The notes under the pieces were generated by a model. That model was given only the letters and a program-made list of their open reading frames with translations, made no database searches and was not told the origin of the DNA. A stretch of DNA of 64,000 nt, from positions 1 to 64,000 of the forward strand of contig CABYCY010000003.1 in assembly GCA_902517615.1 (NCBI GenBank). Direction: 5' to 3'. Positions within the stretch are counted from its first letter, which is position 1, and each line of letters begins with the position of its first letter. This DNA is from an uncultured Pelagibacteraceae bacterium. GTDB lineage: Bacteria > Pseudomonadota > Alphaproteobacteria > Pelagibacterales > Pelagibacteraceae. Shown piece after piece: positions 1 through 64,000 of this stretch. Made by a program: the position numbers and the translations under genes.

Positions 1-1
1 T

Positions 2-841
2 GGGTTATTTTTGAACGCTAGTTCAATTGTAAAAAATTTGTTTGAAAGCAAAAAAGATGATGAGAATAAACTTTTTAAAAATAATATTAAATTAAACCTA
101 AACTTGAATGAAGTTTATATAGATGAAATTAATTTTATAAAAAATTTGCAGGGATTGATATTCATCAAAGATAACAAAGTTATTGAATCAAATTTATCTG
201 CAAATTTCGATAATAATAAAAATATTGTATTTTCTATTGAAACAACAAATAATGGAGAGAGAATAACTAAACTTTTTTCATCTAAAGCAAAACCTTTTGT
301 TAGAAGATATAAATTTATAAAAGGATTTGATGAAGGGGCTTTAGATTTTGTATCTTCAAAAAAAGCGGAAAAATCTGTTTCAAATTTAAAAATCTATGAT
401 TTCAAGTTGAAGGAAGTTCCAGCTTTAACAAAACTTCTGACTTTAGCATCACTGCAGGGAATTGCAGACATTTTGACTGGAGAAGGAATAAGATTTGAGG
501 AGTTTGAGATGAATTTCAATAATGAAAAAAACTTAATGACAATAGATGAACTTTATGCAATTGGCCCAGCTATTTCAATTTTAATGAGTGGTTATGTGGA
601 AGAAGATAAATTGATAAGTCTGAGAGGTACTTTGGTACCAGCAACTACTATAAATAAAACAATAAGTAAAATTCCGCTATTAGGTAAAATTCTAGTAGGC
701 GACAAAACTGGAGAAGGTGTTTTTGGAGTAAGTTTTAAAATAAAAGGACCACCAAAAAATCTTGAAACTACAGTAAATCCTATAAAAACATTAACTCCAA
801 GATTTATAACTAGAACTCTTGAAAAAATAAAAAAGAACTAA
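2..841 (+). CDS. AsmA-like C-terminal region, 5'-truncated by window edge
   Basis: The reading frame is open to the left edge, so this is the last ~280 residues of a longer protein. A TTG at position 11 exists, but nothing suggests it is the true start. The segment is rich in short beta-strand-like stretches and ends with a 'GDKTGEGVFGVSFKIKGP' stretch typical of the C-terminal region of AsmA/YhdP (DUF3971, AsmA_2) proteins. These large envelope proteins are anchored in the inner membrane and implicated in phospholipid transport to the outer membrane. It converges on tyrS, sharing a CTAA stop overlap. The family call is by pattern only, and function cannot be refined without the upstream part. 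Confidence 0.6.
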   Translation, partial: GLFLNASSIVKNLFESKKDDENKLFKNNIKLNLNLNEVYIDEINFIKNLQGLIFIKDNKVIESNLSANFDNNKNIVFSIETTNNGERITKLFSSKAKPFVRRYKFIKGFDEGALDFVSSKKAEKSVSNLKIYDFKLKEVPALTKLLTLASLQGIADILTGEGIRFEEFEMNFNNEKNLMTIDELYAIGPAISILMSGYVEEDKLISLRGTLVPATTINKTISKIPLLGKILVGDKTGEGVFGVSFKIKGPPKNLETTVNPIKTLTPRFITRTLEKIKKN

Positions 842-2067
842 ATTAGCTCAACTTTTATGTGTCTTTTTTTACCAATAGAGAGCTTCAAGTAGTTATCTTT
901 AAATAGCTCAAGATTAATAATAAATTTTTCTTCAGAAATAATATTTTCATTAATCTTAATAGCTTTACCCTTAATCAATCTTCTTATCTCACTTTTTGAA
1001 TTTTCTGCTTTAGATAAAATTATCAAATCAATTATATTAATATTTTTTTCTAATTGTTTTGTTTCAATTTTAATACTAGGCAAGTTTGATCCTAAAGAAT
1101 TTCCAGAAAAAGCTTCTCTTGCAGCTTGTTCAGAATTCTGAGCAGCACCCTCTCCATGTAACATGGCTGTAGTTTTGTTTGCTAATAATATTTTTAATTC
1201 ATTAATATTTTTTTCCTTTAAATTATTAATTTCATTTAAGTCGATATCAGTAAACATTTTTAAAAATTTAACGACATCTCTGTCATCAATATTTCTCCAA
1301 AATTGCCAATAATCGTAAGCTGATAAATATTTTTCATCTAACCATATAGCTCCATTTTCTGTTTTACCCATTTTAGCACCTGTCGCTAATGTAATTAATG
1401 GTGTTGTAAGTCCGAAAGTTTGTTCGTTTGAATATCTTTTGATAAGTTCTACTCCGTTAACAATATTACCCCATTGATCTGAACCACCAATTTGTAATAC
1501 ACAATTTTCTTTTTTATTTAATTCTAGAAAATCATATGCTTGCAGTATCATATAATTGAATTCCATATAACTAAGCGATTGTTCTCTTTCTAATCTTAAT
1601 TTTACACTATCAAATGTTAGCATCCTATTTATTGTAAAGTGTTTGCCTATATCTCTTAAAAACGAAATATAATTTAAATTTTTAAGCCAAGTATAGTTAT
1701 TAACAAATATAGGTTTTGTTTGAGGATCATCAGTATCAAGAAATTTTTTCAAAATTTTTTGAATATTATTAATATTATTTTCAATTTCATTTTCGCTTAA
1801 AATTTTTCTAGTTTTATCTTTTCCAGATGGGTCACCAATTCTTGTAGTTCCTCCACCAATTAAAACTATTGGTCGATGACCATTTTTTTGAAGTAATCTT
1901 AAACACATAATTTGTAGTAAGCTACCAACATGTAAGCTTTCTGCTGTACAATCAAAACCTATATAAGCTTTGATTTTTTCTTTATTTAATAGTTTTGATA
2001 ATTCTTCTGCGCTAGTACATTGATAGAAATACCCTCTATTTTTAAATTCTTTTAAAAATTTATTCAT
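838..2067 (-). CDS. tyrS: Tyrosyl-tRNA synthetase
   Basis: Class I aminoacyl-tRNA synthetase charging tRNA-Tyr. The 409-residue length matches bacterial TyrS. The HIGH-type motif is HVGS at residues 46-49 and the KMSKS-type loop reads KMGKT around residue 235. The YMEFNYMILQAYDF and GGSDQWGNI stretches of the tyrosine-binding pocket are intact. The C-terminal ~70 residues look like an S4-type RNA-binding domain (AENSKSEIRRLIKGKAIKIN). It is divergent from anmK with a 45-base gap. No T-box or other leader is visible. Housekeeping gene, call secure. Confidence 0.97.
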   Translation of the reverse strand: MNKFLKEFKNRGYFYQCTSAEELSKLLNKEKIKAYIGFDCTAESLHVGSLLQIMCLRLLQKNGHRPIVLIGGGTTRIGDPSGKDKTRKILSENEIENNINNIQKILKKFLDTDDPQTKPIFVNNYTWLKNLNYISFLRDIGKHFTINRMLTFDSVKLRLEREQSLSYMEFNYMILQAYDFLELNKKENCVLQIGGSDQWGNIVNGVELIKRYSNEQTFGLTTPLITLATGAKMGKTENGAIWLDEKYLSAYDYWQFWRNIDDRDVVKFLKMFTDIDLNEINNLKEKNINELKILLANKTTAMLHGEGAAQNSEQAAREAFSGNSLGSNLPSIKIETKQLEKNINIIDLIILSKAENSKSEIRRLIKGKAIKINENIISEEKFIINLELFKDNYLKLSIGKKRHIKVELI

Positions 2068-2112
2068 AAGTTTATAGTTACAATATACAAATTTTTTTTA
2101 AAAAATATATTA

Positions 2113-3255
2113 ATGAAAAATAAATTATTTACTTCAATTGGATTAATGAGCGGTACATCTATGGATGGTGTTGATTTGTCTATAATAATTTCAGACGGAT
2201 ACGATCAGTTCTTTAATATTTTGGATAGTTATTACGAGTATGATGATAAACTTCAAGAACAATTAATTTGCTTAAGGGATTTAGTATCAGTAGAGGAGGA
2301 CCTTTTAAAAAATTCTGAAAAAATAAGGGAAACGGAGCGCAGCATAACCCTTTTTCATGCTGAAATAATCAACCAAACATTACAAACATATAAAGAGCCA
2401 ATAGATCTTATAGGTTTTCATGGACATACAATTTTTCACAATCCTCAAAAAAAAATAACTAAGCAAATAGGTGATGGTAAATTATTGTCTCAAATAATTA
2501 AAAAAAAAGTTATCTATGATTTTAGGCAGGCAGATATTAAAAACAATGGTCAAGGCGCTCCATTAGCGCCAATTTTTCATTATATTTTATCAAAAAAAAT
2601 CTACAAAAAATATAATCTAAATTTTCCCTTAGGTTTTTTAAACATAGGTGGGATAGCTAATGTAACAAAAATATTAAATAATTCAGATCAAATTCATAAA
2701 AATTTATTTGCTTTTGATATAGGCCCAGGAAATTGTATGATTGATCAGTGGATTAGAAATAATTCTAGTTTAAAATATGATAAAGATGGAGAAATAGCTA
2801 AATTAGGAACAATTAATCAATTAATTTTAAATCAAGCAATTGATAATTTTAAAATTAAAAAATACTCTCAATCTTTAGATGTAAATGACTTTGATACATC
2901 ATTTGTAAGAGGTTTATCTTTAGAAGATGGATGTGCAACTGTAACAAATTTTACTGCATACTTAATTTCTGAGGGACTTAAATATGCTAGTGCAAACAAA
3001 AATATAAAATTTTTAATTTGTGGAGGAGGGAGGCAAAATAACTATCTAATAAAATGTATAAATGATTACATATCTAATAAAAATAAAATTATTTTAGAAA
3101 AAGTGGATAATTTTAATTTAAAAGGGGATTATATTGAGTCACAAGCTTTTGGATATATAGCGGTTAGATCTTTTTTAAATTTACCAATTTCTTTTAATAC
3201 TACAACTGGATGTAATCAGTCTTCAGTAGGAGGAAAGTTGGTAGAAAATTTTTAA
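2113..3255 (+). CDS. anmK: Anhydro-N-acetylmuramic acid kinase
   Basis: Cytoplasmic kinase that opens and phosphorylates 1,6-anhydro-MurNAc to MurNAc-6-P in peptidoglycan recycling. The 380-residue length is normal. The N-terminal phosphate-binding motif GLMSGTSMDGVD (residues 10-21), GFHGHTIFHNP, NIGGIANVT and FDIGPGNCMID are all family signatures. It is commonly found next to tyrS in alphaproteobacteria, as here (divergent). Its stop overlaps the convergent hydrolase in a shared TTAA. No other recycling gene is in the window. Confidence 0.95.
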   Translation: MKNKLFTSIGLMSGTSMDGVDLSIIISDGYDQFFNILDSYYEYDDKLQEQLICLRDLVSVEEDLLKNSEKIRETERSITLFHAEIINQTLQTYKEPIDLIGFHGHTIFHNPQKKITKQIGDGKLLSQIIKKKVIYDFRQADIKNNGQGAPLAPIFHYILSKKIYKKYNLNFPLGFLNIGGIANVTKILNNSDQIHKNLFAFDIGPGNCMIDQWIRNNSSLKYDKDGEIAKLGTINQLILNQAIDNFKIKKYSQSLDVNDFDTSFVRGLSLEDGCATVTNFTAYLISEGLKYASANKNIKFLICGGGRQNNYLIKCINDYISNKNKIILEKVDNFNLKGDYIESQAFGYIAVRSFLNLPISFNTTTGCNQSSVGGKLVENF

Positions 3256-3908
3256 TATAGTGCTGTTTCTTTTTTAATATATTTGTCAAGATTTTTAACT
3301 AGCGCATCATCTGTTTTCGAAAAGAAATGATTAGCATCGGCTATAGAGTTAAATTCTACTTTTATTCCTTTTTGAGCGCTTAGCCTTTTATTTAATTCTG
3401 TAATATATTCTAATGGTACTAATTCATCTTTTTTACCATAAACTATTAAACCTGAGGTTGGACAAGGAGATAAAAAAGAAAAATCATAAACGTTAGGTTG
3501 AGGTGAAATTGCAATAAATCTATTTATCTCTGGTCTTCTCATTAATAATTGCATTGCTATTAATGAACCGAATGAAAATCCAGAAACCCAACATTGTGAA
3601 TTATCAAAATTCTCTCTTTCCAGCCAATCTAAAGCTGCAGCAGCATCAGCAAGTTCTCCTTGACCATTATCAAATTCTCCATCACTTTTACCAACCCCCC
3701 TGAAATTAACTCGGCAAACAGAAAAATCGTTATCCATAAAAGTATTAAATGCATCTACTACAACTTTATTATTCATAGTTCCTCCATATTGAGGATGAGG
3801 TTGTAGTACTAATGCAATCGGTGATGTATTTTTTTTACTTTTATAATATTTAGTTTCTAGCCGTCCCGCAGGACCAGGTATAAATATTTCTGAAATTTTA
3901 TTATCCAT
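3252..3908 (-). CDS. Alpha/beta hydrolase (COG2945-like)
   Basis: A 218-residue single-domain alpha/beta hydrolase. The nucleophile elbow GFSFG sits at residues 110-114 (Ser112). A downstream Asp in VYGKKDELVP and a His in DANHFF complete a plausible triad. The N-terminal IPGPAGRLETKY and LQPHPQYGGTMNN stretches are typical of the small COG2945 hydrolases found beside Fe-S assembly genes in alphaproteobacteria. It has no signal peptide and is probably cytoplasmic. The substrate is unknown. It is divergent from iscR across a 138-base region holding the iscR promoter. Confidence 0.85.
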   Translation of the reverse strand: MDNKISEIFIPGPAGRLETKYYKSKKNTSPIALVLQPHPQYGGTMNNKVVVDAFNTFMDNDFSVCRVNFRGVGKSDGEFDNGQGELADAAAALDWLERENFDNSQCWVSGFSFGSLIAMQLLMRRPEINRFIAISPQPNVYDFSFLSPCPTSGLIVYGKKDELVPLEYITELNKRLSAQKGIKVEFNSIADANHFFSKTDDALVKNLDKYIKKETALY

Positions 3909-3990
3909 ATGTGATACTGATTATTATTCTCAAAAAAAATGTACGTTTATCACATGTGAGCGACAATATGTTAGTTTTTTTTTCATCTCT

Positions 3991-4022
3991 AAACTTGACC
4001 ATTTTAGTCAGGTATGTATAAA
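3991..4022 (+). promoter_or_regulatory. iscR promoter with overlapping IscR operator
   Basis: A 25-base near-palindrome (3991-4015) contains the half sites CTTGACC and TAGTCAGGTAT. Read on the other strand it begins ATACCTGACTAAAATGGTC, which resembles the published E. coli type 1 IscR site (ATA..YGACT...AGTC..TAT). A -35 TTGACC (3995-4000) and a -10 TATAAA (4017-4022) with a 16-base spacer overlap it. Bound [2Fe-2S]-IscR should therefore block RNA polymerase and give autoregulation of iscR-suf. Box assignments are by eye. Confidence 0.7.
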
Positions 4023-4046
4023 AACGCTTAATTTAAGGGTAAAAAA

Positions 4047-4472
4047 ATGAAACTTACATCTAAGGGTAGATACGCCGTTATGGCATTAGTGGATCTAGCA
4101 AGATTTGATAACATCAATCCTGTTTCACTTAGAGATATATCATTGAGACAAGGTATTTCATTAGATTATTTAGAGCAAATTTTTTCAAAATTAAAAAGAA
4201 ATAATATTGTTAAAAGTATTAGGGGTACACAAGGCGGTTATATTCTTAGTAAAAATCCTAACGATATTAAGTTAACTAATATTTTTTATGCTGTTGATGA
4301 AAAAGTTAAAACTGTCAAATGCAATAAAGAAATAAAAAGAGGATGTAACGGTAAATCAACAAAATGTATTACCCATGATCTTTGGGATGAATTAGAAACC
4401 CATATTAATAGTTTTTTTGAGAATAAAAGTTTAGAGGATTTGATTAATAACAAAAAAGAAACAAGAGTTTAA
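4047..4472 (+). CDS. iscR: Rrf2-family Fe-S regulator IscR
   Basis: Transcription factor sensing Fe-S cluster status and controlling the downstream suf genes. At 141 residues it has an N-terminal winged helix ([18 protein letters not shown]...; RGTQGGYIL wing) and cluster ligands C92, C100, C107 with H110 (CITHDLW). The Cys spacing is a little wider than in E. coli IscR but the C-x2-H end is conserved. It is separated from sufB by one base and so is co-transcribed. An IscR-like operator overlaps its promoter. RirA, another Rrf2 regulator, is a less likely alternative given the C-x2-H-DLW end. Confidence 0.92.
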
Positions 4473-4473
4473 A

Positions 4474-5916
4474 ATGGATAACAGACAAAAAGAAATAGAT
4501 AATTTAAAAGACTATAAGTATGGCTTTTCTACAGATATAGAAAATATTCAAGCTCCAAAAGGATTAAATGAAGATGTAATAAAATTTATCTCTAATATTA
4601 AAAAAGAACCTCCATGGATGCTTGAATTTAGGTTAAAAGCATATGAGAGATTTAAAGTATTAAAAGAGCCAGATTGGCAAAAACCAAAGTATCCAAAAAT
4701 TGATTATCAAGATCTTTATTATTACTCAGCCCCTAAAAGCATGAAAGATAAACCAAAGAGTCTTGATGAGCTTGACCCCAAACTACTTGAAACCTATAAA
4801 AAACTTGGAATTCCTCTGCAAGAACAAGCAAGATTAAATGGAATAGCAGTTGATGCGGTATTTGATTCCGTGTCTGTTGCAACAACTTTTAAAGAAGAAT
4901 TAACAAAACAAGGTATTTTATTTTGTCCTATATCAGAAGCAATTCAAAATTATCCAGATTTAGTTAAAAAATATTTGGGATCTGTTATACCAACAAGTGA
5001 TCATTTTTTTGCTACATTAAACTCTGCAGTTTTTACTGACGGATCTTTCGTTTACATCCCAGAAGGAGTTAGATGTCCAATGGAATTATCAACCTATTTC
5101 AGAATCAATGCTTCTAATACTGGTCAGTTTGAAAGAACTTTAATCATAGCTGATAAAGGAAGTTATGTGAGTTATTTAGAAGGATGTACTGCTCCAATGA
5201 GAGATGAAAATCAATTGCATGCTGCAAATGTAGAATTAATTGCTCTAGATGATGCTGAAATAAAATATTCAACGGTCCAAAATTGGTATCCGGGAGATAA
5301 AGATGGAAAAGGTGGCATTTATAATTTTGTAACTAAAAGAGGTTTGTGTAAAGGAAAAAATTCAAAGATTTCGTGGACACAAGTAGAAACAGGTTCTGCT
5401 ATAACTTGGAAATATCCAAGTTGCATTCTTAAAGGAGATAATTCTGTAGGTGAGTTTTATTCTATAGCTATTACTAATAACTATCAAAAGGCTGATACAG
5501 GTACTAAAATGATCCACTTAGGTAAAAATACTAAAAGTAAAATAATTTCTAAAGGAATTTCAGCTGGAAATTCAGATATGACTTATAGAGGTTTGGTTGA
5601 TATTTCGTCAAAAGCTAATAATTCAACAAATTATACACAATGTGACTCTTTATTGATGGGTAATAAATGTGGAGCTCATACTGTTCCTTATATAAAAAAC
5701 AAGAATTCCGACTCTAATATTGCACATGAGGCAACCACATCTAAGATAAGCGAAGAACAATTACATTATTGTCAGCAAAGAGGTTTAAATCAAGAAGAAG
5801 CGGTAGGATTAATTGTTAATGGTTTTTGTAAAGAAGTTTTGCAGCAACTGCCTATGGAATTTGCTGTAGAAGCACAAAAGCTAGTAGGGATTAGTTTGGA
5901 AGGAAGTGTAGGATAA
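4474..5916 (+). CDS. sufB: Fe-S cluster scaffold subunit SufB
   Basis: Core subunit of the SufBC2D scaffold that assembles Fe-S clusters in the cytoplasm. The 480 residues are full length. The N-terminal helix-rich part is followed by the right-handed beta-helix domain with [43 protein letters not shown] and the C-terminal [21 protein letters not shown] found in SufB. It is the first structural gene after iscR, and its last A is the first base of sufC's ATG. Essential in organisms that lack the ISC pathway; no isc operon is seen here. Confidence 0.97.
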
Positions 5917-6650
5917 TGTTAAAAATAAATCAATTAAACGCAAAAATTGAAAATAAAGAAATTTTAAAAGGGTTTTCTTTAAATATTAATCCCGGAGAAG
6001 TTCATGCTATAATGGGGCCAAATGGATCAGGAAAAAGTACATTATCAAATATTTTATCAGGAAAAAAGGGATATGAAGTTTCAGGAGAAGTTCTTTTTGA
6101 AGAAAAAGATTTATTTGAACTTGAGACAGAAGAAAGAGCTCATAAAGGTATTTTTTTAGCATTTCAATATCCACTAGAAATTCCAGGTGTTAATACCAAT
6201 ATATTTTTAAAAACATCTTTAAACGCAATTAGAAAAGCCAGAGGAGAAAAGGAACTTGATGCAATTGAATTTTTAAAATTAGTAAAGCAAAAGTCAAAAG
6301 AATTAAAATTTGATGAAGAAAAATTAAACAGACAATTAAATGTTGGTTTTTCTGGCGGGGAAAAAAAGAAAAATGAAATTTTACAGATGTCATTGTTGGC
6401 GCCAAAATTATCAATTTTAGACGAAACAGATTCGGGTTTAGATATTGATGCTTTAAAGATTGTTGCTGATGGAGTTAATACATTAAGAAATAAAAAAAAT
6501 TCGTTTTTAATCATTACACACTATCAAAGGTTACTTGATTACATAAAACCTGATTTTGTACATGTTTTAATGAATGGAAAAATTATTAAATCTGGAGGAC
6601 CAGATTTAGCTATAGAATTAGAAAAAAAAGGATACGAAAACTTTAATTAG
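5916..6650 (+). CDS. sufC: SUF ATPase SufC
   Basis: ABC-type ATPase that drives conformational change of the SufBCD scaffold. Walker A GPNGSGKST is at residues 34-42, the signature reads FSGGEKKKNE, and Walker B is the SufC-specific LSILDETDSGLD. The 244-residue length is typical. The start codon overlaps the sufB stop by one base and sufD follows directly, so translation is coupled. Cytoplasmic, not a transporter despite the fold. Confidence 0.97.
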   Translation: MLKINQLNAKIENKEILKGFSLNINPGEVHAIMGPNGSGKSTLSNILSGKKGYEVSGEVLFEEKDLFELETEERAHKGIFLAFQYPLEIPGVNTNIFLKTSLNAIRKARGEKELDAIEFLKLVKQKSKELKFDEEKLNRQLNVGFSGGEKKKNEILQMSLLAPKLSILDETDSGLDIDALKIVADGVNTLRNKKNSFLIITHYQRLLDYIKPDFVHVLMNGKIIKSGGPDLAIELEKKGYENFN

Positions 6651-7895
6651 ATGAAGGAACAATTACAAAAAGATTTTGAAAATATTATTAAAGATTTAAG
6701 TTTATCTCAAAAAGAAATTGAAATAAAAAAATTTTCTTTAGATAATTTTATAGCAAAAGGTTTTCCAAATAGAAAAGAAGAAGATTGGAAATTTTCAGAT
6801 CTTAGTCAAATAATAAAAAAAAATATTGGAGAACTAAATTTTTATAACGATTACACATTCACCAACAAGGTTGATACTTCTGTATTTGTAGATGGACTAG
6901 AGCATAATAAAATTGTTTTTATAAATGGTAGAATTGAAAAAATTGATTTTGATTATGAAAAAAAAAATCAAATAGAAATAATTGATAAGTCAGAAAATAT
7001 TAATAAATTTACTAATAATTCTTTATCCGATTTAAATAATGCCTTTACAAATAAATCTTTTAAAATATTGGTTAAAAAAGGTTATCAATTAACAAAACCT
7101 CTTATTATTTATCATACAACAAACTCTAAAATTTGGTCAAAAAATATTAATTTAAAATTAGATTTTGAGCTAAATAAAGATAGTTCGTTAAGAGTAATTG
7201 ACTTATTTCACGATACTTCAGAAAAAAATTTTTTAAATATTTTTTATAACTTCGATTTAAATGAAAATGCAGTTTTAAAAAATTACAAAGTAGATAAATT
7301 TGAAAATAAAAATATTAAATACTCCTTTAATAATATTGAACAAGACAAAAATAGTATTTCAGAAACATTTATTTTATCATCAGGATCAAATTTTTTTAAA
7401 AATGAAATTAATTGTAATTTAAAAGGTGAATATTCATCAGCTTTTGTGAATGGCATTTTCTCTCTTAACAATTATAAACATCACGAAATTAGAACTGAGA
7501 TAAACCATTTAATTGATAACACAAAAAGCTATCAACTAATTAAAAGTGTTTTAGAAGACAGTTCTAAAGCAGTGTATCAAGGAAAAATATTTGTGAATTC
7601 AAAAGCTCAAAAAACAGATGGATACCAATTGAGTAAGGCAATATTACTAAATAAAGAGTCTGAGTTTAATGCAAAGCCAGAACTAGAAATTTATGCTGAT
7701 GATGTTAAGTGTTCGCATGGATCAGCATCAGGCAGTTTAAATGATGATTCTATATTTTATTTAATGTCTAGAGGATTAAGTTATCAGCAATCAAGAGAGT
7801 TATTAATTAATGGTTTTTTACTTGATGTAGTAGAAAAAATAACCGATTCAGAAATAAAAAACTTAATTAAAAATATGATTGGAATTAAAGAATGA
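6651..7895 (+). CDS. sufD: Fe-S cluster scaffold subunit SufD
   Basis: SufB paralogue that pairs with SufB and SufC. At 414 residues the N-terminal half is diverged (typical), and the C-terminal part has the SufD signature KAQKTDGYQLSKAILLN, ADDVKCSHGSASG and a FYLMSRGLSYQQSRELLINGF tail. It starts directly after the sufC stop and its end overlaps the sufS start (ATGA). Lys- and Asn-rich, as expected at this base composition. Confidence 0.93.
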   Translation: MKEQLQKDFENIIKDLSLSQKEIEIKKFSLDNFIAKGFPNRKEEDWKFSDLSQIIKKNIGELNFYNDYTFTNKVDTSVFVDGLEHNKIVFINGRIEKIDFDYEKKNQIEIIDKSENINKFTNNSLSDLNNAFTNKSFKILVKKGYQLTKPLIIYHTTNSKIWSKNINLKLDFELNKDSSLRVIDLFHDTSEKNFLNIFYNFDLNENAVLKNYKVDKFENKNIKYSFNNIEQDKNSISETFILSSGSNFFKNEINCNLKGEYSSAFVNGIFSLNNYKHHEIRTEINHLIDNTKSYQLIKSVLEDSSKAVYQGKIFVNSKAQKTDGYQLSKAILLNKESEFNAKPELEIYADDVKCSHGSASGSLNDDSIFYLMSRGLSYQQSRELLINGFLLDVVEKITDSEIKNLIKNMIGIKE

Positions 7896-9109
7896 ATATT
7901 GATCATATAAAAAAAGAATTTCCAATTTTTAATGAAAAAATTCAAAATAATGATTTGGTTTATCTAGATAGCGCAAATTCATCTCAAAAACCAAAAGTTG
8001 TTGTAGATAGAATTAATGAATTTTATACAAAGCAATTCTCTAATGTTGGTAGAAGTGTTCATTATCTAGCAGTAGCTGCAACAAACCTATATGAAAATAC
8101 CAGAACGTCCGTACAAAAATATATTAACGCAAAAGATAAAAATGAAATTGTTTTTACTAAAGGAGCAACAGAGGCGTTAAATTTAGTTGCAAATACTTTA
8201 GGACAAAATTATTTGCAAGAAGGCGATGAAATATTGATTACTGAACTTGAGCATCATTCTAATTATGTTCCTTGGCATTTTTTAAGAAAATCAAAAAATA
8301 TTAAAATTAATTTCGCTGAAATAAATAAAGATGGTGAAATTACATTAGAAGAAATTGAAAAAAAAATAACATCAAAAACAAAATTATTATCTATCACTCA
8401 TTTATCTAATGTGACTGGTGCTATTTTACCAATTAAAGAGATAACCGAACTAGCACATTCCAAAGGAATAATTGTAGTTGTTGATGGTTGCCAAGGTGCA
8501 CCACATTTAAAGTTAGATATGCAAGATCTTGACTGTGACTTTTACGCAATTTCTTGCCATAAAATGTATGGACCAACCGGTTTAGGAGTATTGTACGGAA
8601 AGAAAAATTGGTTAGAGGAGCTACCTCCTTACCAGGGTGGTGGAGGAATGATTAATGAAGTTAAAAAAGATAGAATTTCCTATGGTGATTTACCTAATAA
8701 GTATGAGGCAGGAACTATGGCAACAGCTCAAGTTATTGCATTTGATCAATCAATTAAATTTTTAGAAAGTATTGGTATAGAAAATGTTATGAAACATGAA
8801 GCTGAATTAGTTGAGTATGGACAAGAATTATTACAAAAGAATAACTCAGTTAAACTCATAGGTAATCCAAGAAATAAAGGAGGAGTGTTATCTTTTACTT
8901 TAGAAGGTGTTCATCCACATGATATTGCAACTATATTAGATGAAGACGGGGTTGCAATAAGAGCAGGACATCATTGCTGTCAAATTCTACATGATAAATT
9001 AGATATTCCAGCAAGTGCAAGAGCATCAGTTGGAATTTATAATACTAAAGAAGATTTAGATCAACTAAACGACTCAATAAATAATTGCAAAAAAATATTT
9101 AATTTATAA
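7892..9109 (+). CDS. sufS: Cysteine desulfurase SufS
   Basis: PLP-dependent class V aminotransferase-fold enzyme that removes sulfur from cysteine as a persulfide for cluster assembly. The PLP lysine is K224 in SCHKMYGPTG. The active-site cysteine lies in RAGHHCCQIL (C362, the usual position, with an extra adjacent C363). The ELEHHSNYVPW and GGGGMI stretches are typical of the SufS/group II type. It has 405 residues. The start overlaps sufD and its final base is the first of sufU. Paired with SufU rather than SufE, which is absent here. Confidence 0.96.
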   Translation: MNIDHIKKEFPIFNEKIQNNDLVYLDSANSSQKPKVVVDRINEFYTKQFSNVGRSVHYLAVAATNLYENTRTSVQKYINAKDKNEIVFTKGATEALNLVANTLGQNYLQEGDEILITELEHHSNYVPWHFLRKSKNIKINFAEINKDGEITLEEIEKKITSKTKLLSITHLSNVTGAILPIKEITELAHSKGIIVVVDGCQGAPHLKLDMQDLDCDFYAISCHKMYGPTGLGVLYGKKNWLEELPPYQGGGGMINEVKKDRISYGDLPNKYEAGTMATAQVIAFDQSIKFLESIGIENVMKHEAELVEYGQELLQKNNSVKLIGNPRNKGGVLSFTLEGVHPHDIATILDEDGVAIRAGHHCCQILHDKLDIPASARASVGIYNTKEDLDQLNDSINNCKKIFNL

Positions 9110-9573
9110 TGAATTTAAAAGAACTTTATCAGGAAATTATATTAGAGCATGGTAAGAATCCAAGGAACCTAAGAAAGACAGAAGGTTTTAATAAAGATGC
9201 AAAAGGTAATAATCCTTTATGCGGTGACAATGTTCATGTTTACTTGAAATTAAATGGGCAAAGAATTGTAGAAGATGCTTCTTTTGAAGGAAGTGGATGT
9301 GCAATTTCAATGGCATCAGCCTCTATTATGACAGATTTAATTAAGGGTAAAAATGAACATGAAGCTAAAGAAATAATAGAAGATTTTTTAGGTATGATTA
9401 AAGAAAATCCAGAATTAAAATCTGAATATTTAAATGAAGATGAAAAAACTAAGTTAATGTGTCTATCTGGAGTTAAGCAGTACCCAATGAGAGTTAAATG
9501 TGCCACATTGTCTTGGCATACATTAGTATCTGCGTTCGATGATAAAAAAGAAGAGGTTAAAACCGAAAATTAA
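9109..9573 (+). CDS. sufU: SufU-type sulfur acceptor / IscU-fold protein
   Basis: IscU-like protein that takes sulfur from SufS. At 154 residues it has the SufU-type cysteines NPLCGDN, SGCAISMASASIM and the C-terminal VKCATLSW, plus the insertion between the second and third cysteine regions that separates SufU from IscU. It sits directly after sufS, the usual place for SufU. It probably works as a zinc-dependent sulfurtransferase; a scaffold role cannot be excluded from sequence. Confidence 0.9.
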   Translation: MNLKELYQEIILEHGKNPRNLRKTEGFNKDAKGNNPLCGDNVHVYLKLNGQRIVEDASFEGSGCAISMASASIMTDLIKGKNEHEAKEIIEDFLGMIKENPELKSEYLNEDEKTKLMCLSGVKQYPMRVKCATLSWHTLVSAFDDKKEEVKTEN

Positions 9574-9578
9574 AAATT

Positions 9579-9878
9579 ATGTCTAAAAAAGAACAAATTA
9601 TTGAAGAAATTAGAAAAATTTATGACCCTGAGTTGCCTGTAAATATATACGAATTAGGTTTAATTTATGATATTAAGGTGAGGGATGAAAAGTTTGCTAT
9701 TATTAAAATGACTTTAACTACACCAAATTGTCCAGTCGCAGAAAGTTTGCCAAAAGAAGTAAAAGAAGGTGTAATGCAAGTCGAAGGTATTGAAGATGTT
9801 GATCTTGAGTTAGTTTGGGATCCACCATGGAATAAAGATATGATGTCAGAATCAGCAAAATTAGAATTGAATTTATAA
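9579..9878 (+). CDS. sufT: SufT-like MIP18/DUF59 Fe-S maturation factor
   Basis: A 99-residue protein with the DUF59 (MIP18) fold: YDPELPVNIYELGLIYDI, then LTTPNCPVAESLP with the conserved Cys, and DLELVWDPPWNKDMMSE at the end. DUF59 proteins in SUF operons help mature or carry Fe-S clusters. The start is 5 bases after sufU and the last base overlaps the sufA start. PaaD is a relative, but the context makes the SUF role much more likely. Confidence 0.9.
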   Translation: MSKKEQIIEEIRKIYDPELPVNIYELGLIYDIKVRDEKFAIIKMTLTTPNCPVAESLPKEVKEGVMQVEGIEDVDLELVWDPPWNKDMMSESAKLELNL

Positions 9879-10213
9879 TGAACCAAATTATCAAATTAAG
9901 TGAAAACGCAGCAACAAGAATAAAAGAGATTATGGCCAAGGCTGAAAAAAATTCAATTGGTGTAAGAGTATCAGTAAAATCAGGTGGATGCGCAGGAATG
10001 TCTTATGTGATGGAATATACAAAGGAATTAAATCCTAATGATGAAGTTATTGAGGACAAAGGTGTGAAAGTTTTTGTTGATTCTGCTGCAGTTATGTATC
10101 TGCTTGGAACTGAAATGGATTACAAAAAAGAAGAGTTATCTTCAACTTTTGTCTTCAATAATCCGAATGAAACTGAGCGTTGTGGATGCGGAGAATCTTT
10201 CAAAACATCATAG
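9878..10213 (+). CDS. sufA: A-type Fe-S carrier SufA/IscA
   Basis: A 111-residue HesB/IscA-type carrier that passes clusters to apo-proteins. The three conserved cysteines are in SGGCAGMSY and the C-terminal ERCGCGESF. It is the last clear gene of the iscR-sufBCDSUTA operon. The start overlaps the sufT stop by one base. SufA, IscA and ErpA cannot be separated firmly by sequence; the symbol follows context. Confidence 0.9.
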   Translation: MNQIIKLSENAATRIKEIMAKAEKNSIGVRVSVKSGGCAGMSYVMEYTKELNPNDEVIEDKGVKVFVDSAAVMYLLGTEMDYKKEELSSTFVFNNPNETERCGCGESFKTS

Positions 10214-10278
10214 ATTGAATTATCCATTATTTGCATAGCAGAATTGCATTTTATGCATATCTATAGTATAGATTCGTT

Positions 10279-10449
10279 ATGAACAAATTTGAGTTTAAAA
10301 ATCTTGTTAAAAACTTAAAGGATTCTTTAAAAGAAAGAGTTTTCTTTAAAGAACTACGTAAAGAGGTTGAAACTGGTGCTAACGGAACACAAGATTACGT
10401 AGTCAAAAAAGGTGTTAACAAAAATAAAATTGCTTCAACTAGACAATAA
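10279..10449 (+). CDS. Small basic protein of unknown function (56 aa)
   Basis: A short reading frame, ATG at 10279 to TAA at 10447-10449, on the same strand as the suf operon and 65 bases after sufA. It encodes 56 residues, begins MNKFEFKNLVKNLKDSLKER and ends KNKIASTRQ. It is Lys-rich with a predicted N-terminal amphipathic helix, and has no signal peptide or cysteine. There is no clear Shine-Dalgarno. It is the only reading frame filling the gap between sufA and the convergent glnA in a genome with almost no spare DNA, which favours a real gene. Function unknown. Confidence 0.5.
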   Translation: MNKFEFKNLVKNLKDSLKERVFFKELRKEVETGANGTQDYVVKKGVNKNKIASTRQ

Positions 10450-10458
10450 TTAAAGTTG

Positions 10459-11865
10459 CTAGCTGCTGTAATACATCTCAAACTCTACAGGATGAGGTGC
10501 ATGTTCAAATTTATGAATTTCTTCAAACTTAAGTGCAATGTAAGCATCAATTTGATCATCTGTGAATACACCTCCTTTAGTTAAGAAACTTCTATCTTTA
10601 TCTAAACATTCCATTGCTTCTCTTAATGAACCACAAACTGTAGGAATTTTCTCAACTTCTTTCGCTGGTAATTCATACAAGTCTTTATCAAAAGATTTAC
10701 CCGGGTTAATTTTATTTTTTATTCCATCAATACCTGCCATTAACATTGCTGCAAAAGTTAAATAAGGGTTTCCTGAAGCATCAGGAAATCTTATTTCACA
10801 TCTTGCACCTTTCTTACTTAATGTAATAGGTATTCTGCAAGAAGCAGATCTATTTCTAGCTGAATAAGCTAAAAGTACTGGTGCCTCAAATCCAGGTATT
10901 AACCTTTTATAACTGTTTGTGGTAGAGTTAGCAAAAGCATTAATTGCTTTAGCATGTTTTAAAATACCACCTATATAATAAAGTGCGGTTTTAGATAATC
11001 CAGCATATGCATCACCAGAAAACACTGGAGTATTACCTTTCCAAATTGATTGGTGAATATGCATTCCTGAACCATTATCGCCAGCAACTGGTTTTGGCAT
11101 AAAAGTTGCAGTTTTACCAAAAGAATGTGTCACCATTTGTACAACATATTTATACAATTGAACGTTATCAGCTTGATCTACTAAAGTTCCAAAGTACATA
11201 CCTAGCTCATGTTGACTAGGAGCAACCTCATGGTGATGTTTTTCAACTTTAATTCCAACTTCTTTTAAATTTTTTAAATACTCACCTCGCATATCTTGTT
11301 CACTATCAACTGGTGGCACTGGAAAATAACCACCTTTTACTGGAGGCCTATGTCCCATGTTTCCATTTTCATATTCTTTACCAGAATTATATGGACCTTC
11401 TTTACTATCAATTTTAAATCCACATTCATTCATATCGTTTTTAATTCTTACGTCATCAAATACAAAAAATTCTGGTTCAGGACCAAAAAAAGCTTTATCA
11501 CCAATACCTGAAGATTTTAAATATTTTTCTGCTTTTTTTGCAACTCCTCTAGGATCTCTTTCATATGGTGATTTTTTAACAGCATCTAAAATATCACAGA
11601 ATAAAACAACAGTGTTATGAGAAGTAAAAGGATCCATAAACATTCTTGAAGTATCAGGTTTTAAAATCATGTCAGATTCATTAATTGCTTTCCAACCAGC
11701 TATAGACGAACCATCAAAAAAAACACCCTCATCTAACATTCCTTTATCAACAACAGTTGAGTCCATTGTCAAATGCTGAAGTTTACCTCTCGGGTCTGTA
11801 AATCTAAGATCTACAAATTCTGCTTCTTTACTTTTTATAAATTTTAAAACGTTTGCTGCACTCAT
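10459..11865 (-). CDS. glnA: Glutamine synthetase type I
   Basis: Makes glutamine from glutamate, ammonia and ATP; the main ammonium assimilation step. At 468 residues it is full length, with the DGSSIAGW, GPEPEFFVFD, HHEVAPSQHELG and NRSASCRIP stretches of GSI. Tyr397 in KDLYELPAKE is the adenylylation site, so control by GlnE is possible. An AGGAG Shine-Dalgarno lies just upstream of the ATG on the minus strand. No glnB is adjacent (it often follows glnA), and glnA stands alone here. Confidence 0.97.
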   Translation of the reverse strand: MSAANVLKFIKSKEAEFVDLRFTDPRGKLQHLTMDSTVVDKGMLDEGVFFDGSSIAGWKAINESDMILKPDTSRMFMDPFTSHNTVVLFCDILDAVKKSPYERDPRGVAKKAEKYLKSSGIGDKAFFGPEPEFFVFDDVRIKNDMNECGFKIDSKEGPYNSGKEYENGNMGHRPPVKGGYFPVPPVDSEQDMRGEYLKNLKEVGIKVEKHHHEVAPSQHELGMYFGTLVDQADNVQLYKYVVQMVTHSFGKTATFMPKPVAGDNGSGMHIHQSIWKGNTPVFSGDAYAGLSKTALYYIGGILKHAKAINAFANSTTNSYKRLIPGFEAPVLLAYSARNRSASCRIPITLSKKGARCEIRFPDASGNPYLTFAAMLMAGIDGIKNKINPGKSFDKDLYELPAKEVEKIPTVCGSLREAMECLDKDRSFLTKGGVFTDDQIDAYIALKFEEIHKFEHAPHPVEFEMYYSS

Positions 11866-12003
11866 TTAGTCTCCTATGTAATTCTGTTTGGCCTAATTAC
11901 CAAAAAAATACTTGAAAATATTGCTTATTTAATAAATAACACCTATGCAATTTTCACATAAGTAGTGTATTTAGTCACTAAAAATATTAACTTTATTAAA
12001 TCA

Positions 12004-12486
12004 GTGGAATCAATTCTAAACAAAGAACCTGTTATAAGAGCTGAAAAATCCTTAAAAGAGTTTAACCCTAATTTAAAAGTCATAGTTTTAGAGCAGACTG
12101 CTAGAACTGCAAATGATGCAGCTACATCTTTAGGTTGTAAAGTAGGAGCAATTGTCAAAAGCTTACTTTTTAAAGCAGGTGAGCATTTTGTGCTTTGTTT
12201 AGTTTCGGGAGATAAAAGATGTTCCCTTAATAAATTAAAAAATATCTTAAATGAAAAAGATGTTTCCATGGCTAATCCTGAGGATGTTAAAAAAATTACT
12301 GGTTATACAATTGGTGGAGTTTCTCCAACAGGCCACTTGATTAAAACAAAAATCTTTATTGATGAAAATTTAAAAAATTTTACATCAATATATGCAGCTG
12401 CAGGACATCCTAACGCAGTTTTTGAAATAGACTTTGAAAATTTAAAAGCATTAACTGCCGGTAAAATAGAAGAGATAACCGAATGA
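12004..12486 (+). CDS. YbaK/ProX-type aminoacyl-tRNA deacylase
   Basis: YbaK-fold protein, a family that hydrolyses mischarged tRNAs (Cys-tRNA-Pro, Ala-tRNA-Pro and similar). Family features are TARTANDAATSLGCKVGAIVKSLLF, VSGDKR with the conserved Lys, GYTIGGVSPTGH and AAAGHPNAVFEID. The frame can begin at GTG 11965 (173 aa), but GTG 12004 gives 160 residues starting MESILNKEPV, closer to the family length, so I chose it. The upstream GTG is not excluded. The stop overlaps the start of the DMT permease (ATGA). Confidence 0.85.
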   Translation: MESILNKEPVIRAEKSLKEFNPNLKVIVLEQTARTANDAATSLGCKVGAIVKSLLFKAGEHFVLCLVSGDKRCSLNKLKNILNEKDVSMANPEDVKKITGYTIGGVSPTGHLIKTKIFIDENLKNFTSIYAAAGHPNAVFEIDFENLKALTAGKIEEITE

Positions 12487-13370
12487 GAAAACCACAATTA
12501 ATTGATTACTTATTATTGACATTATTATCTTTAATATGGGCATCTGCTTTTTTTAATATTAAAATTGCGACATATTCATTTGGACCAATTACAATAGGTT
12601 TTTTAAGATCCTTTTTGGGCGCTATACCAGTTTTAACTTTATGCTTTTATAAAAATATTAAAATAGAAGCATTTTCAAAAGATTGGAAATGGTTTGCAAT
12701 TATAGGATTGGTAAATTTAGTTATTCCATTCATAGTAATATCATATGGAGTAAAATTTGTTCAAAGTAATCTAGCAGCTATTTTGATGTCTACTACACCA
12801 CTAACCTCAACTGTTCTAGCTCACTTTTTTTTAAAGGGTGAAAAATTTAATCTTTTAAAAACAATTGGTTTATTAATAGGTTTTTCAGGAATAGTTTTTT
12901 TATTTTCAGATAACTTTTTAATTAATGAATATAACTTTGTAGCTGCAGTTTTAATTTTACTTGGATCAACCTGTTATGTTATTGGTGGAGTATTAACTTT
13001 AAAAATAAGTAATAAAGAAAATGAAAATGTCACAGGTTCTATTTTAATTTGGTCAACGATTATGCTTTTTCCCTTAACTTTAATTTTTGAAAAACCTTGG
13101 ATGCTAAATCCCTCAATAGATTCAATTATATCTGTAATCTATTTAGGAATTTTTCCTACTGGAATAGCGTGGCTATTGAGATTTAAAATTTTAAAAACTA
13201 ACGGACTTATTTTTCATTCACAAGTTTCATATATTATTCCAATATTTGGAATTATTTTAGGATATATATTTCTCAATGAAATAATTACTTCAAAAATTAT
13301 AGTCGCATTAATAGCAGTATTTGTTGGAATATATTTAGCAAGGAAAGCAGATTATAAAAATGTTACTTAA
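12483..13370 (+). CDS. EamA/DMT-superfamily permease
   Basis: A 295-residue membrane protein with about ten hydrophobic segments and two EamA repeats (IWASAFFNIKIATYSFGPITIGFLR in the first; SCYVIGG-like and YLGIFPTGIAW in the second). The family exports or imports small metabolites such as amino acids. The substrate cannot be told from sequence. It is translationally coupled to the upstream deacylase and converges on the homocysteine methyltransferase with an 8-base overlap. Confidence 0.88.
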   Translation: MRKPQLIDYLLLTLLSLIWASAFFNIKIATYSFGPITIGFLRSFLGAIPVLTLCFYKNIKIEAFSKDWKWFAIIGLVNLVIPFIVISYGVKFVQSNLAAILMSTTPLTSTVLAHFFLKGEKFNLLKTIGLLIGFSGIVFLFSDNFLINEYNFVAAVLILLGSTCYVIGGVLTLKISNKENENVTGSILIWSTIMLFPLTLIFEKPWMLNPSIDSIISVIYLGIFPTGIAWLLRFKILKTNGLIFHSQVSYIIPIFGIILGYIFLNEIITSKIIVALIAVFVGIYLARKADYKNVT

Positions 13371-14268
13371 TCTTTGAAATTGCCTCAATATGTGATGGAC
13401 TTGTTTCACAACATCCTCCAAGAATAGTTGCTCCAGCGTCTTTAAATTTTTTAGCAATTAGTGCTATTTTATCTGGTGTTAAGTCTTTTCTCTTTCCTAA
13501 AAATTCATTTGGATTTGATTTTTTACCTAAAAATACCGAAGTATAGCCTTCCTTAATTTTTGTTGTAACAAAACCATTTAACTTAAATCCAAAGGGAACA
13601 TCTAAACTTTTAAGTTCGTAAAGGTTTTTTTCAAAATTTTCTGGTGACACACATGAAAGCATAACCCCAAGAGATTTTTCATTAATAACATTCTTTAAAT
13701 CTGAAATACTTTCACCACTAGGCAAATTCGTTCCTTCTGAAATATGCATACCAACTAAATATGGTTTTTCAAATTCTTCTATAGCTTCTATACCACATTT
13801 AACCTCTTTAATACTGCTCCATACATCAAAATAAAAAAAATCCACATAAGAATTTAATGCTCTTGCTTGATCCTTAAAATCTCTGATAATCTCTTTCTCA
13901 TCTCTCTCATCAGATTCGTATGTTAAATTTTGAGGAGGCAATCCGCCTGCAACAAATATATGTGGAAATTTTTTTTTAGCATTTACTGCTATTTCGCCAG
14001 CTTTTTTATTTAAATACTCAAATTTATCTTGGAGATTATTTTCTTTTAATCTTTTTTGTCTTGTAGCAAATGTAGTTGTTACGATTATTTCTGCACCAGC
14101 TTTTATAAAATCAATATGTGTGTTTAATACAAGAGGATGATATTTTTCATCTAAGATTGCATTTGCGCTCCATAAAGTAGAGTTTGATGGCATACCTCTT
14201 GCCAAAAGTTCTTGGCCCATTCCACCATCTAACAATCTTGTCTTTTTAAAAAAATTAATATCAATCAT
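13363..14268 (-). CDS. Homocysteine S-methyltransferase family protein
   Basis: A 301-residue single-domain enzyme of the homocysteine S-methyltransferase family (MmuM/BHMT). The zinc ligands are the C-terminal GGCC pair at residues 284-287 and the Cys in VMLSCVSPENF near residue 205. The N-terminal LLDGGMGQELLARG is also typical. It transfers a methyl group (from S-methylmethionine, betaine or a similar donor) to homocysteine. It is co-transcribed with the TauE-type permease two bases upstream. No SAM-type riboswitch leader is visible, unlike some SAR11 bhmt genes. Donor unknown. Confidence 0.87.
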   Translation of the reverse strand: MIDINFFKKTRLLDGGMGQELLARGMPSNSTLWSANAILDEKYHPLVLNTHIDFIKAGAEIIVTTTFATRQKRLKENNLQDKFEYLNKKAGEIAVNAKKKFPHIFVAGGLPPQNLTYESDERDEKEIIRDFKDQARALNSYVDFFYFDVWSSIKEVKCGIEAIEEFEKPYLVGMHISEGTNLPSGESISDLKNVINEKSLGVMLSCVSPENFEKNLYELKSLDVPFGFKLNGFVTTKIKEGYTSVFLGKKSNPNEFLGKRKDLTPDKIALIAKKFKDAGATILGGCCETSPSHIEAISKIK

Positions 14269-14270
14269 AA

Positions 14271-15017
14271 TTAAAATAATATTCTAAATCCTATTCTTAC
14301 TGCTACAAAAATAATTAGCAAGGAAGTCATAAATGCTAAAGCTTTATTAGATAATAATTTTATATTTAAATAATTACCTATTTGACCTCCAATAAGTACA
14401 GCTAAAAAAAGTGGCCAATAACTTAAAAATTCATTAAAGACAATCTCTTTTGTTAGTTGTCCTGCTACTCCAAAGATAGAATTTATTAAAATAAATAAAG
14501 AAGCTGTACTTGTTATGTGTTTAGGATAACCAGCCTTCAATAAAAATAATATTGGACTCAAAAATATTCCACCTCCAATTCCAACTAAACCAGAAATAAA
14601 TCCAATCAATGACCCTATAAAAATTGAGATTAAGATTGGTACAGAATTTATTTTTATATCATTTTTGTTAAAAGATTTACTTTCAATAAATAAAAACAAT
14701 CCTGCAATTATCAAAGCAAAAAACAACATTAATTCAAAAAATTCTTTATCTAATGAAATAGAAGCACCAATAAAAGCAAAAGGTATTGACCCGACAAGAT
14801 ATGGCAGTAGTAACTTAAAATTAATATTTCCTGATTTGGCAAAATTTATAGAATTGCCAGACACAACAATAATGTTACAAAATAGAGCTATTATAGGAAA
14901 AATATAATATGGAATTTCCCATATTAACATAAGTGCGAGATATGTTGATCCTCCACCAAAGCCTACACTAGCGTACAAAATAGATGTTATAAAAAAAAAT
15001 GTTGTTAATATAATCAT
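14271..15017 (-). CDS. TauE/SafE-type sulfite/organosulfur permease
   Basis: A 248-residue membrane protein with about eight hydrophobic helices and the two glycine-rich TauE/SafE motifs (YASVGFGGGSTYLALML near the N-terminus and GLVGIGGGIFLSPILFL in the middle). Family members export sulfite, sulfoacetate or related anions. It is the first gene of a two-gene unit with the homocysteine methyltransferase, which fits a sulfur-metabolism role. The substrate is inferred, not shown. Confidence 0.87.
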   Translation of the reverse strand: MIILTTFFFITSILYASVGFGGGSTYLALMLIWEIPYYIFPIIALFCNIIVVSGNSINFAKSGNINFKLLLPYLVGSIPFAFIGASISLDKEFFELMLFFALIIAGLFLFIESKSFNKNDIKINSVPILISIFIGSLIGFISGLVGIGGGIFLSPILFLLKAGYPKHITSTASLFILINSIFGVAGQLTKEIVFNEFLSYWPLFLAVLIGGQIGNYLNIKLLSNKALAFMTSLLIIFVAVRIGFRILF

Positions 15018-15031
15018 TCTAAATTTTTTTT

Positions 15032-15532
15032 ATGATAGTAAATATAGCTTTATTAACTGTAACAGATACTAGAACAATTGATAATGACAAATCTGGTGCA
15101 ATACTTATTGATAAAATTAAAGAAGCTAATCACAAATTAATTGAAAGAAAAATTTGTAAAGATAATAAAGAAGATATTTTACTAATTCTAAAAGATTGGA
15201 CCAATCATAAAGAGATTGATGTTATTATTACAACTGGTGGTACGGGATTAACAGGAAGAGATATAACCCCGGAGGCAGTAGAAGAGATTGCAGATAAGCA
15301 TATTCCTGGATTTGGCGAAGTTTTCAGAACAATTAGTTTAAAAACAGTTGGCACATCTTCCATACAATCTAGAGCCTGTGCAGTTTTATCTAACGGTAAA
15401 TATATTTTTGCTTTGCCAGGATCTTCAGGCGGTGTAACAGACGCGTGGGATGGTATCTTAAAGCACCAATTAGACATTAAACATAAACCATGTAATTTTG
15501 TTGAATTGTTTCCTAGATTAAAAGAAAAATAA
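15032..15532 (+). CDS. moaB: Molybdopterin adenylyltransferase-like MoaB
   Basis: MogA/MoaB-fold enzyme that adenylylates molybdopterin before molybdate insertion. At 166 residues, TTGGTGLTGRDITPEAVE and LPGSSGGVTDAWDGILKHQL are the family motifs. It starts only 14 bases from the divergent TauE gene, so its promoter must lie inside that gene or be very short. It converges on the msrPQ/moa operon with no gap. moeA, mobA and moeB are not in the window. Confidence 0.93.
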   Translation: MIVNIALLTVTDTRTIDNDKSGAILIDKIKEANHKLIERKICKDNKEDILLILKDWTNHKEIDVIITTGGTGLTGRDITPEAVEEIADKHIPGFGEVFRTISLKTVGTSSIQSRACAVLSNGKYIFALPGSSGGVTDAWDGILKHQLDIKHKPCNFVELFPRLKEK

Positions 15533-15778
15533 TTATTTTTGATATTTTTCTTTCCACTCAGAATATGTCATTCCATATATATGTTCTCTTGCATCAGGAT
15601 CAGATATTTCTATTCCCTTTTTTTTTGCCTCTTCTCTATACCATCTAGATATACAATTTCTGCAAAAACCAGCTAAATTCATTAAATCAATATTTTGAAC
15701 ATCTTTTCTTTCTTTTAAATGACTCATTAATCTTTCTAAAGTAGCTGATTGAATTTCTTTTTTTATATTTTCATCCAT
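15533..15778 (-). CDS. DUF1244 protein
   Basis: An 81-residue protein with the DUF1244 signature: an N-terminal helix, then NLAGFCRNCISRWYREEAKKKG with the conserved Cys pair and the YGMTYSEWKEKYQ end. The family is widespread in proteobacteria and has no established function. It is the last gene of the moaACDE-msrPQ run, and its start overlaps the msrQ end by 8 bases. Co-transcription hints at a link to Mo-enzyme or redox biology, but this is weak. Confidence 0.88.
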   Translation of the reverse strand: MDENIKKEIQSATLERLMSHLKERKDVQNIDLMNLAGFCRNCISRWYREEAKKKGIEISDPDAREHIYGMTYSEWKEKYQK

Positions 15779-16355
15779 AATTTATATTCCTACTTTTAAT
15801 TTTAATTCGTAAGGCTAGTAAAACAAGTATAATTATAAAGTAAATTAAGGGTTTAAAAAAAATAGTTTTTGATAGCCATATGTAATGAAGAGATCCAAAA
15901 ATAGCTATTACATAAATTAATCTGTGTAATTTTTTCCAATTATTTTTAAGTAAGGACACCATCTTTTGTGAAGATGTTATAACTAAAGGAAGTAACAGAA
16001 CCCAAGCAGCAAAACCAATAAAAATATATTTTTTTTTAACAACATCATTCAATATTGGTGACCAGTCAAATCTATAATCTAAACCTATATAAGTTAACAA
16101 ATGTAGTGTTGCATAAAAGAAGACGAATAAACCCAACATTCTTCTTAAACTTACCCACTTATTCCATTTTGTAAATCTTTTGAGCGGACTCATAGATAAT
16201 GTTAAGCAAATAAAAATTAACGTCCATTCACCTGTAAAATGAGTAATTTCTTTTACTGGTTCAGGACCAAGTTTGTTAAAAAAAATTTTGTAAGAAATAA
16301 GTAAAAATGGAATTGAACTTAAAAAAAATACACTATACTTTAAATATTTTTTCAT
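15771..16355 (-). CDS. msrQ: Haem-binding membrane subunit MsrQ
   Basis: Inner-membrane b-type haem protein that passes electrons to periplasmic MsrP. At 194 residues it has about six hydrophobic helices, with histidines in TGEWTLIFICLTLSMSPLKR (preceded by ITHF), FFYATLHLLTYIGLDYR and WKKLHRLIYVIAIFGSLHYIW, the expected haem-ligand regions of the FRD/YedZ family. Its start codon overlaps the msrP stop by one base. Confidence 0.93.
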   Translation of the reverse strand: MKKYLKYSVFFLSSIPFLLISYKIFFNKLGPEPVKEITHFTGEWTLIFICLTLSMSPLKRFTKWNKWVSLRRMLGLFVFFYATLHLLTYIGLDYRFDWSPILNDVVKKKYIFIGFAAWVLLLPLVITSSQKMVSLLKNNWKKLHRLIYVIAIFGSLHYIWLSKTIFFKPLIYFIIILVLLALRIKIKSRNINYG

Positions 16356-17266
16356 TAAAAATATTTTTTTAGATCCATACCAGTATATAAGTTAGCTACT
16401 TCATCTCCATAACCGTTAAACATCGTTGTTGGAATTCTTGGACTAATTATGCCTTCACCAATTACTCTTTCAGATGCTTGCGACCATCTAGGATGATCTA
16501 CTCCAGGGTTAACATTTGAGTAAAAACCATATTCTCTTGGTGACGCTTTCATCCATGAAGAGATAGGCATTTTTTCAACTAATTTTATATTTACAATTGC
16601 TTTTGAGCTTTTGAAACCATATTTCCATGGAACCATCAATCTTAGCGGTGAACCATTTTGATTAGGTAATTTTTTTCCATATAATCCAGTAACTAAAATA
16701 GTTAAATCGTGCATAGCCTCGTCAATCCTTAAACCTTCTTTGTACGGCCAATCTAAAATTGGAAATCTTTGTCCAATCATTTGCTCCGGATCAAAGACTG
16801 AAGTAAATTTTACATATCTAGCCTTACTAGTTGGTGATACCTTTTTTAAAATTTTATTTAGAGGAAATCCGAGCCAAGGAATTATCATTGACCATCCCTC
16901 AACACATCTTAATTTGTAAATTCTTTCCTCTGAGGGAAACATAGTTTTTATTTCCTCCATTGATAAGGTTAGAGGTTTTTCTACCTCTCCATCAATTATT
17001 ACATCCCAAGGTTTAGTTTTAAATTTTTGTGATTTTTCAACTGGATCAGATTTTCCTGTGCCAAATTCATAATAATTATTATAAGTTGTCACATATCTAT
17101 ACTCAGTTAATTTTAATTTTTCTTTTTCAGAATCTGCATTAGCTGAAGTGATCAGATTTTGACCTAAAAACATAGATCCAGCTGCAAGACCTAAATTTTT
17201 TACAAATTCTCTTCTATTTTTGTAAATATTTTCTGGTGTTATTTCTGAATATTTAATTTTTTTCAT
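16355..17266 (-). CDS. msrP: Periplasmic methionine sulfoxide reductase catalytic subunit MsrP
   Basis: Molybdenum-cofactor enzyme that repairs oxidised methionines in periplasmic proteins. At 303 residues, the twin-arginine export signal is NRREFVKNLGLAAG (RR at 18-19), so it is folded and loaded with cofactor before export. The Mo-ligand Cys121 is in KLRCVEGWSMIIPW. The LRLMVPWKYGFKSSKAI and NPGVDHPRWSQA stretches are standard. It lies directly downstream of moaE (14-base overlap), so cofactor synthesis and its user are one transcript. Confidence 0.95.
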   Translation of the reverse strand: MKKIKYSEITPENIYKNRREFVKNLGLAAGSMFLGQNLITSANADSEKEKLKLTEYRYVTTYNNYYEFGTGKSDPVEKSQKFKTKPWDVIIDGEVEKPLTLSMEEIKTMFPSEERIYKLRCVEGWSMIIPWLGFPLNKILKKVSPTSKARYVKFTSVFDPEQMIGQRFPILDWPYKEGLRIDEAMHDLTILVTGLYGKKLPNQNGSPLRLMVPWKYGFKSSKAIVNIKLVEKMPISSWMKASPREYGFYSNVNPGVDHPRWSQASERVIGEGIISPRIPTTMFNGYGDEVANLYTGMDLKKYF

Positions 17267-17705
17267 GAACTATAGGATTTCCTTTTAACCAATCACTTTG
17301 ATTATCTGCATAATGTTCTTTTTTCCATATAGGAGATCTTTTTTTGATTTCTTCAATTATATATCTGGATAAAATATAAGCCTCATCTCTATGTTTACAT
17401 GCGACGGCAATAATTATACTAATTTCTCCTAGGTTTAAATATCCTTTAGCATGTTCAATAAAAACAGCTTTATTTTGAATATTTAGTTTTTGATTTGCTT
17501 CCTCATAAATTTCCTTAAAACTTTTTAACACTAGCTCATCATGACTATCATATGTAATTCCTATAACACTTTTATTGTTATTTTGGTTACGAACTGTTCC
17601 AGTAAAATAAATTGAAGCACCAAAGTCAGACGATGAAATTATCTTTTCAGCTTCTGATAAAGATATTTTTTTTTCTTTTATATTAACAATTTTAGCGTGA
17701 AGCAT
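17253..17705 (-). CDS. moaE: Molybdopterin synthase large subunit MoaE
   Basis: Catalytic subunit that, with thiocarboxylated MoaD, turns cyclic pyranopterin monophosphate into molybdopterin. The 150-residue length fits. Motifs: IYFTGTVRNQNNNKSV, a central FIEHAKGYLNLGE, ACKHRDEAY and the catalytic-lysine region IWKKEHYADNQSDW. The start overlaps the moaD stop by one base and the end overlaps msrP. Confidence 0.94.
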   Translation of the reverse strand: MLHAKIVNIKEKKISLSEAEKIISSSDFGASIYFTGTVRNQNNNKSVIGITYDSHDELVLKSFKEIYEEANQKLNIQNKAVFIEHAKGYLNLGEISIIIAVACKHRDEAYILSRYIIEEIKKRSPIWKKEHYADNQSDWLKGNPIVHEKN

Positions 17706-17974
17706 TATCCTCCTCCGATTGGAGGGATAATAGCAATCTTTTCATTCTTTGTTATTTTATAATTGTCGCTAACAATATTGTTGTTTTCAGAACAAAAAGC
17801 AGAAGAATTTACAATTTTTTTAAAATTTTCATTACCATTAAAATTCTGATCTAGGTAATTGATCATTTCAACCCTTATATCTCTTATTGTTGAATTATTA
17901 TTCATTTCAAATTCTATTAAATTATCTTTACTAAATTCTCTACTAACGCCAAAAAGTTCAATCTTGATTTTCAT
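17705..17974 (-). CDS. moaD: Molybdopterin synthase sulfur carrier MoaD
   Basis: An 89-residue ubiquitin-fold carrier whose C-terminal glycine is thiocarboxylated. The tail reads IAIIPPIGGG, giving the required Gly-Gly end (here three glycines). The body is divergent, as is usual for MoaD, so the tail and the position between moaC and moaE carry the call. The moeB-type activating enzyme is not in the window. Confidence 0.9.
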   Translation of the reverse strand: MKIKIELFGVSREFSKDNLIEFEMNNNSTIRDIRVEMINYLDQNFNGNENFKKIVNSSAFCSENNNIVSDNYKITKNEKIAIIPPIGGG

Positions 17975-17975
17975 T

Positions 17976-18518
17976 TTAAAATAAGTCTTTTAAAAACTCT
18001 GGAATACCTTCTGGATTTTTCCATAAACCACTTTTTCCACCTTCTTTAATAAGTAACTTAATATTATCAATTTTAAGATTTGGGTTTACTATTTTACTTA
18101 AATCATAAATTGTTATTAGAGCAGCATTAACACCCATAATTGCTTCCATTTCTACACCAGTTTTAGAATAAGTAGAAACAACACAAAAAACTTCTATTGA
18201 ATTATCATCTTCATTCATAATTATTTTAGTTGCAGTATGATCAATGGGCAATGGATGACACAAAGGAATTAATTCACTAGTTTTTTTAACTCCCAAAACT
18301 GAAGCTACTTCAGCTAAAGTTAAAGGATCACCTTTAGGCATTTGCTTTTTTTGAATTAAATTAAAGACCTCTTCGCCAACAAATATTTTACCTGAGGCCA
18401 ACGCTCTTCTAAATGTTTCCTTTTTTGAAGAAACATCAACCATATGAAAGGAACTATCTTTAAATATTTCTTTAGCCCAGTCCTTTAATGCATCTTGGTT
18501 AATTATTTTTAATTTCAC
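17976..18518 (-). CDS. moaC: Cyclic pyranopterin monophosphate synthase MoaC
   Basis: Works with MoaA in the first step of Mo-cofactor synthesis, converting the 3',8-cyclo-GTP intermediate to cPMP. At 180 residues it has the LIPLCHPLPIDHTATKI catalytic stretch, STYSKTGVEMEAIMGVNAA, and the C-terminal LLIKEGGKSGLW with the essential Lys. The start is two bases after moaA and the stop one base before moaD. Confidence 0.95.
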   Translation of the reverse strand: MKLKIINQDALKDWAKEIFKDSSFHMVDVSSKKETFRRALASGKIFVGEEVFNLIQKKQMPKGDPLTLAEVASVLGVKKTSELIPLCHPLPIDHTATKIIMNEDDNSIEVFCVVSTYSKTGVEMEAIMGVNAALITIYDLSKIVNPNLKIDNIKLLIKEGGKSGLWKNPEGIPEFLKDLF

Positions 18519-18520
18519 AA

Positions 18521-19513
18521 TTAACCTCCTGTTTTTGATAAATTTTTAGTTGACCCTGTATCGCCCAATTCTAAATAATGAGACTCTTTTTTAAATTGCA
18601 TTTGTTTCATTATTAAGTCTTTTAATTCATTTAACTGATCATCTTTTTGTAATAGATGTCTTAAATTTATTCCTGTATTTCCAAATAAGCAAAGTCTTAA
18701 ATCACCTCTTGATGTAATTCGAAGTCTATTGCAGGATTTACAAAAATCTTTTGAGTATGGCGCAATAATACCAAACTTACCTTTAAATTTAGGGTTTATA
18801 TAATTTAAAGAAGGTCCTGCATCTTTACCAAATGTTTGATAGATCCAGTTATTTTCATTTAAATATTCTTTAAATATTTTTGATGAAACATGATATTTTT
18901 TAAAATAATCTAAATTATCACCAGTCCTCATTAATTCTATATATCTTAAATCAACTTTATTTTTTTCAATATATTTTGACCAAGTGTTAAAATCTTTTAT
19001 TGAAGAATTTATTCCATTTAAAAGCACAGCATTAATTTTAATATTTTCAAAACCTAAATTTTGTAAATTTTCTATGCCACGTAAAATTTCAAGAAGTCTA
19101 TCATGACCAGTAATATTTTTAAAAGTTTCTCTGTTTAAACTATCTATACTTATATTTATTCCAGTAAGTCCACAATTAACTAAATCTTCAGCTTTTTTAT
19201 CTAATTTATAACCATTAGTTGTAATAGATACATTTTGAATCCCAGACTCAAATTTTAATACTTTTATGATATCAAAAAAATCTTTTCTTACAGTCGGTTC
19301 TCCACCTGTAATCCTGATCTTGTTCACACCCAACTCAGAAAAACATTTTGCAAGTCGTTTTATTTCATCTAAATGAAGAAATTTTCTGTTATCACCTTTA
19401 TCCACTTGATAACCATTAGGTAAACAATATCCACACTTAAAGTTACATACATCAGTAATTGATAATCTAATGTATGGAAATTTTCTACCAAAGTTGTCTT
19501 TAAGAATATCCAT
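18521..19513 (-). CDS. moaA: GTP 3',8-cyclase MoaA (radical SAM)
   Basis: Radical-SAM enzyme that starts Mo-cofactor synthesis from GTP. The 330-residue protein has the SAM cluster cysteines C23, C27 and C30 (DVCNFKCGYC), the C-terminal cluster FCKSCNRLRITSRGDLRLCLF and the family's conserved terminal Gly-Gly (SKTGG). It is the first gene of moaACDE-msrPQ-DUF1244, with a 36-base gap to the divergent oxygenase gene. No Moco riboswitch fits in that gap. Needs Fe-S clusters, which the suf operon in this window could supply. Confidence 0.96.
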   Translation of the reverse strand: MDILKDNFGRKFPYIRLSITDVCNFKCGYCLPNGYQVDKGDNRKFLHLDEIKRLAKCFSELGVNKIRITGGEPTVRKDFFDIIKVLKFESGIQNVSITTNGYKLDKKAEDLVNCGLTGINISIDSLNRETFKNITGHDRLLEILRGIENLQNLGFENIKINAVLLNGINSSIKDFNTWSKYIEKNKVDLRYIELMRTGDNLDYFKKYHVSSKIFKEYLNENNWIYQTFGKDAGPSLNYINPKFKGKFGIIAPYSKDFCKSCNRLRITSRGDLRLCLFGNTGINLRHLLQKDDQLNELKDLIMKQMQFKKESHYLELGDTGSTKNLSKTGG

Positions 19514-19549
19514 AAAGTATAATTTATATTATATTCTTATAATAATAAT

Positions 19550-20386
19550 ATGAACAAAATTCTCACTCAAGATGAAGTAAAAAAATTTAGAGAAGATGGT
19601 GCTGTTTATCTTAAAAATAAATTTGATATACAATGGATTAATAAACTTCAAAGAGGAATTGACAGAGATATTGCGAATCCTAGCCCAAGGTTTAAATCAC
19701 ACACTTTAGAAAAGGGTGTTCCAGCTTATTTAGAGGATTATTGGACATGGCATTTAGTGCCTGAATTTAAAGATTTTGTTTATAATTCTCCATATGCACA
19801 AATAGCTTCTGAACTAATGTCAGCTAAAAAAATCAATCTGGTAATGGACAATTGGTTCTTAAAAGAGGCGGGCTCAAAGTCTTCAACTCCGTTTCATCAT
19901 GATATAAGTTATTTTGACATGGATGGCACCATGTGTGTTCTTTGGCTTCCCTTGCAACCGACTAAAAAAGATGAAGGTGTTGTTTGGGTTAAAGGATCAC
20001 ATTTATGGAATAAACTTTTTTTAAGGGTTTTATTTAAGGATGGACACAAAATTGAAGGAGATGAGTGTGTTGTAAATGGAAAAAAATATGAATTACCCCC
20101 TGACATTTTAGGTAATAAAAAAAAATATGAATTTTTACATTGGGACTGCGAACTAGGAGATGCAATCATTTTTGATATGAGAACTCTTCATGGAAGTTTA
20201 GGAGAAAAAATTCCTGACAAAACTTTAAGTCGTTATACTTTAAGAGTTGCAAAAGAAGATTCAAAAATTAGTTATGATGGTGATTGGACTAGTTTCAATT
20301 ATAGAAAAGCAATGCAAGAGGCGGGTTATAAAAATGGTGATCCAGTTGATGGCAAAATGTTTCCAACTTTGTTCGAAAGAAGTTAA
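19550..20386 (+). CDS. Phytanoyl-CoA dioxygenase-family Fe(II)/2OG oxygenase
   Basis: A 278-residue PhyH-family enzyme. The iron ligands are H116-x-D118 (PFHHDISYF) and H214 (DMRTLHGSL), and an RYTLR stretch downstream supplies a likely 2-oxoglutarate arginine. The MCVLWLPLQP and GVVWVKGSHLW stretches are typical. PhyH enzymes hydroxylate diverse small molecules, so the substrate is unknown. It opens the catabolic region and points toward iolG. A second PhyH lies at 31.4-32.4 kb. Confidence 0.88.
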   Translation: MNKILTQDEVKKFREDGAVYLKNKFDIQWINKLQRGIDRDIANPSPRFKSHTLEKGVPAYLEDYWTWHLVPEFKDFVYNSPYAQIASELMSAKKINLVMDNWFLKEAGSKSSTPFHHDISYFDMDGTMCVLWLPLQPTKKDEGVVWVKGSHLWNKLFLRVLFKDGHKIEGDECVVNGKKYELPPDILGNKKKYEFLHWDCELGDAIIFDMRTLHGSLGEKIPDKTLSRYTLRVAKEDSKISYDGDWTSFNYRKAMQEAGYKNGDPVDGKMFPTLFERS

Positions 20387-20391
20387 ACTAA

Positions 20392-21405
20392 TTAGAATAT
20401 AACTTTTTCAAATTTTTTTGATTTAAAGGACTTGTTCGCAACTTCAGCTAATATAAGAGATTTTCTGCCATCTTCAAAATTAGCTAAGGGTTTTGATTTT
20501 TTCTTACAAATTTTTACTAAGTAGTTTAGTTGAATTTTGTAAGCCTCAGAGTATCTCTCAATAAAAAATTTTTTTAATGGAGTTTTGTTATCGGTTGAAT
20601 TTTTAGAATATAAAACTGTTTCTAAGTCTCTTTGATTGTCTGATATAATCATGCCTTTTGATCCAAAAAGTTCAATCCTTTGATCATAACCAAAACTACA
20701 ATGTCTGGAGTTAGTAATTATACATTGCACGCCTTTTTTTGTTTTCATGACAACAGTAGCCAAATCTAAATCATTTATATTTTTTAGTTTTTTATCTGAG
20801 AATCGTTTTCCAGTAGCAAATATGGAATCAAATTCATCATTGACAGCATAGAATCTGGCTAAATCAAAATCATGAATCATCATATCTTTAAATATACCTC
20901 CAGAGGTCTTTAGATAGTTTAAAGGTGGAGGTTCTGGATCTCGGCTTGTAATAATTATTTTTTCTAATTTACCAATTTTACCTTTTAATAAATTTTGTTT
21001 TAAAGAATTATGTGCTGGATCATACCTTCTATTAAATCCGATTTGAATTTTTGGATTATACTTAGAGATTCTTTTTTTACACATATTAATTTTATTTAAA
21101 TTAAGGTCTAAGGGTTTCTCACAAAACACAACCTTCTTATTTGCAACTGCTTCTTCAATAAATTTTAAGTGCGTATTTGTACTTGATGCAATAAATATGC
21201 ATCTAATATTTTTATCTTTAAATGCAATTTTTGGATTTTTAATAGATGTAGAATTATATTTTTTAGAAAGATTTTTTGCTAATTTTTGATCCTTATCAAA
21301 AATATATTTTAGATTAAAATCTTTATGATTAAGTAGGTTTTCACCATGCATCTGGCCAATTCTTCCAAGCCCAAATAGCGCAATATTAATTATATTTTTA
21401 CCCAT
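20392..21405 (-). CDS. iolG: Inositol 2-dehydrogenase-like oxidoreductase
   Basis: Gfo/Idh/MocA enzyme of the inositol 2-dehydrogenase type, which oxidises myo-inositol to 2-keto-inositol with NAD. At 337 residues the Rossmann motif is GLGRIG (residues 12-17), and VVFCEKPLDLNL, IQIGFNRRYDP, SRDPEPPP and GGIFKDMMIHDFDLARFY closely match the IolG subgroup. It overlaps the upstream Gfo gene by 16 bases and lies beside iolE on the other strand. Family assignment is strong; exact inositol isomer is not. Confidence 0.85.
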   Translation of the reverse strand: MGKNIINIALFGLGRIGQMHGENLLNHKDFNLKYIFDKDQKLAKNLSKKYNSTSIKNPKIAFKDKNIRCIFIASSTNTHLKFIEEAVANKKVVFCEKPLDLNLNKINMCKKRISKYNPKIQIGFNRRYDPAHNSLKQNLLKGKIGKLEKIIITSRDPEPPPLNYLKTSGGIFKDMMIHDFDLARFYAVNDEFDSIFATGKRFSDKKLKNINDLDLATVVMKTKKGVQCIITNSRHCSFGYDQRIELFGSKGMIISDNQRDLETVLYSKNSTDNKTPLKKFFIERYSEAYKIQLNYLVKICKKKSKPLANFEDGRKSLILAEVANKSFKSKKFEKVIF

Positions 21406-22547
21406 CTTTTTCTTCTTGAAGAAATTTTACAAGCACTAATAAATTTTGCTGTTTCTAAACCCTCATCTTCATTTGGATAAAAGTATCTTTTTTTTGTTTT
21501 ATTTTTTAAAGAGTCTGCAAATTCTTTATAAATATTTGCAAATGCATCAAGATAGCCTTCAGGATGACCAAATTTTATTCTAGAGAATTGTTTTGAAAAT
21601 TCTGCATTATAGAACCCTCTTTCTAATAATTTTACAGCACCTTTTTCTGGATTTAGTTTAAGATAATTTGGATCATTTTGTACCCACTCTAAACTACCTT
21701 TAGAACCAAATACTCTAATTCTTAAACCATAAACACCTCCTTTAGCCATTACACTTGTCCAAAACATTCCTTTTACACCATTGTTAAAATTAATCATAAC
21801 TTGTGCATTGTCATCCATTTTAATTTTTTTTGAGATTTGTTTTATATCTGCAAAAACTGCCTGTCCTTTTAAACCTGAAATGTAAGAAGCTAGATGGTAG
21901 GCATGAGTTCCTATTTCATTTAAAACAGCAGAAGCTCCAACTATTTTATTATCAACCTTCCATTTAAGTTTTCTTTTTGCATTTTTTGAATTAATTTTTG
22001 TTCCTCCAGACCAATCTTGAATGTATTCAACATTAACATATTCAACTTTACCAATTTTACCTTTTTCAACCAACTTTTTTGCTTCTCTTACCATTGGATA
22101 AGCAGAATAATTATGAGTTAGTGCATATTTTATTTTTCTATTTGCTTTAATTTTTTTATATAATTTTTTAGCTTGCTCAAGATTTCCGGCAAATGGTTTG
22201 TCTGAAATTATATGCACATTTTTTTCAATAAATTTTTCAGCTATTATTTGATGACTAGACGGTGGTGTCATAATTGAAACCACTTTTATTCCGTCTTTCC
22301 TTTTCGACTCTTTTCTAGCCATTTCAACATAATTTGAGTAACATCTATCACTTGATATACCTAAGCTCTTTCCAAATTTTTTAGATAATTTTACATTTCT
22401 TGAAAATACTCCAGCAACTATTTCATATTTGTCGTCAAATCTTGCAGAAATTCTATGTACATGCCCAATCCAAGATTTTGGACCTCCACCAACAACACCT
22501 AAAGATAATTTATTTGTTTTCATTGATTGTATGTTTTTATATATCAT
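21390..22547 (-). CDS. Gfo/Idh/MocA-family oxidoreductase
   Basis: A 385-residue NAD(P)-dependent sugar or cyclitol dehydrogenase. It has an N-terminal Rossmann motif GVVGGGPKSWIGHVHR, the EKP-type motif as ISDKPFAGN, and the C-terminal alpha/beta domain with VGASAVLNEIGTHAYHLASYISG. It is first in a two-gene unit with iolG and divergent from iolE with a 16-base gap. Such genes are frequent companions in inositol clusters and may act on another inositol isomer; that is inference. Confidence 0.85.
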   Translation of the reverse strand: MIYKNIQSMKTNKLSLGVVGGGPKSWIGHVHRISARFDDKYEIVAGVFSRNVKLSKKFGKSLGISSDRCYSNYVEMARKESKRKDGIKVVSIMTPPSSHQIIAEKFIEKNVHIISDKPFAGNLEQAKKLYKKIKANRKIKYALTHNYSAYPMVREAKKLVEKGKIGKVEYVNVEYIQDWSGGTKINSKNAKRKLKWKVDNKIVGASAVLNEIGTHAYHLASYISGLKGQAVFADIKQISKKIKMDDNAQVMINFNNGVKGMFWTSVMAKGGVYGLRIRVFGSKGSLEWVQNDPNYLKLNPEKGAVKLLERGFYNAEFSKQFSRIKFGHPEGYLDAFANIYKEFADSLKNKTKKRYFYPNEDEGLETAKFISACKISSRRKRWVKI

Positions 22548-22563
22548 AACAAATAAAATTATT

Positions 22564-23463
22564 ATGTCAGTAAAATTAGGAATAGCGCCGATAGCATGGA
22601 GTAACGATGATATGCCTGAGCTAGGTGGCGATACTCCTCTTGAACAATGTCTTTCAGAAGCTAGTCAAGCTGGATTTTCAGGAATTGAGTCTGGAGGTAA
22701 ATTCCCAAAAAAATCTAATGAATTAATTCCTTTGTTGGAAAAATATAATTTAAATTTATGTTCGGGATGGTACGGAGCAAATTTAAGAATAAATTCAGTA
22801 AAAGAGGAAATAGAATTAATTAAAGATCAATTAAAACTTTTTCAAGATTGTAATGCACCATGTATTGTATTTGCAGAAGTTTCCGATTCTATTGCAGGTG
22901 ATCCTAAAAAACCTTTATCAACTAGACCAAAAATGAGTGATGAAGAATGGAGTAATTACTGTAAAAAAATTTCTGAAATTGGAAAATATCTTGAAGACCA
23001 AGGTATGCCACTAGCCTACCATCATCATATGGGAACAGTTATTGAGACACAACAAGATACTGAAAGACTTTTAGAAAATACGTCTGACCAGGTAAAGTTG
23101 ATACTAGATACGGGTCATATGCTTTTTGCAGGAGGAAATTCTATCGAACTAGCAAATAATTTTAAAGAAAGAATTATCCATGTTCACTGTAAAGATATGA
23201 GAAAAAATGTCTTAGAAAAATCATTAAAAGAAGATTTTAGTTTCCGACAAGCTTTTTTAGAGGGGGCATTTACAGTCCCAGGAGATGGATTTATTGATTA
23301 TGAACCACTATTAACTTTTTTGAAAAAAAATAATTATAATGGTTGGCTCGTAGTCGAGGCAGAGCAAGATCCAGCTAAAGCAAACCCTTTAGAATATGCA
23401 AGAATAGGACACAAATATTTATCAAGTGTCTGCAAGAAAGTTGATTTAGAAATAATATTATAA
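22564..23463 (+). CDS. iolE: Inosose dehydratase
   Basis: Xylose-isomerase-like TIM-barrel enzyme that dehydrates 2-keto-myo-inositol (scyllo-inosose) to the trione precursor used by IolD. The start is ATG 22564, which gives 299 residues beginning MSVKLGIAPIAWSNDDMPEL, the classic IolE N-terminus. The longer upstream frame runs back into the divergent Gfo gene and is not real. GIESGGKFPKKSNEL, AYHHHMGTVIETQ and ILDTGHMLFAGGN are family stretches. It shares six bases with the convergent dehydrogenase. Confidence 0.92.
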   Translation: MSVKLGIAPIAWSNDDMPELGGDTPLEQCLSEASQAGFSGIESGGKFPKKSNELIPLLEKYNLNLCSGWYGANLRINSVKEEIELIKDQLKLFQDCNAPCIVFAEVSDSIAGDPKKPLSTRPKMSDEEWSNYCKKISEIGKYLEDQGMPLAYHHHMGTVIETQQDTERLLENTSDQVKLILDTGHMLFAGGNSIELANNFKERIIHVHCKDMRKNVLEKSLKEDFSFRQAFLEGAFTVPGDGFIDYEPLLTFLKKNNYNGWLVVEAEQDPAKANPLEYARIGHKYLSSVCKKVDLEIIL

Positions 23464-24423
23464 CTTTACGATTTTTGATTGATCAATTTTATTTTCAAAA
23501 AAATCAATAAGATTTTGAATTGTCTCTTTTCCCATTCTTGTCATGCATTCATCAGTAAATGCAGCCGTATGAGGACTTAAAAAAACTTTATCATTTTTTA
23601 AAAGTGGATTGTTATTATCAGGCGGTTCTTTTTTAAACACATCAATGGCAGCACCAAAAATTAAATTTTCATTTAAAGCTTTATCAAGATCTTCTTCATG
23701 AATAATTCCGCCTCTTGCAGCATTAACTATAATACAATTTTTTTTCATAGTTTTTAATAAATCATAGTTTATTAAATTTTCTGTTTTATCTGTAAGTGGC
23801 ATATGCAGTGATACTACATCCATTGTTTTTACAGCTTCTTTAAGATCATCAACTTTTTTTCCACCTAATTCTTCAATTCTTTCTTTTTCAACAAATGGAT
23901 CATAAACAAATACATTCATTTCAAAACCTAAACATCTTTTAATTAAAGCTTTTCCTATTCTACCAAACCCCATTATGAGAAAATTTTTTTTCCAAATTTC
24001 AATCATTTTGGGTAATTTATTTCGATCCTTAAAATTTCCATCTCTTACAGTTTTGTCATACAAACCTTTTCTTTTTGCAATATTTAATAATACAAACATT
24101 ACATGCTCAGCAACAGTGACAGCATTAGCATTAGCAGTTATAGCTATTTTTATATCTTTCTCTTTGGCTTTCTCTAAATCAATATTATCATAACCAACAC
24201 CATGTCTTGAAATAATTTTTAAATTTTTTGCCTCTTCAATTACCTCTCCAGGTAATTTTGCAATTCTTATTGATGCACCATCGCAATTTTTTAATTTTAA
24301 TTTTAAATTTTCTACAGAAGTATCATCTGTCACTTCAATATCAAAATTAGGATGATTATTAATTAATTCCATTCCTTTATCGTGGACTTTCTGGATTATT
24401 AATATCTTTTTTTTACTGCTCAT
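23458..24423 (-). CDS. D-isomer-specific 2-hydroxyacid dehydrogenase
   Basis: A 321-residue NAD-dependent dehydrogenase of the phosphoglycerate/hydroxypyruvate type. The nucleotide motif is IMGFGRIGKALIKRC. The catalytic Arg is in VNAARGGIIHEEDL, Glu in DVFKKEPPD and His in LSPHTAAFT. It lacks the ACT domain of a regulated SerA, so it is more likely a catabolic glyoxylate, hydroxypyruvate or sugar-acid reductase. It stands alone between iolE and the TRAP transporter. Confidence 0.87.
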   Translation of the reverse strand: MSSKKKILIIQKVHDKGMELINNHPNFDIEVTDDTSVENLKLKLKNCDGASIRIAKLPGEVIEEAKNLKIISRHGVGYDNIDLEKAKEKDIKIAITANANAVTVAEHVMFVLLNIAKRKGLYDKTVRDGNFKDRNKLPKMIEIWKKNFLIMGFGRIGKALIKRCLGFEMNVFVYDPFVEKERIEELGGKKVDDLKEAVKTMDVVSLHMPLTDKTENLINYDLLKTMKKNCIIVNAARGGIIHEEDLDKALNENLIFGAAIDVFKKEPPDNNNPLLKNDKVFLSPHTAAFTDECMTRMGKETIQNLIDFFENKIDQSKIVKL

Positions 24424-24533
24424 AAATATAAATTAAATTTATTGGAGGCGTTTTTAATACGAAAATTAACTAACAATGTAAATTAGTTTTTTATAAAAGT
24501 TGTAATTATTATATTATTAAAATAAATTTAGCT

Positions 24534-25130
24534 GTGAATTTGATAATTAAATCTCTCCTGTTTTTTTTTAATTTACTAGAGAAAGTAAATACTTTTTTTC
24601 TAAGGATTGGTAGACAGTTTGCATGGATAGCCATGTTTTTAATGGTTGTTGTTATCATGGTTCAGGTATTTTTTAGATATGTATTGAATAATGCATTGCC
24701 ATGGCCAGATGAAGTTGCCAGATTTTTGATGTTATGGATGACAGGATTAATAGCTCCTTCTGCATACAGATGGGGAGGATTTGTTTCTATAGATATCTTA
24801 GAAAGATATTTACCAAAACTTATTTCTACCTTTTTAACTTTATTTTTATTAATAGTCTCACTTTTTGTATTAATAATTGGTTTAGAGTTAGGATTTAAAC
24901 ATATTAATGCCGGGTGGATATTTAGCTCTTCATCAATAAAAATTCCTTTTAATTTAATTGGTGGAAAAGCTGAGCCAATAAAGTTGGCATGGATGTATAT
25001 GTCTCTTCCAGTTGGTATAGTTTTTTTAATATCAGTTAATATTGAACTGATCTTTAGAAACATACTTAATAATTTTATCAAATTAAAGTTACCTGAAGAT
25101 TTTGACAAACAGAAATTGGAGACTCAATAA
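24534..25130 (+). CDS. dctQ: TRAP transporter small permease (DctQ family)
   Basis: A 198-residue protein with about four hydrophobic helices and the DctQ signature VFFRYVLNNALPWPDEVARFLMLWMTG. It links the large permease to the binding protein. The start is GTG 24534, and its final base is the first of dctM. Cytoplasmic membrane. It is first in a dctQ-dctM-dctP order with the binding protein last. Confidence 0.92.
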   Translation: MNLIIKSLLFFFNLLEKVNTFFLRIGRQFAWIAMFLMVVVIMVQVFFRYVLNNALPWPDEVARFLMLWMTGLIAPSAYRWGGFVSIDILERYLPKLISTFLTLFLLIVSLFVLIIGLELGFKHINAGWIFSSSSIKIPFNLIGGKAEPIKLAWMYMSLPVGIVFLISVNIELIFRNILNNFIKLKLPEDFDKQKLETQ

Positions 25131-26419
25131 TGTTAATTTGGTTTCTTCCATTATTTTTATTATTTTTATTAATAGGATTACCAGTATTTTTTGGTCTATT
25201 AGCTGCACCAGGTATCTTACTTTTTTTAAATGATCAAACTAGAGATGGAGCAATGCTATATAGAAATATTTACAACGGTATTGATAGCTTTCCTTTAATG
25301 GCTATTCCATTTTTTATGTTAGCAGGTGAATTAATGAATAGAGGAGGAATTACTCTTAGGTTAGTAGAATTTAGTCAAGCTATGATGGGACATTTAAAAG
25401 GTGGTTTAGCTCATGTAAACGTTTTAACTTCTATGTTGTTCGCAGGCTTGTCAGGCTCTGCTGTAGCAGATACTTCTGCAATAGGATCAATGTTAATTCC
25501 AGCAATGGAAAAACAAGGTTATACAAAAAAATTTGCAGCTGCAATTACAGCTGCAAGCTCTGTTATAGGTCCGATAATTCCACCATCGGGAATAATGATA
25601 ATTTATGCTTATGTAATGGGGGAGAGCGTAGCAGCTTTATTTTTGGCAGGGATAGTTCCAGGTATTCTAGTTGGTGTTAGTTTGATGGTCACAATTAAAT
25701 TTATGGCAAAGAGATATAATTTTCCTGCTGTAACTAAAAAAACAACATGGAGTCAAAGAGGTAAAGCTTCTCTAAAAGCTTTTTTTCCTTTAATGACTCC
25801 TGTGATAATTCTAGGAGGCATACTAGGAGGAATCTTTACTCCTACAGAAGCTTCCGCTGTGGCCGCTGCTTACGCGATGTTTATTGGATTGTTCGTTTTA
25901 AAATCATTAGAATGGAAAGAGATACCAAAGGTTATGACAAAAGCTGCGATGGTATCTTCAGTTGTGCTTCTTTTAGTAGGTGCTGCAATGGCATTTAAAA
26001 CTGTAGTTAGTTTATCTCACGCACCTGAATATCTAGCGCAGTTTGTATTAGGTTTAAGTGAAAATCCATATGTGTTATTATTCTTAATTAATATTTTATT
26101 ATTTGTTGTTGGAATGTTTTTGGATGCAGGACCTGCAATAATAATTTTAGGACCTATTCTTGGACCAGTTTTTGTTGAACTTGGGGTTCATCCTGTTCAT
26201 TTTGCAATTATAATGTCAGTTAATTTAACTGTTGGATTAGCTACACCACCTATGGGACTTGTGCTTTTTGTAGCCTCATCAGTATCTGGAGAAAGAGTTG
26301 AAACAATAGCTAAAGCAATATTACCTTTCTTGGCTGTGGAAGCCATAGTGATATTTTTAATAACTTATTTTCCCTCAATTTCAATGACTATTCCCTTACT
26401 TACAGGTTTTGCTAAATAA
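25130..26419 (+). CDS. dctM: TRAP transporter large permease (DctM family)
   Basis: A 429-residue channel subunit with about twelve hydrophobic helices. Family stretches include FFMLAGELMNRGGIT, LFAGLSGSAVADTSAIGS, AAITAASSVIGPIIPPSG and NLTVGLATPPMGLVLF. It drives uptake of carboxylate-type solutes by a sodium gradient. One-base overlap with dctQ. Confidence 0.95.
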   Translation: MLIWFLPLFLLFLLIGLPVFFGLLAAPGILLFLNDQTRDGAMLYRNIYNGIDSFPLMAIPFFMLAGELMNRGGITLRLVEFSQAMMGHLKGGLAHVNVLTSMLFAGLSGSAVADTSAIGSMLIPAMEKQGYTKKFAAAITAASSVIGPIIPPSGIMIIYAYVMGESVAALFLAGIVPGILVGVSLMVTIKFMAKRYNFPAVTKKTTWSQRGKASLKAFFPLMTPVIILGGILGGIFTPTEASAVAAAYAMFIGLFVLKSLEWKEIPKVMTKAAMVSSVVLLLVGAAMAFKTVVSLSHAPEYLAQFVLGLSENPYVLLFLINILLFVVGMFLDAGPAIIILGPILGPVFVELGVHPVHFAIIMSVNLTVGLATPPMGLVLFVASSVSGERVETIAKAILPFLAVEAIVIFLITYFPSISMTIPLLTGFAK

Positions 26420-26446
26420 TTTTTATTTTTTTTCAGGTAATAGACT

Positions 26447-26477
26447 CTCGAATTAATTCAAGTATATTCTGTATACA
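26447..26477. promoter_or_regulatory. Two operator-like palindromes upstream of dctP
   Basis: In the 84-base dctM-dctP gap there is an imperfect 16-base palindrome, CTCGAATTAATTCAAG (26447-26462), and a perfect TGTATACA (26470-26477), just before an AGAGAGGG Shine-Dalgarno. GTATAC-centred sites are used by some GntR-type regulators of TRAP systems, but no GntR gene is visible in the window. This may also be a separate dctP promoter region. By eye only. Confidence 0.3.
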
Positions 26478-26503
26478 TAAATATTAAAGAGAGGGAAATA
26501 ATT

Positions 26504-27556
26504 ATGAATAAGTTAATTAAATCATTTTTTTCATTATTATTACTGATTGGATTTACAGCTTCAGTTTCTGCTGCAGATTACAATCTGAGAATGACAATGA
26601 ACTCTAATGATCAAGACGAAGATTATGATGGCGCGGTTGTTTTTAAAAACTACGTTGAAGCAGCATCGAATGGAAAAATTGCTGTAGAACTTTTTGTAGG
26701 TACTCAACTTTGTTCAAAAGGTGCAGAATGTTTACAAGGTGTATCTGATGGAAGTATAGATATTTATATATCTACATCAGGAGGAGCTGCAGGTGTTTTC
26801 CCATACGTTCAGGTTTTAGATTTACCTTATCTAATGGCTAACGACAGAATTGCTGAAGACGTTATGCAAGGTGATTTTGTAAGAACTATGAGAAAAATGG
26901 CACTTAAAGATTCTAATGATTCAATTAGACTGATGACTATTGGTAATACTGGTGGTTGGAGAAATTTTGCAAACACAAAAAGAAGAGTTGCAGAACCATC
27001 TGACATGAAAGGTCTAAAAATTAGAACTGTAGTAGCTGATTTGCCTCAAGAGCTTGTTAAAGCACTGGGCGCATCTCCAACTCCTATTCCTTGGCCTGAA
27101 TTATTTACATCTTTTCAAACAGGTGTAGTTGAAGGTTCAAAAAATGGGATAACTGATATCATGAACATGAAGTTTCCTGATGCAGGTCTTAAATTTGTAA
27201 CATTAGATGGACATGCATATATGGGTGCACTTTGGTGGATGAATAATGCTAAGTATCAATCTATGCCGACAGATCTTAAGAGAGTTGTAACTGATGGATT
27301 TTATGCATTGCAACAAGCAACATTTGCTTCTCCAAAGAGAAAATCAATTAAAGCTTATGAGGATTTTGTAGCTGGTGGTGGAGATTTATATGTTCCGACA
27401 CCTGATCAAAAAGCTAGTTTTAAAAAAGAAGCTAGCCCAGTTTATGATTGGTTTAAGTCAAATGTTAAAGGCGGAGGAGAAATCTTTAACGCTTTAACTA
27501 GTGCAGTTGCCGATGCAGAGAAAAGTGCATCTAGTGCATATAAAAAAGACTTATAA
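26504..27556 (+). CDS. dctP: TRAP transporter solute-binding protein (DctP family)
   Basis: A 350-residue periplasmic binding protein. The signal peptide is roughly residues 1-24 (SLLLLIGFTASVSAADYN). TIGNTGGWRNFANTKRRV followed by the PSDMKGLKIRTV stretch contains the arginine that pairs with substrate carboxylates, and ALGASPTPIPWPELFTSFQTGVVEG is the family hallmark. The ligand is therefore probably an organic acid such as a sugar acid, keto acid or hydroxy acid. A strong AGAGAGGG ribosome site precedes it. Confidence 0.94.
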   Translation: MNKLIKSFFSLLLLIGFTASVSAADYNLRMTMNSNDQDEDYDGAVVFKNYVEAASNGKIAVELFVGTQLCSKGAECLQGVSDGSIDIYISTSGGAAGVFPYVQVLDLPYLMANDRIAEDVMQGDFVRTMRKMALKDSNDSIRLMTIGNTGGWRNFANTKRRVAEPSDMKGLKIRTVVADLPQELVKALGASPTPIPWPELFTSFQTGVVEGSKNGITDIMNMKFPDAGLKFVTLDGHAYMGALWWMNNAKYQSMPTDLKRVVTDGFYALQQATFASPKRKSIKAYEDFVAGGGDLYVPTPDQKASFKKEASPVYDWFKSNVKGGGEIFNALTSAVADAEKSASSAYKKDL

Positions 27557-27574
27557 TTTTAAATAAATTTTAAT

Positions 27575-27596
27575 GGGGCGGATTTTAATTCGCCCT
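27575..27596. terminator. Stem-loop between convergent dctP and the Sel1 gene
   Basis: The arms GGGCGGA (27576-27582) and TTCGCCC (27589-27595) pair with one G-T and a six-base loop. It is GC-rich in an otherwise AT-rich gap between two converging genes. There is no long T-tract on either strand, so it is a weak or bidirectional terminator or an mRNA end stabiliser. Confidence 0.5.
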
Positions 27597-27597
27597 G

Positions 27598-28068
27598 TTA
27601 TCTAAAAGGATAAATCCAAGATTTGTAATCTTTTATGAGTATATGAGCTTTTTCAATTTGTTCAGGGGTCATTTTCTTAATAACTTCTTCCTGAGAAATT
27701 GCGGCATCAGGGTCTCCACCTATAGCAGACAAGCCATACCACATGTAAGCTCGAACAAGATCAGGAGCAGGAAGTCCCCTTCCAATTTCATAGTACCATC
27801 CAACTCCAGATTGAGCACCAGGATGACCTTTCATGGAAGATCTAAGATACCACTCAAAAGCTCTAACATCATCTCTTTCAACTCCAAGACCCATGGCATA
27901 CATAATTCCAATAAGCTCTTCTGCATCGGCATTACCAGATCTAGCTGCTGGCATAAGTTCTTCCATGGCTTCTTTAAATTTTCCTTTTTCCATCAAATCT
28001 CGAGCATTTTCTATTTCAGCAAAAACAATAGAAGGGATAAAAAAAATTATAAAAATATACTTAATCAT
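27598..28068 (-). CDS. Secreted Sel1-repeat protein
   Basis: A 156-residue protein with a signal peptide (MIKYIFIIFFIPSIVFAE) and three Sel1-like helical repeats: ADAEELIGIMYAMGLGVERD, AFEWYLRSSMKGHPGAQSGVGWYYEIGRG and AYMWYGLSAIGGDPDA. Sel1 repeats bind proteins; the role here is unknown. It is back-to-back with the di-haem peroxidase gene, its ATG ending exactly where that gene's signal-peptide frame begins. Confidence 0.85.
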   Translation of the reverse strand: MIKYIFIIFFIPSIVFAEIENARDLMEKGKFKEAMEELMPAARSGNADAEELIGIMYAMGLGVERDDVRAFEWYLRSSMKGHPGAQSGVGWYYEIGRGLPAPDLVRAYMWYGLSAIGGDPDAAISQEEVIKKMTPEQIEKAHILIKDYKSWIYPFR

Positions 28069-29406
28069 TTAAAAATTATTTTATTTATAGTTCCATTTTT
28101 AATTTCAGTAAATAAAACATACGCAACAGAATTACCAAAAGCATTAAAGAGTGATGATTTCCATGAAGTTGATATGGAAAAAGTTAAAATCGGTAGACTT
28201 TTGTTTCATGATAAAATTTTATCTGCAAATCGAAATATTGCTTGCGCAACATGTCATAGCCATGATTTAGGTGGCTCAGATGGACTTTCATTAGGTATTG
28301 GTGAAGGAGGTCAAGGAATAGGGCTAGAAAGAACCGCAGGTAAGGGAGATGATAAAATAAAAAAACGAATACCAAGAAATGCTCTAGCCTTATGGAATTT
28401 AGGATTTAAAGACATAACTACTTTGTTACATGATGGTAGAGTAACTAAATCAAATATATTTGGTAATGGTTTTAATACACCTGCTCAAGAAGCGCTTCCT
28501 AAAGGACTGGATAATATAGTTGCAGTTCAAGCTTTATTTCCAATGACTAGACAATTTGAGATGGCAGGAAATCCAGGTGAAAATGAAATTATAGGTTTAG
28601 TCTCAAAAGTTGGAAAAGATAGTATGAGAATCGATAGAGTTTGGCCTGTAATCACGCACAGAATTAGAGGTGTTCCTGAGTATGTTGAGTTATTTAAAAA
28701 TGCTTTTGATAATGTGGATAGTGCTTTAGATATTAACATTACACATATAGTAAACTCGATTGCAGCGTTTGAAATTCATGAATGGACATCATTTGACTCT
28801 CCTTTCGATGAATATTTGAATGGTGATAAACAAGCATTAACCTTAGATCAAATAAAAGGAATGAATTTATTTTATGGAAAAGCAAATTGTAGTTCTTGTC
28901 ATTCCGGATCTTTATTGTCAGATCAAAAGTTTCATTCAGTAGGAATTCCACAGTTTGGACCTGGAAGAACTAGACCATTTGACCCTTATGCACGTGATGT
29001 AGGGCGTATGGTTGAAACAGATAATATTAATGACATGTATAAATTTAAAACTCCAGCATTAAGAAATGTATCTTTAACAGCACCTTATGGTCATAACGGT
29101 GCCTACCCAACACTTAAAGGAATAGTAAAGCATCATTTAAATCCAATTAAAATGAATAAAAATTGGAAGCCGGCATATGCAAATTTACCAAATGCTCCTT
29201 GGTTGGAACAGATCGATTTTGTAACTTTTTCAGATAAAAGAGAACAGGATAGAATATTATCAAGTATAAATATTCAGCCCATAGATTTAAGCGAGGAAGA
29301 AGTGGACCAATTAGTTTTATTTCTAGAATCTTTAACTGGCCGAAGTGGAAATCAAAGACCACTTGGCAAACCAAATAAAGTTCCAAGTGGATTAACAATT
29401 GATTAA
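28069..29406 (+). CDS. Di-haem cytochrome c peroxidase/MauG-family protein, start codon unclear
   Basis: A periplasmic c-type cytochrome of the CCP/MauG family. Two haem sites are visible, CATCH at about residues 59-63 and CSSCH at 274-278, plus the family's TPALRNVSLTAPYGHNGAYPTL. The frame encodes a convincing signal peptide (KIILFIVPFLISVNKTYA), but no ATG, GTG or TTG lies before it until the frame is deep in antisense of the Sel1 gene. The codon at the expected start (28069) is TTA, and ATT 28075 is the nearest rare-start candidate. The first in-frame ATG (28174) would remove the signal and so is unlikely. It may reduce H2O2 or oxidise a small molecule. Confidence 0.8.
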   Translation, partial: LKIILFIVPFLISVNKTYATELPKALKSDDFHEVDMEKVKIGRLLFHDKILSANRNIACATCHSHDLGGSDGLSLGIGEGGQGIGLERTAGKGDDKIKKRIPRNALALWNLGFKDITTLLHDGRVTKSNIFGNGFNTPAQEALPKGLDNIVAVQALFPMTRQFEMAGNPGENEIIGLVSKVGKDSMRIDRVWPVITHRIRGVPEYVELFKNAFDNVDSALDINITHIVNSIAAFEIHEWTSFDSPFDEYLNGDKQALTLDQIKGMNLFYGKANCSSCHSGSLLSDQKFHSVGIPQFGPGRTRPFDPYARDVGRMVETDNINDMYKFKTPALRNVSLTAPYGHNGAYPTLKGIVKHHLNPIKMNKNWKPAYANLPNAPWLEQIDFVTFSDKREQDRILSSINIQPIDLSEEEVDQLVLFLESLTGRSGNQRPLGKPNKVPSGLTID

Positions 29407-29435
29407 TTTTATAAATTAAACTGATACAACATATT

Positions 29436-30518
29436 ATGAGAAAAATAAAATATGGAATTATTGGAGCTGGAACAATGGCCCGTGAACATATTTTAAATAT
29501 ATCGTTAATAAATAATGCAGAAGTAGTTGCACTTTCAGATCCAAATGAAGATTCATTAAATCTAAGTAAAGAAATTTTAAAAAAAAATATATCTTGTTTT
29601 AAAAGTCATTTAGAAATGATTGAGGAAAATATTGTAGATGTATATTTAATTTCTTCTCCTAATTTTACACATTTAGAAATTTTAAAAGATGTTATTAAAA
29701 CCAAGAAACATATACTTGTTGAAAAACCCTTATGCACTAATACAAAGGATTGTTTAGAAATAAAAAAACTTACAAAAAATTATCCATCAGTTTTCTGGAC
29801 TGCAATGGAATATAGATATATGCCACCTGTTGCAAAATTTATTAATGAAATTCATAATAAGACAATTGGTGACTTGAAAACATTAACTATCAGAGAACAC
29901 AGATTTCCTTTTTTGAAAAAGGTAAATGATTGGAACCGTTTTGAAAAAAATACTGGAGGCACACTTGTTGAAAAATGCTGTCATTTCTTTGATTTAATGC
30001 GCTTAATAATTGGCAGTAAACCAGTTAGTGTTTATGCAAGTGGCGGACAAGATGTTAATCATCTTGATGAGCAGTATAATGGCAAAAAACCAGACATAAT
30101 TGATAATGCGTATGTCATAGTAAATTTTGAAAATGGAGCAAGAAGTTTACTTGAGCTTTGTATGTTTGCAGAAAATTCAGACATGCAAGAGGAGCTTGTT
30201 GCGACAGGAAATAAAGGAAAAATAGAAACTTCAGTTCCATCAAATGAGTCAGGTAAAACTTCATCAAATCTAAGAATTGGAATGAGAGATGGAAAAACAA
30301 CTAATGAGAAGATAGATGTTGATAAAAAAATAATTGAGGCTGGTCATCATCATGGATCTACTTACTATGAACACCTAGCTTTTTTAAAAGCTATTGAAAG
30401 CACTTCAGCTCCTGAGGTTTCATTAGAAGATGGGTTGATTGCAGTTGCAGTAGGAGAGGCTGCAGAAAAATCGATAAAAGAACGTAGATTGATAAACTTA
30501 GAGGAAATAATTAGTTAA
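29436..30518 (+). CDS. Gfo/Idh/MocA-family oxidoreductase
   Basis: A 360-residue sugar/cyclitol dehydrogenase-type protein. The Rossmann motif is GIIGAGTMAREH, the catalytic-region LVEKPLCTN is intact, and GGTLVEKCCHFFDLMRLIIGSKPVSVYASG is the C-terminal domain core. It is 29 bases after the peroxidase on the same strand and could be co-transcribed. Substrate unknown. Confidence 0.86.
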   Translation: MRKIKYGIIGAGTMAREHILNISLINNAEVVALSDPNEDSLNLSKEILKKNISCFKSHLEMIEENIVDVYLISSPNFTHLEILKDVIKTKKHILVEKPLCTNTKDCLEIKKLTKNYPSVFWTAMEYRYMPPVAKFINEIHNKTIGDLKTLTIREHRFPFLKKVNDWNRFEKNTGGTLVEKCCHFFDLMRLIIGSKPVSVYASGGQDVNHLDEQYNGKKPDIIDNAYVIVNFENGARSLLELCMFAENSDMQEELVATGNKGKIETSVPSNESGKTSSNLRIGMRDGKTTNEKIDVDKKIIEAGHHHGSTYYEHLAFLKAIESTSAPEVSLEDGLIAVAVGEAAEKSIKERRLINLEEIIS

Positions 30519-31434
30519 AAAAATCTATAGTTTTTTTAACTATAAAATCACTTACCCTAATATTTGACTCTGTAGTAACACCAGAGATATGTGGTGTTAA
30601 AATACAATTCATATCTGGTTTTATTTTATTATAAAATTCACTTTTTATTGGTTCGTTTTCAAAAACATCAAGAGCAAATCCCGAGACTGTATTTTCATGA
30701 TAAGCTTCAATTAAATCATTTTCATTTATTATGCTTCCTCTAGAAGTATTTATGATAATCGGTTTATTTTTCATTTTAGAAAAAGAAGATTTATTTATAA
30801 TATTTTTTGTTTCTTCTGTTAAAGGAAGGTGAATAGAGATAATATCTGATTTTTCAAATATCTCATTTAAATTTGATAGTTTAGCATCAATTTCTTTATC
30901 ATTTATCTCTTTAATATACGGATCATAGGCTAAAACATTTAAACCGTTTTTTAGACTATACTCTGCAACTTTTTTCCCTATTGTTCCAAAACCTATTATG
31001 CCTAAACACTTTTGATTTATTTCAGAAGACTTTATTGTTGTTCTTGGCCATTCACCTTTTATAGTTCCACCATGAAACATAGGGATCTTTTTTATAAGCG
31101 ATAAAGATGAAGACAAAACATACTCGGCAACAGAATCAGCATTCATACCTGTAGCAGGCTGTACATGGATATTTTCATTTTTGCAATATTCTGTATCGAT
31201 GTTATCTAACCCCACACCCAGCCTTCCAATAAATTTTAAGTTAGATGCATTTTTCAATATATCTGAATTTACCTGAGTTTTATTTCTTACAATTAACACA
31301 TCATAGTCTTTAATTATTTTTTCTATTTCTATTTTATTTTCACATAACTTTTCATCGTATTTAACATCAAATTTTTTATTTAAATTTTCTAAACTATTTT
31401 GATTGATAAACTCTGTAATTAAAATTTTAGTCAT
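30511..31434 (-). CDS. D-isomer-specific 2-hydroxyacid dehydrogenase
   Basis: A 307-residue NAD-dependent enzyme. The nucleotide motif is IIGFGTIGKKVAEYS, catalytic Arg is in INTSRGSIINENDL, Glu in DVFENEPIK and His in LTPHISGVT. There is no ACT domain. It is last in a four-gene minus-strand run (PanE-like, 2OG oxygenase, PhyH, this gene). It may reduce or oxidise a 2-hydroxy acid produced by that run. Confidence 0.86.
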   Translation of the reverse strand: MTKILITEFINQNSLENLNKKFDVKYDEKLCENKIEIEKIIKDYDVLIVRNKTQVNSDILKNASNLKFIGRLGVGLDNIDTEYCKNENIHVQPATGMNADSVAEYVLSSSLSLIKKIPMFHGGTIKGEWPRTTIKSSEINQKCLGIIGFGTIGKKVAEYSLKNGLNVLAYDPYIKEINDKEIDAKLSNLNEIFEKSDIISIHLPLTEETKNIINKSSFSKMKNKPIIINTSRGSIINENDLIEAYHENTVSGFALDVFENEPIKSEFYNKIKPDMNCILTPHISGVTTESNIRVSDFIVKKTIDFFN

Positions 31435-31448
31435 TAATTTTTTAAATA

Positions 31449-32432
31449 TTAAACTAAATTAGACAAGTCTCTTTTATTATTCTTATACGTTGGTAGTGGA
31501 TATTTAAAGGCATATTTTCTAGGAATACATTTTTCTTTTGCCTTTTCCCATAGAGATAACCATTGTTTAAAATTTTGTACTTTAAGATTTTTTTTATTTC
31601 TACTTCTAACATAAAAGTTGGGCAGCGGCTCTCTTCCTGACGGTTGACCAGCAACATTATATCTTAGATCTGCACTTATTCTAAAATCGTTAGATCGATT
31701 TGGTAAAGAACAGTGGATTGAATATTTATGCAGCAATATTACATCACCAACGTTTGCCTCCAAGTAAATGTGATCCATATCGTCAAGTAATTTACTATTT
31801 TTTAACTCTACTTGTCCTCTGTATCCTGGCACATGATTTAACAATCCCATTTTGTTAATTTTTTTTACAGTGATCATGCATCCATTTTTTTTGGTAGTTT
31901 TAGTAAAAGGAATCCAAACAGTAACCATATCAGTTAATTTTTGACCTTTTGAATTTAATACCGCTGCATCTTGATGCCATGGAGTTCTGCCGCTTAAACC
32001 ATCATGAATTGATCCTTTTGGTAATTTTTTTTCAGGTTGTTTTATTCTAGTATTTTGAACAGGGTTAGACATTATTTCTTTTCCTAAAATTTTTTCAACA
32101 ACGTCTAAAATTTTTTTATTAGTAATTAAATTCCATAATGATTGAGTAGCAAAATAATCACTATCTTTTTTTACGTGGTCTCTTGGTAATCTTGTATTAA
32201 AATACTGATCCAGATCATAAATATTAAGTTTTGAAATAAAAGAATATTTTTTTCTAAAGTCTAAGTTTAAAGCTTTTTTAACATCTCTTTTTTTTGCATA
32301 TTTTTGAATAAGACAGTCCATGACAAAATCCATATCATTAAGAACAGGCTTTAGGTCTCTTCTAAAGTTAAGTACATTTTTAATTATTAAGTATCCATTC
32401 TCGAATAATTTTTTTTGAAGATTATTTGTCAT
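31449..32432 (-). CDS. Phytanoyl-CoA dioxygenase-family Fe(II)/2OG oxygenase
   Basis: A 327-residue PhyH-family enzyme. Iron ligands H153-x-D155 (PWHQDAAVL) and H240 (YSIHCSLPN) are present, with the MVTVWIPFTKTTKKNGCM sheet and a SADLRYN arginine. It is longer than the PhyH at 19.5 kb, with an N-terminal helical extension. The ends lie within 14-31 bases of its operon partners. The substrate is unknown; PhyH relatives act on alkyl-CoAs, phosphonates, amino acids and alkaloids. Confidence 0.86.
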   Translation of the reverse strand: MTNNLQKKLFENGYLIIKNVLNFRRDLKPVLNDMDFVMDCLIQKYAKKRDVKKALNLDFRKKYSFISKLNIYDLDQYFNTRLPRDHVKKDSDYFATQSLWNLITNKKILDVVEKILGKEIMSNPVQNTRIKQPEKKLPKGSIHDGLSGRTPWHQDAAVLNSKGQKLTDMVTVWIPFTKTTKKNGCMITVKKINKMGLLNHVPGYRGQVELKNSKLLDDMDHIYLEANVGDVILLHKYSIHCSLPNRSNDFRISADLRYNVAGQPSGREPLPNFYVRSRNKKNLKVQNFKQWLSLWEKAKEKCIPRKYAFKYPLPTYKNNKRDLSNLV

Positions 32433-32463
32433 TATTTAAATTTAGTTTAACATGAAGACAATT

Positions 32464-33333
32464 TCAATACTTCGGTGCTGTAGTTAAATAGTTTGCGTCA
32501 TGAAATGATGTTAACATTCTTTTTTTAGTGCTAATTATATGGGGATAATATGAGATACCTTTGTAATTCCATACAACTGGTTTATTTAAAGCGTAACTAC
32601 CATAAATAAAAAAACGTTTAGGACAATTTCTTTCTACAAACCGTTTAACTCCATGATAGGAATTTGGAGTAGATTGAAAAAAAACAACAGTTCCTTTTTT
32701 AGGAGTAAAAGATTTAACTATCTCCAGCTCACTTATTTTTGGGAATCTTCTAAAACTTTTTCTTAGATTTTTTTTTGCTTTTTTTCTATAGATAGTAAGC
32801 GAGCCACCATTTCTTTTTGGTATATCGGTTAAATAAATTAAGAAATTGTACAATCTTGTTATATCATCTCTATGGGGTCTTAATCTATATCCTCCTTTTG
32901 ATACTGAAAAGTCAATATCTAAATTTACTTTTGGGTTAGTATAATTATTACCTAGTATTTTTTTTAATTCATTAGAATTTAATTTTTTTTTAATAGTAAA
33001 CTTTTTAGGATTAAAAGATTTAGGTTTATATAAATTTATCCATGATCCATTTTTAAAATTTTTTATAAAAAGACTTTCAATTTTTTTATAAACAGACTTG
33101 CTATTAAATAGTTTAAAAATCTTCGCAGAATTTAGTGAATTTTTGATATATAAATTAAAATTTTTTGAGCCTTTGTTAATCCTGCTTCTACCTCCCATAA
33201 TCATATCATCAAATGATTTAGAGTTACTAATTTCTTTAATTAATAAATTACAAATATTTTTAGAAACAACGTTATTTCCAACTAAAACAGGAAAGTTACT
33301 TTTAATCTTTTTTAATTTATTTGTACTTAGCAT
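32464..33333 (-). CDS. 2OG-Fe(II) oxygenase, prolyl-hydroxylase-like
   Basis: A 289-residue protein with the double-stranded beta-helix ligand set H154-R-D156 (RLRPHRDDITRLYNFLIYLTD) and H227 (NSYHGVKRF), followed by a KRFFIYGSY strand. NGGSLTIYRKK is typical of the P4H-like 2OG-Fe(II) superfamily. It abuts the PanE-like gene, so the two are coupled. The mixture of two different oxygenase families in one operon is notable. Substrate unknown. Confidence 0.8.
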   Translation of the reverse strand: MLSTNKLKKIKSNFPVLVGNNVVSKNICNLLIKEISNSKSFDDMIMGGRSRINKGSKNFNLYIKNSLNSAKIFKLFNSKSVYKKIESLFIKNFKNGSWINLYKPKSFNPKKFTIKKKLNSNELKKILGNNYTNPKVNLDIDFSVSKGGYRLRPHRDDITRLYNFLIYLTDIPKRNGGSLTIYRKKAKKNLRKSFRRFPKISELEIVKSFTPKKGTVVFFQSTPNSYHGVKRFVERNCPKRFFIYGSYALNKPVVWNYKGISYYPHIISTKKRMLTSFHDANYLTTAPKY

Positions 33334-34278
33334 TTAGCTGTACATACCTTCTTTCACTTTAATCATTTTATACATAAGATCATTTAAAGGTGTCTTAATT
33401 CCATGTTTTTTACCTATTTTTGATACTGCGCCACTAATAAAGTCAATTTCAGTTTTTCTCTTATATTGAACATCAAAAGCCATTGATGATTTGTTAGTTT
33501 GCATTGAATCTACAATTTTATTAAACATAAATAAGCACTCATCTTCAGAAACATTTACACCATCAGCAAGTGCAACCTCTCTGGTTTCTAAAATAATTTC
33601 TTTACCCAGTCCTCTAGAAACTTCGTTAGCTTTATTGTTTACATATAGGTCAGTATGATGAAGATCAAAAATTGCTGATAATGGTCCAATTGCAGTTAAA
33701 GCAAAAAGTTTCATCCATTTTCTTTTCTTCACATCTTCTGCTGCAATCATTTCAAGATTATGAGCAGTAAAAGTATTTGCTATTTCTTTAATTCGATCTG
33801 TAATACCTCCTTCGTATTCACCAATCCAGGATGGTAATGAACCATGATTCATTATATGTCCAGGCCCTAATATATTTGAAGCTTGAGTTGTAGTTCCTCC
33901 AATTACTTTTTCATTACCAACAATACCTTGAATAATTGCTTCATGACCAATGCCATTTTGAAAAGACATGAATACCGTTTTATCTCCGATTATATTTTTA
34001 ATACTATTTAATGCTGGCTCTAAGGCAGTGGCTTTACACATTACAATTACTGCATCTACTTTGTCTAACGATGATGGATCTGAAGTGGCTTTAACTTTAA
34101 TTATTCTATCTCCACCATGCCCATCCATTTTCAAACCATCTTTATTAATTGCATCTACATGTTCTTTCCAAACATCAATTAAAATTACATTTAAACCTTT
34201 TTCAGCAAGCAAACCGCCAAATAAACAACCCATCGCTCCTGCACCAAGCACTGCTACTTTCAAATCTTTATTAATCAT
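33334..34278 (-). CDS. Ketopantoate reductase-like (PanE/ApbA family)
   Basis: A 314-residue NADP-dependent reductase. The N-terminal motif is VLGAGAMGCLFGGLLAEKG. The family's VIVMCKATALEPALNSI, SFQNGIGHEAIIQ and C-terminal GVNVSEDECLFMF regions and a KRKTEIDFISGAVSK substrate-site stretch are present. Housekeeping PanE makes pantoate, but here it heads an operon with two oxygenases and a hydroxyacid dehydrogenase, so it is more likely a catabolic 2-oxo-acid reductase. Confidence 0.85.
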   Translation of the reverse strand: MINKDLKVAVLGAGAMGCLFGGLLAEKGLNVILIDVWKEHVDAINKDGLKMDGHGGDRIIKVKATSDPSSLDKVDAVIVMCKATALEPALNSIKNIIGDKTVFMSFQNGIGHEAIIQGIVGNEKVIGGTTTQASNILGPGHIMNHGSLPSWIGEYEGGITDRIKEIANTFTAHNLEMIAAEDVKKRKWMKLFALTAIGPLSAIFDLHHTDLYVNNKANEVSRGLGKEIILETREVALADGVNVSEDECLFMFNKIVDSMQTNKSSMAFDVQYKRKTEIDFISGAVSKIGKKHGIKTPLNDLMYKMIKVKEGMYS

Positions 34279-34366
34279 CGTTACCTTTATTCAAATTATT
34301 TATGTATAGAAATTATATATATTATCTATAGACATTATGCAAAATAAATTATAGCTTAATCACAAC

Positions 34367-35344
34367 ATGCAATTAAAAATAGAAAAAGGAACTTTTAAGG
34401 AATATTCATTAGAAAATATTTCAGATGCCCTAAGAAAAGGATTATCTGAAAATTTCAAAACTGTTGAAGCTAAAATAGTAGATTGCCCTAATCTTAGAGA
34501 TTGGGATTGTCCCGCAGAAGGAATAAGCGGAAATCAAAAAATTATAGATGTTGGTGGAGAACCTTATATGCATGATCCAAAATTTATTGGTGCAGAGTTT
34601 GACTATCAAGAAATATCTAAAATGATAGATTCTGAAAAATCTTATGCCTTAGGAGCTGGATCAGGCGCAATGACTTGTTTAGACGGTCACTGTGGAGAAT
34701 TAGTAATTAATGAAAATTTGATTACTGACGAGTCTAGATCAATAATAGCAAGAGTAAGTCCTGATAAGAAGTGCATTGTTGAAAAATATACAGCAAAAAA
34801 GCATGGAGGACTTGGAAACATTTATTATACCGATGGTAAACAAGGTAAAGTAATTAAAATAAAAATTAAAGGGAGAATTGGAAAACAAGGTTCTCTACCA
34901 CAAGCGATGAGATTCTCTTTATCAAAAAATTTAAAAATTAATGATAATCAGCATATGTCTCTAGCAGGTGTATTTAGGATCCTAAATGGAAAGATAAGAT
35001 CGCACGTGCAACCTGATTATAAAGATATAAAAAATGAGTACTATGATCCAAAACAGATGAAATGTATAAAAGATTTTCTTCAATTTTATGAACCTGTTGG
35101 ACCAAAGTTGCAATGCTATACAGTTCTTTGGACTGGAGATCCAACTGGTGGAAATTTAAATTTGAGAGAGTCTGGTGAACATACACACTTTCATTCTTAT
35201 GAGCATGATAGGGATGCTGGTCACTATCATTTTGATGTAACACCTGATGAAATAGAATACGAAGGATATTTTAATACTGCAACTGAGGTACATAGAGTAA
35301 ACAACATTTATAAAGAACTATTAAGCAAAAATACTATTGAATAG
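34367..35344 (+). CDS. DUF1907 protein (C11orf54/PTD012-like)
   Basis: A 325-residue protein with the DUF1907 signatures GAGSGAMTCLDGHCGELVIN (residues ~97-115) and a C-terminal His cluster H272, H274, H276, H280, H286, H288. In the human relative PTD012, histidines in this region bind zinc. The biological role of the family is not established, though ester hydrolase activity has been reported for the human protein. The gene is divergent from the PanE-like operon and precedes a MarR-like gene by 28 bases. Confidence 0.8.
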   Translation: MQLKIEKGTFKEYSLENISDALRKGLSENFKTVEAKIVDCPNLRDWDCPAEGISGNQKIIDVGGEPYMHDPKFIGAEFDYQEISKMIDSEKSYALGAGSGAMTCLDGHCGELVINENLITDESRSIIARVSPDKKCIVEKYTAKKHGGLGNIYYTDGKQGKVIKIKIKGRIGKQGSLPQAMRFSLSKNLKINDNQHMSLAGVFRILNGKIRSHVQPDYKDIKNEYYDPKQMKCIKDFLQFYEPVGPKLQCYTVLWTGDPTGGNLNLRESGEHTHFHSYEHDRDAGHYHFDVTPDEIEYEGYFNTATEVHRVNNIYKELLSKNTIE

Positions 35345-35372
35345 GAAACTCAATGAGTTTAAATTTATTTAA

Positions 35373-35786
35373 ATGAAAAGACAGTTCAAGTATCCCAAGC
35401 ACTTTGAAGAACAAAAAAAAATACCAAAACTAACTCAAAAAAGAATTCAATTAGCAGAAATATCACTTGGAGATTTTGAAGGAAGATTAGCCAATGAATT
35501 ACTCAATTGGTTTTCTTTAACACCACAACATTGGATAATGCTGCATATGGTTATGCTTGCTTATTATAAAAATAAATCAATTACGAAAAACCAATTACTT
35601 AAAGTAATTGAGAAATCATATTTAACTTCAAACGTTTATATAGATACAGCAATTAAAAAAGGATATTTTAGAATAATTAGGAATGAGAAAGATAAAAGGT
35701 CTATTTTTATTTTACCGTCAGTTATTACGATAAAAACATTTGAAGGGTTTATTGACAGGAGAGATATTCTTTACAAAGGTATTTAA
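35373..35786 (+). CDS. MarR-like winged-helix protein
   Basis: A 137-residue protein with a predicted winged helix-turn-helix in the second half: SITKNQLLKVIEKSYLTSNVYIDTAIKKGYF as the recognition region and IRNEKDKRSIFILPS as the wing with the D-x-R motif of MarR proteins. The N-terminal basic stretch is less conserved. Position next to the DUF1907 gene and divergent/convergent catabolic operons makes it a candidate local regulator. It is the only plausible one within the catabolic region. Confidence 0.65.
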   Translation: MKRQFKYPKHFEEQKKIPKLTQKRIQLAEISLGDFEGRLANELLNWFSLTPQHWIMLHMVMLAYYKNKSITKNQLLKVIEKSYLTSNVYIDTAIKKGYFRIIRNEKDKRSIFILPSVITIKTFEGFIDRRDILYKGI

Positions 35787-36574
35787 TAAGTACCAGTTTC
35801 TTCTTTCTTTACAGAGCCTTTCATTTTATCTACTACAGATTTTGCACCAGCACTTAAAGCCCTTAAATCAGAAGCAATAGTTACAAAATTAAAACCTTTT
35901 TCTATCATCTTTGTTGCATATTCTGGAGTTCCATTATGAATACCTGCAAAAATATTATTTTTTTTAGCATGCTCTAAAATCCTTAAAATTTCAGAGTAAG
36001 CTTTTGTATTTTCTGGTCGATCAAATCCTGGTTTTTCTCCAATTGCTAAACTTAAATCAGCTGGACCAATATAAATACCATCAACACCAGGTGTAGACAT
36101 AATTTCATCTAGCTTGCCTAGTGACTCTTCAGTTTCAATCATAGCTAATTTAAGAATTTCATCATTAGCATGTTCTGCATAATCAGAACCTCCATAAATT
36201 AAACCTCTTATTGGGCCAAAACTTCTATAACCATTAGGTGGATACATACATGCCTGAACAAATTTTTCAGCTTCCTCTTTATTACTAACCATTGGACAAA
36301 CTACACCGTAACAACCTGCGTCTAAAATCTTCATTATTTGCCCTGGTTCATTCCAATTTACTCTAGCTAAAGGGGTTACATCAGTTGTAGAAATAGTTTG
36401 GAGCATTGGAAGTGCGTTACTATAATCTATTAAACCATGTTGCATATCGATTGTTAATGAGTCCCAACCTTGATGAGCCATAGCTTCAACAGAAGCTGTA
36501 CTTGGTATGGCGCACCAACCATTTATTACAGGTTTCCCTGCTTTCATCATTTCTTTTATTTTATTTTTTCTCAC
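35783..36574 (-). CDS. HpcH/HpaI-family aldolase
   Basis: A 263-residue class II pyruvate aldolase fold that cleaves or forms 4-hydroxy-2-oxo acids. DMQHGLIDYSNALPML, the R-V-N-W strand, CPMVSNKEEAEKFV, YPPNGYRSFGPIRG and MIETEESLGKLDEI...GPADLSLAIG hold the metal and substrate residues. The start is two bases after the aldehyde dehydrogenase, so the aldehyde product could be handed straight to that enzyme. Substrate is inferred only at class level. Confidence 0.9.
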   Translation of the reverse strand: MRKNKIKEMMKAGKPVINGWCAIPSTASVEAMAHQGWDSLTIDMQHGLIDYSNALPMLQTISTTDVTPLARVNWNEPGQIMKILDAGCYGVVCPMVSNKEEAEKFVQACMYPPNGYRSFGPIRGLIYGGSDYAEHANDEILKLAMIETEESLGKLDEIMSTPGVDGIYIGPADLSLAIGEKPGFDRPENTKAYSEILRILEHAKKNNIFAGIHNGTPEYATKMIEKGFNFVTIASDLRALSAGAKSVVDKMKGSVKKEETGTY

Positions 36575-36576
36575 AA

Positions 36577-38019
36577 TTAGATTTTTAAACCCATGTGCGT
36601 GTATTTTACATTTAGGTAATCTTTGATTGCACCAGAACCACCTTCACGTCCATAACCAGTTTGTTTTATTCCTCCAAACGGTGCTTCCGCAAGGGCAACT
36701 ACCCCTGTATTAACCGCAACACATCCAGTTTCTAGCTTTTCAGATCCTATATGAGCTTTATCCATTGAATTTGTATAAAGATAGCTACATAAACCTAAGT
36801 CGTTGTCATTAGCTCTTTCTATAACTTCATCAAAATTTTTAAATGTTAAAATTGGAACTAGTGGACCAAAAGGTTCTTCCTTCATAATAGTAAAATTATC
36901 TTTTACATCATCAAATACAGTTGGTTCGTAATAGTATCCTTTATTGAAACCAGAAGGTCTTTTTCCTCCCATTAATACTTTAGCACCTTCAGCTTTTGTA
37001 GTTTCGACTAATTTTTCTATTTCTTCCAATCTTTTCGCTGTAGTCATAGGACCTAGATCGACACCATCATCCATACCATTGCCAATTTTTAATTTTTTTG
37101 CTCTTTCTATGAAAGCATCAACAAATTCATCTTTTCTATTTTCTTGAATATAAAATCTATTTGGTGAAATACAAACTTGACCATTATTTCTAAATTTACC
37201 AGTTATAGCTATATCAGCTACTTTGTTAATATCTACATCTTCACATACTATAAAAGGAGAGTGTCCACTAAGCTCCATAGTAACTCTTTGAACTTTATCA
37301 GCTGCTTTTTTTAAAATAATTTTACCAACTCTTGTTGATCCAGTAACCGAAACTTTTTTAATTATATCTGACTCCATTAATTCATTTGATATTTCAGCAG
37401 GATCACCTGATAAAAGATTTACAACACCATCTGGAACTCCTGCTTCTTTGCAAATATTTACCAATTCCATTACTGCACCAGGAGTAATAACATCTGGTTT
37501 ACAAATTACTGAACATCCTGCGGCCAAAGAGGTTGAAATTTTTCTTGATGCTAAAGTTATAGGGAAATTCCAGGGAACCAAAGCAGCAACAACTCCTACT
37601 GGCTGATAGTAGACATGAACTCTAGTATCTGGAAATCTGCTTTCAACAGTTTGACCATAGATTCTTTTTGTCTCTTCTGCATTCCATTCAAAAATATCTG
37701 CGCTACCACCAACTTCTCCAACTGCTTCTGTAAGTGGTTTACCTACTTCAAGAGTCAACCATTTTGCAAGAACATCTTTTTTTTCTCTCATTAGATCTGC
37801 AATTTTTCTAAGTATGTATGCTCTTTGCCAAGGGGGGGTATTTTTCCAAACTTGCAAACCTTTTTCTGCAGATTTTAATGCTTTCTGCACTTCAATAGAT
37901 GAAGCTTTTGAGGCTTTTCCTATTACTTCCTCGGTTGCAGGATTAATTACATCGTAAGTTTCTTTTTTTTCAGCTTGTTGCCATTTACCATCAATGAATT
38001 GTCCAAATTTTTCGTACAT
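36577..38019 (-). CDS. NAD(P)-dependent aldehyde dehydrogenase (succinate-semialdehyde DH-like)
   Basis: A 480-residue ALDH. The NAD-binding VPWNFPITLASRKISTSLAAGCSVICKP, the catalytic Glu in VTMELSGHSPFIV and the catalytic Cys in FRNNGQVCISPNRFY are intact, and the C-terminus reads AEAPFGGIKQTGYGREGG. It resembles the GabD/succinate-semialdehyde or glycolaldehyde/lactaldehyde group. It lacks features of the CoA-acylating IolA, so it does not complete the inositol route. Co-transcribed with the aldolase. Confidence 0.92.
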   Translation of the reverse strand: MYEKFGQFIDGKWQQAEKKETYDVINPATEEVIGKASKASSIEVQKALKSAEKGLQVWKNTPPWQRAYILRKIADLMREKKDVLAKWLTLEVGKPLTEAVGEVGGSADIFEWNAEETKRIYGQTVESRFPDTRVHVYYQPVGVVAALVPWNFPITLASRKISTSLAAGCSVICKPDVITPGAVMELVNICKEAGVPDGVVNLLSGDPAEISNELMESDIIKKVSVTGSTRVGKIILKKAADKVQRVTMELSGHSPFIVCEDVDINKVADIAITGKFRNNGQVCISPNRFYIQENRKDEFVDAFIERAKKLKIGNGMDDGVDLGPMTTAKRLEEIEKLVETTKAEGAKVLMGGKRPSGFNKGYYYEPTVFDDVKDNFTIMKEEPFGPLVPILTFKNFDEVIERANDNDLGLCSYLYTNSMDKAHIGSEKLETGCVAVNTGVVALAEAPFGGIKQTGYGREGGSGAIKDYLNVKYTHMGLKI

Positions 38020-38109
38020 AGAATTTATATTTAGTTTACTTAATTAGGTTTTTTAATTTATAATTAATTATATATAAACATTATACTCAATCAAAGTTAA
38101 AGTTAATTG

Positions 38110-39954
38110 ATGAAAAAAATTACACTTACCTGCGCACATGCAATTGTTAAATATTTAATTGCTCAAAAGATATTAATAAATGGTAAAAAAGAACCTTTGT
38201 TTCCAGGAGTATTTGGAATTTTTGGCCATGGAAACGTAGCTTGTTTAGGGCAAGCTCTAGAGGAAAACCAAAAAGAACTACCTACATACAGGGGACATCA
38301 TGAGCAAAATATGGCTCTTACAGGAATTGGTTATGCTAGAGCAAAAAGAAGACAGCAAATTTTTGTAGCAACATCCTCTGTTGGACCTGGTGCAACAAAT
38401 ATGGTTACTGCTGCAGCAGTTGCTATGAGCAATAGGTTGCCTATTTTATTTTTACCTGGTGACACTTATGCAAACAGAATGCCAGATCCAGTTTTGCAAC
38501 AAGTTGAGCATTTTAACAATCCTGGAATAACAGCTAACGATGCATTTAAACCTGTTACTAGATATTTTGATCGTATAACTAGACCAGAACAGATTATTCA
38601 ATCATTCCCAGTAGCAGTTCAAACGATGTTAGATCCTGCAGACTGTGGTCCGGCATGTATCGCTTTAAGCCAAGATATACAAGGTCAAACTTTTGATTAT
38701 CCCGAAGAATTTTTTAGAGAAAGGGTGCACGCGATTAGAAGACCAAGACCAGATGAATTCCAAATTAAAGAGGCAGCAGAAAAAATTAAGTCATCTAAAA
38801 ATCCTATTATAATTTCAGGTGGTGGAGTTTTTTACTCAGATGCAATGGAAGAGTTAAGTCAGTTCGCAACTAAACATAACATACCAGTCACTCAAACTGT
38901 AATGGGATATTCTACATTGAAAAGAGATCATTCTCATTTTGCTGGTCAGATAGGTGGTTTAGGTGGAAAAAATACAAATACTTTAGCAAAAGAAACCGAC
39001 TTAGCAATTGCAGTTGGAACTAAACTTGCAGATTTTACAACTGGTTCATGGGCAAATTTTGAAAACGAAAATTTTAAACTTGTTTCAATAAATGTATCAA
39101 GATTTGATGCTAACAAACATTTAGCTCAAGCTGTCATTGGGGATGCTAAAGTTTCATTAACTGAGCTTTCACAAGCATTAGGTAGCTGGAAAGCAGGAGA
39201 TGAATGGAATAAAAAATCTCAAACTGAGCTAAAATTATGGAATGAACATATAGATAAAGAGAGTGCGCCAACAAATCAAGAAGTTCCAAGTTATGTTCAG
39301 GTAATTGGTGCAATTTATAGAAACTCTGAACCAACAGATATCGCTGTTACTGCAGCAGGAGGTTTGGTAGGTGAAGTAGTTCAAGTTTGGAGACCTAGAG
39401 AATTAAATACTCATGAGACTGAGTGGGGCTTTAGTTGTATGAGTTATGAAATTTCAGGAGCGCTTGGAATAAAAATGGCTAATCCAGATAAAGAAGTAAT
39501 TTCTTTTGTAGGAGATGGTTCTTATCTTTTAAATAACACAGATATTTATTCATCAGTTATTACAAAAAATAAATTGATAATTATAGTTTGTGATAATGGT
39601 GGGTTTGCAGTTATCAATCGACTTCAATTATTCAAAGGCGGTAAAGAATATAACAACTTATTAAAGAGTTCTAATACCCCTGGATTAGTTGATGTTGATT
39701 TCGCAAAACATGCAGAAAGTATGGGAGCTAAATCTGAACATGTTAATTCAATTTCAGATCTTGAAGCTGCATTTAAGAGAGCAAAAGCTTCTGACGTAAC
39801 GTATGTTATTTCAATAAAAACTCATGCTTATAAGTGGGTTGAAGGTTCAGCATTTTGGGACAGCCCAACACTAGAAATTCCTAAAACTAAAGAAAATGAA
39901 GAGGCTTTAAAACTTTATAAAGAAGGAAAAGGCAAACAAAGACAAGGTGTATAA
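38110..39954 (+). CDS. iolD: Trihydroxycyclohexane-1,2-dione hydrolase IolD
   Basis: ThDP-dependent ring-opening enzyme of inositol catabolism. I start at ATG 38110 (614 residues); a TTG three bases earlier is also in frame. Catalytic Glu65 is in RGHHEQNMALTG. The GIFGHGNVACLGQAL, FLPGDTYANRMPDPVLQQVEH and FKPVTRYFDRITRPEQI stretches are IolD-specific, and GDGSYLLNNTDIYSS with CDNGG binds ThDP-Mg. It heads a long plus-strand run (to 47.2 kb) that includes the ribose-type ABC transporter. It is about 15 kb from iolE. Confidence 0.95.
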   Translation: MKKITLTCAHAIVKYLIAQKILINGKKEPLFPGVFGIFGHGNVACLGQALEENQKELPTYRGHHEQNMALTGIGYARAKRRQQIFVATSSVGPGATNMVTAAAVAMSNRLPILFLPGDTYANRMPDPVLQQVEHFNNPGITANDAFKPVTRYFDRITRPEQIIQSFPVAVQTMLDPADCGPACIALSQDIQGQTFDYPEEFFRERVHAIRRPRPDEFQIKEAAEKIKSSKNPIIISGGGVFYSDAMEELSQFATKHNIPVTQTVMGYSTLKRDHSHFAGQIGGLGGKNTNTLAKETDLAIAVGTKLADFTTGSWANFENENFKLVSINVSRFDANKHLAQAVIGDAKVSLTELSQALGSWKAGDEWNKKSQTELKLWNEHIDKESAPTNQEVPSYVQVIGAIYRNSEPTDIAVTAAGGLVGEVVQVWRPRELNTHETEWGFSCMSYEISGALGIKMANPDKEVISFVGDGSYLLNNTDIYSSVITKNKLIIIVCDNGGFAVINRLQLFKGGKEYNNLLKSSNTPGLVDVDFAKHAESMGAKSEHVNSISDLEAAFKRAKASDVTYVISIKTHAYKWVEGSAFWDSPTLEIPKTKENEEALKLYKEGKGKQRQGV

Positions 39955-39960
39955 ACCTTT

Positions 39961-41118
39961 ATGAGTAAAATTTTTAAAGTCGGTCTAATTGGCTGTGGTC
40001 ATATTTCAGAAACTTATTTTAGAGCCCAGGAGTACTTTAATAATATTAGAATAGTTAAATGTGCAGACATAAATATAGATGCTGCTAAAAAATGTGCAAT
40101 TCACTATAATATTGAAGCTGTAACCGTAGAAGAACTTTTAAAAGACAAAGAAATTGAAATTATTTTAAATCTAACAATACCAGGAGCACATTATGAGGTT
40201 TCTAAAATGGCTATTGAAAATGGAAAACATTCTTATGCTGAAAAACCATTAGCAATAAATTTTGAGGATGGAAAAAAAATAATTGAACTTGCTAAAGAAA
40301 AAAACCTCTACATTGGAAATGCTCCAGATACTTTTTTAGGTGGAGGTATTCAAAAAACTAGAGAGTTAATTGACAATGGTGTCATTGGGGATATTAAATT
40401 AGGTAACGCAATCTTTGCTTTTCCAGGTGTACAATCTTATCATCCAAATCCAGAGCCATGGTTTGTGGAAAATGAAGGTGGACCCGTTATTGATATGGGA
40501 CCATACTATTTAACAGCATTAGTAAATTTAATTGGTCCAGCAAAACAAGTGCAAGGAAGATGTACAAAAGTTTTTGAAGAAAGAGAAATTGGAATTGGTC
40601 CAAAAAAAGGTAAAAAATTTAAAGTCAAAACTCCTACAACTTACTTAGCAACCATACAATTTGAAAATGATTGCATTATTCAAATAACTTTATCTTTTGA
40701 TGTAGTGGCACATCAAAGAAATCATATTGAGCTTTATGGAAACAAAGGATCAATAATTGTTCCAGATCCAAATATGTTTGGTGGATCTGCTTTTGTATCA
40801 GTTACCACTGGTGGTAATTGGGGAGAACATAAAACAGATATGATGCCTTTAGGAAAAATTAATATAAAAAGTCAAAGCTCTAGGGCAAATGAATCACCTA
40901 CCAATGCAAATTATAGAGGAGTTGGTTTATCAGAAATGGCTTATGCAATTGAAAATAATTTAGAGCATAGATGTAGTGGAGAATTGTCTCTTCATGTTTT
41001 AGATATAATTGACTCAACTATGAGAGCCTCGCAAACAGGAACCCCACAAGAAATAAAGACAAGCTGTAAAAAACCAAAACCTTTTTCTTTAGAAGAAATA
41101 AAAAAAATAATGAATTAA
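39961..41118 (+). CDS. Gfo/Idh/MocA-family oxidoreductase
   Basis: A 385-residue dehydrogenase-type protein with Rossmann motif GLIGCGHISETYF, SYAEKPLAINFEDG and a C-terminal core GGPVIDMGPYYLTALVNLIGPAKQVQG. It starts six bases after iolD, so it is co-transcribed with it. Close to IolX/IolW-like or other cyclitol dehydrogenases in architecture, but no residue fixes the substrate. A role in oxidising an inositol isomer or its product is plausible. Confidence 0.87.
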   Translation: MSKIFKVGLIGCGHISETYFRAQEYFNNIRIVKCADINIDAAKKCAIHYNIEAVTVEELLKDKEIEIILNLTIPGAHYEVSKMAIENGKHSYAEKPLAINFEDGKKIIELAKEKNLYIGNAPDTFLGGGIQKTRELIDNGVIGDIKLGNAIFAFPGVQSYHPNPEPWFVENEGGPVIDMGPYYLTALVNLIGPAKQVQGRCTKVFEEREIGIGPKKGKKFKVKTPTTYLATIQFENDCIIQITLSFDVVAHQRNHIELYGNKGSIIVPDPNMFGGSAFVSVTTGGNWGEHKTDMMPLGKINIKSQSSRANESPTNANYRGVGLSEMAYAIENNLEHRCSGELSLHVLDIIDSTMRASQTGTPQEIKTSCKKPKPFSLEEIKKIMN

Positions 41119-41131
41119 AGTTGAGTAATTA

Positions 41132-42154
41132 ATGCCAAAATTAATTGTCATATCTGATCCATTTCCAAGAACACTAGATCTAATTTTTACAAAAAAAAAA
41201 CTTAGGGAGCTCAAAACCAAATACAAGGTTTTAACAGTTCCAAAAAATAATTCACATAAATTTTATGAAAAAAATATTCATAATGCTACATTTATAATGG
41301 GTCAGCCAAATTTAGATAAGAAACTTTTATTAAAGGCGAAAAAACTAAAAGCAATTATTAATGTTGAAAGTAATTTTATGGACAATATTGACTATGATTA
41401 CTGCTTTAAAAAGCGGATTCATGTAATTGCAACATCTCCAGTATTTTCAAAACCAGTTGCAGAAATTGCATTAGGTATGACTTTATCTTTATTACGAAAT
41501 ATTCATAATGCACATTTAGATTTTGTTAAAGGAAGAGAAAAGTATGGCTTGGAAAGTAATCTTAAAGCTTCATTATTATCAGAAAAAAAAATAGGATTAT
41601 TGGGTTTTGGAGATTTGGCTAGATCTTTGTACCCACTATTATTACCATTCACAAAAGATATTAATGTTTATGATCCATGGATATCTAAAAAAAAAATTAA
41701 ACAATTTGGATTTAATTCAATGAGTTTAAATCAAATGTTTAAAAAATGTGAAATTATCTATGTTTTAGCTGCTGTTACGACAAAAAATAAAAATCTAATA
41801 GATAGAAAGTTATTGAATAAAATGAAACCCAATTCATTATTTGTCCTAATGAGTAGAGCTGCAGTTGTTAATTTTAAGGATTTGATTAAACGAGTTAAAA
41901 AGGGAGATTTATTATTTGCAACAGATGTATTTCCTAAAGAGCCTGTGACAAAAAATGATCCAATTAGAAAAGTAAAAAACGTTTTATTTTCTGCACATAG
42001 AGCAGGAGCCTTGGAATCAGCCTTCTTTAATATGGGAAATATTGTTTTAAAAGATATGAATTTGATTTCTAAAAATTTACAACCAAAATTTTGTAAAATT
42101 GCTCAACCTAAAACTGTAAACTTGTTAGCATCAAAACCAGTTGCAATTAATTGA
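41132..42154 (+). CDS. D-2-hydroxyacid dehydrogenase family protein, diverged
   Basis: A 340-residue protein of the D-isomer-specific hydroxyacid dehydrogenase fold. The nucleotide motif is LLGFGDLARSLYPLL, where the second glycines of the usual GxGxxG are replaced (GFGDLA). Catalytic Arg is in LMSRAAVVNFKDL, Glu in DVFPKEPVT and His in FSAHRAGALES. It is 13 bases after the Gfo gene in the iolD run. The degenerate glycine motif makes altered cofactor use possible. Confidence 0.8.
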   Translation: MPKLIVISDPFPRTLDLIFTKKKLRELKTKYKVLTVPKNNSHKFYEKNIHNATFIMGQPNLDKKLLLKAKKLKAIINVESNFMDNIDYDYCFKKRIHVIATSPVFSKPVAEIALGMTLSLLRNIHNAHLDFVKGREKYGLESNLKASLLSEKKIGLLGFGDLARSLYPLLLPFTKDINVYDPWISKKKIKQFGFNSMSLNQMFKKCEIIYVLAAVTTKNKNLIDRKLLNKMKPNSLFVLMSRAAVVNFKDLIKRVKKGDLLFATDVFPKEPVTKNDPIRKVKNVLFSAHRAGALESAFFNMGNIVLKDMNLISKNLQPKFCKIAQPKTVNLLASKPVAIN

Positions 42155-42176
42155 TATTTTTATATTTTCATAACTT

Positions 42177-42926
42177 ATGTCATCAACTAATAATTTTCTC
42201 CTCGAAGCCAAAGGAATTACAAAATATTTTGGTACTATCACCGCTCTTGAAAATGTAAATTTAAAAGTGCGTGCTGGAGAATGTTTGGGGGTTGTTGGAG
42301 ATAACGGTGCAGGCAAATCTACATTAATGAAAGTTCTTTCAGGTCTTTACAAACCAAGTGCTGGATCATTACATTTTCAAGGAAAAGAAGAGATATTAGA
42401 AAGTCCAAGAGACTCACAAAATTTAGGGCTTGAAATGGTTTATCAAGACCTCGCATTAGCTGGAAATCTCCCCATTGGAGAAAATATATTTTTAGGAAGA
42501 GAACCGACTAAAAATTTAGGATTACTAAAATTACTAGATTTTAAAAAAATTAAAGAATTAACTGATGCACATCTAGGTAAGTTAAAAATTAACGTTAAAA
42601 GTGCAGATCAAAAAGTTGAAGAGCTCTCTGGAGGACAAAGGCAAGCAGTTGCGATTGCACGATCGACAGCTTTTGATGCTAAAGTTGTTATTATGGATGA
42701 GCCGACAGCAGCACTTGCCATTAAAGAAGTCGGTAAAGTGCTTGATCTTATAAATAGTTTAAAAAAAACTGGAGTAGGCGTAATTGTTATCAGTCATAGA
42801 ATGGATGACATATTTACAGTTTGTGATCGAGTGATGGCTTTATTTCAAGGGACTAATTTTGCAGAAGCTGAACTTTCAAAAACATCTAGAGATGAAGTAA
42901 TTGGTTGGATTATGGGTAAGAAATAA
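42177..42926 (+). CDS. Sugar ABC transporter ATPase, single-domain (FrcA-like)
   Basis: A 249-residue ATPase with Walker A GDNGAGKST (41-49), Q-loop MVYQDL (~88-92), signature LSGGQ (150-154) and Walker B VVIMDEPTA (170-178). Most ribose/xylose-type (CUT2) ATPases are ~500-residue tandem proteins; this half-size form matches the FrcA type. Its stop overlaps the permease start by one base. It energises the importer encoded by the next two genes. Confidence 0.92.
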   Translation: MSSTNNFLLEAKGITKYFGTITALENVNLKVRAGECLGVVGDNGAGKSTLMKVLSGLYKPSAGSLHFQGKEEILESPRDSQNLGLEMVYQDLALAGNLPIGENIFLGREPTKNLGLLKLLDFKKIKELTDAHLGKLKINVKSADQKVEELSGGQRQAVAIARSTAFDAKVVIMDEPTAALAIKEVGKVLDLINSLKKTGVGVIVISHRMDDIFTVCDRVMALFQGTNFAEAELSKTSRDEVIGWIMGKK

Positions 42927-43942
42927 TGATTGAAGAAAAAAATAAAAAACCTGAAAGTTTATATTTAAAACTTATGCCATATTTTGAGAAATATGGAATT
43001 CTGCTCTTATTACTTATAATGATATTGGTGATGCATATTTTGCAACCGGATGTATTTTTATCTTGGCGAAATGTTACAAACGTTTTCAAGCAAATATCAT
43101 GGCAATCCATGTTAGCTTTAGGTGTATTTATGGTGATTGTAACTGCTGGAATAGATCTTTCGGTAGGTTCAATAATGATGTTATCTTTAATGATATTAGC
43201 AATAGTTGCTAAAGCAGGAGCGCCTTGGTTCATAGTTGTCATGACACCTTTAATTGCTGGATTTTTATGTGGATTAATTAATGGTGCAGGCATCACGTTT
43301 TTAAGAATGCCCCATCCATTTATTATGACTTTAGGGACATTATATATCTTTAGAGGAACAGGAAACCTGATATCAGGCGGAACACCAATTAGTGGTTTTA
43401 CAGATGAAGTAAGATATTTAGGTCATGGTAGAATTGATCTTACTTGGTTAGGTTTAGAAAAATCACAATATCTCCCGGTTAGCTTAGTTTTAATTGCAGT
43501 TGTATATTTTATTTTTTGGGTTTTTATGAACCATAGTCGTACAGGAAAATGGATATACGCAATAGGAGGAAACCCTAATGCAGCCAGAGCCTCAGGTATA
43601 AATGTTAATAAAATTTTAATAATTGTTTATTCTTTATGCGGATTTTTATCTGGAATTGGAGCACTTATTTTAGCAGGTAGAGCTGACTCGGGTTATCCTA
43701 ATGCTGGACTTCAATCAGAACTTGACGCAATAGCAGCATGTATAATTGGTGGAGCAAGTTTTTTTGGTGGAAGAGGAACTGTGCTAGGAGTTTTTGCAGG
43801 CGTGATGATAATGGGAATATTAAGAAATGGTCTAAATTTAATGGATGTTAGTTCTTTTTGGCAACAAGTTTTAATCGGTTCAATTATTGTTTTAGCAGTT
43901 TATATAGATGTATTAAGAAGAGACCTAAGTACAAGAAAATAA
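42926..43942 (+). CDS. Sugar ABC transporter permease (ribose/fructose type)
   Basis: A 338-residue CUT2-type permease with about eight to ten hydrophobic helices. The signature VTAGIDLSVGSIMMLSLM and the NPNAARASGINVNKILIIVY loop near the C-terminal half are typical of RbsC/FrcC. It is coupled to the ATPase gene upstream, and the binding protein follows after 112 bases. Ligand could be a pentose, hexose or inositol. Confidence 0.93.
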   Translation: MIEEKNKKPESLYLKLMPYFEKYGILLLLLIMILVMHILQPDVFLSWRNVTNVFKQISWQSMLALGVFMVIVTAGIDLSVGSIMMLSLMILAIVAKAGAPWFIVVMTPLIAGFLCGLINGAGITFLRMPHPFIMTLGTLYIFRGTGNLISGGTPISGFTDEVRYLGHGRIDLTWLGLEKSQYLPVSLVLIAVVYFIFWVFMNHSRTGKWIYAIGGNPNAARASGINVNKILIIVYSLCGFLSGIGALILAGRADSGYPNAGLQSELDAIAACIIGGASFFGGRGTVLGVFAGVMIMGILRNGLNLMDVSSFWQQVLIGSIIVLAVYIDVLRRDLSTRK

Positions 43943-44054
43943 TTACACGCTGTAGTTGATTTAATAGCGATTCTTAGAACTATTATAAGGTATTGAATTT
44001 TAATCAAAAATTATATTAAATTTATTTTTTAAAAACTAAATAGGGAAATAATAA

Positions 44055-44978
44055 ATGAAAAACTTAACAAAAATAATTAGTGTATTTATTACAGCTGTCT
44101 TTGTTTTAGCAAGTATTTCTACAAGTGCTAACGCAGGAAAAAGAATATTGTTCAGCATTAAAGGTCCAGGATCAGGAAATCCTTTTTGGGCATCAGTAGA
44201 AAAAGGAGCTAAAGAAGAAGCTGCAAAATTAGGAGTTGATCTAGTTTTAGTTGCACCACCACAAGAGGGTGATGTTCAAGCTCAAATTAACCAGGTTGAA
44301 GATCAGCTTGCAAAAGGTGTTGATGCAATAGCTCTTGCACCAGGAGATCCAAATGCTTTCGCTCCAATAGTTGATGATGCTATCAAAAGTGGAGTTCCAG
44401 TAGTATTCGTTGATACTAAAGGAATTAATGAAGGTGTAACTTTTATTGGAACAAATAATAAAAATGGTGCTGCATTAGCTGCTAAATTTATTTGTGACAA
44501 AACTCCAAAGGGTGCTGACGTTGCAGTTTTAACTGGAATTGAGTCTCAGTCTACTGCTTTACTTAGAAGAGACGGAGCAGTTCAGGGACTTAAAGATTGT
44601 GGTCTAAATCTTGTAGCTACACAAACCGCAGAATGGGATACAGCAAAAGGAAGATCTGTAACAGAGTCAATCATTTTAAAAAATCCAAATATTAAAGCTA
44701 TATTTGCATCAAATGACAACATGGGATTAGGCGCTATGCAAGCTTTAAAAGATGCTGATATGAATGATGTAGTTGTAGTTGGGTTTGATGCTACTCCAGA
44801 TGCTGCTAAAAGTATTTTAGCGGGTGGTATGACAGCTACAATTGCTCAGTTTTCATACAACATGGGTGCTTATGGAGTTAAATATGCACTTGAGTTAGCT
44901 AATGGTGGAAGTATTGATATAAATATTGATACAGGAACACAATTAGTAACAAAAGAAAACGCTAACGATTTTAAATAA
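44055..44978 (+). CDS. Sugar ABC transporter substrate-binding protein (Peripla_BP_4)
   Basis: A 307-residue periplasmic binding protein with signal peptide MKNLTKIISVFITAVFVLASISTSANA (cut near residue 27, stated in parts: SVFITAVFVLASISTSANA). PGSGNPFWASVEKGAKEEA, QINQVEDQLAKGVDAIALAPGD and FASNDNMGLGAMQAL are ribose-type binding features. FrcB or the inositol binder IbpA are both close relatives; the iolD neighbour supports inositol while FucU and ribokinase support a free sugar. An AGGGAAA ribosome site precedes it and a strong terminator follows. Confidence 0.9.
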   Translation: MKNLTKIISVFITAVFVLASISTSANAGKRILFSIKGPGSGNPFWASVEKGAKEEAAKLGVDLVLVAPPQEGDVQAQINQVEDQLAKGVDAIALAPGDPNAFAPIVDDAIKSGVPVVFVDTKGINEGVTFIGTNNKNGAALAAKFICDKTPKGADVAVLTGIESQSTALLRRDGAVQGLKDCGLNLVATQTAEWDTAKGRSVTESIILKNPNIKAIFASNDNMGLGAMQALKDADMNDVVVVGFDATPDAAKSILAGGMTATIAQFSYNMGAYGVKYALELANGGSIDINIDTGTQLVTKENANDFK

Positions 44979-44996
44979 TCGATAGATATATAATTT

Positions 44997-45034
44997 AAAA
45001 AAAAGGGTGGAATTTAATTCCACCCTTTTTTTTT
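44997..45034 (+). terminator. Intrinsic terminator after the ribose-type binding protein gene
   Basis: AAAAGGGTGG (45001-45010) pairs with CCACCCTTTT (45020-45029, extended by AA/TT pairs inside), closing a five-base loop, and is followed by a T-run to 45034. It lies between the binding-protein gene and fucU, so it should raise the binding-protein message relative to the downstream enzymes while allowing some readthrough. Confidence 0.9.
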
Positions 45035-45051
45035 ATGTAATATAATAATTT

Positions 45052-45513
45052 ATGCTTATTAAAATTGATCCAGTATTAAGCCCTGATTTACTTTTTCATT
45101 TAAGATCCATGGGCCATGGAGAAAAATTAATATTAGCTGATGCTAATTTTCCTGCAAATACCACAAACAATAAAGTAATAAGATTAGATGGGGTTGGTAT
45201 AAAAGAAGCGGCCTCCGCTATACTTTCGGTTTTTCCACTTGATAGTTTTATTAATTCAAAAGGAGGGTCTCCAGCTTTAAGAATGGAAGTAGATGATAAA
45301 CCTGAGGAGTTAACTGAAACACATAAGGAATTTATTGAAGTTGTAAAAAAAACCTCAGGTGAAAGTTGGAATGTAGGATCAATTTCAAGACACGAATTTT
45401 ATAAAGAGGCTAAGAAAGCTTATTGTATTGTTACCACCACAGATGCCAGACCATTTGGTTGTTTTATACTAACCAAGGGAGTTATTTTACCTGACGGAAA
45501 CGTCTGGACATAA
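45052..45513 (+). CDS. fucU: FucU/RbsD-family sugar mutarotase
   Basis: A 153-residue RbsD/FucU-fold enzyme that interconverts sugar anomers. HLRSMGHGEKLILADANFPA is the N-terminal catalytic stretch with the conserved His, and TTDARPFGCFILTKGVI is the C-terminal one (FucU rather than RbsD type by length and ending). It follows a ribose-type ABC transporter and precedes ribokinase. It prepares imported sugar for a kinase or dehydrogenase. Confidence 0.9.
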   Translation: MLIKIDPVLSPDLLFHLRSMGHGEKLILADANFPANTTNNKVIRLDGVGIKEAASAILSVFPLDSFINSKGGSPALRMEVDDKPEELTETHKEFIEVVKKTSGESWNVGSISRHEFYKEAKKAYCIVTTTDARPFGCFILTKGVILPDGNVWT

Positions 45514-45515
45514 AA

Positions 45516-46430
45516 ATGAAAGCTATTTCAGTTTTTGGTGTATTTGTTGCAGATCTTTGTTTTATATCTAATACTATCCCTGAAAAAGGACAAACTGTTT
45601 TGGGCTCACAGCATATTATTGGGCCAGGAGGAAAAGGATCAAATCAAGCAATAGCAGCAGCCAAACTCGATGGAAGCGTAAACTTTATAACAAAAATTGG
45701 TAAAGACAAAAATGGTGAGATGGCATTAGCTTTATACCGTGACTTAGGAATGCATACTGCTTGTATTATTCAAGATGAAAATCACTCAACTGGAGTTGCA
45801 GGAATAATGGTTAATGAAAAAACGGGTGATAACGCAATAAATATAATACCTGGTGCAGCAGGAACATTAACCAATGATGATATTGATAGTAATTTAAATT
45901 TTATTGAAGTCTCAGAAATATTTTTAACACAATTAGAAACACCTTATAAGGTTACTAGCCATGCATTAAAAAAAGCTAAAGAAAAGGGATTAGCTACAAT
46001 ATTAAATCCAGCTCCTGCATGTAAAATTGACGATAATGATTTTAAATTAATAGATTTTTTTACACCTAATGAAACTGAGGCAGAATTTTATTTAAATAAA
46101 AAAATTGAAAGCAAAAAAGATATCAAAAGTGCTTCTGAGGAGTTTTTAAAAAAAGGTATTAAAAATGTAGTTATGACTTTAGGAGAAAAGGGATGTTATT
46201 TTGCAAATGAAAAAGAAAGTTTTTTCATTAACGCATTTAAACTTAGAGAGCCAGTTCTAGATACAACGGGTGCAGGTGATGCTTTCAACGGTGCATTAGC
46301 TGTAGGGTTGTCAAAAGATTTAGATATAAAAGAAGCACTTACTTTTGCAAATAAAGTTGCAGCAATTTCAACTACTAAGCAAGGTGCTGCAGCCTCAATG
46401 CCATCTTTAGAAGATTTAAAAAATTATTAA
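45516..46430 (+). CDS. rbsK: Ribokinase-like PfkB-family sugar kinase
   Basis: A 304-residue PfkB kinase. The substrate motif GPGGKGSNQAIAAAKL (N-terminal) and the ATP/anion-hole motif DTTGAGDAFNGALAVG with catalytic Asp255 are intact. It matches RbsK better than the inositol kinase IolC. It starts three bases after fucU. It would phosphorylate ribose or a deoxy/keto sugar at the terminal position. Confidence 0.88.
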   Translation: MKAISVFGVFVADLCFISNTIPEKGQTVLGSQHIIGPGGKGSNQAIAAAKLDGSVNFITKIGKDKNGEMALALYRDLGMHTACIIQDENHSTGVAGIMVNEKTGDNAINIIPGAAGTLTNDDIDSNLNFIEVSEIFLTQLETPYKVTSHALKKAKEKGLATILNPAPACKIDDNDFKLIDFFTPNETEAEFYLNKKIESKKDIKSASEEFLKKGIKNVVMTLGEKGCYFANEKESFFINAFKLREPVLDTTGAGDAFNGALAVGLSKDLDIKEALTFANKVAAISTTKQGAAASMPSLEDLKNY

Positions 46431-46443
46431 TATTATTCAAAAA

Positions 46444-47205
46444 ATGAAAACTGAATATTTTGATCTAAAAAAAAAACGAGCACTAGTCTCAGGTGGAGCA
46501 TCAGGTATTGGATCGTCTATTGTTGAACATTTATGTGAGCAAGGTGTGGAGGTCTATTTTTTTGATATAAATAAAAAACTAGCTCAAAAAACACTTAAAA
46601 GAATCAAAAAAAAAAATATCAAAATTCCTACTTTTATAGAGTGTAATATTAAAAATATTAAAAAATATAAATCATCTATACTTAGCATTATTAAGAAAAA
46701 AGGCCCAATTGATATATTGGTTAATAATGCATCAAATGATCAAAGACATAGTTTGGAGCATATTACTGAAAAATATTGGGATGATAGAATGTCAATTAAC
46801 CTAAAGCATTATTTGTTTGCTATTCAAACAGTCAAAAAAAGCATGGTAAAAAACAAAGGTGGATCAATAATAAATTTAGGATCTGTCAGTTGGGTCAGAG
46901 GTGCAGTAATGTTCCCGGCATACAGTACTGCAAAAGCAGGAATTCATGGATTAACAAGATCTTTAGCAAGAGATTTAGGAAAACATAATATTAGAATTAA
47001 CTCAATTGCACCTGGTTCAATTGCAACAGATAGACAATCCAAGTTGTGGCTTAATCCAAAATTTAAAAAAGAAATATTAAGAAATCAGGCTTTAAAAAAA
47101 CAACTATTACCTGATGATGTTTCAAAAATGGTTTTATTCTTAGCATCAGATGTTTCCTCAGGATGTACAAAACAAAATTTTACAGTGGACGGTGGATTAA
47201 TTTAG
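46444..47205 (+). CDS. SDR-family aldose 1-dehydrogenase-like (paralogue A)
   Basis: A 253-residue short-chain dehydrogenase with SGGASGIG (residues 16-23) and catalytic Y160-x3-K164 (YSTAK). The stretches FIECN, NNASNDQRH and KYWDDRMSINLKHY resemble the galactose/arabinose/fucose 1-dehydrogenase group of SDRs. It aligns without gaps to the SDR at 57.3 kb (about 58% identical by hand count). It ends the iolD-ABC-fucU-rbsK run and overlaps the convergent PdxA-like gene in a TTAG. Confidence 0.87.
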   Translation: MKTEYFDLKKKRALVSGGASGIGSSIVEHLCEQGVEVYFFDINKKLAQKTLKRIKKKNIKIPTFIECNIKNIKKYKSSILSIIKKKGPIDILVNNASNDQRHSLEHITEKYWDDRMSINLKHYLFAIQTVKKSMVKNKGGSIINLGSVSWVRGAVMFPAYSTAKAGIHGLTRSLARDLGKHNIRINSIAPGSIATDRQSKLWLNPKFKKEILRNQALKKQLLPDDVSKMVLFLASDVSSGCTKQNFTVDGGLI

Positions 47206-48197
47206 TTTTTTTTATTTTCTGACATTGATAATGCAATTTTAAATGAATTTAAAATTGGATCTAAATTTGCTTCATTTTTACCAGCAATAGCAAAAGCTGA
47301 GCCATGTGCTGTTGTGGTTACTGGTACAGTTAGTCCACCTTGGACTGTAACACCTCTATCAAAACCAAATGCTTTTAGTCCTGATTGTAATGCATCATGA
47401 TACATACCGACCATACAATCATGATTTTTATTTTTGTAGGCTACGACAAAAGATGTATCGCACGGCAATGGACCATCAACATTGTAACCAAGTTTTTTTG
47501 CTTCTTCAATCGCAGGAATAATTTCATCTTTTTCTTCTGTCCCAAACTCTGCATGTGGATTTAGAGCTTGAATAGCAATTCTAGGGTTTTTTACTCCATT
47601 TAACTCCATAACATCATTAATTAATTTTATAGGCTTCATAATATTTTCTTTAGTAATATGTTGAGCAACTTCTTTAATTGGAATATGAGAGGTCACCCTT
47701 GCTGTCCAAAAATTATCTATGACATTAAACTCACAACAAAAACTATTTACTTCAAGTTTTTCAGCCATTAACTGCAATTCATCTGAATGTTTATTTCCTC
47801 CAAGTTTTAAACTTGTTTTATTCATTGGTGCAAAATTAATAGCATCTATTTTTTTTTCCTTAGCAAGAGTTAAGGCTAAATCTAAAGCTTCCAATACGCT
47901 TTCACCAGATTCTTTTGATGGTTCCGCTAATGTATATTTGTGATTTTTACCTTTAGAAATATCTAATAAGAATTTATCTGATTTATTAAAATCAATTTCA
48001 TCAAACTTTTCTACAATATCTAGATTATGGGAAATACCAGTAATCTTATTTCCATTTTCAAATACTTGTTTTTCACCAATGATGACAATGTTTGCTTTTT
48101 TTGTCATCTCATTATCTAGAAGTTTTGAAATCAATTCTGGTCCAATCCCAGCAGGATCACCAAGAAGTATAGCAATGTTAGATTTATTTTGTGTCAT
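47202..48197 (-). CDS. PdxA-family dehydrogenase, non-canonical (PdxA2-like)
   Basis: A 331-residue PdxA-fold enzyme (LLGDPAGIGPELISKLL at the N-terminus; metal histidines in ARVTSHIPIKEVA and GMYHDALQSGLK). The C-terminal signature of vitamin B6 PdxA (a GLPxxRTSPDHGTAFDIAG type block) is replaced by GGLTVPVTTTAHGSAFAIAG. That places it in the diverged PdxA2-like group, some members of which oxidise erythronate or threonate 4-phosphate. The usual DUF1537 kinase partner is not in the window. It sits beside a TctABC importer. Confidence 0.8.
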   Translation of the reverse strand: MTQNKSNIAILLGDPAGIGPELISKLLDNEMTKKANIVIIGEKQVFENGNKITGISHNLDIVEKFDEIDFNKSDKFLLDISKGKNHKYTLAEPSKESGESVLEALDLALTLAKEKKIDAINFAPMNKTSLKLGGNKHSDELQLMAEKLEVNSFCCEFNVIDNFWTARVTSHIPIKEVAQHITKENIMKPIKLINDVMELNGVKNPRIAIQALNPHAEFGTEEKDEIIPAIEEAKKLGYNVDGPLPCDTSFVVAYKNKNHDCMVGMYHDALQSGLKAFGFDRGVTVQGGLTVPVTTTAHGSAFAIAGKNEANLDPILNSFKIALSMSENKKN

Positions 48198-48266
48198 TTT
48201 TTTCTTTACGTTTTGTAGCAGATTATGTTTAAATTATTAAATATAAATTAACAAAAGAGGAAAATA

Positions 48267-49238
48267 ATGAAAAAAAGTTTTAAATTATTCTTAGCCGCTG
48301 CGTTTCTGGTGACTGAATTCTTTGTTATAGCGTTACCAATGCTTACTACTTCTGCAAGAGCAGATGGTGCTATACAAGCAATTACTCATGCCGGTTTCGG
48401 TGGAGGTACTGATGTAACTACTAGAATGATGCTTTTAAGAGCTCGTAGAGTTCTAAAACAAGATATGCAACTAGTTAACAAAAAAGGTGGTGGAGGAGCT
48501 GTATCTATGGACTATATGATGAGCTTACCTGCTGACGGCCAACATACTTTAACTTGGACTACTGGTCATGCTGTATCAATGGCATTAGGCAAAACAAAAG
48601 TTAAAATTAGTGACATGCAACCACTAGCAAGAGGAACTGATGATCCTCAATTATTTGTTGTAAATTGTAAAGCGGATATCAAAGATGCTAAGAAATTTAT
48701 TAGTACTCAAAAATCAAAATCACTTAAATATGGAACAACTCACGTTGGTGGTATTGATGATGTGAGCGCGATTGCATTTACTAAAAAAGGTGGATTAAAA
48801 GATCCTACTATTGTTGCTTACAAAGGTGTTGCGCCAATTAAAACAAACCTAATCAAAGGAGATATTGACGTAGGTGTTTTAAACTTAGGTGAAGCATTAA
48901 CAGAAATTAATGATGGAACACTTTGTGTTTCTGTTGTTTTAGCAAATAATAGAATGGCCAAAATTGGAGACTCTCCAACAGCAAAAGAATTAGGTATACC
49001 TGTTTCTTTATCTACTGTTAGAGGTTTCGTAACTAAAAAAGGCGCTCCAGCAGAAAGAGTTAAGCAATTAGAAGCTGGAATGATGAAGGCTATGAGTCAC
49101 AACTACTATAAAAATTTCTTAACAGAAATTGGTCTTGATGAGACAAGTGTTGTTGGTGCGGATGAATGGGGTAAGCAAATGGAAGAAATGCTTACAGAAA
49201 TGACTGCGCAGCTTAAAGCTTTAGGTTATATTAACTAA
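48267..49238 (+). CDS. tctC: Tripartite tricarboxylate transporter binding protein (TctC family)
   Basis: A 323-residue periplasmic Bug/TctC protein. The signal peptide spans about residues 1-33 (VIALPMLTTSARADG at its end). HAGFGGGTDVTTRMMLLRARRVL, VNKKGGGGAVSMDYM and YGTTHVGGIDDVSAIAF are binding-site stretches. These proteins bind carboxylates, so the ligand is probably an organic acid. A GAGGAAAA ribosome site precedes it. The terminator of this gene lies inside the start of tctB. Confidence 0.92.
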   Translation: MKKSFKLFLAAAFLVTEFFVIALPMLTTSARADGAIQAITHAGFGGGTDVTTRMMLLRARRVLKQDMQLVNKKGGGGAVSMDYMMSLPADGQHTLTWTTGHAVSMALGKTKVKISDMQPLARGTDDPQLFVVNCKADIKDAKKFISTQKSKSLKYGTTHVGGIDDVSAIAFTKKGGLKDPTIVAYKGVAPIKTNLIKGDIDVGVLNLGEALTEINDGTLCVSVVLANNRMAKIGDSPTAKELGIPVSLSTVRGFVTKKGAPAERVKQLEAGMMKAMSHNYYKNFLTEIGLDETSVVGADEWGKQMEEMLTEMTAQLKALGYIN

Positions 49239-49261
49239 TCTAATTAAAAGTACATTTAAAT

Positions 49262-49771
49262 ATGAAAAATGTACAAAAATCTAAAAGGGCAAACAAAAGT
49301 TTGCCCTTTTTTTTTAAAGATGAATTTAAAGTATCATTTGTAATTATATTTATCTCAACTGTTTTATTAATAAGCACTTTTTCTTTTGACATTGTTCCTC
49401 CAATTTTAAACAGAGGTATTCAACCTGCAACTTTTCCAAAAGCTTTATTAGTTTTAATAATAAGTTTAACTTTATTAATCTATTATTTATCTATTAAAAA
49501 ACCCTGGAAAATTGAAAAAAAATTGCCGAAACCTTTTTTTTTAACACTAATGAGTTTTTTAATTTTTATTATTATATCAAAAACATTAGATTTTTTTTTA
49601 GCAATATCTTTATTATCTATTTTTGTTTCATATTGTTGGGGTGAAAAAAGGATATTTTATTTGCTATTGGTAAGTATAATTTTTCCAATCATAGTATTTA
49701 TTTTTTTTGAGACAATTTTAGGCTTAAGATTTCCTCCAGGAATAATCACAAATATTTACTATCAAGTATAA
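49262..49771 (+). CDS. tctB: TTT transporter small membrane subunit (TctB family)
   Basis: A 169-residue protein with four hydrophobic helices (VSFVIIFISTVLLISTF; ALLVLIISLTLLIYYL; FFLTLMSFLIFIIIS; LLVSIIFPIIVFIFF). ATG 49262 is the only AUG start; a TTG at 49301 is the alternative. The first ~18 codons coincide with a strong terminator hairpin, so the N-terminal KRANKSLPFFF is encoded by it. There is no good Shine-Dalgarno. It lies one base from tctA. Confidence 0.85.
   Translation: MKNVQKSKRANKSLPFFFKDEFKVSFVIIFISTVLLISTFSFDIVPPILNRGIQPATFPKALLVLIISLTLLIYYLSIKKPWKIEKKLPKPFFLTLMSFLIFIIISKTLDFFLAISLLSIFVSYCWGEKRIFYLLLVSIIFPIIVFIFFETILGLRFPPGIITNIYYQV
49283..49315 (+). terminator. Intrinsic terminator inside the 5' end of tctB
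   Basis: AAAAGGGCAAAC (49283-49294) pairs perfectly with GTTTGCCCTTTT (49299-49310) around an AAAA loop and runs into nine T residues (49307-49315). It has the same form as the terminators after the other two ABC binding-protein genes, yet lies within the tctB reading frame. It should limit tctBA transcription relative to tctC. Confidence 0.88.
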
Positions 49772-49772
49772 A

Positions 49773-51251
49773 ATGGAAAACTTACTTTTAATGATGGCTC
49801 CATTGTTTAGTTCTAAACTTTTGTTAGTTTTATTTTTTGGAACATTATTTGGTTTGATTTTAGGAGTTTTGCCAGGTTTAGGTCCAACTACAGGTGGTGC
49901 ATTAATTTTACCTTTTACAATGACTTTAGATCCACTTTCAGCAATTGTTTTACTAACTTCGATCTATTGTGCGGGAACTTATGGGGGTGCGATTACAGCT
50001 ATTCTAATTAATACACCTGGAACACCGGCTGCTGCAGCAACTTGTTTAGATGGTTATCCATTAGCTCAAAAAGGTGAGGCAGGTAGAGCATTAGGGATGG
50101 CTACTGTTTCAAGTACTGTCGGTGGAATATTTAGTGTTATTATATTAGTTTTTTTTGCTCCTTTGCTCGCTCAACTAGCTTATGAATTTGGACAACCAGA
50201 GTATTTTGCTTTAGCAATTTTTGGATTAACCATGCTAGCCTCTATAGGTGAAGGTAGTCCTATTAAAAATTTAATTGCCGGAGCATTTGGAATTTTAATT
50301 TCTACTATTGGTAAAGATTTTATGACATCGATAGATAGATTTACATATGGAATAAATGAACTTTCAGTAGGTATTGGGTTTATTCCTGTTGTAGTTGGTT
50401 TATTTGCAATTAGCGAAATGTTAACTCAATCAACTTTGTTAAATCAAGTATTTAAAAGAGTTGCTCTAAAAGCTGTTAGACTTCCATCAATAGATGATTA
50501 TAAAAAAACTTGGAAAACAATTCTTAGATCTTCAGGTATAGGGTCTTTTATTGGAGTTCTACCGGCGGAAGGAGGGACGGTGGCATCTTTAATTGGTTAT
50601 TCCGAAGCTAAAAGATTTTCAAAAAATCCAGAGGAATTTGGGAAAGGATCAATAGAAGGTATAGCAGGTGCCGAAGCAGCAAATAATGCCGCAACAGGAG
50701 GCGCAATGGTTCCAACTTTAGCACTTGGCATCCCTGGTAGCGCAACAACAGCAGTTATTCTCACTGGATTAATTATTCATGGTGTTAGACCTGGCCCAGA
50801 TTTATTTAGAGAACAACCAGATTTCTTATATGGAATTTTTGGAGCTATGTTGATTGCCAATATTCTCTTTTTTATTTTTGGATTTTTTGGAGCAAAAATA
50901 TTTGCAAGAATAACTTTAGTTCCAAACAAAATTTTATGGCCAATGATATTTGCAGTTTCAGTATGTGGAACTTATTCTTTAAATCAATCTATAATTGATG
51001 TTTGGATAATGTTATTTTTTGGAGTGCTAGGTTTTTTTATGAGAAGATATGGTTTTTCAGTTGTTCCAGTTATTATTGGATTAATTCTGGGTGAGTTAGT
51101 TGAAGGAACTCTAAGACAATCCCTGGTTATATTTGATGGTAATTGGTTGATGTTTTTTACAAGACCAATTGTATTAACATTTTTTATTTTGTCTTTAATT
51201 GCTTTGGCTTTTCCTTTAATAAGATCAAGAAAAATTAAAAAGAAATTATGA
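49773..51251 (+). CDS. tctA: TTT transporter large membrane subunit (TctA family)
   Basis: A 492-residue permease with about twelve hydrophobic helices. GLILGVLPGLGPTTGGALILPF and the mirrored GSFIGVLPAEGGTVASLIGYSEAKRFSK carry the conserved TctA sites; YGGAITAILINTPGTPAAAATCLDGYPLAQKGEAGRAL (given in parts: TPGTPAAAATCLDGYPLA) is the family hallmark. It overlaps the following SDR by four bases (ATGA), tying that enzyme to this importer. Confidence 0.95.
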   Translation: MENLLLMMAPLFSSKLLLVLFFGTLFGLILGVLPGLGPTTGGALILPFTMTLDPLSAIVLLTSIYCAGTYGGAITAILINTPGTPAAAATCLDGYPLAQKGEAGRALGMATVSSTVGGIFSVIILVFFAPLLAQLAYEFGQPEYFALAIFGLTMLASIGEGSPIKNLIAGAFGILISTIGKDFMTSIDRFTYGINELSVGIGFIPVVVGLFAISEMLTQSTLLNQVFKRVALKAVRLPSIDDYKKTWKTILRSSGIGSFIGVLPAEGGTVASLIGYSEAKRFSKNPEEFGKGSIEGIAGAEAANNAATGGAMVPTLALGIPGSATTAVILTGLIIHGVRPGPDLFREQPDFLYGIFGAMLIANILFFIFGFFGAKIFARITLVPNKILWPMIFAVSVCGTYSLNQSIIDVWIMLFFGVLGFFMRRYGFSVVPVIIGLILGELVEGTLRQSLVIFDGNWLMFFTRPIVLTFFILSLIALAFPLIRSRKIKKKL

Positions 51252-51997
51252 TTAATTATGATCTAAATAACCGAGTGGCAGTTGTTACTGGCGGAGCCCA
51301 GGGATTTGGTTTAGCAATAACTGAAAGATTTATCCAAGCAGGTGCTAAAGTTGTTATTTGGGATATTGACGAAAATGCTGCTAAAGAAGCGATTGAGAAA
51401 ATTAAATCAGAACATTTAAGTCATCAGGCCGTAGACGTAACTAATTTTGAAATAGTAAATAAAAATTTAGAGGAAGTAGAAAAAAAACATGGAAAAATAG
51501 ATATTTTTGTTAACAACGCAGGTATTGCAGGTATGAATACCACTGTAGCTGAATATCCTTTAGAAGAATGGAAAAAAGTAATGAATTTAAATTTAAATTC
51601 TGTTTTTTATTGTTGTAAGGCTGTTGTTCCATTTATGTTAAAAAATGACTATGGAAGAATAGTTAATATTGCATCTATTGCTGGAAAAGAAGGAAATCCA
51701 AATGCAAGTGCATATAGCAGCTCTAAAGCAGGCGTAATTGGTTTAACAAAATCTTTAGGTAAAGAACTTGCGCAAAAAAATATAGCTGTAAACTGCGTAA
51801 CACCTGCAGCTGCAAAAACTAGAATATTTGATCAAATGACCGAAGAACATATCAATTATATGCTCTCTAAAATTCCACGAAATAAGTTTGCAAAAGTTGA
51901 AGAATTAGCTTCATTAGTAACTTGGTTAGCGAGTGAAGAAAATTCTTTTTCAACTGCAGCAGTTTTTGATTTAAGTGGTGGTAGAGCTACGTATTAG
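51248..51997 (+). CDS. SDR-family oxidoreductase (FabG-like)
   Basis: A 249-residue classical SDR: TGGAQGFG cofactor motif, NNAGIAG, catalytic Ser in VNIASIAGKEG and YSSSK. It resembles 3-oxoacyl or sugar/polyol SDRs and is not close to the two aldose-type SDRs here. It is translationally coupled to tctA and two bases before the ROK kinase, so it probably acts on the TTT substrate or a derivative. Substrate unknown. Confidence 0.87.
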   Translation: MINYDLNNRVAVVTGGAQGFGLAITERFIQAGAKVVIWDIDENAAKEAIEKIKSEHLSHQAVDVTNFEIVNKNLEEVEKKHGKIDIFVNNAGIAGMNTTVAEYPLEEWKKVMNLNLNSVFYCCKAVVPFMLKNDYGRIVNIASIAGKEGNPNASAYSSSKAGVIGLTKSLGKELAQKNIAVNCVTPAAAKTRIFDQMTEEHINYMLSKIPRNKFAKVEELASLVTWLASEENSFSTAAVFDLSGGRATY

Positions 51998-51999
51998 TT

Positions 52000-52902
52000 A
52001 TGCAAGTAGGTATTGATGTAGGTGCGACTAAAATTGAGAGTGTTGTACTTGAAGATAATGGAAATGAAAAGCACAGATCAAGAATATCTTGTCCAAAAGA
52101 GTATACTCAAATTATAACTGCGATAAGAGATATCCATAGACAATTAGAACAAGAATTTAAAAGAGAACTTCCTATTGGTGTTTGTCATCCAGGAATTCAT
52201 TCACCTCAAACAGGATTAGTAAAAAATGCTCCAAATATAACTTGGTTAGAAAAAAAACCATTTCAAAGTGATCTACGTAAAGCTCTTGGAAAAGAAGTGT
52301 TTTGTGAAAATGATGCAAATTGTTTTGCTTTATCTGAAGCAATGGATGGAGCTGGAAAACATTATAAAATCGTTTATGGAATTATATTAGGTTCTGGAGT
52401 TGGAGGTGGTTTGGTAATAGACAAAAAAATTATTACCGGCTCGAATGGAGTAGCAGGGGAATGGGGACACAACCAAATTCCATATTTTGCAGCTAAGAAA
52501 GAAAATTTTGACTCAAGTAATGCAAGGGAAGCAGAGATTGAAAGTTTTTTATCTGGTTTAAGTTTAGCAAAAAGATTTAAGAAACTTTATGGAAAAAATT
52601 TAAAAACAAATGAAATTTTTGAATTAAATAGAAAACATGATTTAGATGCAGAAAGATTTATCGATGATTTTAAAGTTAATTTAGCAATGTCTCTTTCAAG
52701 CATTATAAATATTTTAGATCCTGATGCATTTGTATTTGGTGGTGGCGTTTCAAACGAAATAGATTTTTTACACGAAGTAGATTCATTGGTTAGAAAATTT
52801 GTAATAGGAAGAGAATATGAAGGAGTTTTTTTAAAACCAAGATTTGGTGATGCTAGTGGCGTTCGTGGTGCCGCAAGATTAGGAAGAAGCGCGACATATT
52901 AG
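52000..52902 (+). CDS. ROK-family sugar kinase lacking the zinc motif
   Basis: A 300-residue ROK protein with VGIDVGATKIE at the N-terminus, catalytic Asp105 in FCENDANCFA, GVGGGLVIDKK and GEWGH at 153-157. The CxCGxxGCxE zinc block that normally follows GEWGH is absent; the equivalent region (about 161-181) is AAKKENFDSSNAREAEIE, although the Glu and ESFLSG end remain. There is no DNA-binding domain, so a kinase rather than a repressor. Probably phosphorylates a sugar or amino sugar; activity is uncertain. Confidence 0.82.
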   Translation: MQVGIDVGATKIESVVLEDNGNEKHRSRISCPKEYTQIITAIRDIHRQLEQEFKRELPIGVCHPGIHSPQTGLVKNAPNITWLEKKPFQSDLRKALGKEVFCENDANCFALSEAMDGAGKHYKIVYGIILGSGVGGGLVIDKKIITGSNGVAGEWGHNQIPYFAAKKENFDSSNAREAEIESFLSGLSLAKRFKKLYGKNLKTNEIFELNRKHDLDAERFIDDFKVNLAMSLSSIINILDPDAFVFGGGVSNEIDFLHEVDSLVRKFVIGREYEGVFLKPRFGDASGVRGAARLGRSATY

Positions 52903-52907
52903 AACTT

Positions 52908-52999
52908 CAACTAATAATTGAATTAAAAAAAAAAATTTTTTTCATAACTAAAAAAAATAAGCAAAATAAAAGAAAAAATAAGATATCAACTAATAGTTG
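52908..52999. promoter_or_regulatory. Repeated operator-like palindrome upstream of the glucose-type ABC operon
   Basis: CAACTAATAGTTG (52987-52999) is a perfect 6-1-6 palindrome, and CAACTAATAATTG (52908-52920) is a one-mismatch copy 79 bases upstream. A third palindrome of related half-sites, TAGTTAACTA, sits at 53060-53069 just before the AGAGAGAGA ribosome site. Pairs spaced by whole or half helix turns suit a dimeric or looping repressor. No cognate LacI-type regulator is in the window. Confidence 0.5.
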
Positions 53000-53090
53000 T
53001 AATTAATTTTTTTAGTTATCAATTGGTCTATTCTACTTATAGTTTGTTTTTTTAAAAAATAGTTAACTAAATAAAAGAGAGAGAGAAGAT

Positions 53091-54347
53091 ATGAAAAAAC
53101 TAATGATAGCTTTAATTACATTAGCGTTCACATCTACTTCATCAATTGCAGGACCTAAAATCGAGGTTTTGCACTGGTGGACGTCTGGTGGAGAGGCTGC
53201 TGCACTTAAAGTTTTAAAAGATGATTTCGCTGCAAACGGCGGTGAATGGATGGACATGCCTGTAACAGGTGGTGGTGGAGACGCTGCTAACGTTGCATTA
53301 AAAGCAAGAATCGTTGCTGGAGATCCTCCATCTGCATCTCAAATTAAAGGACCTACAATTCAAGAGTATGACCAAGAAGGCGTTGTAGCACCATATAATA
53401 TAGATGAAATTGCTAAATCAGAAGGTTGGGATAATTTATTAGATCCAATGATTGCAGCTATTCACAAATGTGAAAATAACAGCGGACCTTATTGTGCTGC
53501 TCCAGTAAACATTCATAGAATTGACTGGATGTGGGCAAACAAAGCTGTATTTGATGCAAACGGTATTTCAGTTCCAACTACTTGGGATGAATTAAATGCT
53601 GCTGCTGAAAAATTACAATCTGCTGGTATAATTCCATTTGCACACGGCGGACAAGCTTGGCAAGATGCTACAGTATTTGAAGCAGTTGCTATGGGTATCG
53701 GTGGAAATAATTATTACAAAAATTGTTATGTAGATCTTAAAGAAAGTTGTTTAAGAAGTGAAACAACAGTAAAAGTTTTTGATCAAATGAGAAAACTTCA
53801 AGGTTTTACTGACGAAGGTAGCCCAGGAAGAGACTGGAACGTTGCTACTGGTATGGTTATCGAAGGTAAAGCTGGTTTTCAAATTATGGGTGACTGGGCG
53901 AAAGGAGAATTTACAGCTGCTGGAAAAGTTCCAGGTGTAGATTACTACTGTGCTGCTACTCCATCAAACAATGGATACTTATATAACGTAGATAGTTTTA
54001 TCTTTTACAAATCTAGCGATCCAGATAAACAAGCTGGCCAAAAGTTGTTAGCTAAGCTTATGATGGGTAAAAACTTCCAAAAAGTTTTCAACCTATACAA
54101 AGGTTCTATCCCAGCTCGTCTAGACGTATCAATGGATGAATTTGATAAATGTGCAAAAACATCTAATGCAGACATTAAAACTGCAGGTGCAAAAGGTGGA
54201 CTAGTTCCAAGTTTTGCTCATGGTATGGCTCAAGGTAATACTATGAAAGCTGCACTACAAGATATCATCACAGAGCACTTTAACTCTGATATGTCTTCAG
54301 TAGACGCTGCTAATGCATTAGCTGACTCAGTTTTAGCTAATATGTAG
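53091..54347 (+). CDS. Glucose/mannose-type ABC transporter substrate-binding protein
   Basis: A 418-residue SBP_bac_1 periplasmic protein (GtsA-like). Signal peptide about residues 1-20 (LITLAFTSTSSIAGPK). EVLHWWTSGGEAAALKVL, RIVAGDPPSASQIKGP, GIIPFAHGGQAWQDATVFE and FQIMGDWAKGEF are strong hexose-binding family stretches. It has four or more cysteines, probably disulfide-bonded. It has a purine-rich GAGAGAGAAG ribosome site and a terminator behind it, which fits very high expression as for other abundant SAR11 binding proteins. Confidence 0.92.
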   Translation: MKKLMIALITLAFTSTSSIAGPKIEVLHWWTSGGEAAALKVLKDDFAANGGEWMDMPVTGGGGDAANVALKARIVAGDPPSASQIKGPTIQEYDQEGVVAPYNIDEIAKSEGWDNLLDPMIAAIHKCENNSGPYCAAPVNIHRIDWMWANKAVFDANGISVPTTWDELNAAAEKLQSAGIIPFAHGGQAWQDATVFEAVAMGIGGNNYYKNCYVDLKESCLRSETTVKVFDQMRKLQGFTDEGSPGRDWNVATGMVIEGKAGFQIMGDWAKGEFTAAGKVPGVDYYCAATPSNNGYLYNVDSFIFYKSSDPDKQAGQKLLAKLMMGKNFQKVFNLYKGSIPARLDVSMDEFDKCAKTSNADIKTAGAKGGLVPSFAHGMAQGNTMKAALQDIITEHFNSDMSSVDAANALADSVLANM

Positions 54348-54360
54348 TTTATAAAAAATT

Positions 54361-54393
54361 AAAAGGCCACTTTTAACTAAGTGGCCTTTTTTT
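54361..54393 (+). terminator. Intrinsic terminator after the glucose-type binding protein gene
   Basis: AAAAGGCCAC (54361-54370) pairs with GTGGCCTTTT (54381-54390) around a ten-base loop (TTTTAACTAA), followed by TTT. It separates the binding-protein gene from the permeases and probably acts as a partial terminator that keeps permease levels lower. Confidence 0.88.
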
Positions 54394-54418
54394 AAATCAA
54401 ACCTAAAAAATATTTATA

Positions 54419-55294
54419 ATGTTCAAGTGGTTAGAAAAAAATTTACCTAAAGTTGTAATGGCACCAGCTGTTGGTTTAATAGGATGGTTTGTTTATGGTT
54501 TTGTGCTTTGGACTTTATATATATCTTTTACGAATTCTAAAATTTTACCAAAGTATGAATTATGGGGCGTTGGTCAGTATGTTAAGTTGTGGGCTTCTCG
54601 TAAATGGCTGATTTCAGTAGAAAATTTACTAGTTTTTACAGCACTATTTTTGATTTTTTGTATTGTAATTGGAATTATTCTTGCAATTTTTCTTGACCAA
54701 AAAATTAGAGCCGAGGGGGTTTTAAGAACAATTTATTTATATCCAATGGCACTTTCATTTATTGTTACTGGAACAGCTTGGAAATGGATTTTAAATCCAA
54801 GCTTAGGTCTTCAAAAAATGTTTGTAGATTGGGGATTTGAAAATTTTACTTTTGATTGGTTGGTTAATCGAGAAATGGCTATTTATACAATTGTTATAGC
54901 TGGAGTATGGCAATCTGCCGGATTTGTGATGGCATTATTTTTAGCAGGTTTAAGATCAGTTGAGGATGAAATTGTTAAAGCAGCTAAAATTGATGGAGCA
55001 GGTTTATTTACAGTTTATTGGAAAATACTTCTTCCAATGATGAGACCAGTATTTTTTACAAGTTTTGTCATTTTAGTTCACATATCAATCAAAAGTTACG
55101 ATTTAATTGTTGCTTTAACACAAGGTGGGCCTGGTATTTCAACTACAATGCCAGCTTTATTTATGACGCAAGCTGCATTTCACAAAAGTCAAGTGGGATT
55201 ATCAGCAGCTAGTGCGATGATGATGTTTATGGCAGTTGCAGCAGTAATTATTCCATATTTATATTCTGAATTAAGGAGAGAGAATGCAAGATAA
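54419..55294 (+). CDS. Sugar ABC transporter permease 1 (GtsB/MalF-like)
   Basis: A 291-residue CUT1 permease with six hydrophobic segments. The EAA loop is KAAKIDGAGLFTVYWKILLPMMRP, which docks the ATPase. TIYLYPMALSFIVTGTAWKWILNP is typical of glucose-type permeases. It overlaps the next permease by 11 bases. Confidence 0.94.
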   Translation: MFKWLEKNLPKVVMAPAVGLIGWFVYGFVLWTLYISFTNSKILPKYELWGVGQYVKLWASRKWLISVENLLVFTALFLIFCIVIGIILAIFLDQKIRAEGVLRTIYLYPMALSFIVTGTAWKWILNPSLGLQKMFVDWGFENFTFDWLVNREMAIYTIVIAGVWQSAGFVMALFLAGLRSVEDEIVKAAKIDGAGLFTVYWKILLPMMRPVFFTSFVILVHISIKSYDLIVALTQGGPGISTTMPALFMTQAAFHKSQVGLSAASAMMMFMAVAAVIIPYLYSELRRENAR

Positions 55295-56189
55295 CTTTCA
55301 ATCATCTTCTTACAAGCAACTAGAACAAAAATCTAAATATACAAATATGTTTTTAAGGTGGTTTTTGTATTTTATTTTAATTGTTTTTGCATCTTACTTT
55401 ATTTTTCCATTGTATGTGATGGTTGTAACTTCTTTAAAGACAATGGAGGAAATACGACAAGGTACACTTCTTACTTGGCCAAGTTCCTTAAATTTTGATT
55501 CATGGTTAGTTGCTTGGGGTGGAAGAGGTTATGGGGCAGGAGATACTTTTTTAAGACCATATTTTTGGAATTCAATTAAGATGGTAGTACCAGCAGTATT
55601 TTTTTCTACATTCATAGGAGCAATGACTGGTTATGTTTTAACAAAATGGAGATTTAGAGGAGATCAATGGGTGTTTCTTTTTCTGTTATTTGGATGTTTT
55701 ATACCGTTTCAGGCAATTTTGCTACCAATGGCTAGAACACTTGGAGTATTAGGAATATCAAATTCTGTAATAGGACTTGTTTTAGTTCACACTGTTTATG
55801 GAATTCCATTTACAACTTTATTTTTTAGAAACTATTATATTTCAGTTCCAACTGAATTAGTTAAGGCTGCAAGAATAGATGGGGCTGGTTTCTTTAAAAT
55901 ATTTTTTAAAATTTTACTTCCTATATCAGCACCAATTATTGTAGTAACAGTTATTTGGCAATTTACCCAAATATGGAATGACTTTTTATTTGGATCAACT
56001 TTTTCATTTGGAGAAGCTGCACCAATTCAGGTTGCGTTAAATAATATGGTTTTATCAAGCACTAGTGTTAAAGAATATAATGTAGATATGGCTTCAGCTA
56101 TTATAGCGGGCATCCCAACACTTATTGTTTATGTTTTGGCGGGTAAATATTTTATTAGAGGATTAACTTCAGGTGCAGTGAAAGGATAA
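55284..56189 (+). CDS. Sugar ABC transporter permease 2 (GtsC/MalG-like)
   Basis: A 301-residue CUT1 permease with six hydrophobic segments. The EAA loop is KAARIDGAGFFKIFFKILLPISAP, and FPLYVMVVTSLKTMEEIRQG near the N-terminus is typical. It forms the channel with the upstream permease. It lies two bases from the ATPase gene. Confidence 0.94.
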   Translation: MQDNFQSSSYKQLEQKSKYTNMFLRWFLYFILIVFASYFIFPLYVMVVTSLKTMEEIRQGTLLTWPSSLNFDSWLVAWGGRGYGAGDTFLRPYFWNSIKMVVPAVFFSTFIGAMTGYVLTKWRFRGDQWVFLFLLFGCFIPFQAILLPMARTLGVLGISNSVIGLVLVHTVYGIPFTTLFFRNYYISVPTELVKAARIDGAGFFKIFFKILLPISAPIIVVTVIWQFTQIWNDFLFGSTFSFGEAAPIQVALNNMVLSSTSVKEYNVDMASAIIAGIPTLIVYVLAGKYFIRGLTSGAVKG

Positions 56190-56191
56190 GA

Positions 56192-57286
56192 ATGAAAACA
56201 TTAAAAATTGAGGAATTGTCAAAAAACTTTGGTTCAACGGAAGTGTTAAGAAAGATTAATTTAGAAATAGATGAAGGAAACTTTTTGGTTCTTTTGGGAC
56301 CATCTGGTTGTGGAAAATCAACATTATTAAATATTATTGCAGGTTTAGAAACAATAAATGAAGGAAATGTTTTTATTGATGATTATAATGTAAGCAAAGT
56401 AGAGCCAAAAGACCGAAACATTGCAATGGTTTTTCAGTCATATGCTTTGTATCCATCAATGAATGTTCGTGAAAATATGATTTTTGGTCTAAAACAAGCA
56501 AAGGTATCTAAAGAAAAAATAGAGGAACAATTAGAAAAAGTATCAAAATTTTTACAAGTAGATGCCTTGTTAGAAAGAAAACCATCACAATTATCTGGCG
56601 GTCAAAGACAGCGTGTAGCAATTGGTAGAGCTTTGGTTAGAGAACCAAGAATTTTTTTATTTGATGAACCTTTGTCAAATTTAGATGCAAAATTAAGAGT
56701 TGAGATGAGAAGGGAAATTAAAAAACTTCATCAACAACTTAAAACCACAGTTGTTTATGTAACTCACGATCAAACCGAAGCTATGAGTTTAGGTACAAAT
56801 ATTGCAATTATGAATCATGGTGTAATACAACAAAATGATACACCAGAAAATATTTATAACAAACCTAGCAATACTTTTGTAGCAGACTTCATTGGCTCAC
56901 CTTCTATGAACCTTATTAAAGGTAATCTTAAACAAAGTTCAGATAAAATTTCATTTGTTGCTAGGGGATCAAATCTTGAGATTCCAATTAATGGATATGA
57001 TTTTAAAGAAAAATCAAGTCAAGATAACAAAGAAGTGGTTTTTGGTTTACGACCAGAACACATATTTTTCAAAAGATCTAGTGATAATGATTTTGAGATA
57101 AAGTTAAGAGCTGATTTAAGTGAATACATAGGTCATGAGCAAATCATGACTTTTAATTTTGCTAATCAAGAGGTACTAGCAAAGTTTCCATCTACAATTA
57201 AAATTGAACTATCAAAAGATACAAATTTGTATTTTGATTTAACTCAAGTTTCTTTGTTTGATGAACAGACAGAAGAAAGAATATAA
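56192..57286 (+). CDS. Sugar ABC transporter ATPase (UgpC/MalK-like)
   Basis: A 364-residue ATPase with Walker A GPSGCGKST (36-44), signature LSGGQ (134-138), Walker B FLFDEP (155-160) and NLDAKLRVEMRREIK. The C-terminal ~130 residues are the TOBE/OB regulatory domain (VFGLRPEHIFF). Complete for the CUT1 system of the two preceding permeases and the binding protein at 53.1 kb. Downstream SDR starts three bases later. Confidence 0.95.
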   Translation: MKTLKIEELSKNFGSTEVLRKINLEIDEGNFLVLLGPSGCGKSTLLNIIAGLETINEGNVFIDDYNVSKVEPKDRNIAMVFQSYALYPSMNVRENMIFGLKQAKVSKEKIEEQLEKVSKFLQVDALLERKPSQLSGGQRQRVAIGRALVREPRIFLFDEPLSNLDAKLRVEMRREIKKLHQQLKTTVVYVTHDQTEAMSLGTNIAIMNHGVIQQNDTPENIYNKPSNTFVADFIGSPSMNLIKGNLKQSSDKISFVARGSNLEIPINGYDFKEKSSQDNKEVVFGLRPEHIFFKRSSDNDFEIKLRADLSEYIGHEQIMTFNFANQEVLAKFPSTIKIELSKDTNLYFDLTQVSLFDEQTEERI

Positions 57287-57288
57287 AT

Positions 57289-58050
57289 ATGAAAGTCAAA
57301 TATGAAGATTTAAAAAATAAAAGAGTATTTATAACCGGAGGTGGATCTGGTATTGGAGCTGCAATAGTTGAACATTTTTGTGAGCAAGGAAGTGAAGTTT
57401 ATTTTGTTGATATAGATTTAAAAGAAACAAAAAAACTATTAAATAAAATTAAAAAAAATAAATTTAGAGCGCCAACCTTTATTGAGTGTAATTTATTAGA
57501 TATAAATAGATTAGAAAAAATCATTAAAAAAATTATTTCTACAAAAGGACCAATTCATGCTTTAATCAATAATGCAGCTAATGATGATAGGCATACAACT
57601 GATCAGGTTGATGAAAAGTATTGGGAAAATAGAATGGCAATAAATTTAAAACATTATTTTTTTGCGGCAAAATCAGTTGTTAAAGCTATGAAAAAAATGA
57701 AATCCGGTTCAATTGTAAATTTAAGTTCAGTATCCTGGATGCTAGGCGAGGGTGATAAAGTTGTCTATGAGACAGCAAAATCTGCGGTAGTAGGTTTAAC
57801 CAGATCTTTTGCTCAAGAGTATGGAAAATATAATATACGAACAAATTCAGTTGTACCTGGATCCATTGCAACTGAACGACAAATTAAACATTGGTTAACT
57901 CCAAAATATAAAAAGCTTATCTTGGACAGCCAAGCACTTAAAAGACAGTTAAAACCCAATGATGTGGCTCAATTAGTACTGTTTTTAGCATCTGATCAAT
58001 CTTCTGGATGTACAAAACAGAGCTTTATTGTTGATGGTGGTATAACTTGA
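57289..58050 (+). CDS. SDR-family aldose 1-dehydrogenase-like (paralogue B)
   Basis: A 253-residue SDR with TGGGSGIG (16-23) and Y160-x3-K164 (YETAK). Same length as paralogue A and colinear from end to end; shared blocks include FIECN, NDxRH, KYWxxRMxINLKHY and SSGCTKQ. It is directly behind the glucose-type ABC genes and before galM, so the likely job is oxidation of the imported aldose to its lactone. Galactose, glucose, arabinose or fucose are all possible. Confidence 0.88.
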   Translation: MKVKYEDLKNKRVFITGGGSGIGAAIVEHFCEQGSEVYFVDIDLKETKKLLNKIKKNKFRAPTFIECNLLDINRLEKIIKKIISTKGPIHALINNAANDDRHTTDQVDEKYWENRMAINLKHYFFAAKSVVKAMKKMKSGSIVNLSSVSWMLGEGDKVVYETAKSAVVGLTRSFAQEYGKYNIRTNSVVPGSIATERQIKHWLTPKYKKLILDSQALKRQLKPNDVAQLVLFLASDQSSGCTKQSFIVDGGIT

Positions 58051-58055
58051 TCTAG

Positions 58056-59018
58056 GTGAAAGTTGAAAGTTCTATAATTCAAAATAAATTTCTGAGAGTT
58101 AAAACTCTTAATTATGGCGCTAGTCTTTTTGAAGTTTATCACAGGAAAAAGAAAATAAATTTAATTCTAAATTTAGGATCAAAAGAAAACTACAGATATA
58201 AACATGCAAATGTAGGATCAACTTGCGGGAGGTATGCAGGTAGAATTTCTAATTCAAAGTTTAAGATAAGTAATAAAAAATTTAATTTAAATACAAATGA
58301 GGGAAAAAATATTCTTCATGGTGGAAAAGTTGGTTTCTCTATTCTACCATGGAAAAAAATAGGTCAAACAAAAGATAAAATAGTATATCAACTTCATTCA
58401 AGAGATAACGATCAAGGTTTCCCTGGAGATTTAGTCATTAATTGTATTTATCAAATTAAAAATAATTTTTTAATAATAAAGTATGAATATAAATCTAATA
58501 AAAGTACTCATGTAAACTTAACAAATCATAGTTATTGGAATTTAGAAAAAAATAAAAAAAAAATGATTTATAATCATGAGTTAAGATTAAATTCATATAA
58601 ATATCTCCAAATAAACAAAAATTTAATACCAACAGGAAGGTTTAAAAATGTCAAAAATTCAATTTATGATTTTTTAAATTTTGAAAATATAGGTAAAAAA
58701 TTAAATTATTTTAAATATAAAAAAGTTAATATTAAATTTAAAGGTTTCGATACTACATTTGTTGTAAAGAAAAATACTAGAAATTTAGTTGGAACTTTAA
58801 AAAATAATAATATTCAAGTTGATTTTTTTTCAAATTTACCTGGTGTTCAACTTTATTCAGCACAAAATCTAAATTATAAAAAAAAATTATTTCCTTACCA
58901 AGGTATTTGTTTAGAAACACAATATTTTCCAGATGCTCCTAATAAAAAGAATTTTCCGAGCACTTTAATTAAACCTAATAAAAGGTATACATGTTTTACA
59001 AAAATTAAAATTAATTAA
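58056..59018 (+). CDS. galM: Aldose 1-epimerase (galactose mutarotase)
   Basis: A 320-residue GalM-fold enzyme that interconverts alpha and beta anomers. The catalytic His lies in NLTNHSYWNL and the catalytic Glu in GICLETQYFPDAPN; GRYAGRISNSKF and NILHGGKVGFSILPW are also typical. The start is GTG 58056, five bases after the SDR. Very Lys/Asn-rich. It supplies the right anomer to the neighbouring dehydrogenase. Confidence 0.92.
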   Translation: MKVESSIIQNKFLRVKTLNYGASLFEVYHRKKKINLILNLGSKENYRYKHANVGSTCGRYAGRISNSKFKISNKKFNLNTNEGKNILHGGKVGFSILPWKKIGQTKDKIVYQLHSRDNDQGFPGDLVINCIYQIKNNFLIIKYEYKSNKSTHVNLTNHSYWNLEKNKKKMIYNHELRLNSYKYLQINKNLIPTGRFKNVKNSIYDFLNFENIGKKLNYFKYKKVNIKFKGFDTTFVVKKNTRNLVGTLKNNNIQVDFFSNLPGVQLYSAQNLNYKKKLFPYQGICLETQYFPDAPNKKNFPSTLIKPNKRYTCFTKIKIN

Positions 59019-59021
59019 TTT

Positions 59022-60059
59022 ATGAATAAAAAAATTAATATTTCAATAGTTGGAACGGGATTAATGGGTTTACAACACATTAAAGCTATTCAAAAATCAA
59101 AGAAAGCAAACCTTCATTCAATAGTAGATATTAGCAATAATGCTAAAAATTTATCAAAAAAATATAAAATTCCATTGTATTCAGATGTATCAGAGCTTTT
59201 AAATTCAAAAAAACTTGATGCTGTAATAGTTGCTACCCCTAATCAATTGCATGAAAAACATACTGTAAGTTTTTTAAAAAACAAAATACCTGTTTTGTTA
59301 GAAAAACCTATTTCAGATAACATTCAATCTGCAAAAAAAATTATTAGTAGTGCCAATAAGAACAAAACTCCATTGCTGATTGGGTATCATCGTAGACACA
59401 ATTCAATAGTCTCTAAAGTAAAAGATATTATAAACAAAGGCAAATTAGGCAACATTGTATCTGCAAACGTTTTATGTTGGCTGTATAAACACAAAAAGTA
59501 TTACAGAGAGAAATGGAGAGTTACTAAAGGTGGTGGGCCTTTAGGTATAAATTTAGTTCATGACATTGATATGATTTGTTATTTATTGGGTTCAATAAAA
59601 TATGTTCAAGCATTTACAACAAATAAAACTAGAAAATTTCAAGTAGAGGACACAGCTACAATAAGTTTGATCTTTAATTCAGGAGTGCTTTGTTCACTAA
59701 ATTTGTCAGATACAATTGTTGCACCTTGGAGTTATGAGCTAACAGCAGGAGAAAATCCTGCATACCCAATTACTAATCAATCTGCATATATGATTGGTGG
59801 TACCAAGGGTTCTTTACAGTTTCCTAATCTTAAATATTGGTTCTATAAAAAAGAACGAAGTTGGTGGAATAAGATTTTTGTTAATGAAGATAAAAATAAA
59901 AAAGATGACAATACATTGGTAAATCAAATTAATCATTTTGCTGATGTCGTTGCAAAAAAAGCTAAACCAAAAGTAAATGGTAACGATGGCTTAATTTCTC
60001 TCAAAATTTTTGCTGCTATAACCAAAAGTGCAAAAACTGGAAAAAAAATTAAAATTTAA
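59022..60059 (+). CDS. Gfo/Idh/MocA-family oxidoreductase
   Basis: A 345-residue dehydrogenase-type protein: IVGTGLMGLQHIKAI Rossmann motif, VLLEKPISDNIQSA, LIGYHRRHNSIV and GGGPLGINLVHDIDMICYLLG. It is last in the glucose-type ABC module, three bases after galM. Could oxidise the sugar or its lactone-derived acid. It converges on the tartrate-type dehydrogenase with a shared TTAA. Confidence 0.87.
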   Translation: MNKKINISIVGTGLMGLQHIKAIQKSKKANLHSIVDISNNAKNLSKKYKIPLYSDVSELLNSKKLDAVIVATPNQLHEKHTVSFLKNKIPVLLEKPISDNIQSAKKIISSANKNKTPLLIGYHRRHNSIVSKVKDIINKGKLGNIVSANVLCWLYKHKKYYREKWRVTKGGGPLGINLVHDIDMICYLLGSIKYVQAFTTNKTRKFQVEDTATISLIFNSGVLCSLNLSDTIVAPWSYELTAGENPAYPITNQSAYMIGGTKGSLQFPNLKYWFYKKERSWWNKIFVNEDKNKKDDNTLVNQINHFADVVAKKAKPKVNGNDGLISLKIFAAITKSAKTGKKIKI

Positions 60060-61120
60060 AGATTAGCTAAAATCGAATTAGAAGATTTAACAGTATCAGC
60101 ATCCCCACCTAAATCTTTAGTTCTGTTATTTTTATCGCTTAAAGATTTTTCAATTGCTTCAACTATTGAATTAGAAGCTTCTTTTTCTCCTAAATAATCT
60201 AGCATCATTGCTCCAGACCAAATTTGTCCTACAGGATTTGCAATTCCTTTTCCTGCAATATCAGGGGCAGAACCGTGAACTGGTTCAAATAAAGATGGAA
60301 ATTTATTTTCTGGATTAATATTTCCAGAGGGAGCAATTCCAATTGTTCCTGTACAAGCAGGTCCTAAGTCTGAAAGAATATCTCCAAATAAATTCGATGC
60401 TACTACTACATCAAACCATTCTGGATTAAGGACAAATCGAGCAACCAAAATATCTATGTGAAACTGATTTGTCTCAATTTCAGGATAGTTTTTTTTCATT
60501 TCATTAAATCGCTCATCCCAAAAAGGCATAGTAATTGAAATTCCATTTGATTTTGTTGCATTAGTTAATTTTTTTCTTTTTCGTTGTTTTGCTAATTCAA
60601 ATGCAAATTTTTGCACTCTGTCTATTCCGTGTGCTGACATTATAGTTTCTTGAATAGCTATTTCACGTTCAGTATTTTTAAACATTCTACCACCTACAGA
60701 AGAATATTCTCCTTCAGTATTTTCTCTAACTATAAGCATATCTATATCACCAGGCTTTTTATTGGCTAAAGGAGGATTAATACCTGGGAAAAGTTTTACA
60801 GGTCTAAGATTAATATATTGATCAAACTCTCTTCGAAATTGAAGTAAAGATCCCCATAAAGATATATGATCTGGAACTCTTTCCGGCATACCAACTGCTC
60901 CAAAAAATATTGCATCATATTTACTTAATTTCTCTTTCCAATCATCCGGAAGCATTTTCCCATGCTTTTCATAATAATCACAAGAAGCAAAATCATATTC
61001 AGTAAAATTTATTTTAAATTGATGTTTTAAAGCAGTATCTTTTAAAACTTTTAAGCCTTCAGGTAATACTTCTTTTCCTATTCCATCTCCAGGTATTGAT
61101 GCAATATTATATTCTTTCAT
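60056..61120 (-). CDS. Tartrate/D-malate dehydrogenase-like (isopropylmalate DH family)
   Basis: A 354-residue beta-decarboxylating dehydrogenase. I chose ATG 61120 (MKEYNIASIPGDGIGKEV) over an upstream TTG at 61141. Substrate arginines in LLQFRREFDQYINLRPVK, IVRENTEGEYSSVG, and metal/NAD stretches VVASNLFGDILSDLG and LFEPVHGSAPDIAGKGIANP are intact. It belongs to the TtuC/DmlA subgroup rather than LeuB, as seen in SLWGSLLQFRR. It oxidises tartrate, D-malate or a related 2-hydroxy acid. A single-gene unit. Confidence 0.88.
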   Translation of the reverse strand: MKEYNIASIPGDGIGKEVLPEGLKVLKDTALKHQFKINFTEYDFASCDYYEKHGKMLPDDWKEKLSKYDAIFFGAVGMPERVPDHISLWGSLLQFRREFDQYINLRPVKLFPGINPPLANKKPGDIDMLIVRENTEGEYSSVGGRMFKNTEREIAIQETIMSAHGIDRVQKFAFELAKQRKRKKLTNATKSNGISITMPFWDERFNEMKKNYPEIETNQFHIDILVARFVLNPEWFDVVVASNLFGDILSDLGPACTGTIGIAPSGNINPENKFPSLFEPVHGSAPDIAGKGIANPVGQIWSGAMMLDYLGEKEASNSIVEAIEKSLSDKNNRTKDLGGDADTVKSSNSILANL

Positions 61121-61225
61121 AGGTTGCGTTTTATACTTCAAAATATCAATAAATTATATTGTAAAATTATCTCTAAAATTTCAAACCTTCATTGTTTTGA
61201 CATATTTTTTTTGTTAATTTTTGTT

Positions 61226-61735
61226 ATGAAAAAATTTTTATTTCTAATTTTGTTTAGTTTTCTTTTTGTATCAAGCTCTCACGCTGCTTGTGATGATCCA
61301 TTGACAGATGGGGTAGATTACTCAAAATGCAGATTTTCAGATGCACAAGATCTTCAAGGTAGTTATCTTCCTAATTCCAATTTATCTTTTGCAAGTTTTG
61401 TACAGGTAAACTTTGACAAAAGTATAATGATGAATTCAAATTTGTCCTTTGGGACTTTTCCCGAGTCAACTTTTGTAAGAGCTAATCTGTATGAGACAAT
61501 TAGCATTGGTGCAAATTTTGAAAAAACAAACTTTACTAATGCTAACCTAACAAGAGTTGATTTTATGGGAGCAACTTTAATTGAAGCTAATTTTCAAAAT
61601 TCTAATCTAATGGAAGCTAATTTTACATCATCAAATATAACTAATGCAAATTTTGATGGTGCAAATTTAATTGGTGCAACATGGACAAATGGACAGACTT
61701 GTGGTCCTGACTCAATTGGAACCTGCAAACAATAG
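61226..61735 (+). CDS. Secreted pentapeptide-repeat protein
   Basis: A 169-residue protein from ATG 61226, chosen because it gives a clear signal peptide (residues 1-20, LFLILFSFLFVSSSHAA); an in-frame ATG at 61124 would bury it. The body is a run of A(N/D)(L/F)xx-type pentapeptides (LSFASFVQVNF, ADF/ANFEKTNFTNANL and so on), forming a right-handed quadrilateral beta-helix. Cys22/Cys35 at one end and Cys159/Cys167 at the other suggest disulfide caps. Periplasmic or surface role; function unknown. Confidence 0.85.
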   Translation: MKKFLFLILFSFLFVSSSHAACDDPLTDGVDYSKCRFSDAQDLQGSYLPNSNLSFASFVQVNFDKSIMMNSNLSFGTFPESTFVRANLYETISIGANFEKTNFTNANLTRVDFMGATLIEANFQNSNLMEANFTSSNITNANFDGANLIGATWTNGQTCGPDSIGTCKQ

Positions 61736-61738
61736 TAA

Positions 61739-62032
61739 ATGAACACTTCAGTAAATACTGACGATGTTATATTGAATTTTTTTAAACAGATCTGTGATGA
61801 AAAAGATGATCAAAAATGTATTGAACTTGGAAAAGAATGGATAAAAGCAATGGAGACTAATTTGTCTAATATGGAAAAAAATTTAAATGGTGCAGATAAG
61901 CTAAAACATAAAGATGATATTCAAAGTAATCGTGATCATTTAAATAGTCTAAAAAACAAAAACTCTTCTGAATGGAGAAAGTATGCAACACAATGTATGA
62001 TTGAAATAATGAATCATAAGAGTCAAAAATAA
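61739..62032 (+). CDS. Small hypothetical protein (97 aa)
   Basis: Not recognised. It is a 97-residue, probably all-helical protein with three cysteines (C19, C27, C86) and charged, heptad-like stretches (NLSNMEKNLNGADKLKHKDD). No signal peptide is visible. It starts three bases after the pentapeptide gene and so is likely co-transcribed. The C19/C27 pair in ICDEKDDQKCIEL could bind metal or form a disulfide, but nothing shows which. Confidence 0.6.
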   Translation: MNTSVNTDDVILNFFKQICDEKDDQKCIELGKEWIKAMETNLSNMEKNLNGADKLKHKDDIQSNRDHLNSLKNKNSSEWRKYATQCMIEIMNHKSQK

Positions 62033-62103
62033 TATTTAAAAAATTTAATTAAGATTAAGTTTAATTAACTAGCTATATCTTTCAATTCATTGTAAGAATT
62101 ACT

Positions 62104-62168
62104 GATAGGGGTGTCTTAACAGACTGAGATTAAACCCTAAGAACCTGTCCGGTAATTCAGAAAGGGAT
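62104..62168 (+). promoter_or_regulatory. TPP (thiamine pyrophosphate) riboswitch
   Basis: The THI-element core is recognisable: AGGGGTGTCT, then AGACTGAGAT, then AACCCTAAGAACCTG, a CCGGTAATTCAG arm and AAAGGGATAA. The P3 hairpin is minimal (GTCT 62113-62116 with AGAC 62121-62124). P2 is TAGGG/CCCTA. The 3' AGGGA also serves as the ribosome site four to ten bases before the ATG at 62172, so ligand binding should hide it and shut translation. No terminator is present. Confidence 0.93.
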
Positions 62169-62171
62169 AAA

Positions 62172-63611
62172 ATGGATAAAATATATTTTTTAAGTCAATC
62201 AACATCGCTAACATTAGTTATTACAATAAGTTTGATATTTGCTGCATTAGGTCTTTATCACTCAAGAAAATTTCAAGGTATTAACAATTACTTAACTGCA
62301 AATAGAAAAATAGATTTGTTTTCTCTTACAACTAGTTTAGTTGCATCAGCCTTAGGTGCATGGATATTATTTGGTCCTGTTGCAGCTGCCACGTGGGGCG
62401 GCATTGGTGCTGTTATTGGATACGCACTAGGAACAGCATTCCCAATGATATTTTTAATCTTTTTAGGTAAAAAAATTAGAAATGATTTTCCTAAAGGATC
62501 TTCTTTAATTCAATTTATGAGAAAAAAATTTGGAAAGAGTTTATTTAAATTGATTTTATTAATGACAATATTTTATATGTTTATTTTTCTTTGTGCAGAA
62601 GTGACTGCTGTAGCAGTTTTAATCAATTATTTATCAGGAACAGAACTTTGGATTACAGCACTAATTGTATTAATATCAACCTTGGCATATACGCTTTATG
62701 GTGGATTAAGAGCATCAATATTTACTGATAATATTCAAATGGTAGTTATGGGAGTACTTTTGTTGATTTTAATCACTATCATTAGTTCATCAACTGAAAA
62801 TAATTTTTCTTTTGAATTTATTGAGAATAAAAATCCTCAACTTTTAAGCTCATCATATATTCCAAGTTACACAGCTGGATTAACTTTTTTTATTGCTGTT
62901 GCAGCAACCAATTTATTTCATCAAGGAAATTGGCAACGCGTATATGCCGCAAAAGATTACAAAACATTAAAATCAAGTCTAATCATCTCATTTTTTATAA
63001 TTATACCAATAGTTTGCTTAATGGGATTTATTGGAATGGTTTCATTTTCACTAGACTCCAATGTAAGACCTGACTTAGGTTTTTTTACATTGTTATTAAA
63101 AGATCAGACTGAGTTATTATCTTTAATGATAATTGTACTTGGTTTATCACTTACTATTTCAACTGTAGATACTTTAGTAAATGCTATCTCAAGTTTGTTT
63201 ATTGTAGACGGCAAAGCAACTTTTAAACTTGATAAAAAAACAGATTATTTAAAAATATCTAAATTTTTTATTATTCTCCTATCAATAATTGCTTTTGGTG
63301 TAGCTTCTAAAGGCTTTGATATTTTGTATTTATTTTTATTAGCAGATTTATTCTGTTGCGCATTTGTAATAACTGTTTTTTATAGTTTTTATAAAAAGAT
63401 AAATGAAAAAACCGCCTATCTTTCTATTATAATTGGCTTAGTTGCAGGATTTTTAATGTTTCCATTTCCAGATTTTTCAAAAAGTTTATTAGTGGGAGTA
63501 TTTTTGTCTAAAGAATTGTTTTCACCGTTTGTAGTTCAATCTTTATTATTTTTATCTTTTGTTGTTGCAACTTTTTTACCTGCAATCATTTTGAAGATAA
63601 AAAAAATTTAA
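62172..63611 (+). CDS. thiV: Sodium:solute symporter, probable thiamine-precursor (HMP) transporter ThiV
   Basis: A 479-residue SSS-family symporter with about thirteen hydrophobic helices (SLVASALGAWILFGPVAAA; YTLYGGLRASIFTDNIQMV; FHQGNWQRVYAAKDYKTLK). A TPP riboswitch directly upstream ties it to thiamine supply. In SAR11, ThiV under such a riboswitch is known as the candidate importer of the pyrimidine precursor HMP, which these cells need. The substrate is inferred from riboswitch and family. Confidence 0.9.
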   Translation: MDKIYFLSQSTSLTLVITISLIFAALGLYHSRKFQGINNYLTANRKIDLFSLTTSLVASALGAWILFGPVAAATWGGIGAVIGYALGTAFPMIFLIFLGKKIRNDFPKGSSLIQFMRKKFGKSLFKLILLMTIFYMFIFLCAEVTAVAVLINYLSGTELWITALIVLISTLAYTLYGGLRASIFTDNIQMVVMGVLLLILITIISSSTENNFSFEFIENKNPQLLSSSYIPSYTAGLTFFIAVAATNLFHQGNWQRVYAAKDYKTLKSSLIISFFIIIPIVCLMGFIGMVSFSLDSNVRPDLGFFTLLLKDQTELLSLMIIVLGLSLTISTVDTLVNAISSLFIVDGKATFKLDKKTDYLKISKFFIILLSIIAFGVASKGFDILYLFLLADLFCCAFVITVFYSFYKKINEKTAYLSIIIGLVAGFLMFPFPDFSKSLLVGVFLSKELFSPFVVQSLLFLSFVVATFLPAIILKIKKI

Positions 63612-63613
63612 AT

Positions 63614-63982
63614 TTAAATAGAGGATTTTAAAGCATCATAAATTAGTTCTTTGGTGGTCTCACCAATACTTCTATAAACCTCTTTATTATCTTTAAAAAT
63701 TAAAAGTGTTGTTTGATATTGTACGTTAAAAAATTTAGCAATTTCTTTATTTGTTACATCAAAGGCAAAGTATTCTATATTATCAAAATCGTTCTTTGCT
63801 TTATTTAATACTTTCATTTGACTTGCGCATGATGTGCAATATTTAACCCATGAACTGACTATGACAATTTTTCCATCTGATATAGCTTTATCAAATAACT
63901 CTTTTTTATAAGTTGTTTCTTTACCAATTGCTTTGGCATTTATTGCTAATAAAAAAAACACAAAAATTAAAAGTTTTTTCAT
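63614..63982 (-). CDS. Secreted thioredoxin-like protein
   Basis: A 122-residue protein with a signal peptide (LLIFVFFLLAINAKA) and a thioredoxin fold. The redox site is WVKYCTSCASQM (C49-T-S-C52), unusual compared with CGPC, and the cis-Pro loop region is VQYQTTLLIFKDN, in which the usual cis-proline is replaced by Thr. It may be a periplasmic reductase or chaperone, for example in cytochrome c or copper handling. It converges on thiV with a two-base gap. Confidence 0.82.
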   Translation of the reverse strand: MKKLLIFVFFLLAINAKAIGKETTYKKELFDKAISDGKIVIVSSWVKYCTSCASQMKVLNKAKNDFDNIEYFAFDVTNKEIAKFFNVQYQTTLLIFKDNKEVYRSIGETTKELIYDALKSSI

Positions 63983-64000
63983 GATTTATATACTTTAGAA

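Follow-up and report, generated by a model that had tools for sequence, protein, structure and literature searches.

The window, that is, the whole 64,000-nucleotide stretch of Pelagibacteraceae DNA analysed here, contains all eight open reading frames (ORFs) that the original prediction had placed between positions 30511 and 38019, according to the ORF list of the window. Seven of these match Pfam families above the cut-off, in agreement with the labels proposed earlier, while the label of the eighth, a MarR-like regulator, is weak because its SarA/Rot match is sub-threshold (Table 1). The eight genes had been read as one catabolic pathway. They are parts of three modules, and the single pathway is rejected because the inositol module and the second module occur apart in SAR11 genomes.

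The aldolase and aldehyde dehydrogenase (ALDH) genes belong to the inositol module: iolD starts 87 bp past the ALDH gene, and iolE and iolG lie 12-15 kb upstream. IolG, IolE and IolD all score above their NCBIfam equivalog cut-offs. The original prediction did not include iolD, iolE and iolG of the same window. The gene order of the region is kept in relatives, in which the order of the third block is also seen; the TRAP, TPR and peroxidase names in that block were assigned by eye.

Table 1. Genes of the three modules in the window, with module assignment and supporting match.
Feature	Position	Strand	Assignment	Match
iolG, inositol 2-dehydrogenase	20392..21405	-	inositol module	TIGR04380, 367.5 bits (cut-off 355)
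iolE, myo-inosose-2 dehydratase	22567..23463	+	inositol module	TIGR04379, 413.2 bits (cut-off 290)
D-2-hydroxyacid dehydrogenase DHDH0	23458..24423	-	inositol module; proposed 5-deoxyglucarate 2-dehydrogenase	best PDB 1WWK, 188.5 bits
TRAP dctQMP, TPR gene (minus strand), cytochrome c peroxidase, GFO1	24534..30518	+	third block	ORFs; GFO1 PF02894, 108.4 bits
D-2-hydroxyacid dehydrogenase	30511..31434	-	third block	PF02826 (2-Hacid_dh_C), 172.6 bits
PhyH-type 2OG oxygenase	31449..32432	-	second module	PF05721, 63.6 bits
P4H-like 2OG-Fe(II) oxygenase	32464..33333	-	second module	PF13640 (2OG-FeII_Oxy_3), 42.8 bits
PanE/ApbA-like reductase	33334..34278	-	second module	TIGR00745, 237.5 bits (cut-off 141.35); ApbA, 137.7 bits, and ApbA_C
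DUF1907 protein, relative of human C11orf54/PTD012	34367..35344	+	second module	PF08925, 200.8 bits (above cut-off)
Small MarR/SarA-like regulator (weak label)	35373..35786	+	second module	PF22381 (SarA/Rot), 20.5 bits (cut-off 27)
HpaI-family class II aldolase	35783..36574	-	inositol module; proposed 3,4-dihydroxy-2-oxoadipate aldolase	PF03328 (HpcH_HpaI), 108.2 bits (cut-off 25)
ALDH	36577..38019	-	inositol module; proposed 5-deoxyglucuronate dehydrogenase	PF00171 (Aldedh), 541.4 bits
iolD, trihydroxycyclohexanedione hydrolase	38107..39954	+	inositol module	TIGR04377, 802.3 bits (cut-off 715)
GFO2, Gfo/Idh/MocA oxidoreductase after iolD	39961..41118	+	inositol module	PF01408 and PF22725

The second and third modules

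Gene content was compared in 58 of the 61 genomes with DUF1907, omitting the window's own and two whose gene lies on short contigs (3.5 and 7 kb). In the window's genus, all 38 full-length loci had PanE and HpaI genes, and 37 each had PhyH, P4H and ALDH genes (at least 50% identity and at least 50% coverage, as in all genus-level counts). The modules are contiguous in nearly all of these loci, as would be expected if all eight genes formed one undescribed pathway, in which the oxygenases hydroxylate an acid and the aldolase and ALDH finish its breakdown. That reading is nevertheless very improbable, since HpaI, ALDH and iolD occur without the oxygenases, and conversely, in another SAR11 genus (g5), PhyH, PanE and DUF1907 genes were found together in all nine full-length loci, with P4H in eight, in fetched neighbourhoods lacking iolD, HpaI and ALDH. 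The original prediction named a lack of co-occurrence in other genomes as grounds for refuting it; co-occurrence there is in fact strong, and it splits into two separate units. The D-2-hydroxyacid dehydrogenase at 30511 was present in only 10 of the 38 loci, as were GFO1 and cytochrome c peroxidase, and it goes with the cytochrome-c-peroxidase block.

The PhyH, P4H, PanE and DUF1907 genes would constitute a separate pathway, whose insertion has parted the aldolase from the hydroxyacid dehydrogenase. Most likely, at its core, the PanE-like enzyme oxidises a sugar-type acid and the DUF1907 protein decarboxylates the 3-oxo acid. The only PDB match of the DUF1907 protein is 1XCR (1.3e-39), with the His-rich motif aligned, and human C11orf54/PTD012 is a 3-dehydro-L-gulonate decarboxylase (PMC12435205). 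The 80 named DUF1907 loci compared all come from Pelagibacteraceae or Candidatus Pelagibacter; the one match among the 398 genomes of a phylum sample was the window's own, and none was found on plasmids. DUF1907 was also considered as a substitute for IolB and rejected: iolD is above cut-off in 55 of the 236 genomes without DUF1907, versus 53 of the 61 with it, and in g5 DUF1907 lies away from iolD. The AlphaFold model of the P4H-like protein has a mean pLDDT of 39.7.

A PanB-like gene is present in the fetched DUF1907 neighbourhood of 50 of the 58 relatives and is read as lying between the MarR-like and HpaI genes; in the window these two genes abut (35783-35786), and it is accordingly absent there. 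Its product falls below the TIGR00222 cut-off for PanB, ketopantoate hydroxymethyltransferase (92.3 versus 207.55), and carries Ala and Pro at the positions aligned with the functional residues D84 and E114 of E. coli PanB. A PanB-like gene was also seen on a Mesorhizobium plasmid, in an uninformative context.

Inositol genes in SAR11 and a candidate lower route

The association of the aldolase with iolD is very regular in SAR11. A close HpaI orthologue (68-95% identity) was found in 40 of 40 iolD-bearing and in none of 40 iolD-lacking genomes (n = 80; taken in listing order at ≥90% completeness out of 297, leaving out genomes with a partial or contig-edge iolD), and five of the latter hold only HpaI relatives of 29-36% identity. 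In 38 of the 40 iolD-bearing genomes, which as relatives are not independent in such counts of closeness, HpaI is on the iolD contig at a distance of 1504-1557 bp, the length of one gene. In 20 SAR11 iolD neighbourhoods, 17 of them from genomes without a DUF1907 match, ALDH was observed 20 times and HpaI 19 times beside iolD without the oxygenases, and GFO2 followed iolD in all 20. The proposal that the aldolase and ALDH act as a pair appears right. In the single-contig complete genome G003 (L171), ALDH, HpaI and DHDH0 share one direction, separated by 1 and 6 bp, and diverge from iolD.

In terms of the canonical steps, no IolB (5-deoxyglucuronate isomerase) was detected in the window's own genome or in any of 20 iolD-bearing SAR11 genomes (18 of them ≥90% complete) by a PF04962 search that gave matches in 6 of 14 control genomes, and no IolC reached the TIGR04382 cut-off in the same 20. 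A methylmalonate-semialdehyde dehydrogenase (IolA-type, TIGR01722) was above cut-off in five of six SAR11 genomes, including the window's own, where it lies outside the inositol cluster.

The aldolase belongs to the HpaI/HpcH superfamily and falls below three equivalog cut-offs: 170.4 versus 368.8 for the 4-hydroxy-2-oxoheptanedioate aldolase HpaI (TIGR02311), 141.6 versus 406.75 for GarL (TIGR03239) and 99.9 versus 441 for RhmA (NF007521). Its closest solved structures are those of the Sphingomonas wittichii hydroxyketoacid aldolase SwHKA (6R62 and others, E 1.1e-58), which binds and converts hydroxypyruvate as donor (PMC10099721). The donor-contact position F210 of SwHKA is occupied by His in the window aldolase, as in 65 of 66 of these aldolases, and by Leu in GarL and YfaU. 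This His was considered as an iolD-specific signature and rejected, since 27 of 28 wider alphaproteobacterial relatives also have it, in most cases without iolD alongside. For ALDH, the best NCBIfam match is succinate-semialdehyde dehydrogenase (TIGR01780, 499.1, below the cut-off of 646.35) and the best PDB match an E. coli-type enzyme of that activity (3JZ4), while DHDH0 reached no NCBIfam equivalog cut-off. A literature search found no description of a pathway that the aldolase/ALDH pair fits, in keeping with the earlier statement that this gene set has no named pathway.

We propose, with a probability of roughly 0.5, that ALDH, the aldolase and the D-2-hydroxyacid dehydrogenase turn the product of IolD, 5-deoxy-D-glucuronate, into hydroxypyruvate and malonate semialdehyde. 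ALDH would oxidise the C1 aldehyde to give 5-deoxyglucarate, the (R)-configured C2 hydroxyl of which would be oxidised by the hydroxyacid dehydrogenase to 3,4-dihydroxy-2-oxoadipate, and the aldolase would then cut the C3-C4 bond to release the two products. Malonate semialdehyde could be converted to acetyl-CoA by the methylmalonate-semialdehyde dehydrogenase encoded elsewhere in the genome. Such a route would need no phosphorylation, isomerase or sugar-phosphate aldolase. We infer the whole lower route from gene content and context, and the enzyme roles are predicted.

Other chemistry at the same place in inositol breakdown is unlikely, though far from negligible: 5-deoxyglucarate would be dehydrated to 4-hydroxy-2-oxoadipate, HpaI would yield pyruvate and malonate semialdehyde, and the hydroxyacid dehydrogenase would act on another intermediate. 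HpaI-family aldolases usually release pyruvate as the donor product, as when E. coli HpaI gives pyruvate and succinic semialdehyde (PMC8560999). In addition, DHDH0 is missing from 6 of the 20 fetched SAR11 iolD stretches, one of which reaches a contig end; this absence also weighs against our own proposal. Against such a dehydration, no dehydratase was recognised in the minimal cluster of G003, the ORFs of which were judged by eye; a 166-aa gene adjoining iolE had no Pfam match.

The same gene set in other bacteria

On plasmids of Acidiphilium, Rhizobium, Pantoea and other bacteria, the triad of ALDH, HpaI and hydroxyacid dehydrogenase genes likewise recurs as an operon next to iolD. At nine HpaI-bearing plasmid iolD loci of named bacteria, the hydroxyacid dehydrogenase adjoins HpaI in all nine (tblastn), and ALDH does so in seven by tblastn and in an eighth by annotation. 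Moreover, of the 28 wider alphaproteobacterial relatives, 14 have the hydroxyacid dehydrogenase within 1.5 kb of HpaI. This proximity also argues against the dehydration of 5-deoxyglucarate.

In the best 60 of 85 plasmid iolD records, compared with 60 of 61 HpaI records by the best place per record, HpaI is within 12 kb of iolD at 26 of the 27 places most like the window IolD and at none of the other 33, a comparison that could miss an HpaI gene at a second place of a record (L282 yielded one gene of this kind). Similarly, in an IolD tree of 98 rows (28 SAR11 loci, all 57 class-level loci and 13 plasmid loci), all 39 HpaI-linked rows were in one half and none in the other; the tree was built by a quick method with midpoint rooting, and the program warned of long branches, L282 among them.

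Close HpaI relatives (≥215 bits) were present in 75 of 380 non-SAR11 alphaproteobacterial genomes, and were commoner in those with iolD and no IolB (13 of 21) than in those with both (9 of 33), though with no better significance than p = 0.02. IolB or IolC was near iolD at 29 of the 57 class-level loci, and at least 22 of the 57 had neither the triad nor IolB/IolC nearby. Apart from SDR, GFO and transporter genes, ORF clustering around the iolD loci without IolB revealed nothing further in common. In G718, G833 and G992, a hydroxyacid dehydrogenase is beside iolD, HpaI is elsewhere and IolB is present; like the loci with neither set, these weigh against the proposed route.

Strict mutual exclusion of the triad and IolB/IolC was considered and rejected. 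In Paracoccus alcaliphilus, the triad and iolC-iolB are within one cluster, and G300 and G706 have HpaI beside iolD and IolB elsewhere in the genome; the triad therefore need not replace IolB/IolC. The Paracoccus cluster, together with the three iolD genes of G300, of which two are accompanied by IolC and the third by the triad, would suit a parallel branch, in which the triad serves another inositol isomer or an inositol-derived acid and unrecognised enzymes perform the canonical steps. Candidates for the latter could include the weak, sub-threshold PfkB-type kinases in 19 of the 20 iolD-bearing SAR11 genomes and a ROK kinase near the iolD cluster in several. We consider such a branch rather improbable, given the absence of IolB from all 20 SAR11 genomes searched and the invariable company of HpaI with iolD.

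Significance and relation to known systems

More broadly, and tentatively, the route through hydroxypyruvate may represent a lower half of inositol breakdown that is oxidative and needs neither phosphate nor ATP, its enzymes being ALDH, a D-2-hydroxyacid dehydrogenase and an HpaI aldolase that forms hydroxypyruvate. It would be standard in iolD-bearing SAR11, would move on plasmids between Alpha- and Gammaproteobacteria, and would have escaped notice since iolB and iolC serve as the markers of inositol clusters. In a 2022 genome survey of such clusters, three of iolB, iolC, iolD and iolE were needed (PMC9430895); a cluster with only iolD and iolE would therefore not count there.

If the proposal is true, inositol carbon in ocean and plant-associated bacteria takes a route that would escape every pathway annotation. 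Its intermediates would not be phosphorylated, and it would yield hydroxypyruvate in place of dihydroxyacetone phosphate. In SAR11, inositol would then lead by way of hydroxypyruvate to serine and glycine. SAR11 bacteria are reportedly auxotrophic for glycine and serine (Tripp et al. 2009, as cited in PMC3160333), and such a supply could matter for their growth. The widespread HpaI subfamily would also gain a candidate substrate.

With the second module, the family of the recently assigned human decarboxylase may extend to bacteria that are abundant in the sea. The SAR11 protein has the DUF1907 family and the aligned His-rich motif in common with human C11orf54 and may have a similar activity; the human route lacks the bacterial partners, namely PanE, the PanB-like protein and the two oxygenases.

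Compared with the canonical myo-inositol pathway (IolG, IolE, IolD, IolB, IolC, IolJ and IolA), SAR11 shares IolG, IolE, IolD and methylmalonate-semialdehyde dehydrogenase. In place of IolB and an IolC equivalog, neither of which was found in the 20 iolD-bearing SAR11 genomes, ALDH, HpaI and hydroxyacid dehydrogenase genes are near iolD. In the D-glucarate/galactarate route of E. coli (GarD, GarL, GarR and GarK; NC_000913.3 annotation), a hexarate is likewise cut by an HpaI-family aldolase. GarL, however, acts on a dehydratase product and has Leu as donor residue, and the window aldolase is below its equivalog cut-off. Thermotoga maritima breaks down inositol by a non-phosphorylating route of IolG, IolN, IolM and IolO, which to our knowledge lacks IolD. 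Both this route and the one proposed here would thus be non-phosphorylating variants, and IolD is central only to the latter.

Inositol genes in the window

All eight open reading frames placed by the original prediction between 30511 and 38019 were confirmed by ORF calling of the window. Seven of these exceeded a Pfam cut-off, while the MarR-like label proved weak. The source genome, a Pelagibacterales (SAR11) assembly of 1.32 Mb in 37 contigs, is 91.3% complete, and the same locus also occurs in named Pelagibacteraceae single-cell records. Overlooked previously, iolD, iolE and iolG were found in the window together with DHDH0, a D-2-hydroxyacid dehydrogenase gene; the window therefore holds an inositol cluster into which other genes have been inserted. 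The genes for the aldehyde dehydrogenase (ALDH), the HpaI-family aldolase (HpaI) and DHDH0, collectively termed the triad, share a common strand in the window with the other two modules in between, and thus represent an operon split by insertion. We assign a probability of roughly one half to a non-phosphorylating lower inositol pathway, with the enzyme roles as proposed below.

Features of the window and of related loci
Feature	Position	Observation
iolD	begins 87 bp from ALDH, divergent	802.3 bits (cut-off 715)
iolE and iolG	12-15 kb upstream of the iolD/ALDH region	profile search
DHDH0	23458-24423	adjoins iolE
Block of TRAP transporter, TPR and cytochrome c peroxidase genes	24534-29406	near the inositol cluster
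HpaI	35783-36574
ALDH	36577-38019
Ribose-type ABC transporter with RbsD-like protein and ribokinase	42177-46430	after the iolD-GFO2 pair; ribokinase 309.7 (cut-off 299.65)
PdxA-like gene	47202-48197	215.1, under the PdxA cut-off of 290.35; neighbour is a tripartite tricarboxylate transporter
Ruegeria sp. TM1040	L288:15772-19845	same TRAP/TPR/peroxidase block, downstream of iolD
Alphaproteobacterial iolD locus	L232:8818-14425	HpaI and hydroxyacid dehydrogenase at iolD, no ALDH nearby; SDR genes, amidohydrolase (PF04909)
SAR11 genus g6	L068:648-9554	DUF1907 divergent from a run that includes Liv-type transporter, PanE, acyl-CoA synthetase and enoyl-CoA hydratase; also enolase-superfamily, CitE-like and Gfo/Idh/MocA genes (names assigned by eye)

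Gene content around iolD within and outside SAR11

Twenty further SAR11 iolD loci were examined, 17 of them from genomes without a DUF1907 match. ALDH and the Gfo/Idh/MocA oxidoreductase gene GFO2 accompany iolD in all 20, HpaI in 19 and DHDH0 in 14; the sole genome without adjacent HpaI (G034) carries it on a different contig. In a single-contig genome (G003), ALDH, HpaI and DHDH0 are co-stranded and separated by 1 and 6 bp, and the run is divergent from iolD and GFO2. Among SAR11 genomes at least 90% complete, HpaI (68-95% identity) was detected in 40 of 40 with iolD versus 0 of 40 without it (Fisher p = 1.9e-23, which overstates independence because the genomes are kin). In 38 of the 40 iolD-bearing genomes, HpaI and iolD share a contig and are 1504-1557 bp apart, i.e., the length of the ALDH gene. 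The presence of iolD varies inside the genus. The ribose-type transporter block adjoins iolD-GFO2 in many relatives, not all. In terms of canonical steps, neither IolB (family search) nor IolC over its cut-off was found in 20 iolD-bearing SAR11 genomes; methylmalonate-semialdehyde dehydrogenase exceeded its cut-off in 5 of 6 SAR11 genomes.

IolD exceeded its cut-off in 56 of the 385 genomes of a class-level draw, and 57 iolD loci were fetched from the 54 of these that are not SAR11. IolB or IolC occurs near iolD in 29 loci, HpaI in three (L221, L232, L237) and a hydroxyacid dehydrogenase in five (L232, L237, L244, L246, L247); the IolB/IolC and HpaI sets appeared together in none of the 57. 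Genome-wide, IolB is present in 33 of the 54 (including G300, G706, G718, G833 and G992) and missing from 21, so a locus that lacks IolB beside iolD may still belong to a genome that encodes it. Close HpaI relatives (at least 215 bits, a threshold set in this analysis) are carried by 13 of the 21 IolB-less, 9 of the 33 IolB-bearing and 53 of 326 iolD-less genomes.

Many alphaproteobacterial iolD genes have neither IolB/IolC nor HpaI within ~10 kb (L194, L196, L207-L211, L213, L216-L220, L225-L227, L229-L231, L233, L234), and several of these genomes carry no IolB at all. In L244, L246 and L247, whose IolD is 68% identical to that of the window, only the hydroxyacid dehydrogenase is adjacent, with HpaI and IolB elsewhere in the genomes. 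In L232, a dehydrogenase and a lactonase could stand in for ALDH.

The clearest case for the triad beside iolD is provided by named plasmids. In Acidiphilium multivorum, Rhizobium leguminosarum, Qingshengfaniella alkalisoli, Pantoea sp. At-9b, Klebsiella aerogenes and Rhizobium daejeonense, the triad lies in a row, divergent from iolD-iolE, and is annotated as "NAD-dependent succinate-semialdehyde dehydrogenase", "aldolase/citrate lyase family protein" and "hydroxyacid dehydrogenase". Paracoccus alcaliphilus shows the same arrangement plus iolC and iolB, and on a Shinella plasmid the triad is 7-8 kb away. It was not seen at iolD of Ruegeria sp. TM1040, Thalassospira marina or Marinovum algicola, where kinase and isomerase genes are located. 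Of 60 listed plasmid iolD places, the 27 with an IolD most similar to the window's include 26 that have HpaI no more than 12 kb away; the next 33 include none. The IolD tree agrees with this split: one half (61 rows) contains 39 HpaI-linked and 9 IolB/IolC-linked entries, the other (37 rows) 0 and 24, respectively.

Proposed chemistry and the aldolase

The product of IolD is 5-deoxy-D-glucuronate. Oxidation of its aldehyde would yield 5-deoxyglucarate, whose C2 hydroxyl has the R configuration, as derived in this analysis; the D-2-hydroxyacid dehydrogenase, acting on this hydroxyl, would then form 3,4-dihydroxy-2-oxoadipate. HpaI enzymes cleave 4-hydroxy-2-oxo acids, to which this compound belongs, and its cleavage would release hydroxypyruvate and malonate semialdehyde. 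The proposed route employs all of the operon genes and dispenses with a dehydratase. Both DHDH0 and ALDH contain catalytic motifs.

The solved structure nearest to the window aldolase is that of SwHKA, which accepts hydroxypyruvate and in which a conserved leucine is replaced by an aromatic residue (PMC10099721). This position is Leu in GarL and YfaU and His in 65 of 66 aldolases from the examined loci. The His marks the aldolase subfamily and not inositol use as such, since 27 of 28 wider relatives share it, and in 14 of the 28 a hydroxyacid dehydrogenase gene lies no more than 1.5 kb away. Among the matches listed in the open-access literature, no paper joining inositol clusters to an HpaI aldolase was found; a 2022 inositol cluster survey required three of iolB, iolC, iolD and iolE (PMC9430895).

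The DUF1907/PanE/oxygenase module

DUF1907 was present in 61 of the 297 Pelagibacterales genomes searched, and ~20 kb around it were fetched from 58 of the 61. In g1, the genus of the window, the 38 full-length loci contain PanE (38), P4H (37), PhyH (37), PanB-like (35), HpaI (38), ALDH (37), iolD (36) and DHDH0 (19) genes, while GFO1 (the Gfo/Idh/MocA gene of the peroxidase block), the peroxidase and the dehydrogenase at 30511 occur in 10 each; contig ends account for the few gaps checked (L056, L057, L089). Nine full-length loci of another genus, g5, carry PanE (9), PhyH (9), P4H (8) and PanB-like (8) genes, and iolD, HpaI and ALDH were found in none of these nine DUF1907 neighbourhoods. Of the scored genes, PanE and DUF1907 alone are retained in three full-length g6 loci. 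The oxygenase/PanE/DUF1907/PanB unit is therefore independent of iolD, and the eight genes, originally viewed as one pathway, resolve into three modules.

Of 58 relatives, 50 carry the PanB-like gene close to DUF1907; it is cleanly missing at position 35786 of the window, where the MarR-like and HpaI genes abut. Its product lacks the aligned metal ligands, two E. coli PanB metal-ligand positions being replaced. The protein (L285, P0121-P0240) belongs to a distinct subfamily (1672 matching proteins with E values no higher than 1e-10), with members on Bradyrhizobium and Mesorhizobium plasmids too.

The DUF1907 family includes human C11orf54, which was identified in 2025 as a 3-dehydro-L-gulonate decarboxylase and has a fold resembling that of acetolactate decarboxylase (PMC12435205). 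Alignment of the SAR11 protein to 1XCR spans the His motif, and a PanE-like dehydrogenase is adjacent in all 50 full-length loci from three genera. Our best guess is that the second module may oxidize and then decarboxylate a sugar-type acid, because this adjacency resembles the pairing in rotifers, in which C11orf54-type proteins are naturally fused to a 3-hydroxyacyl-type dehydrogenase domain (PMC12435205).
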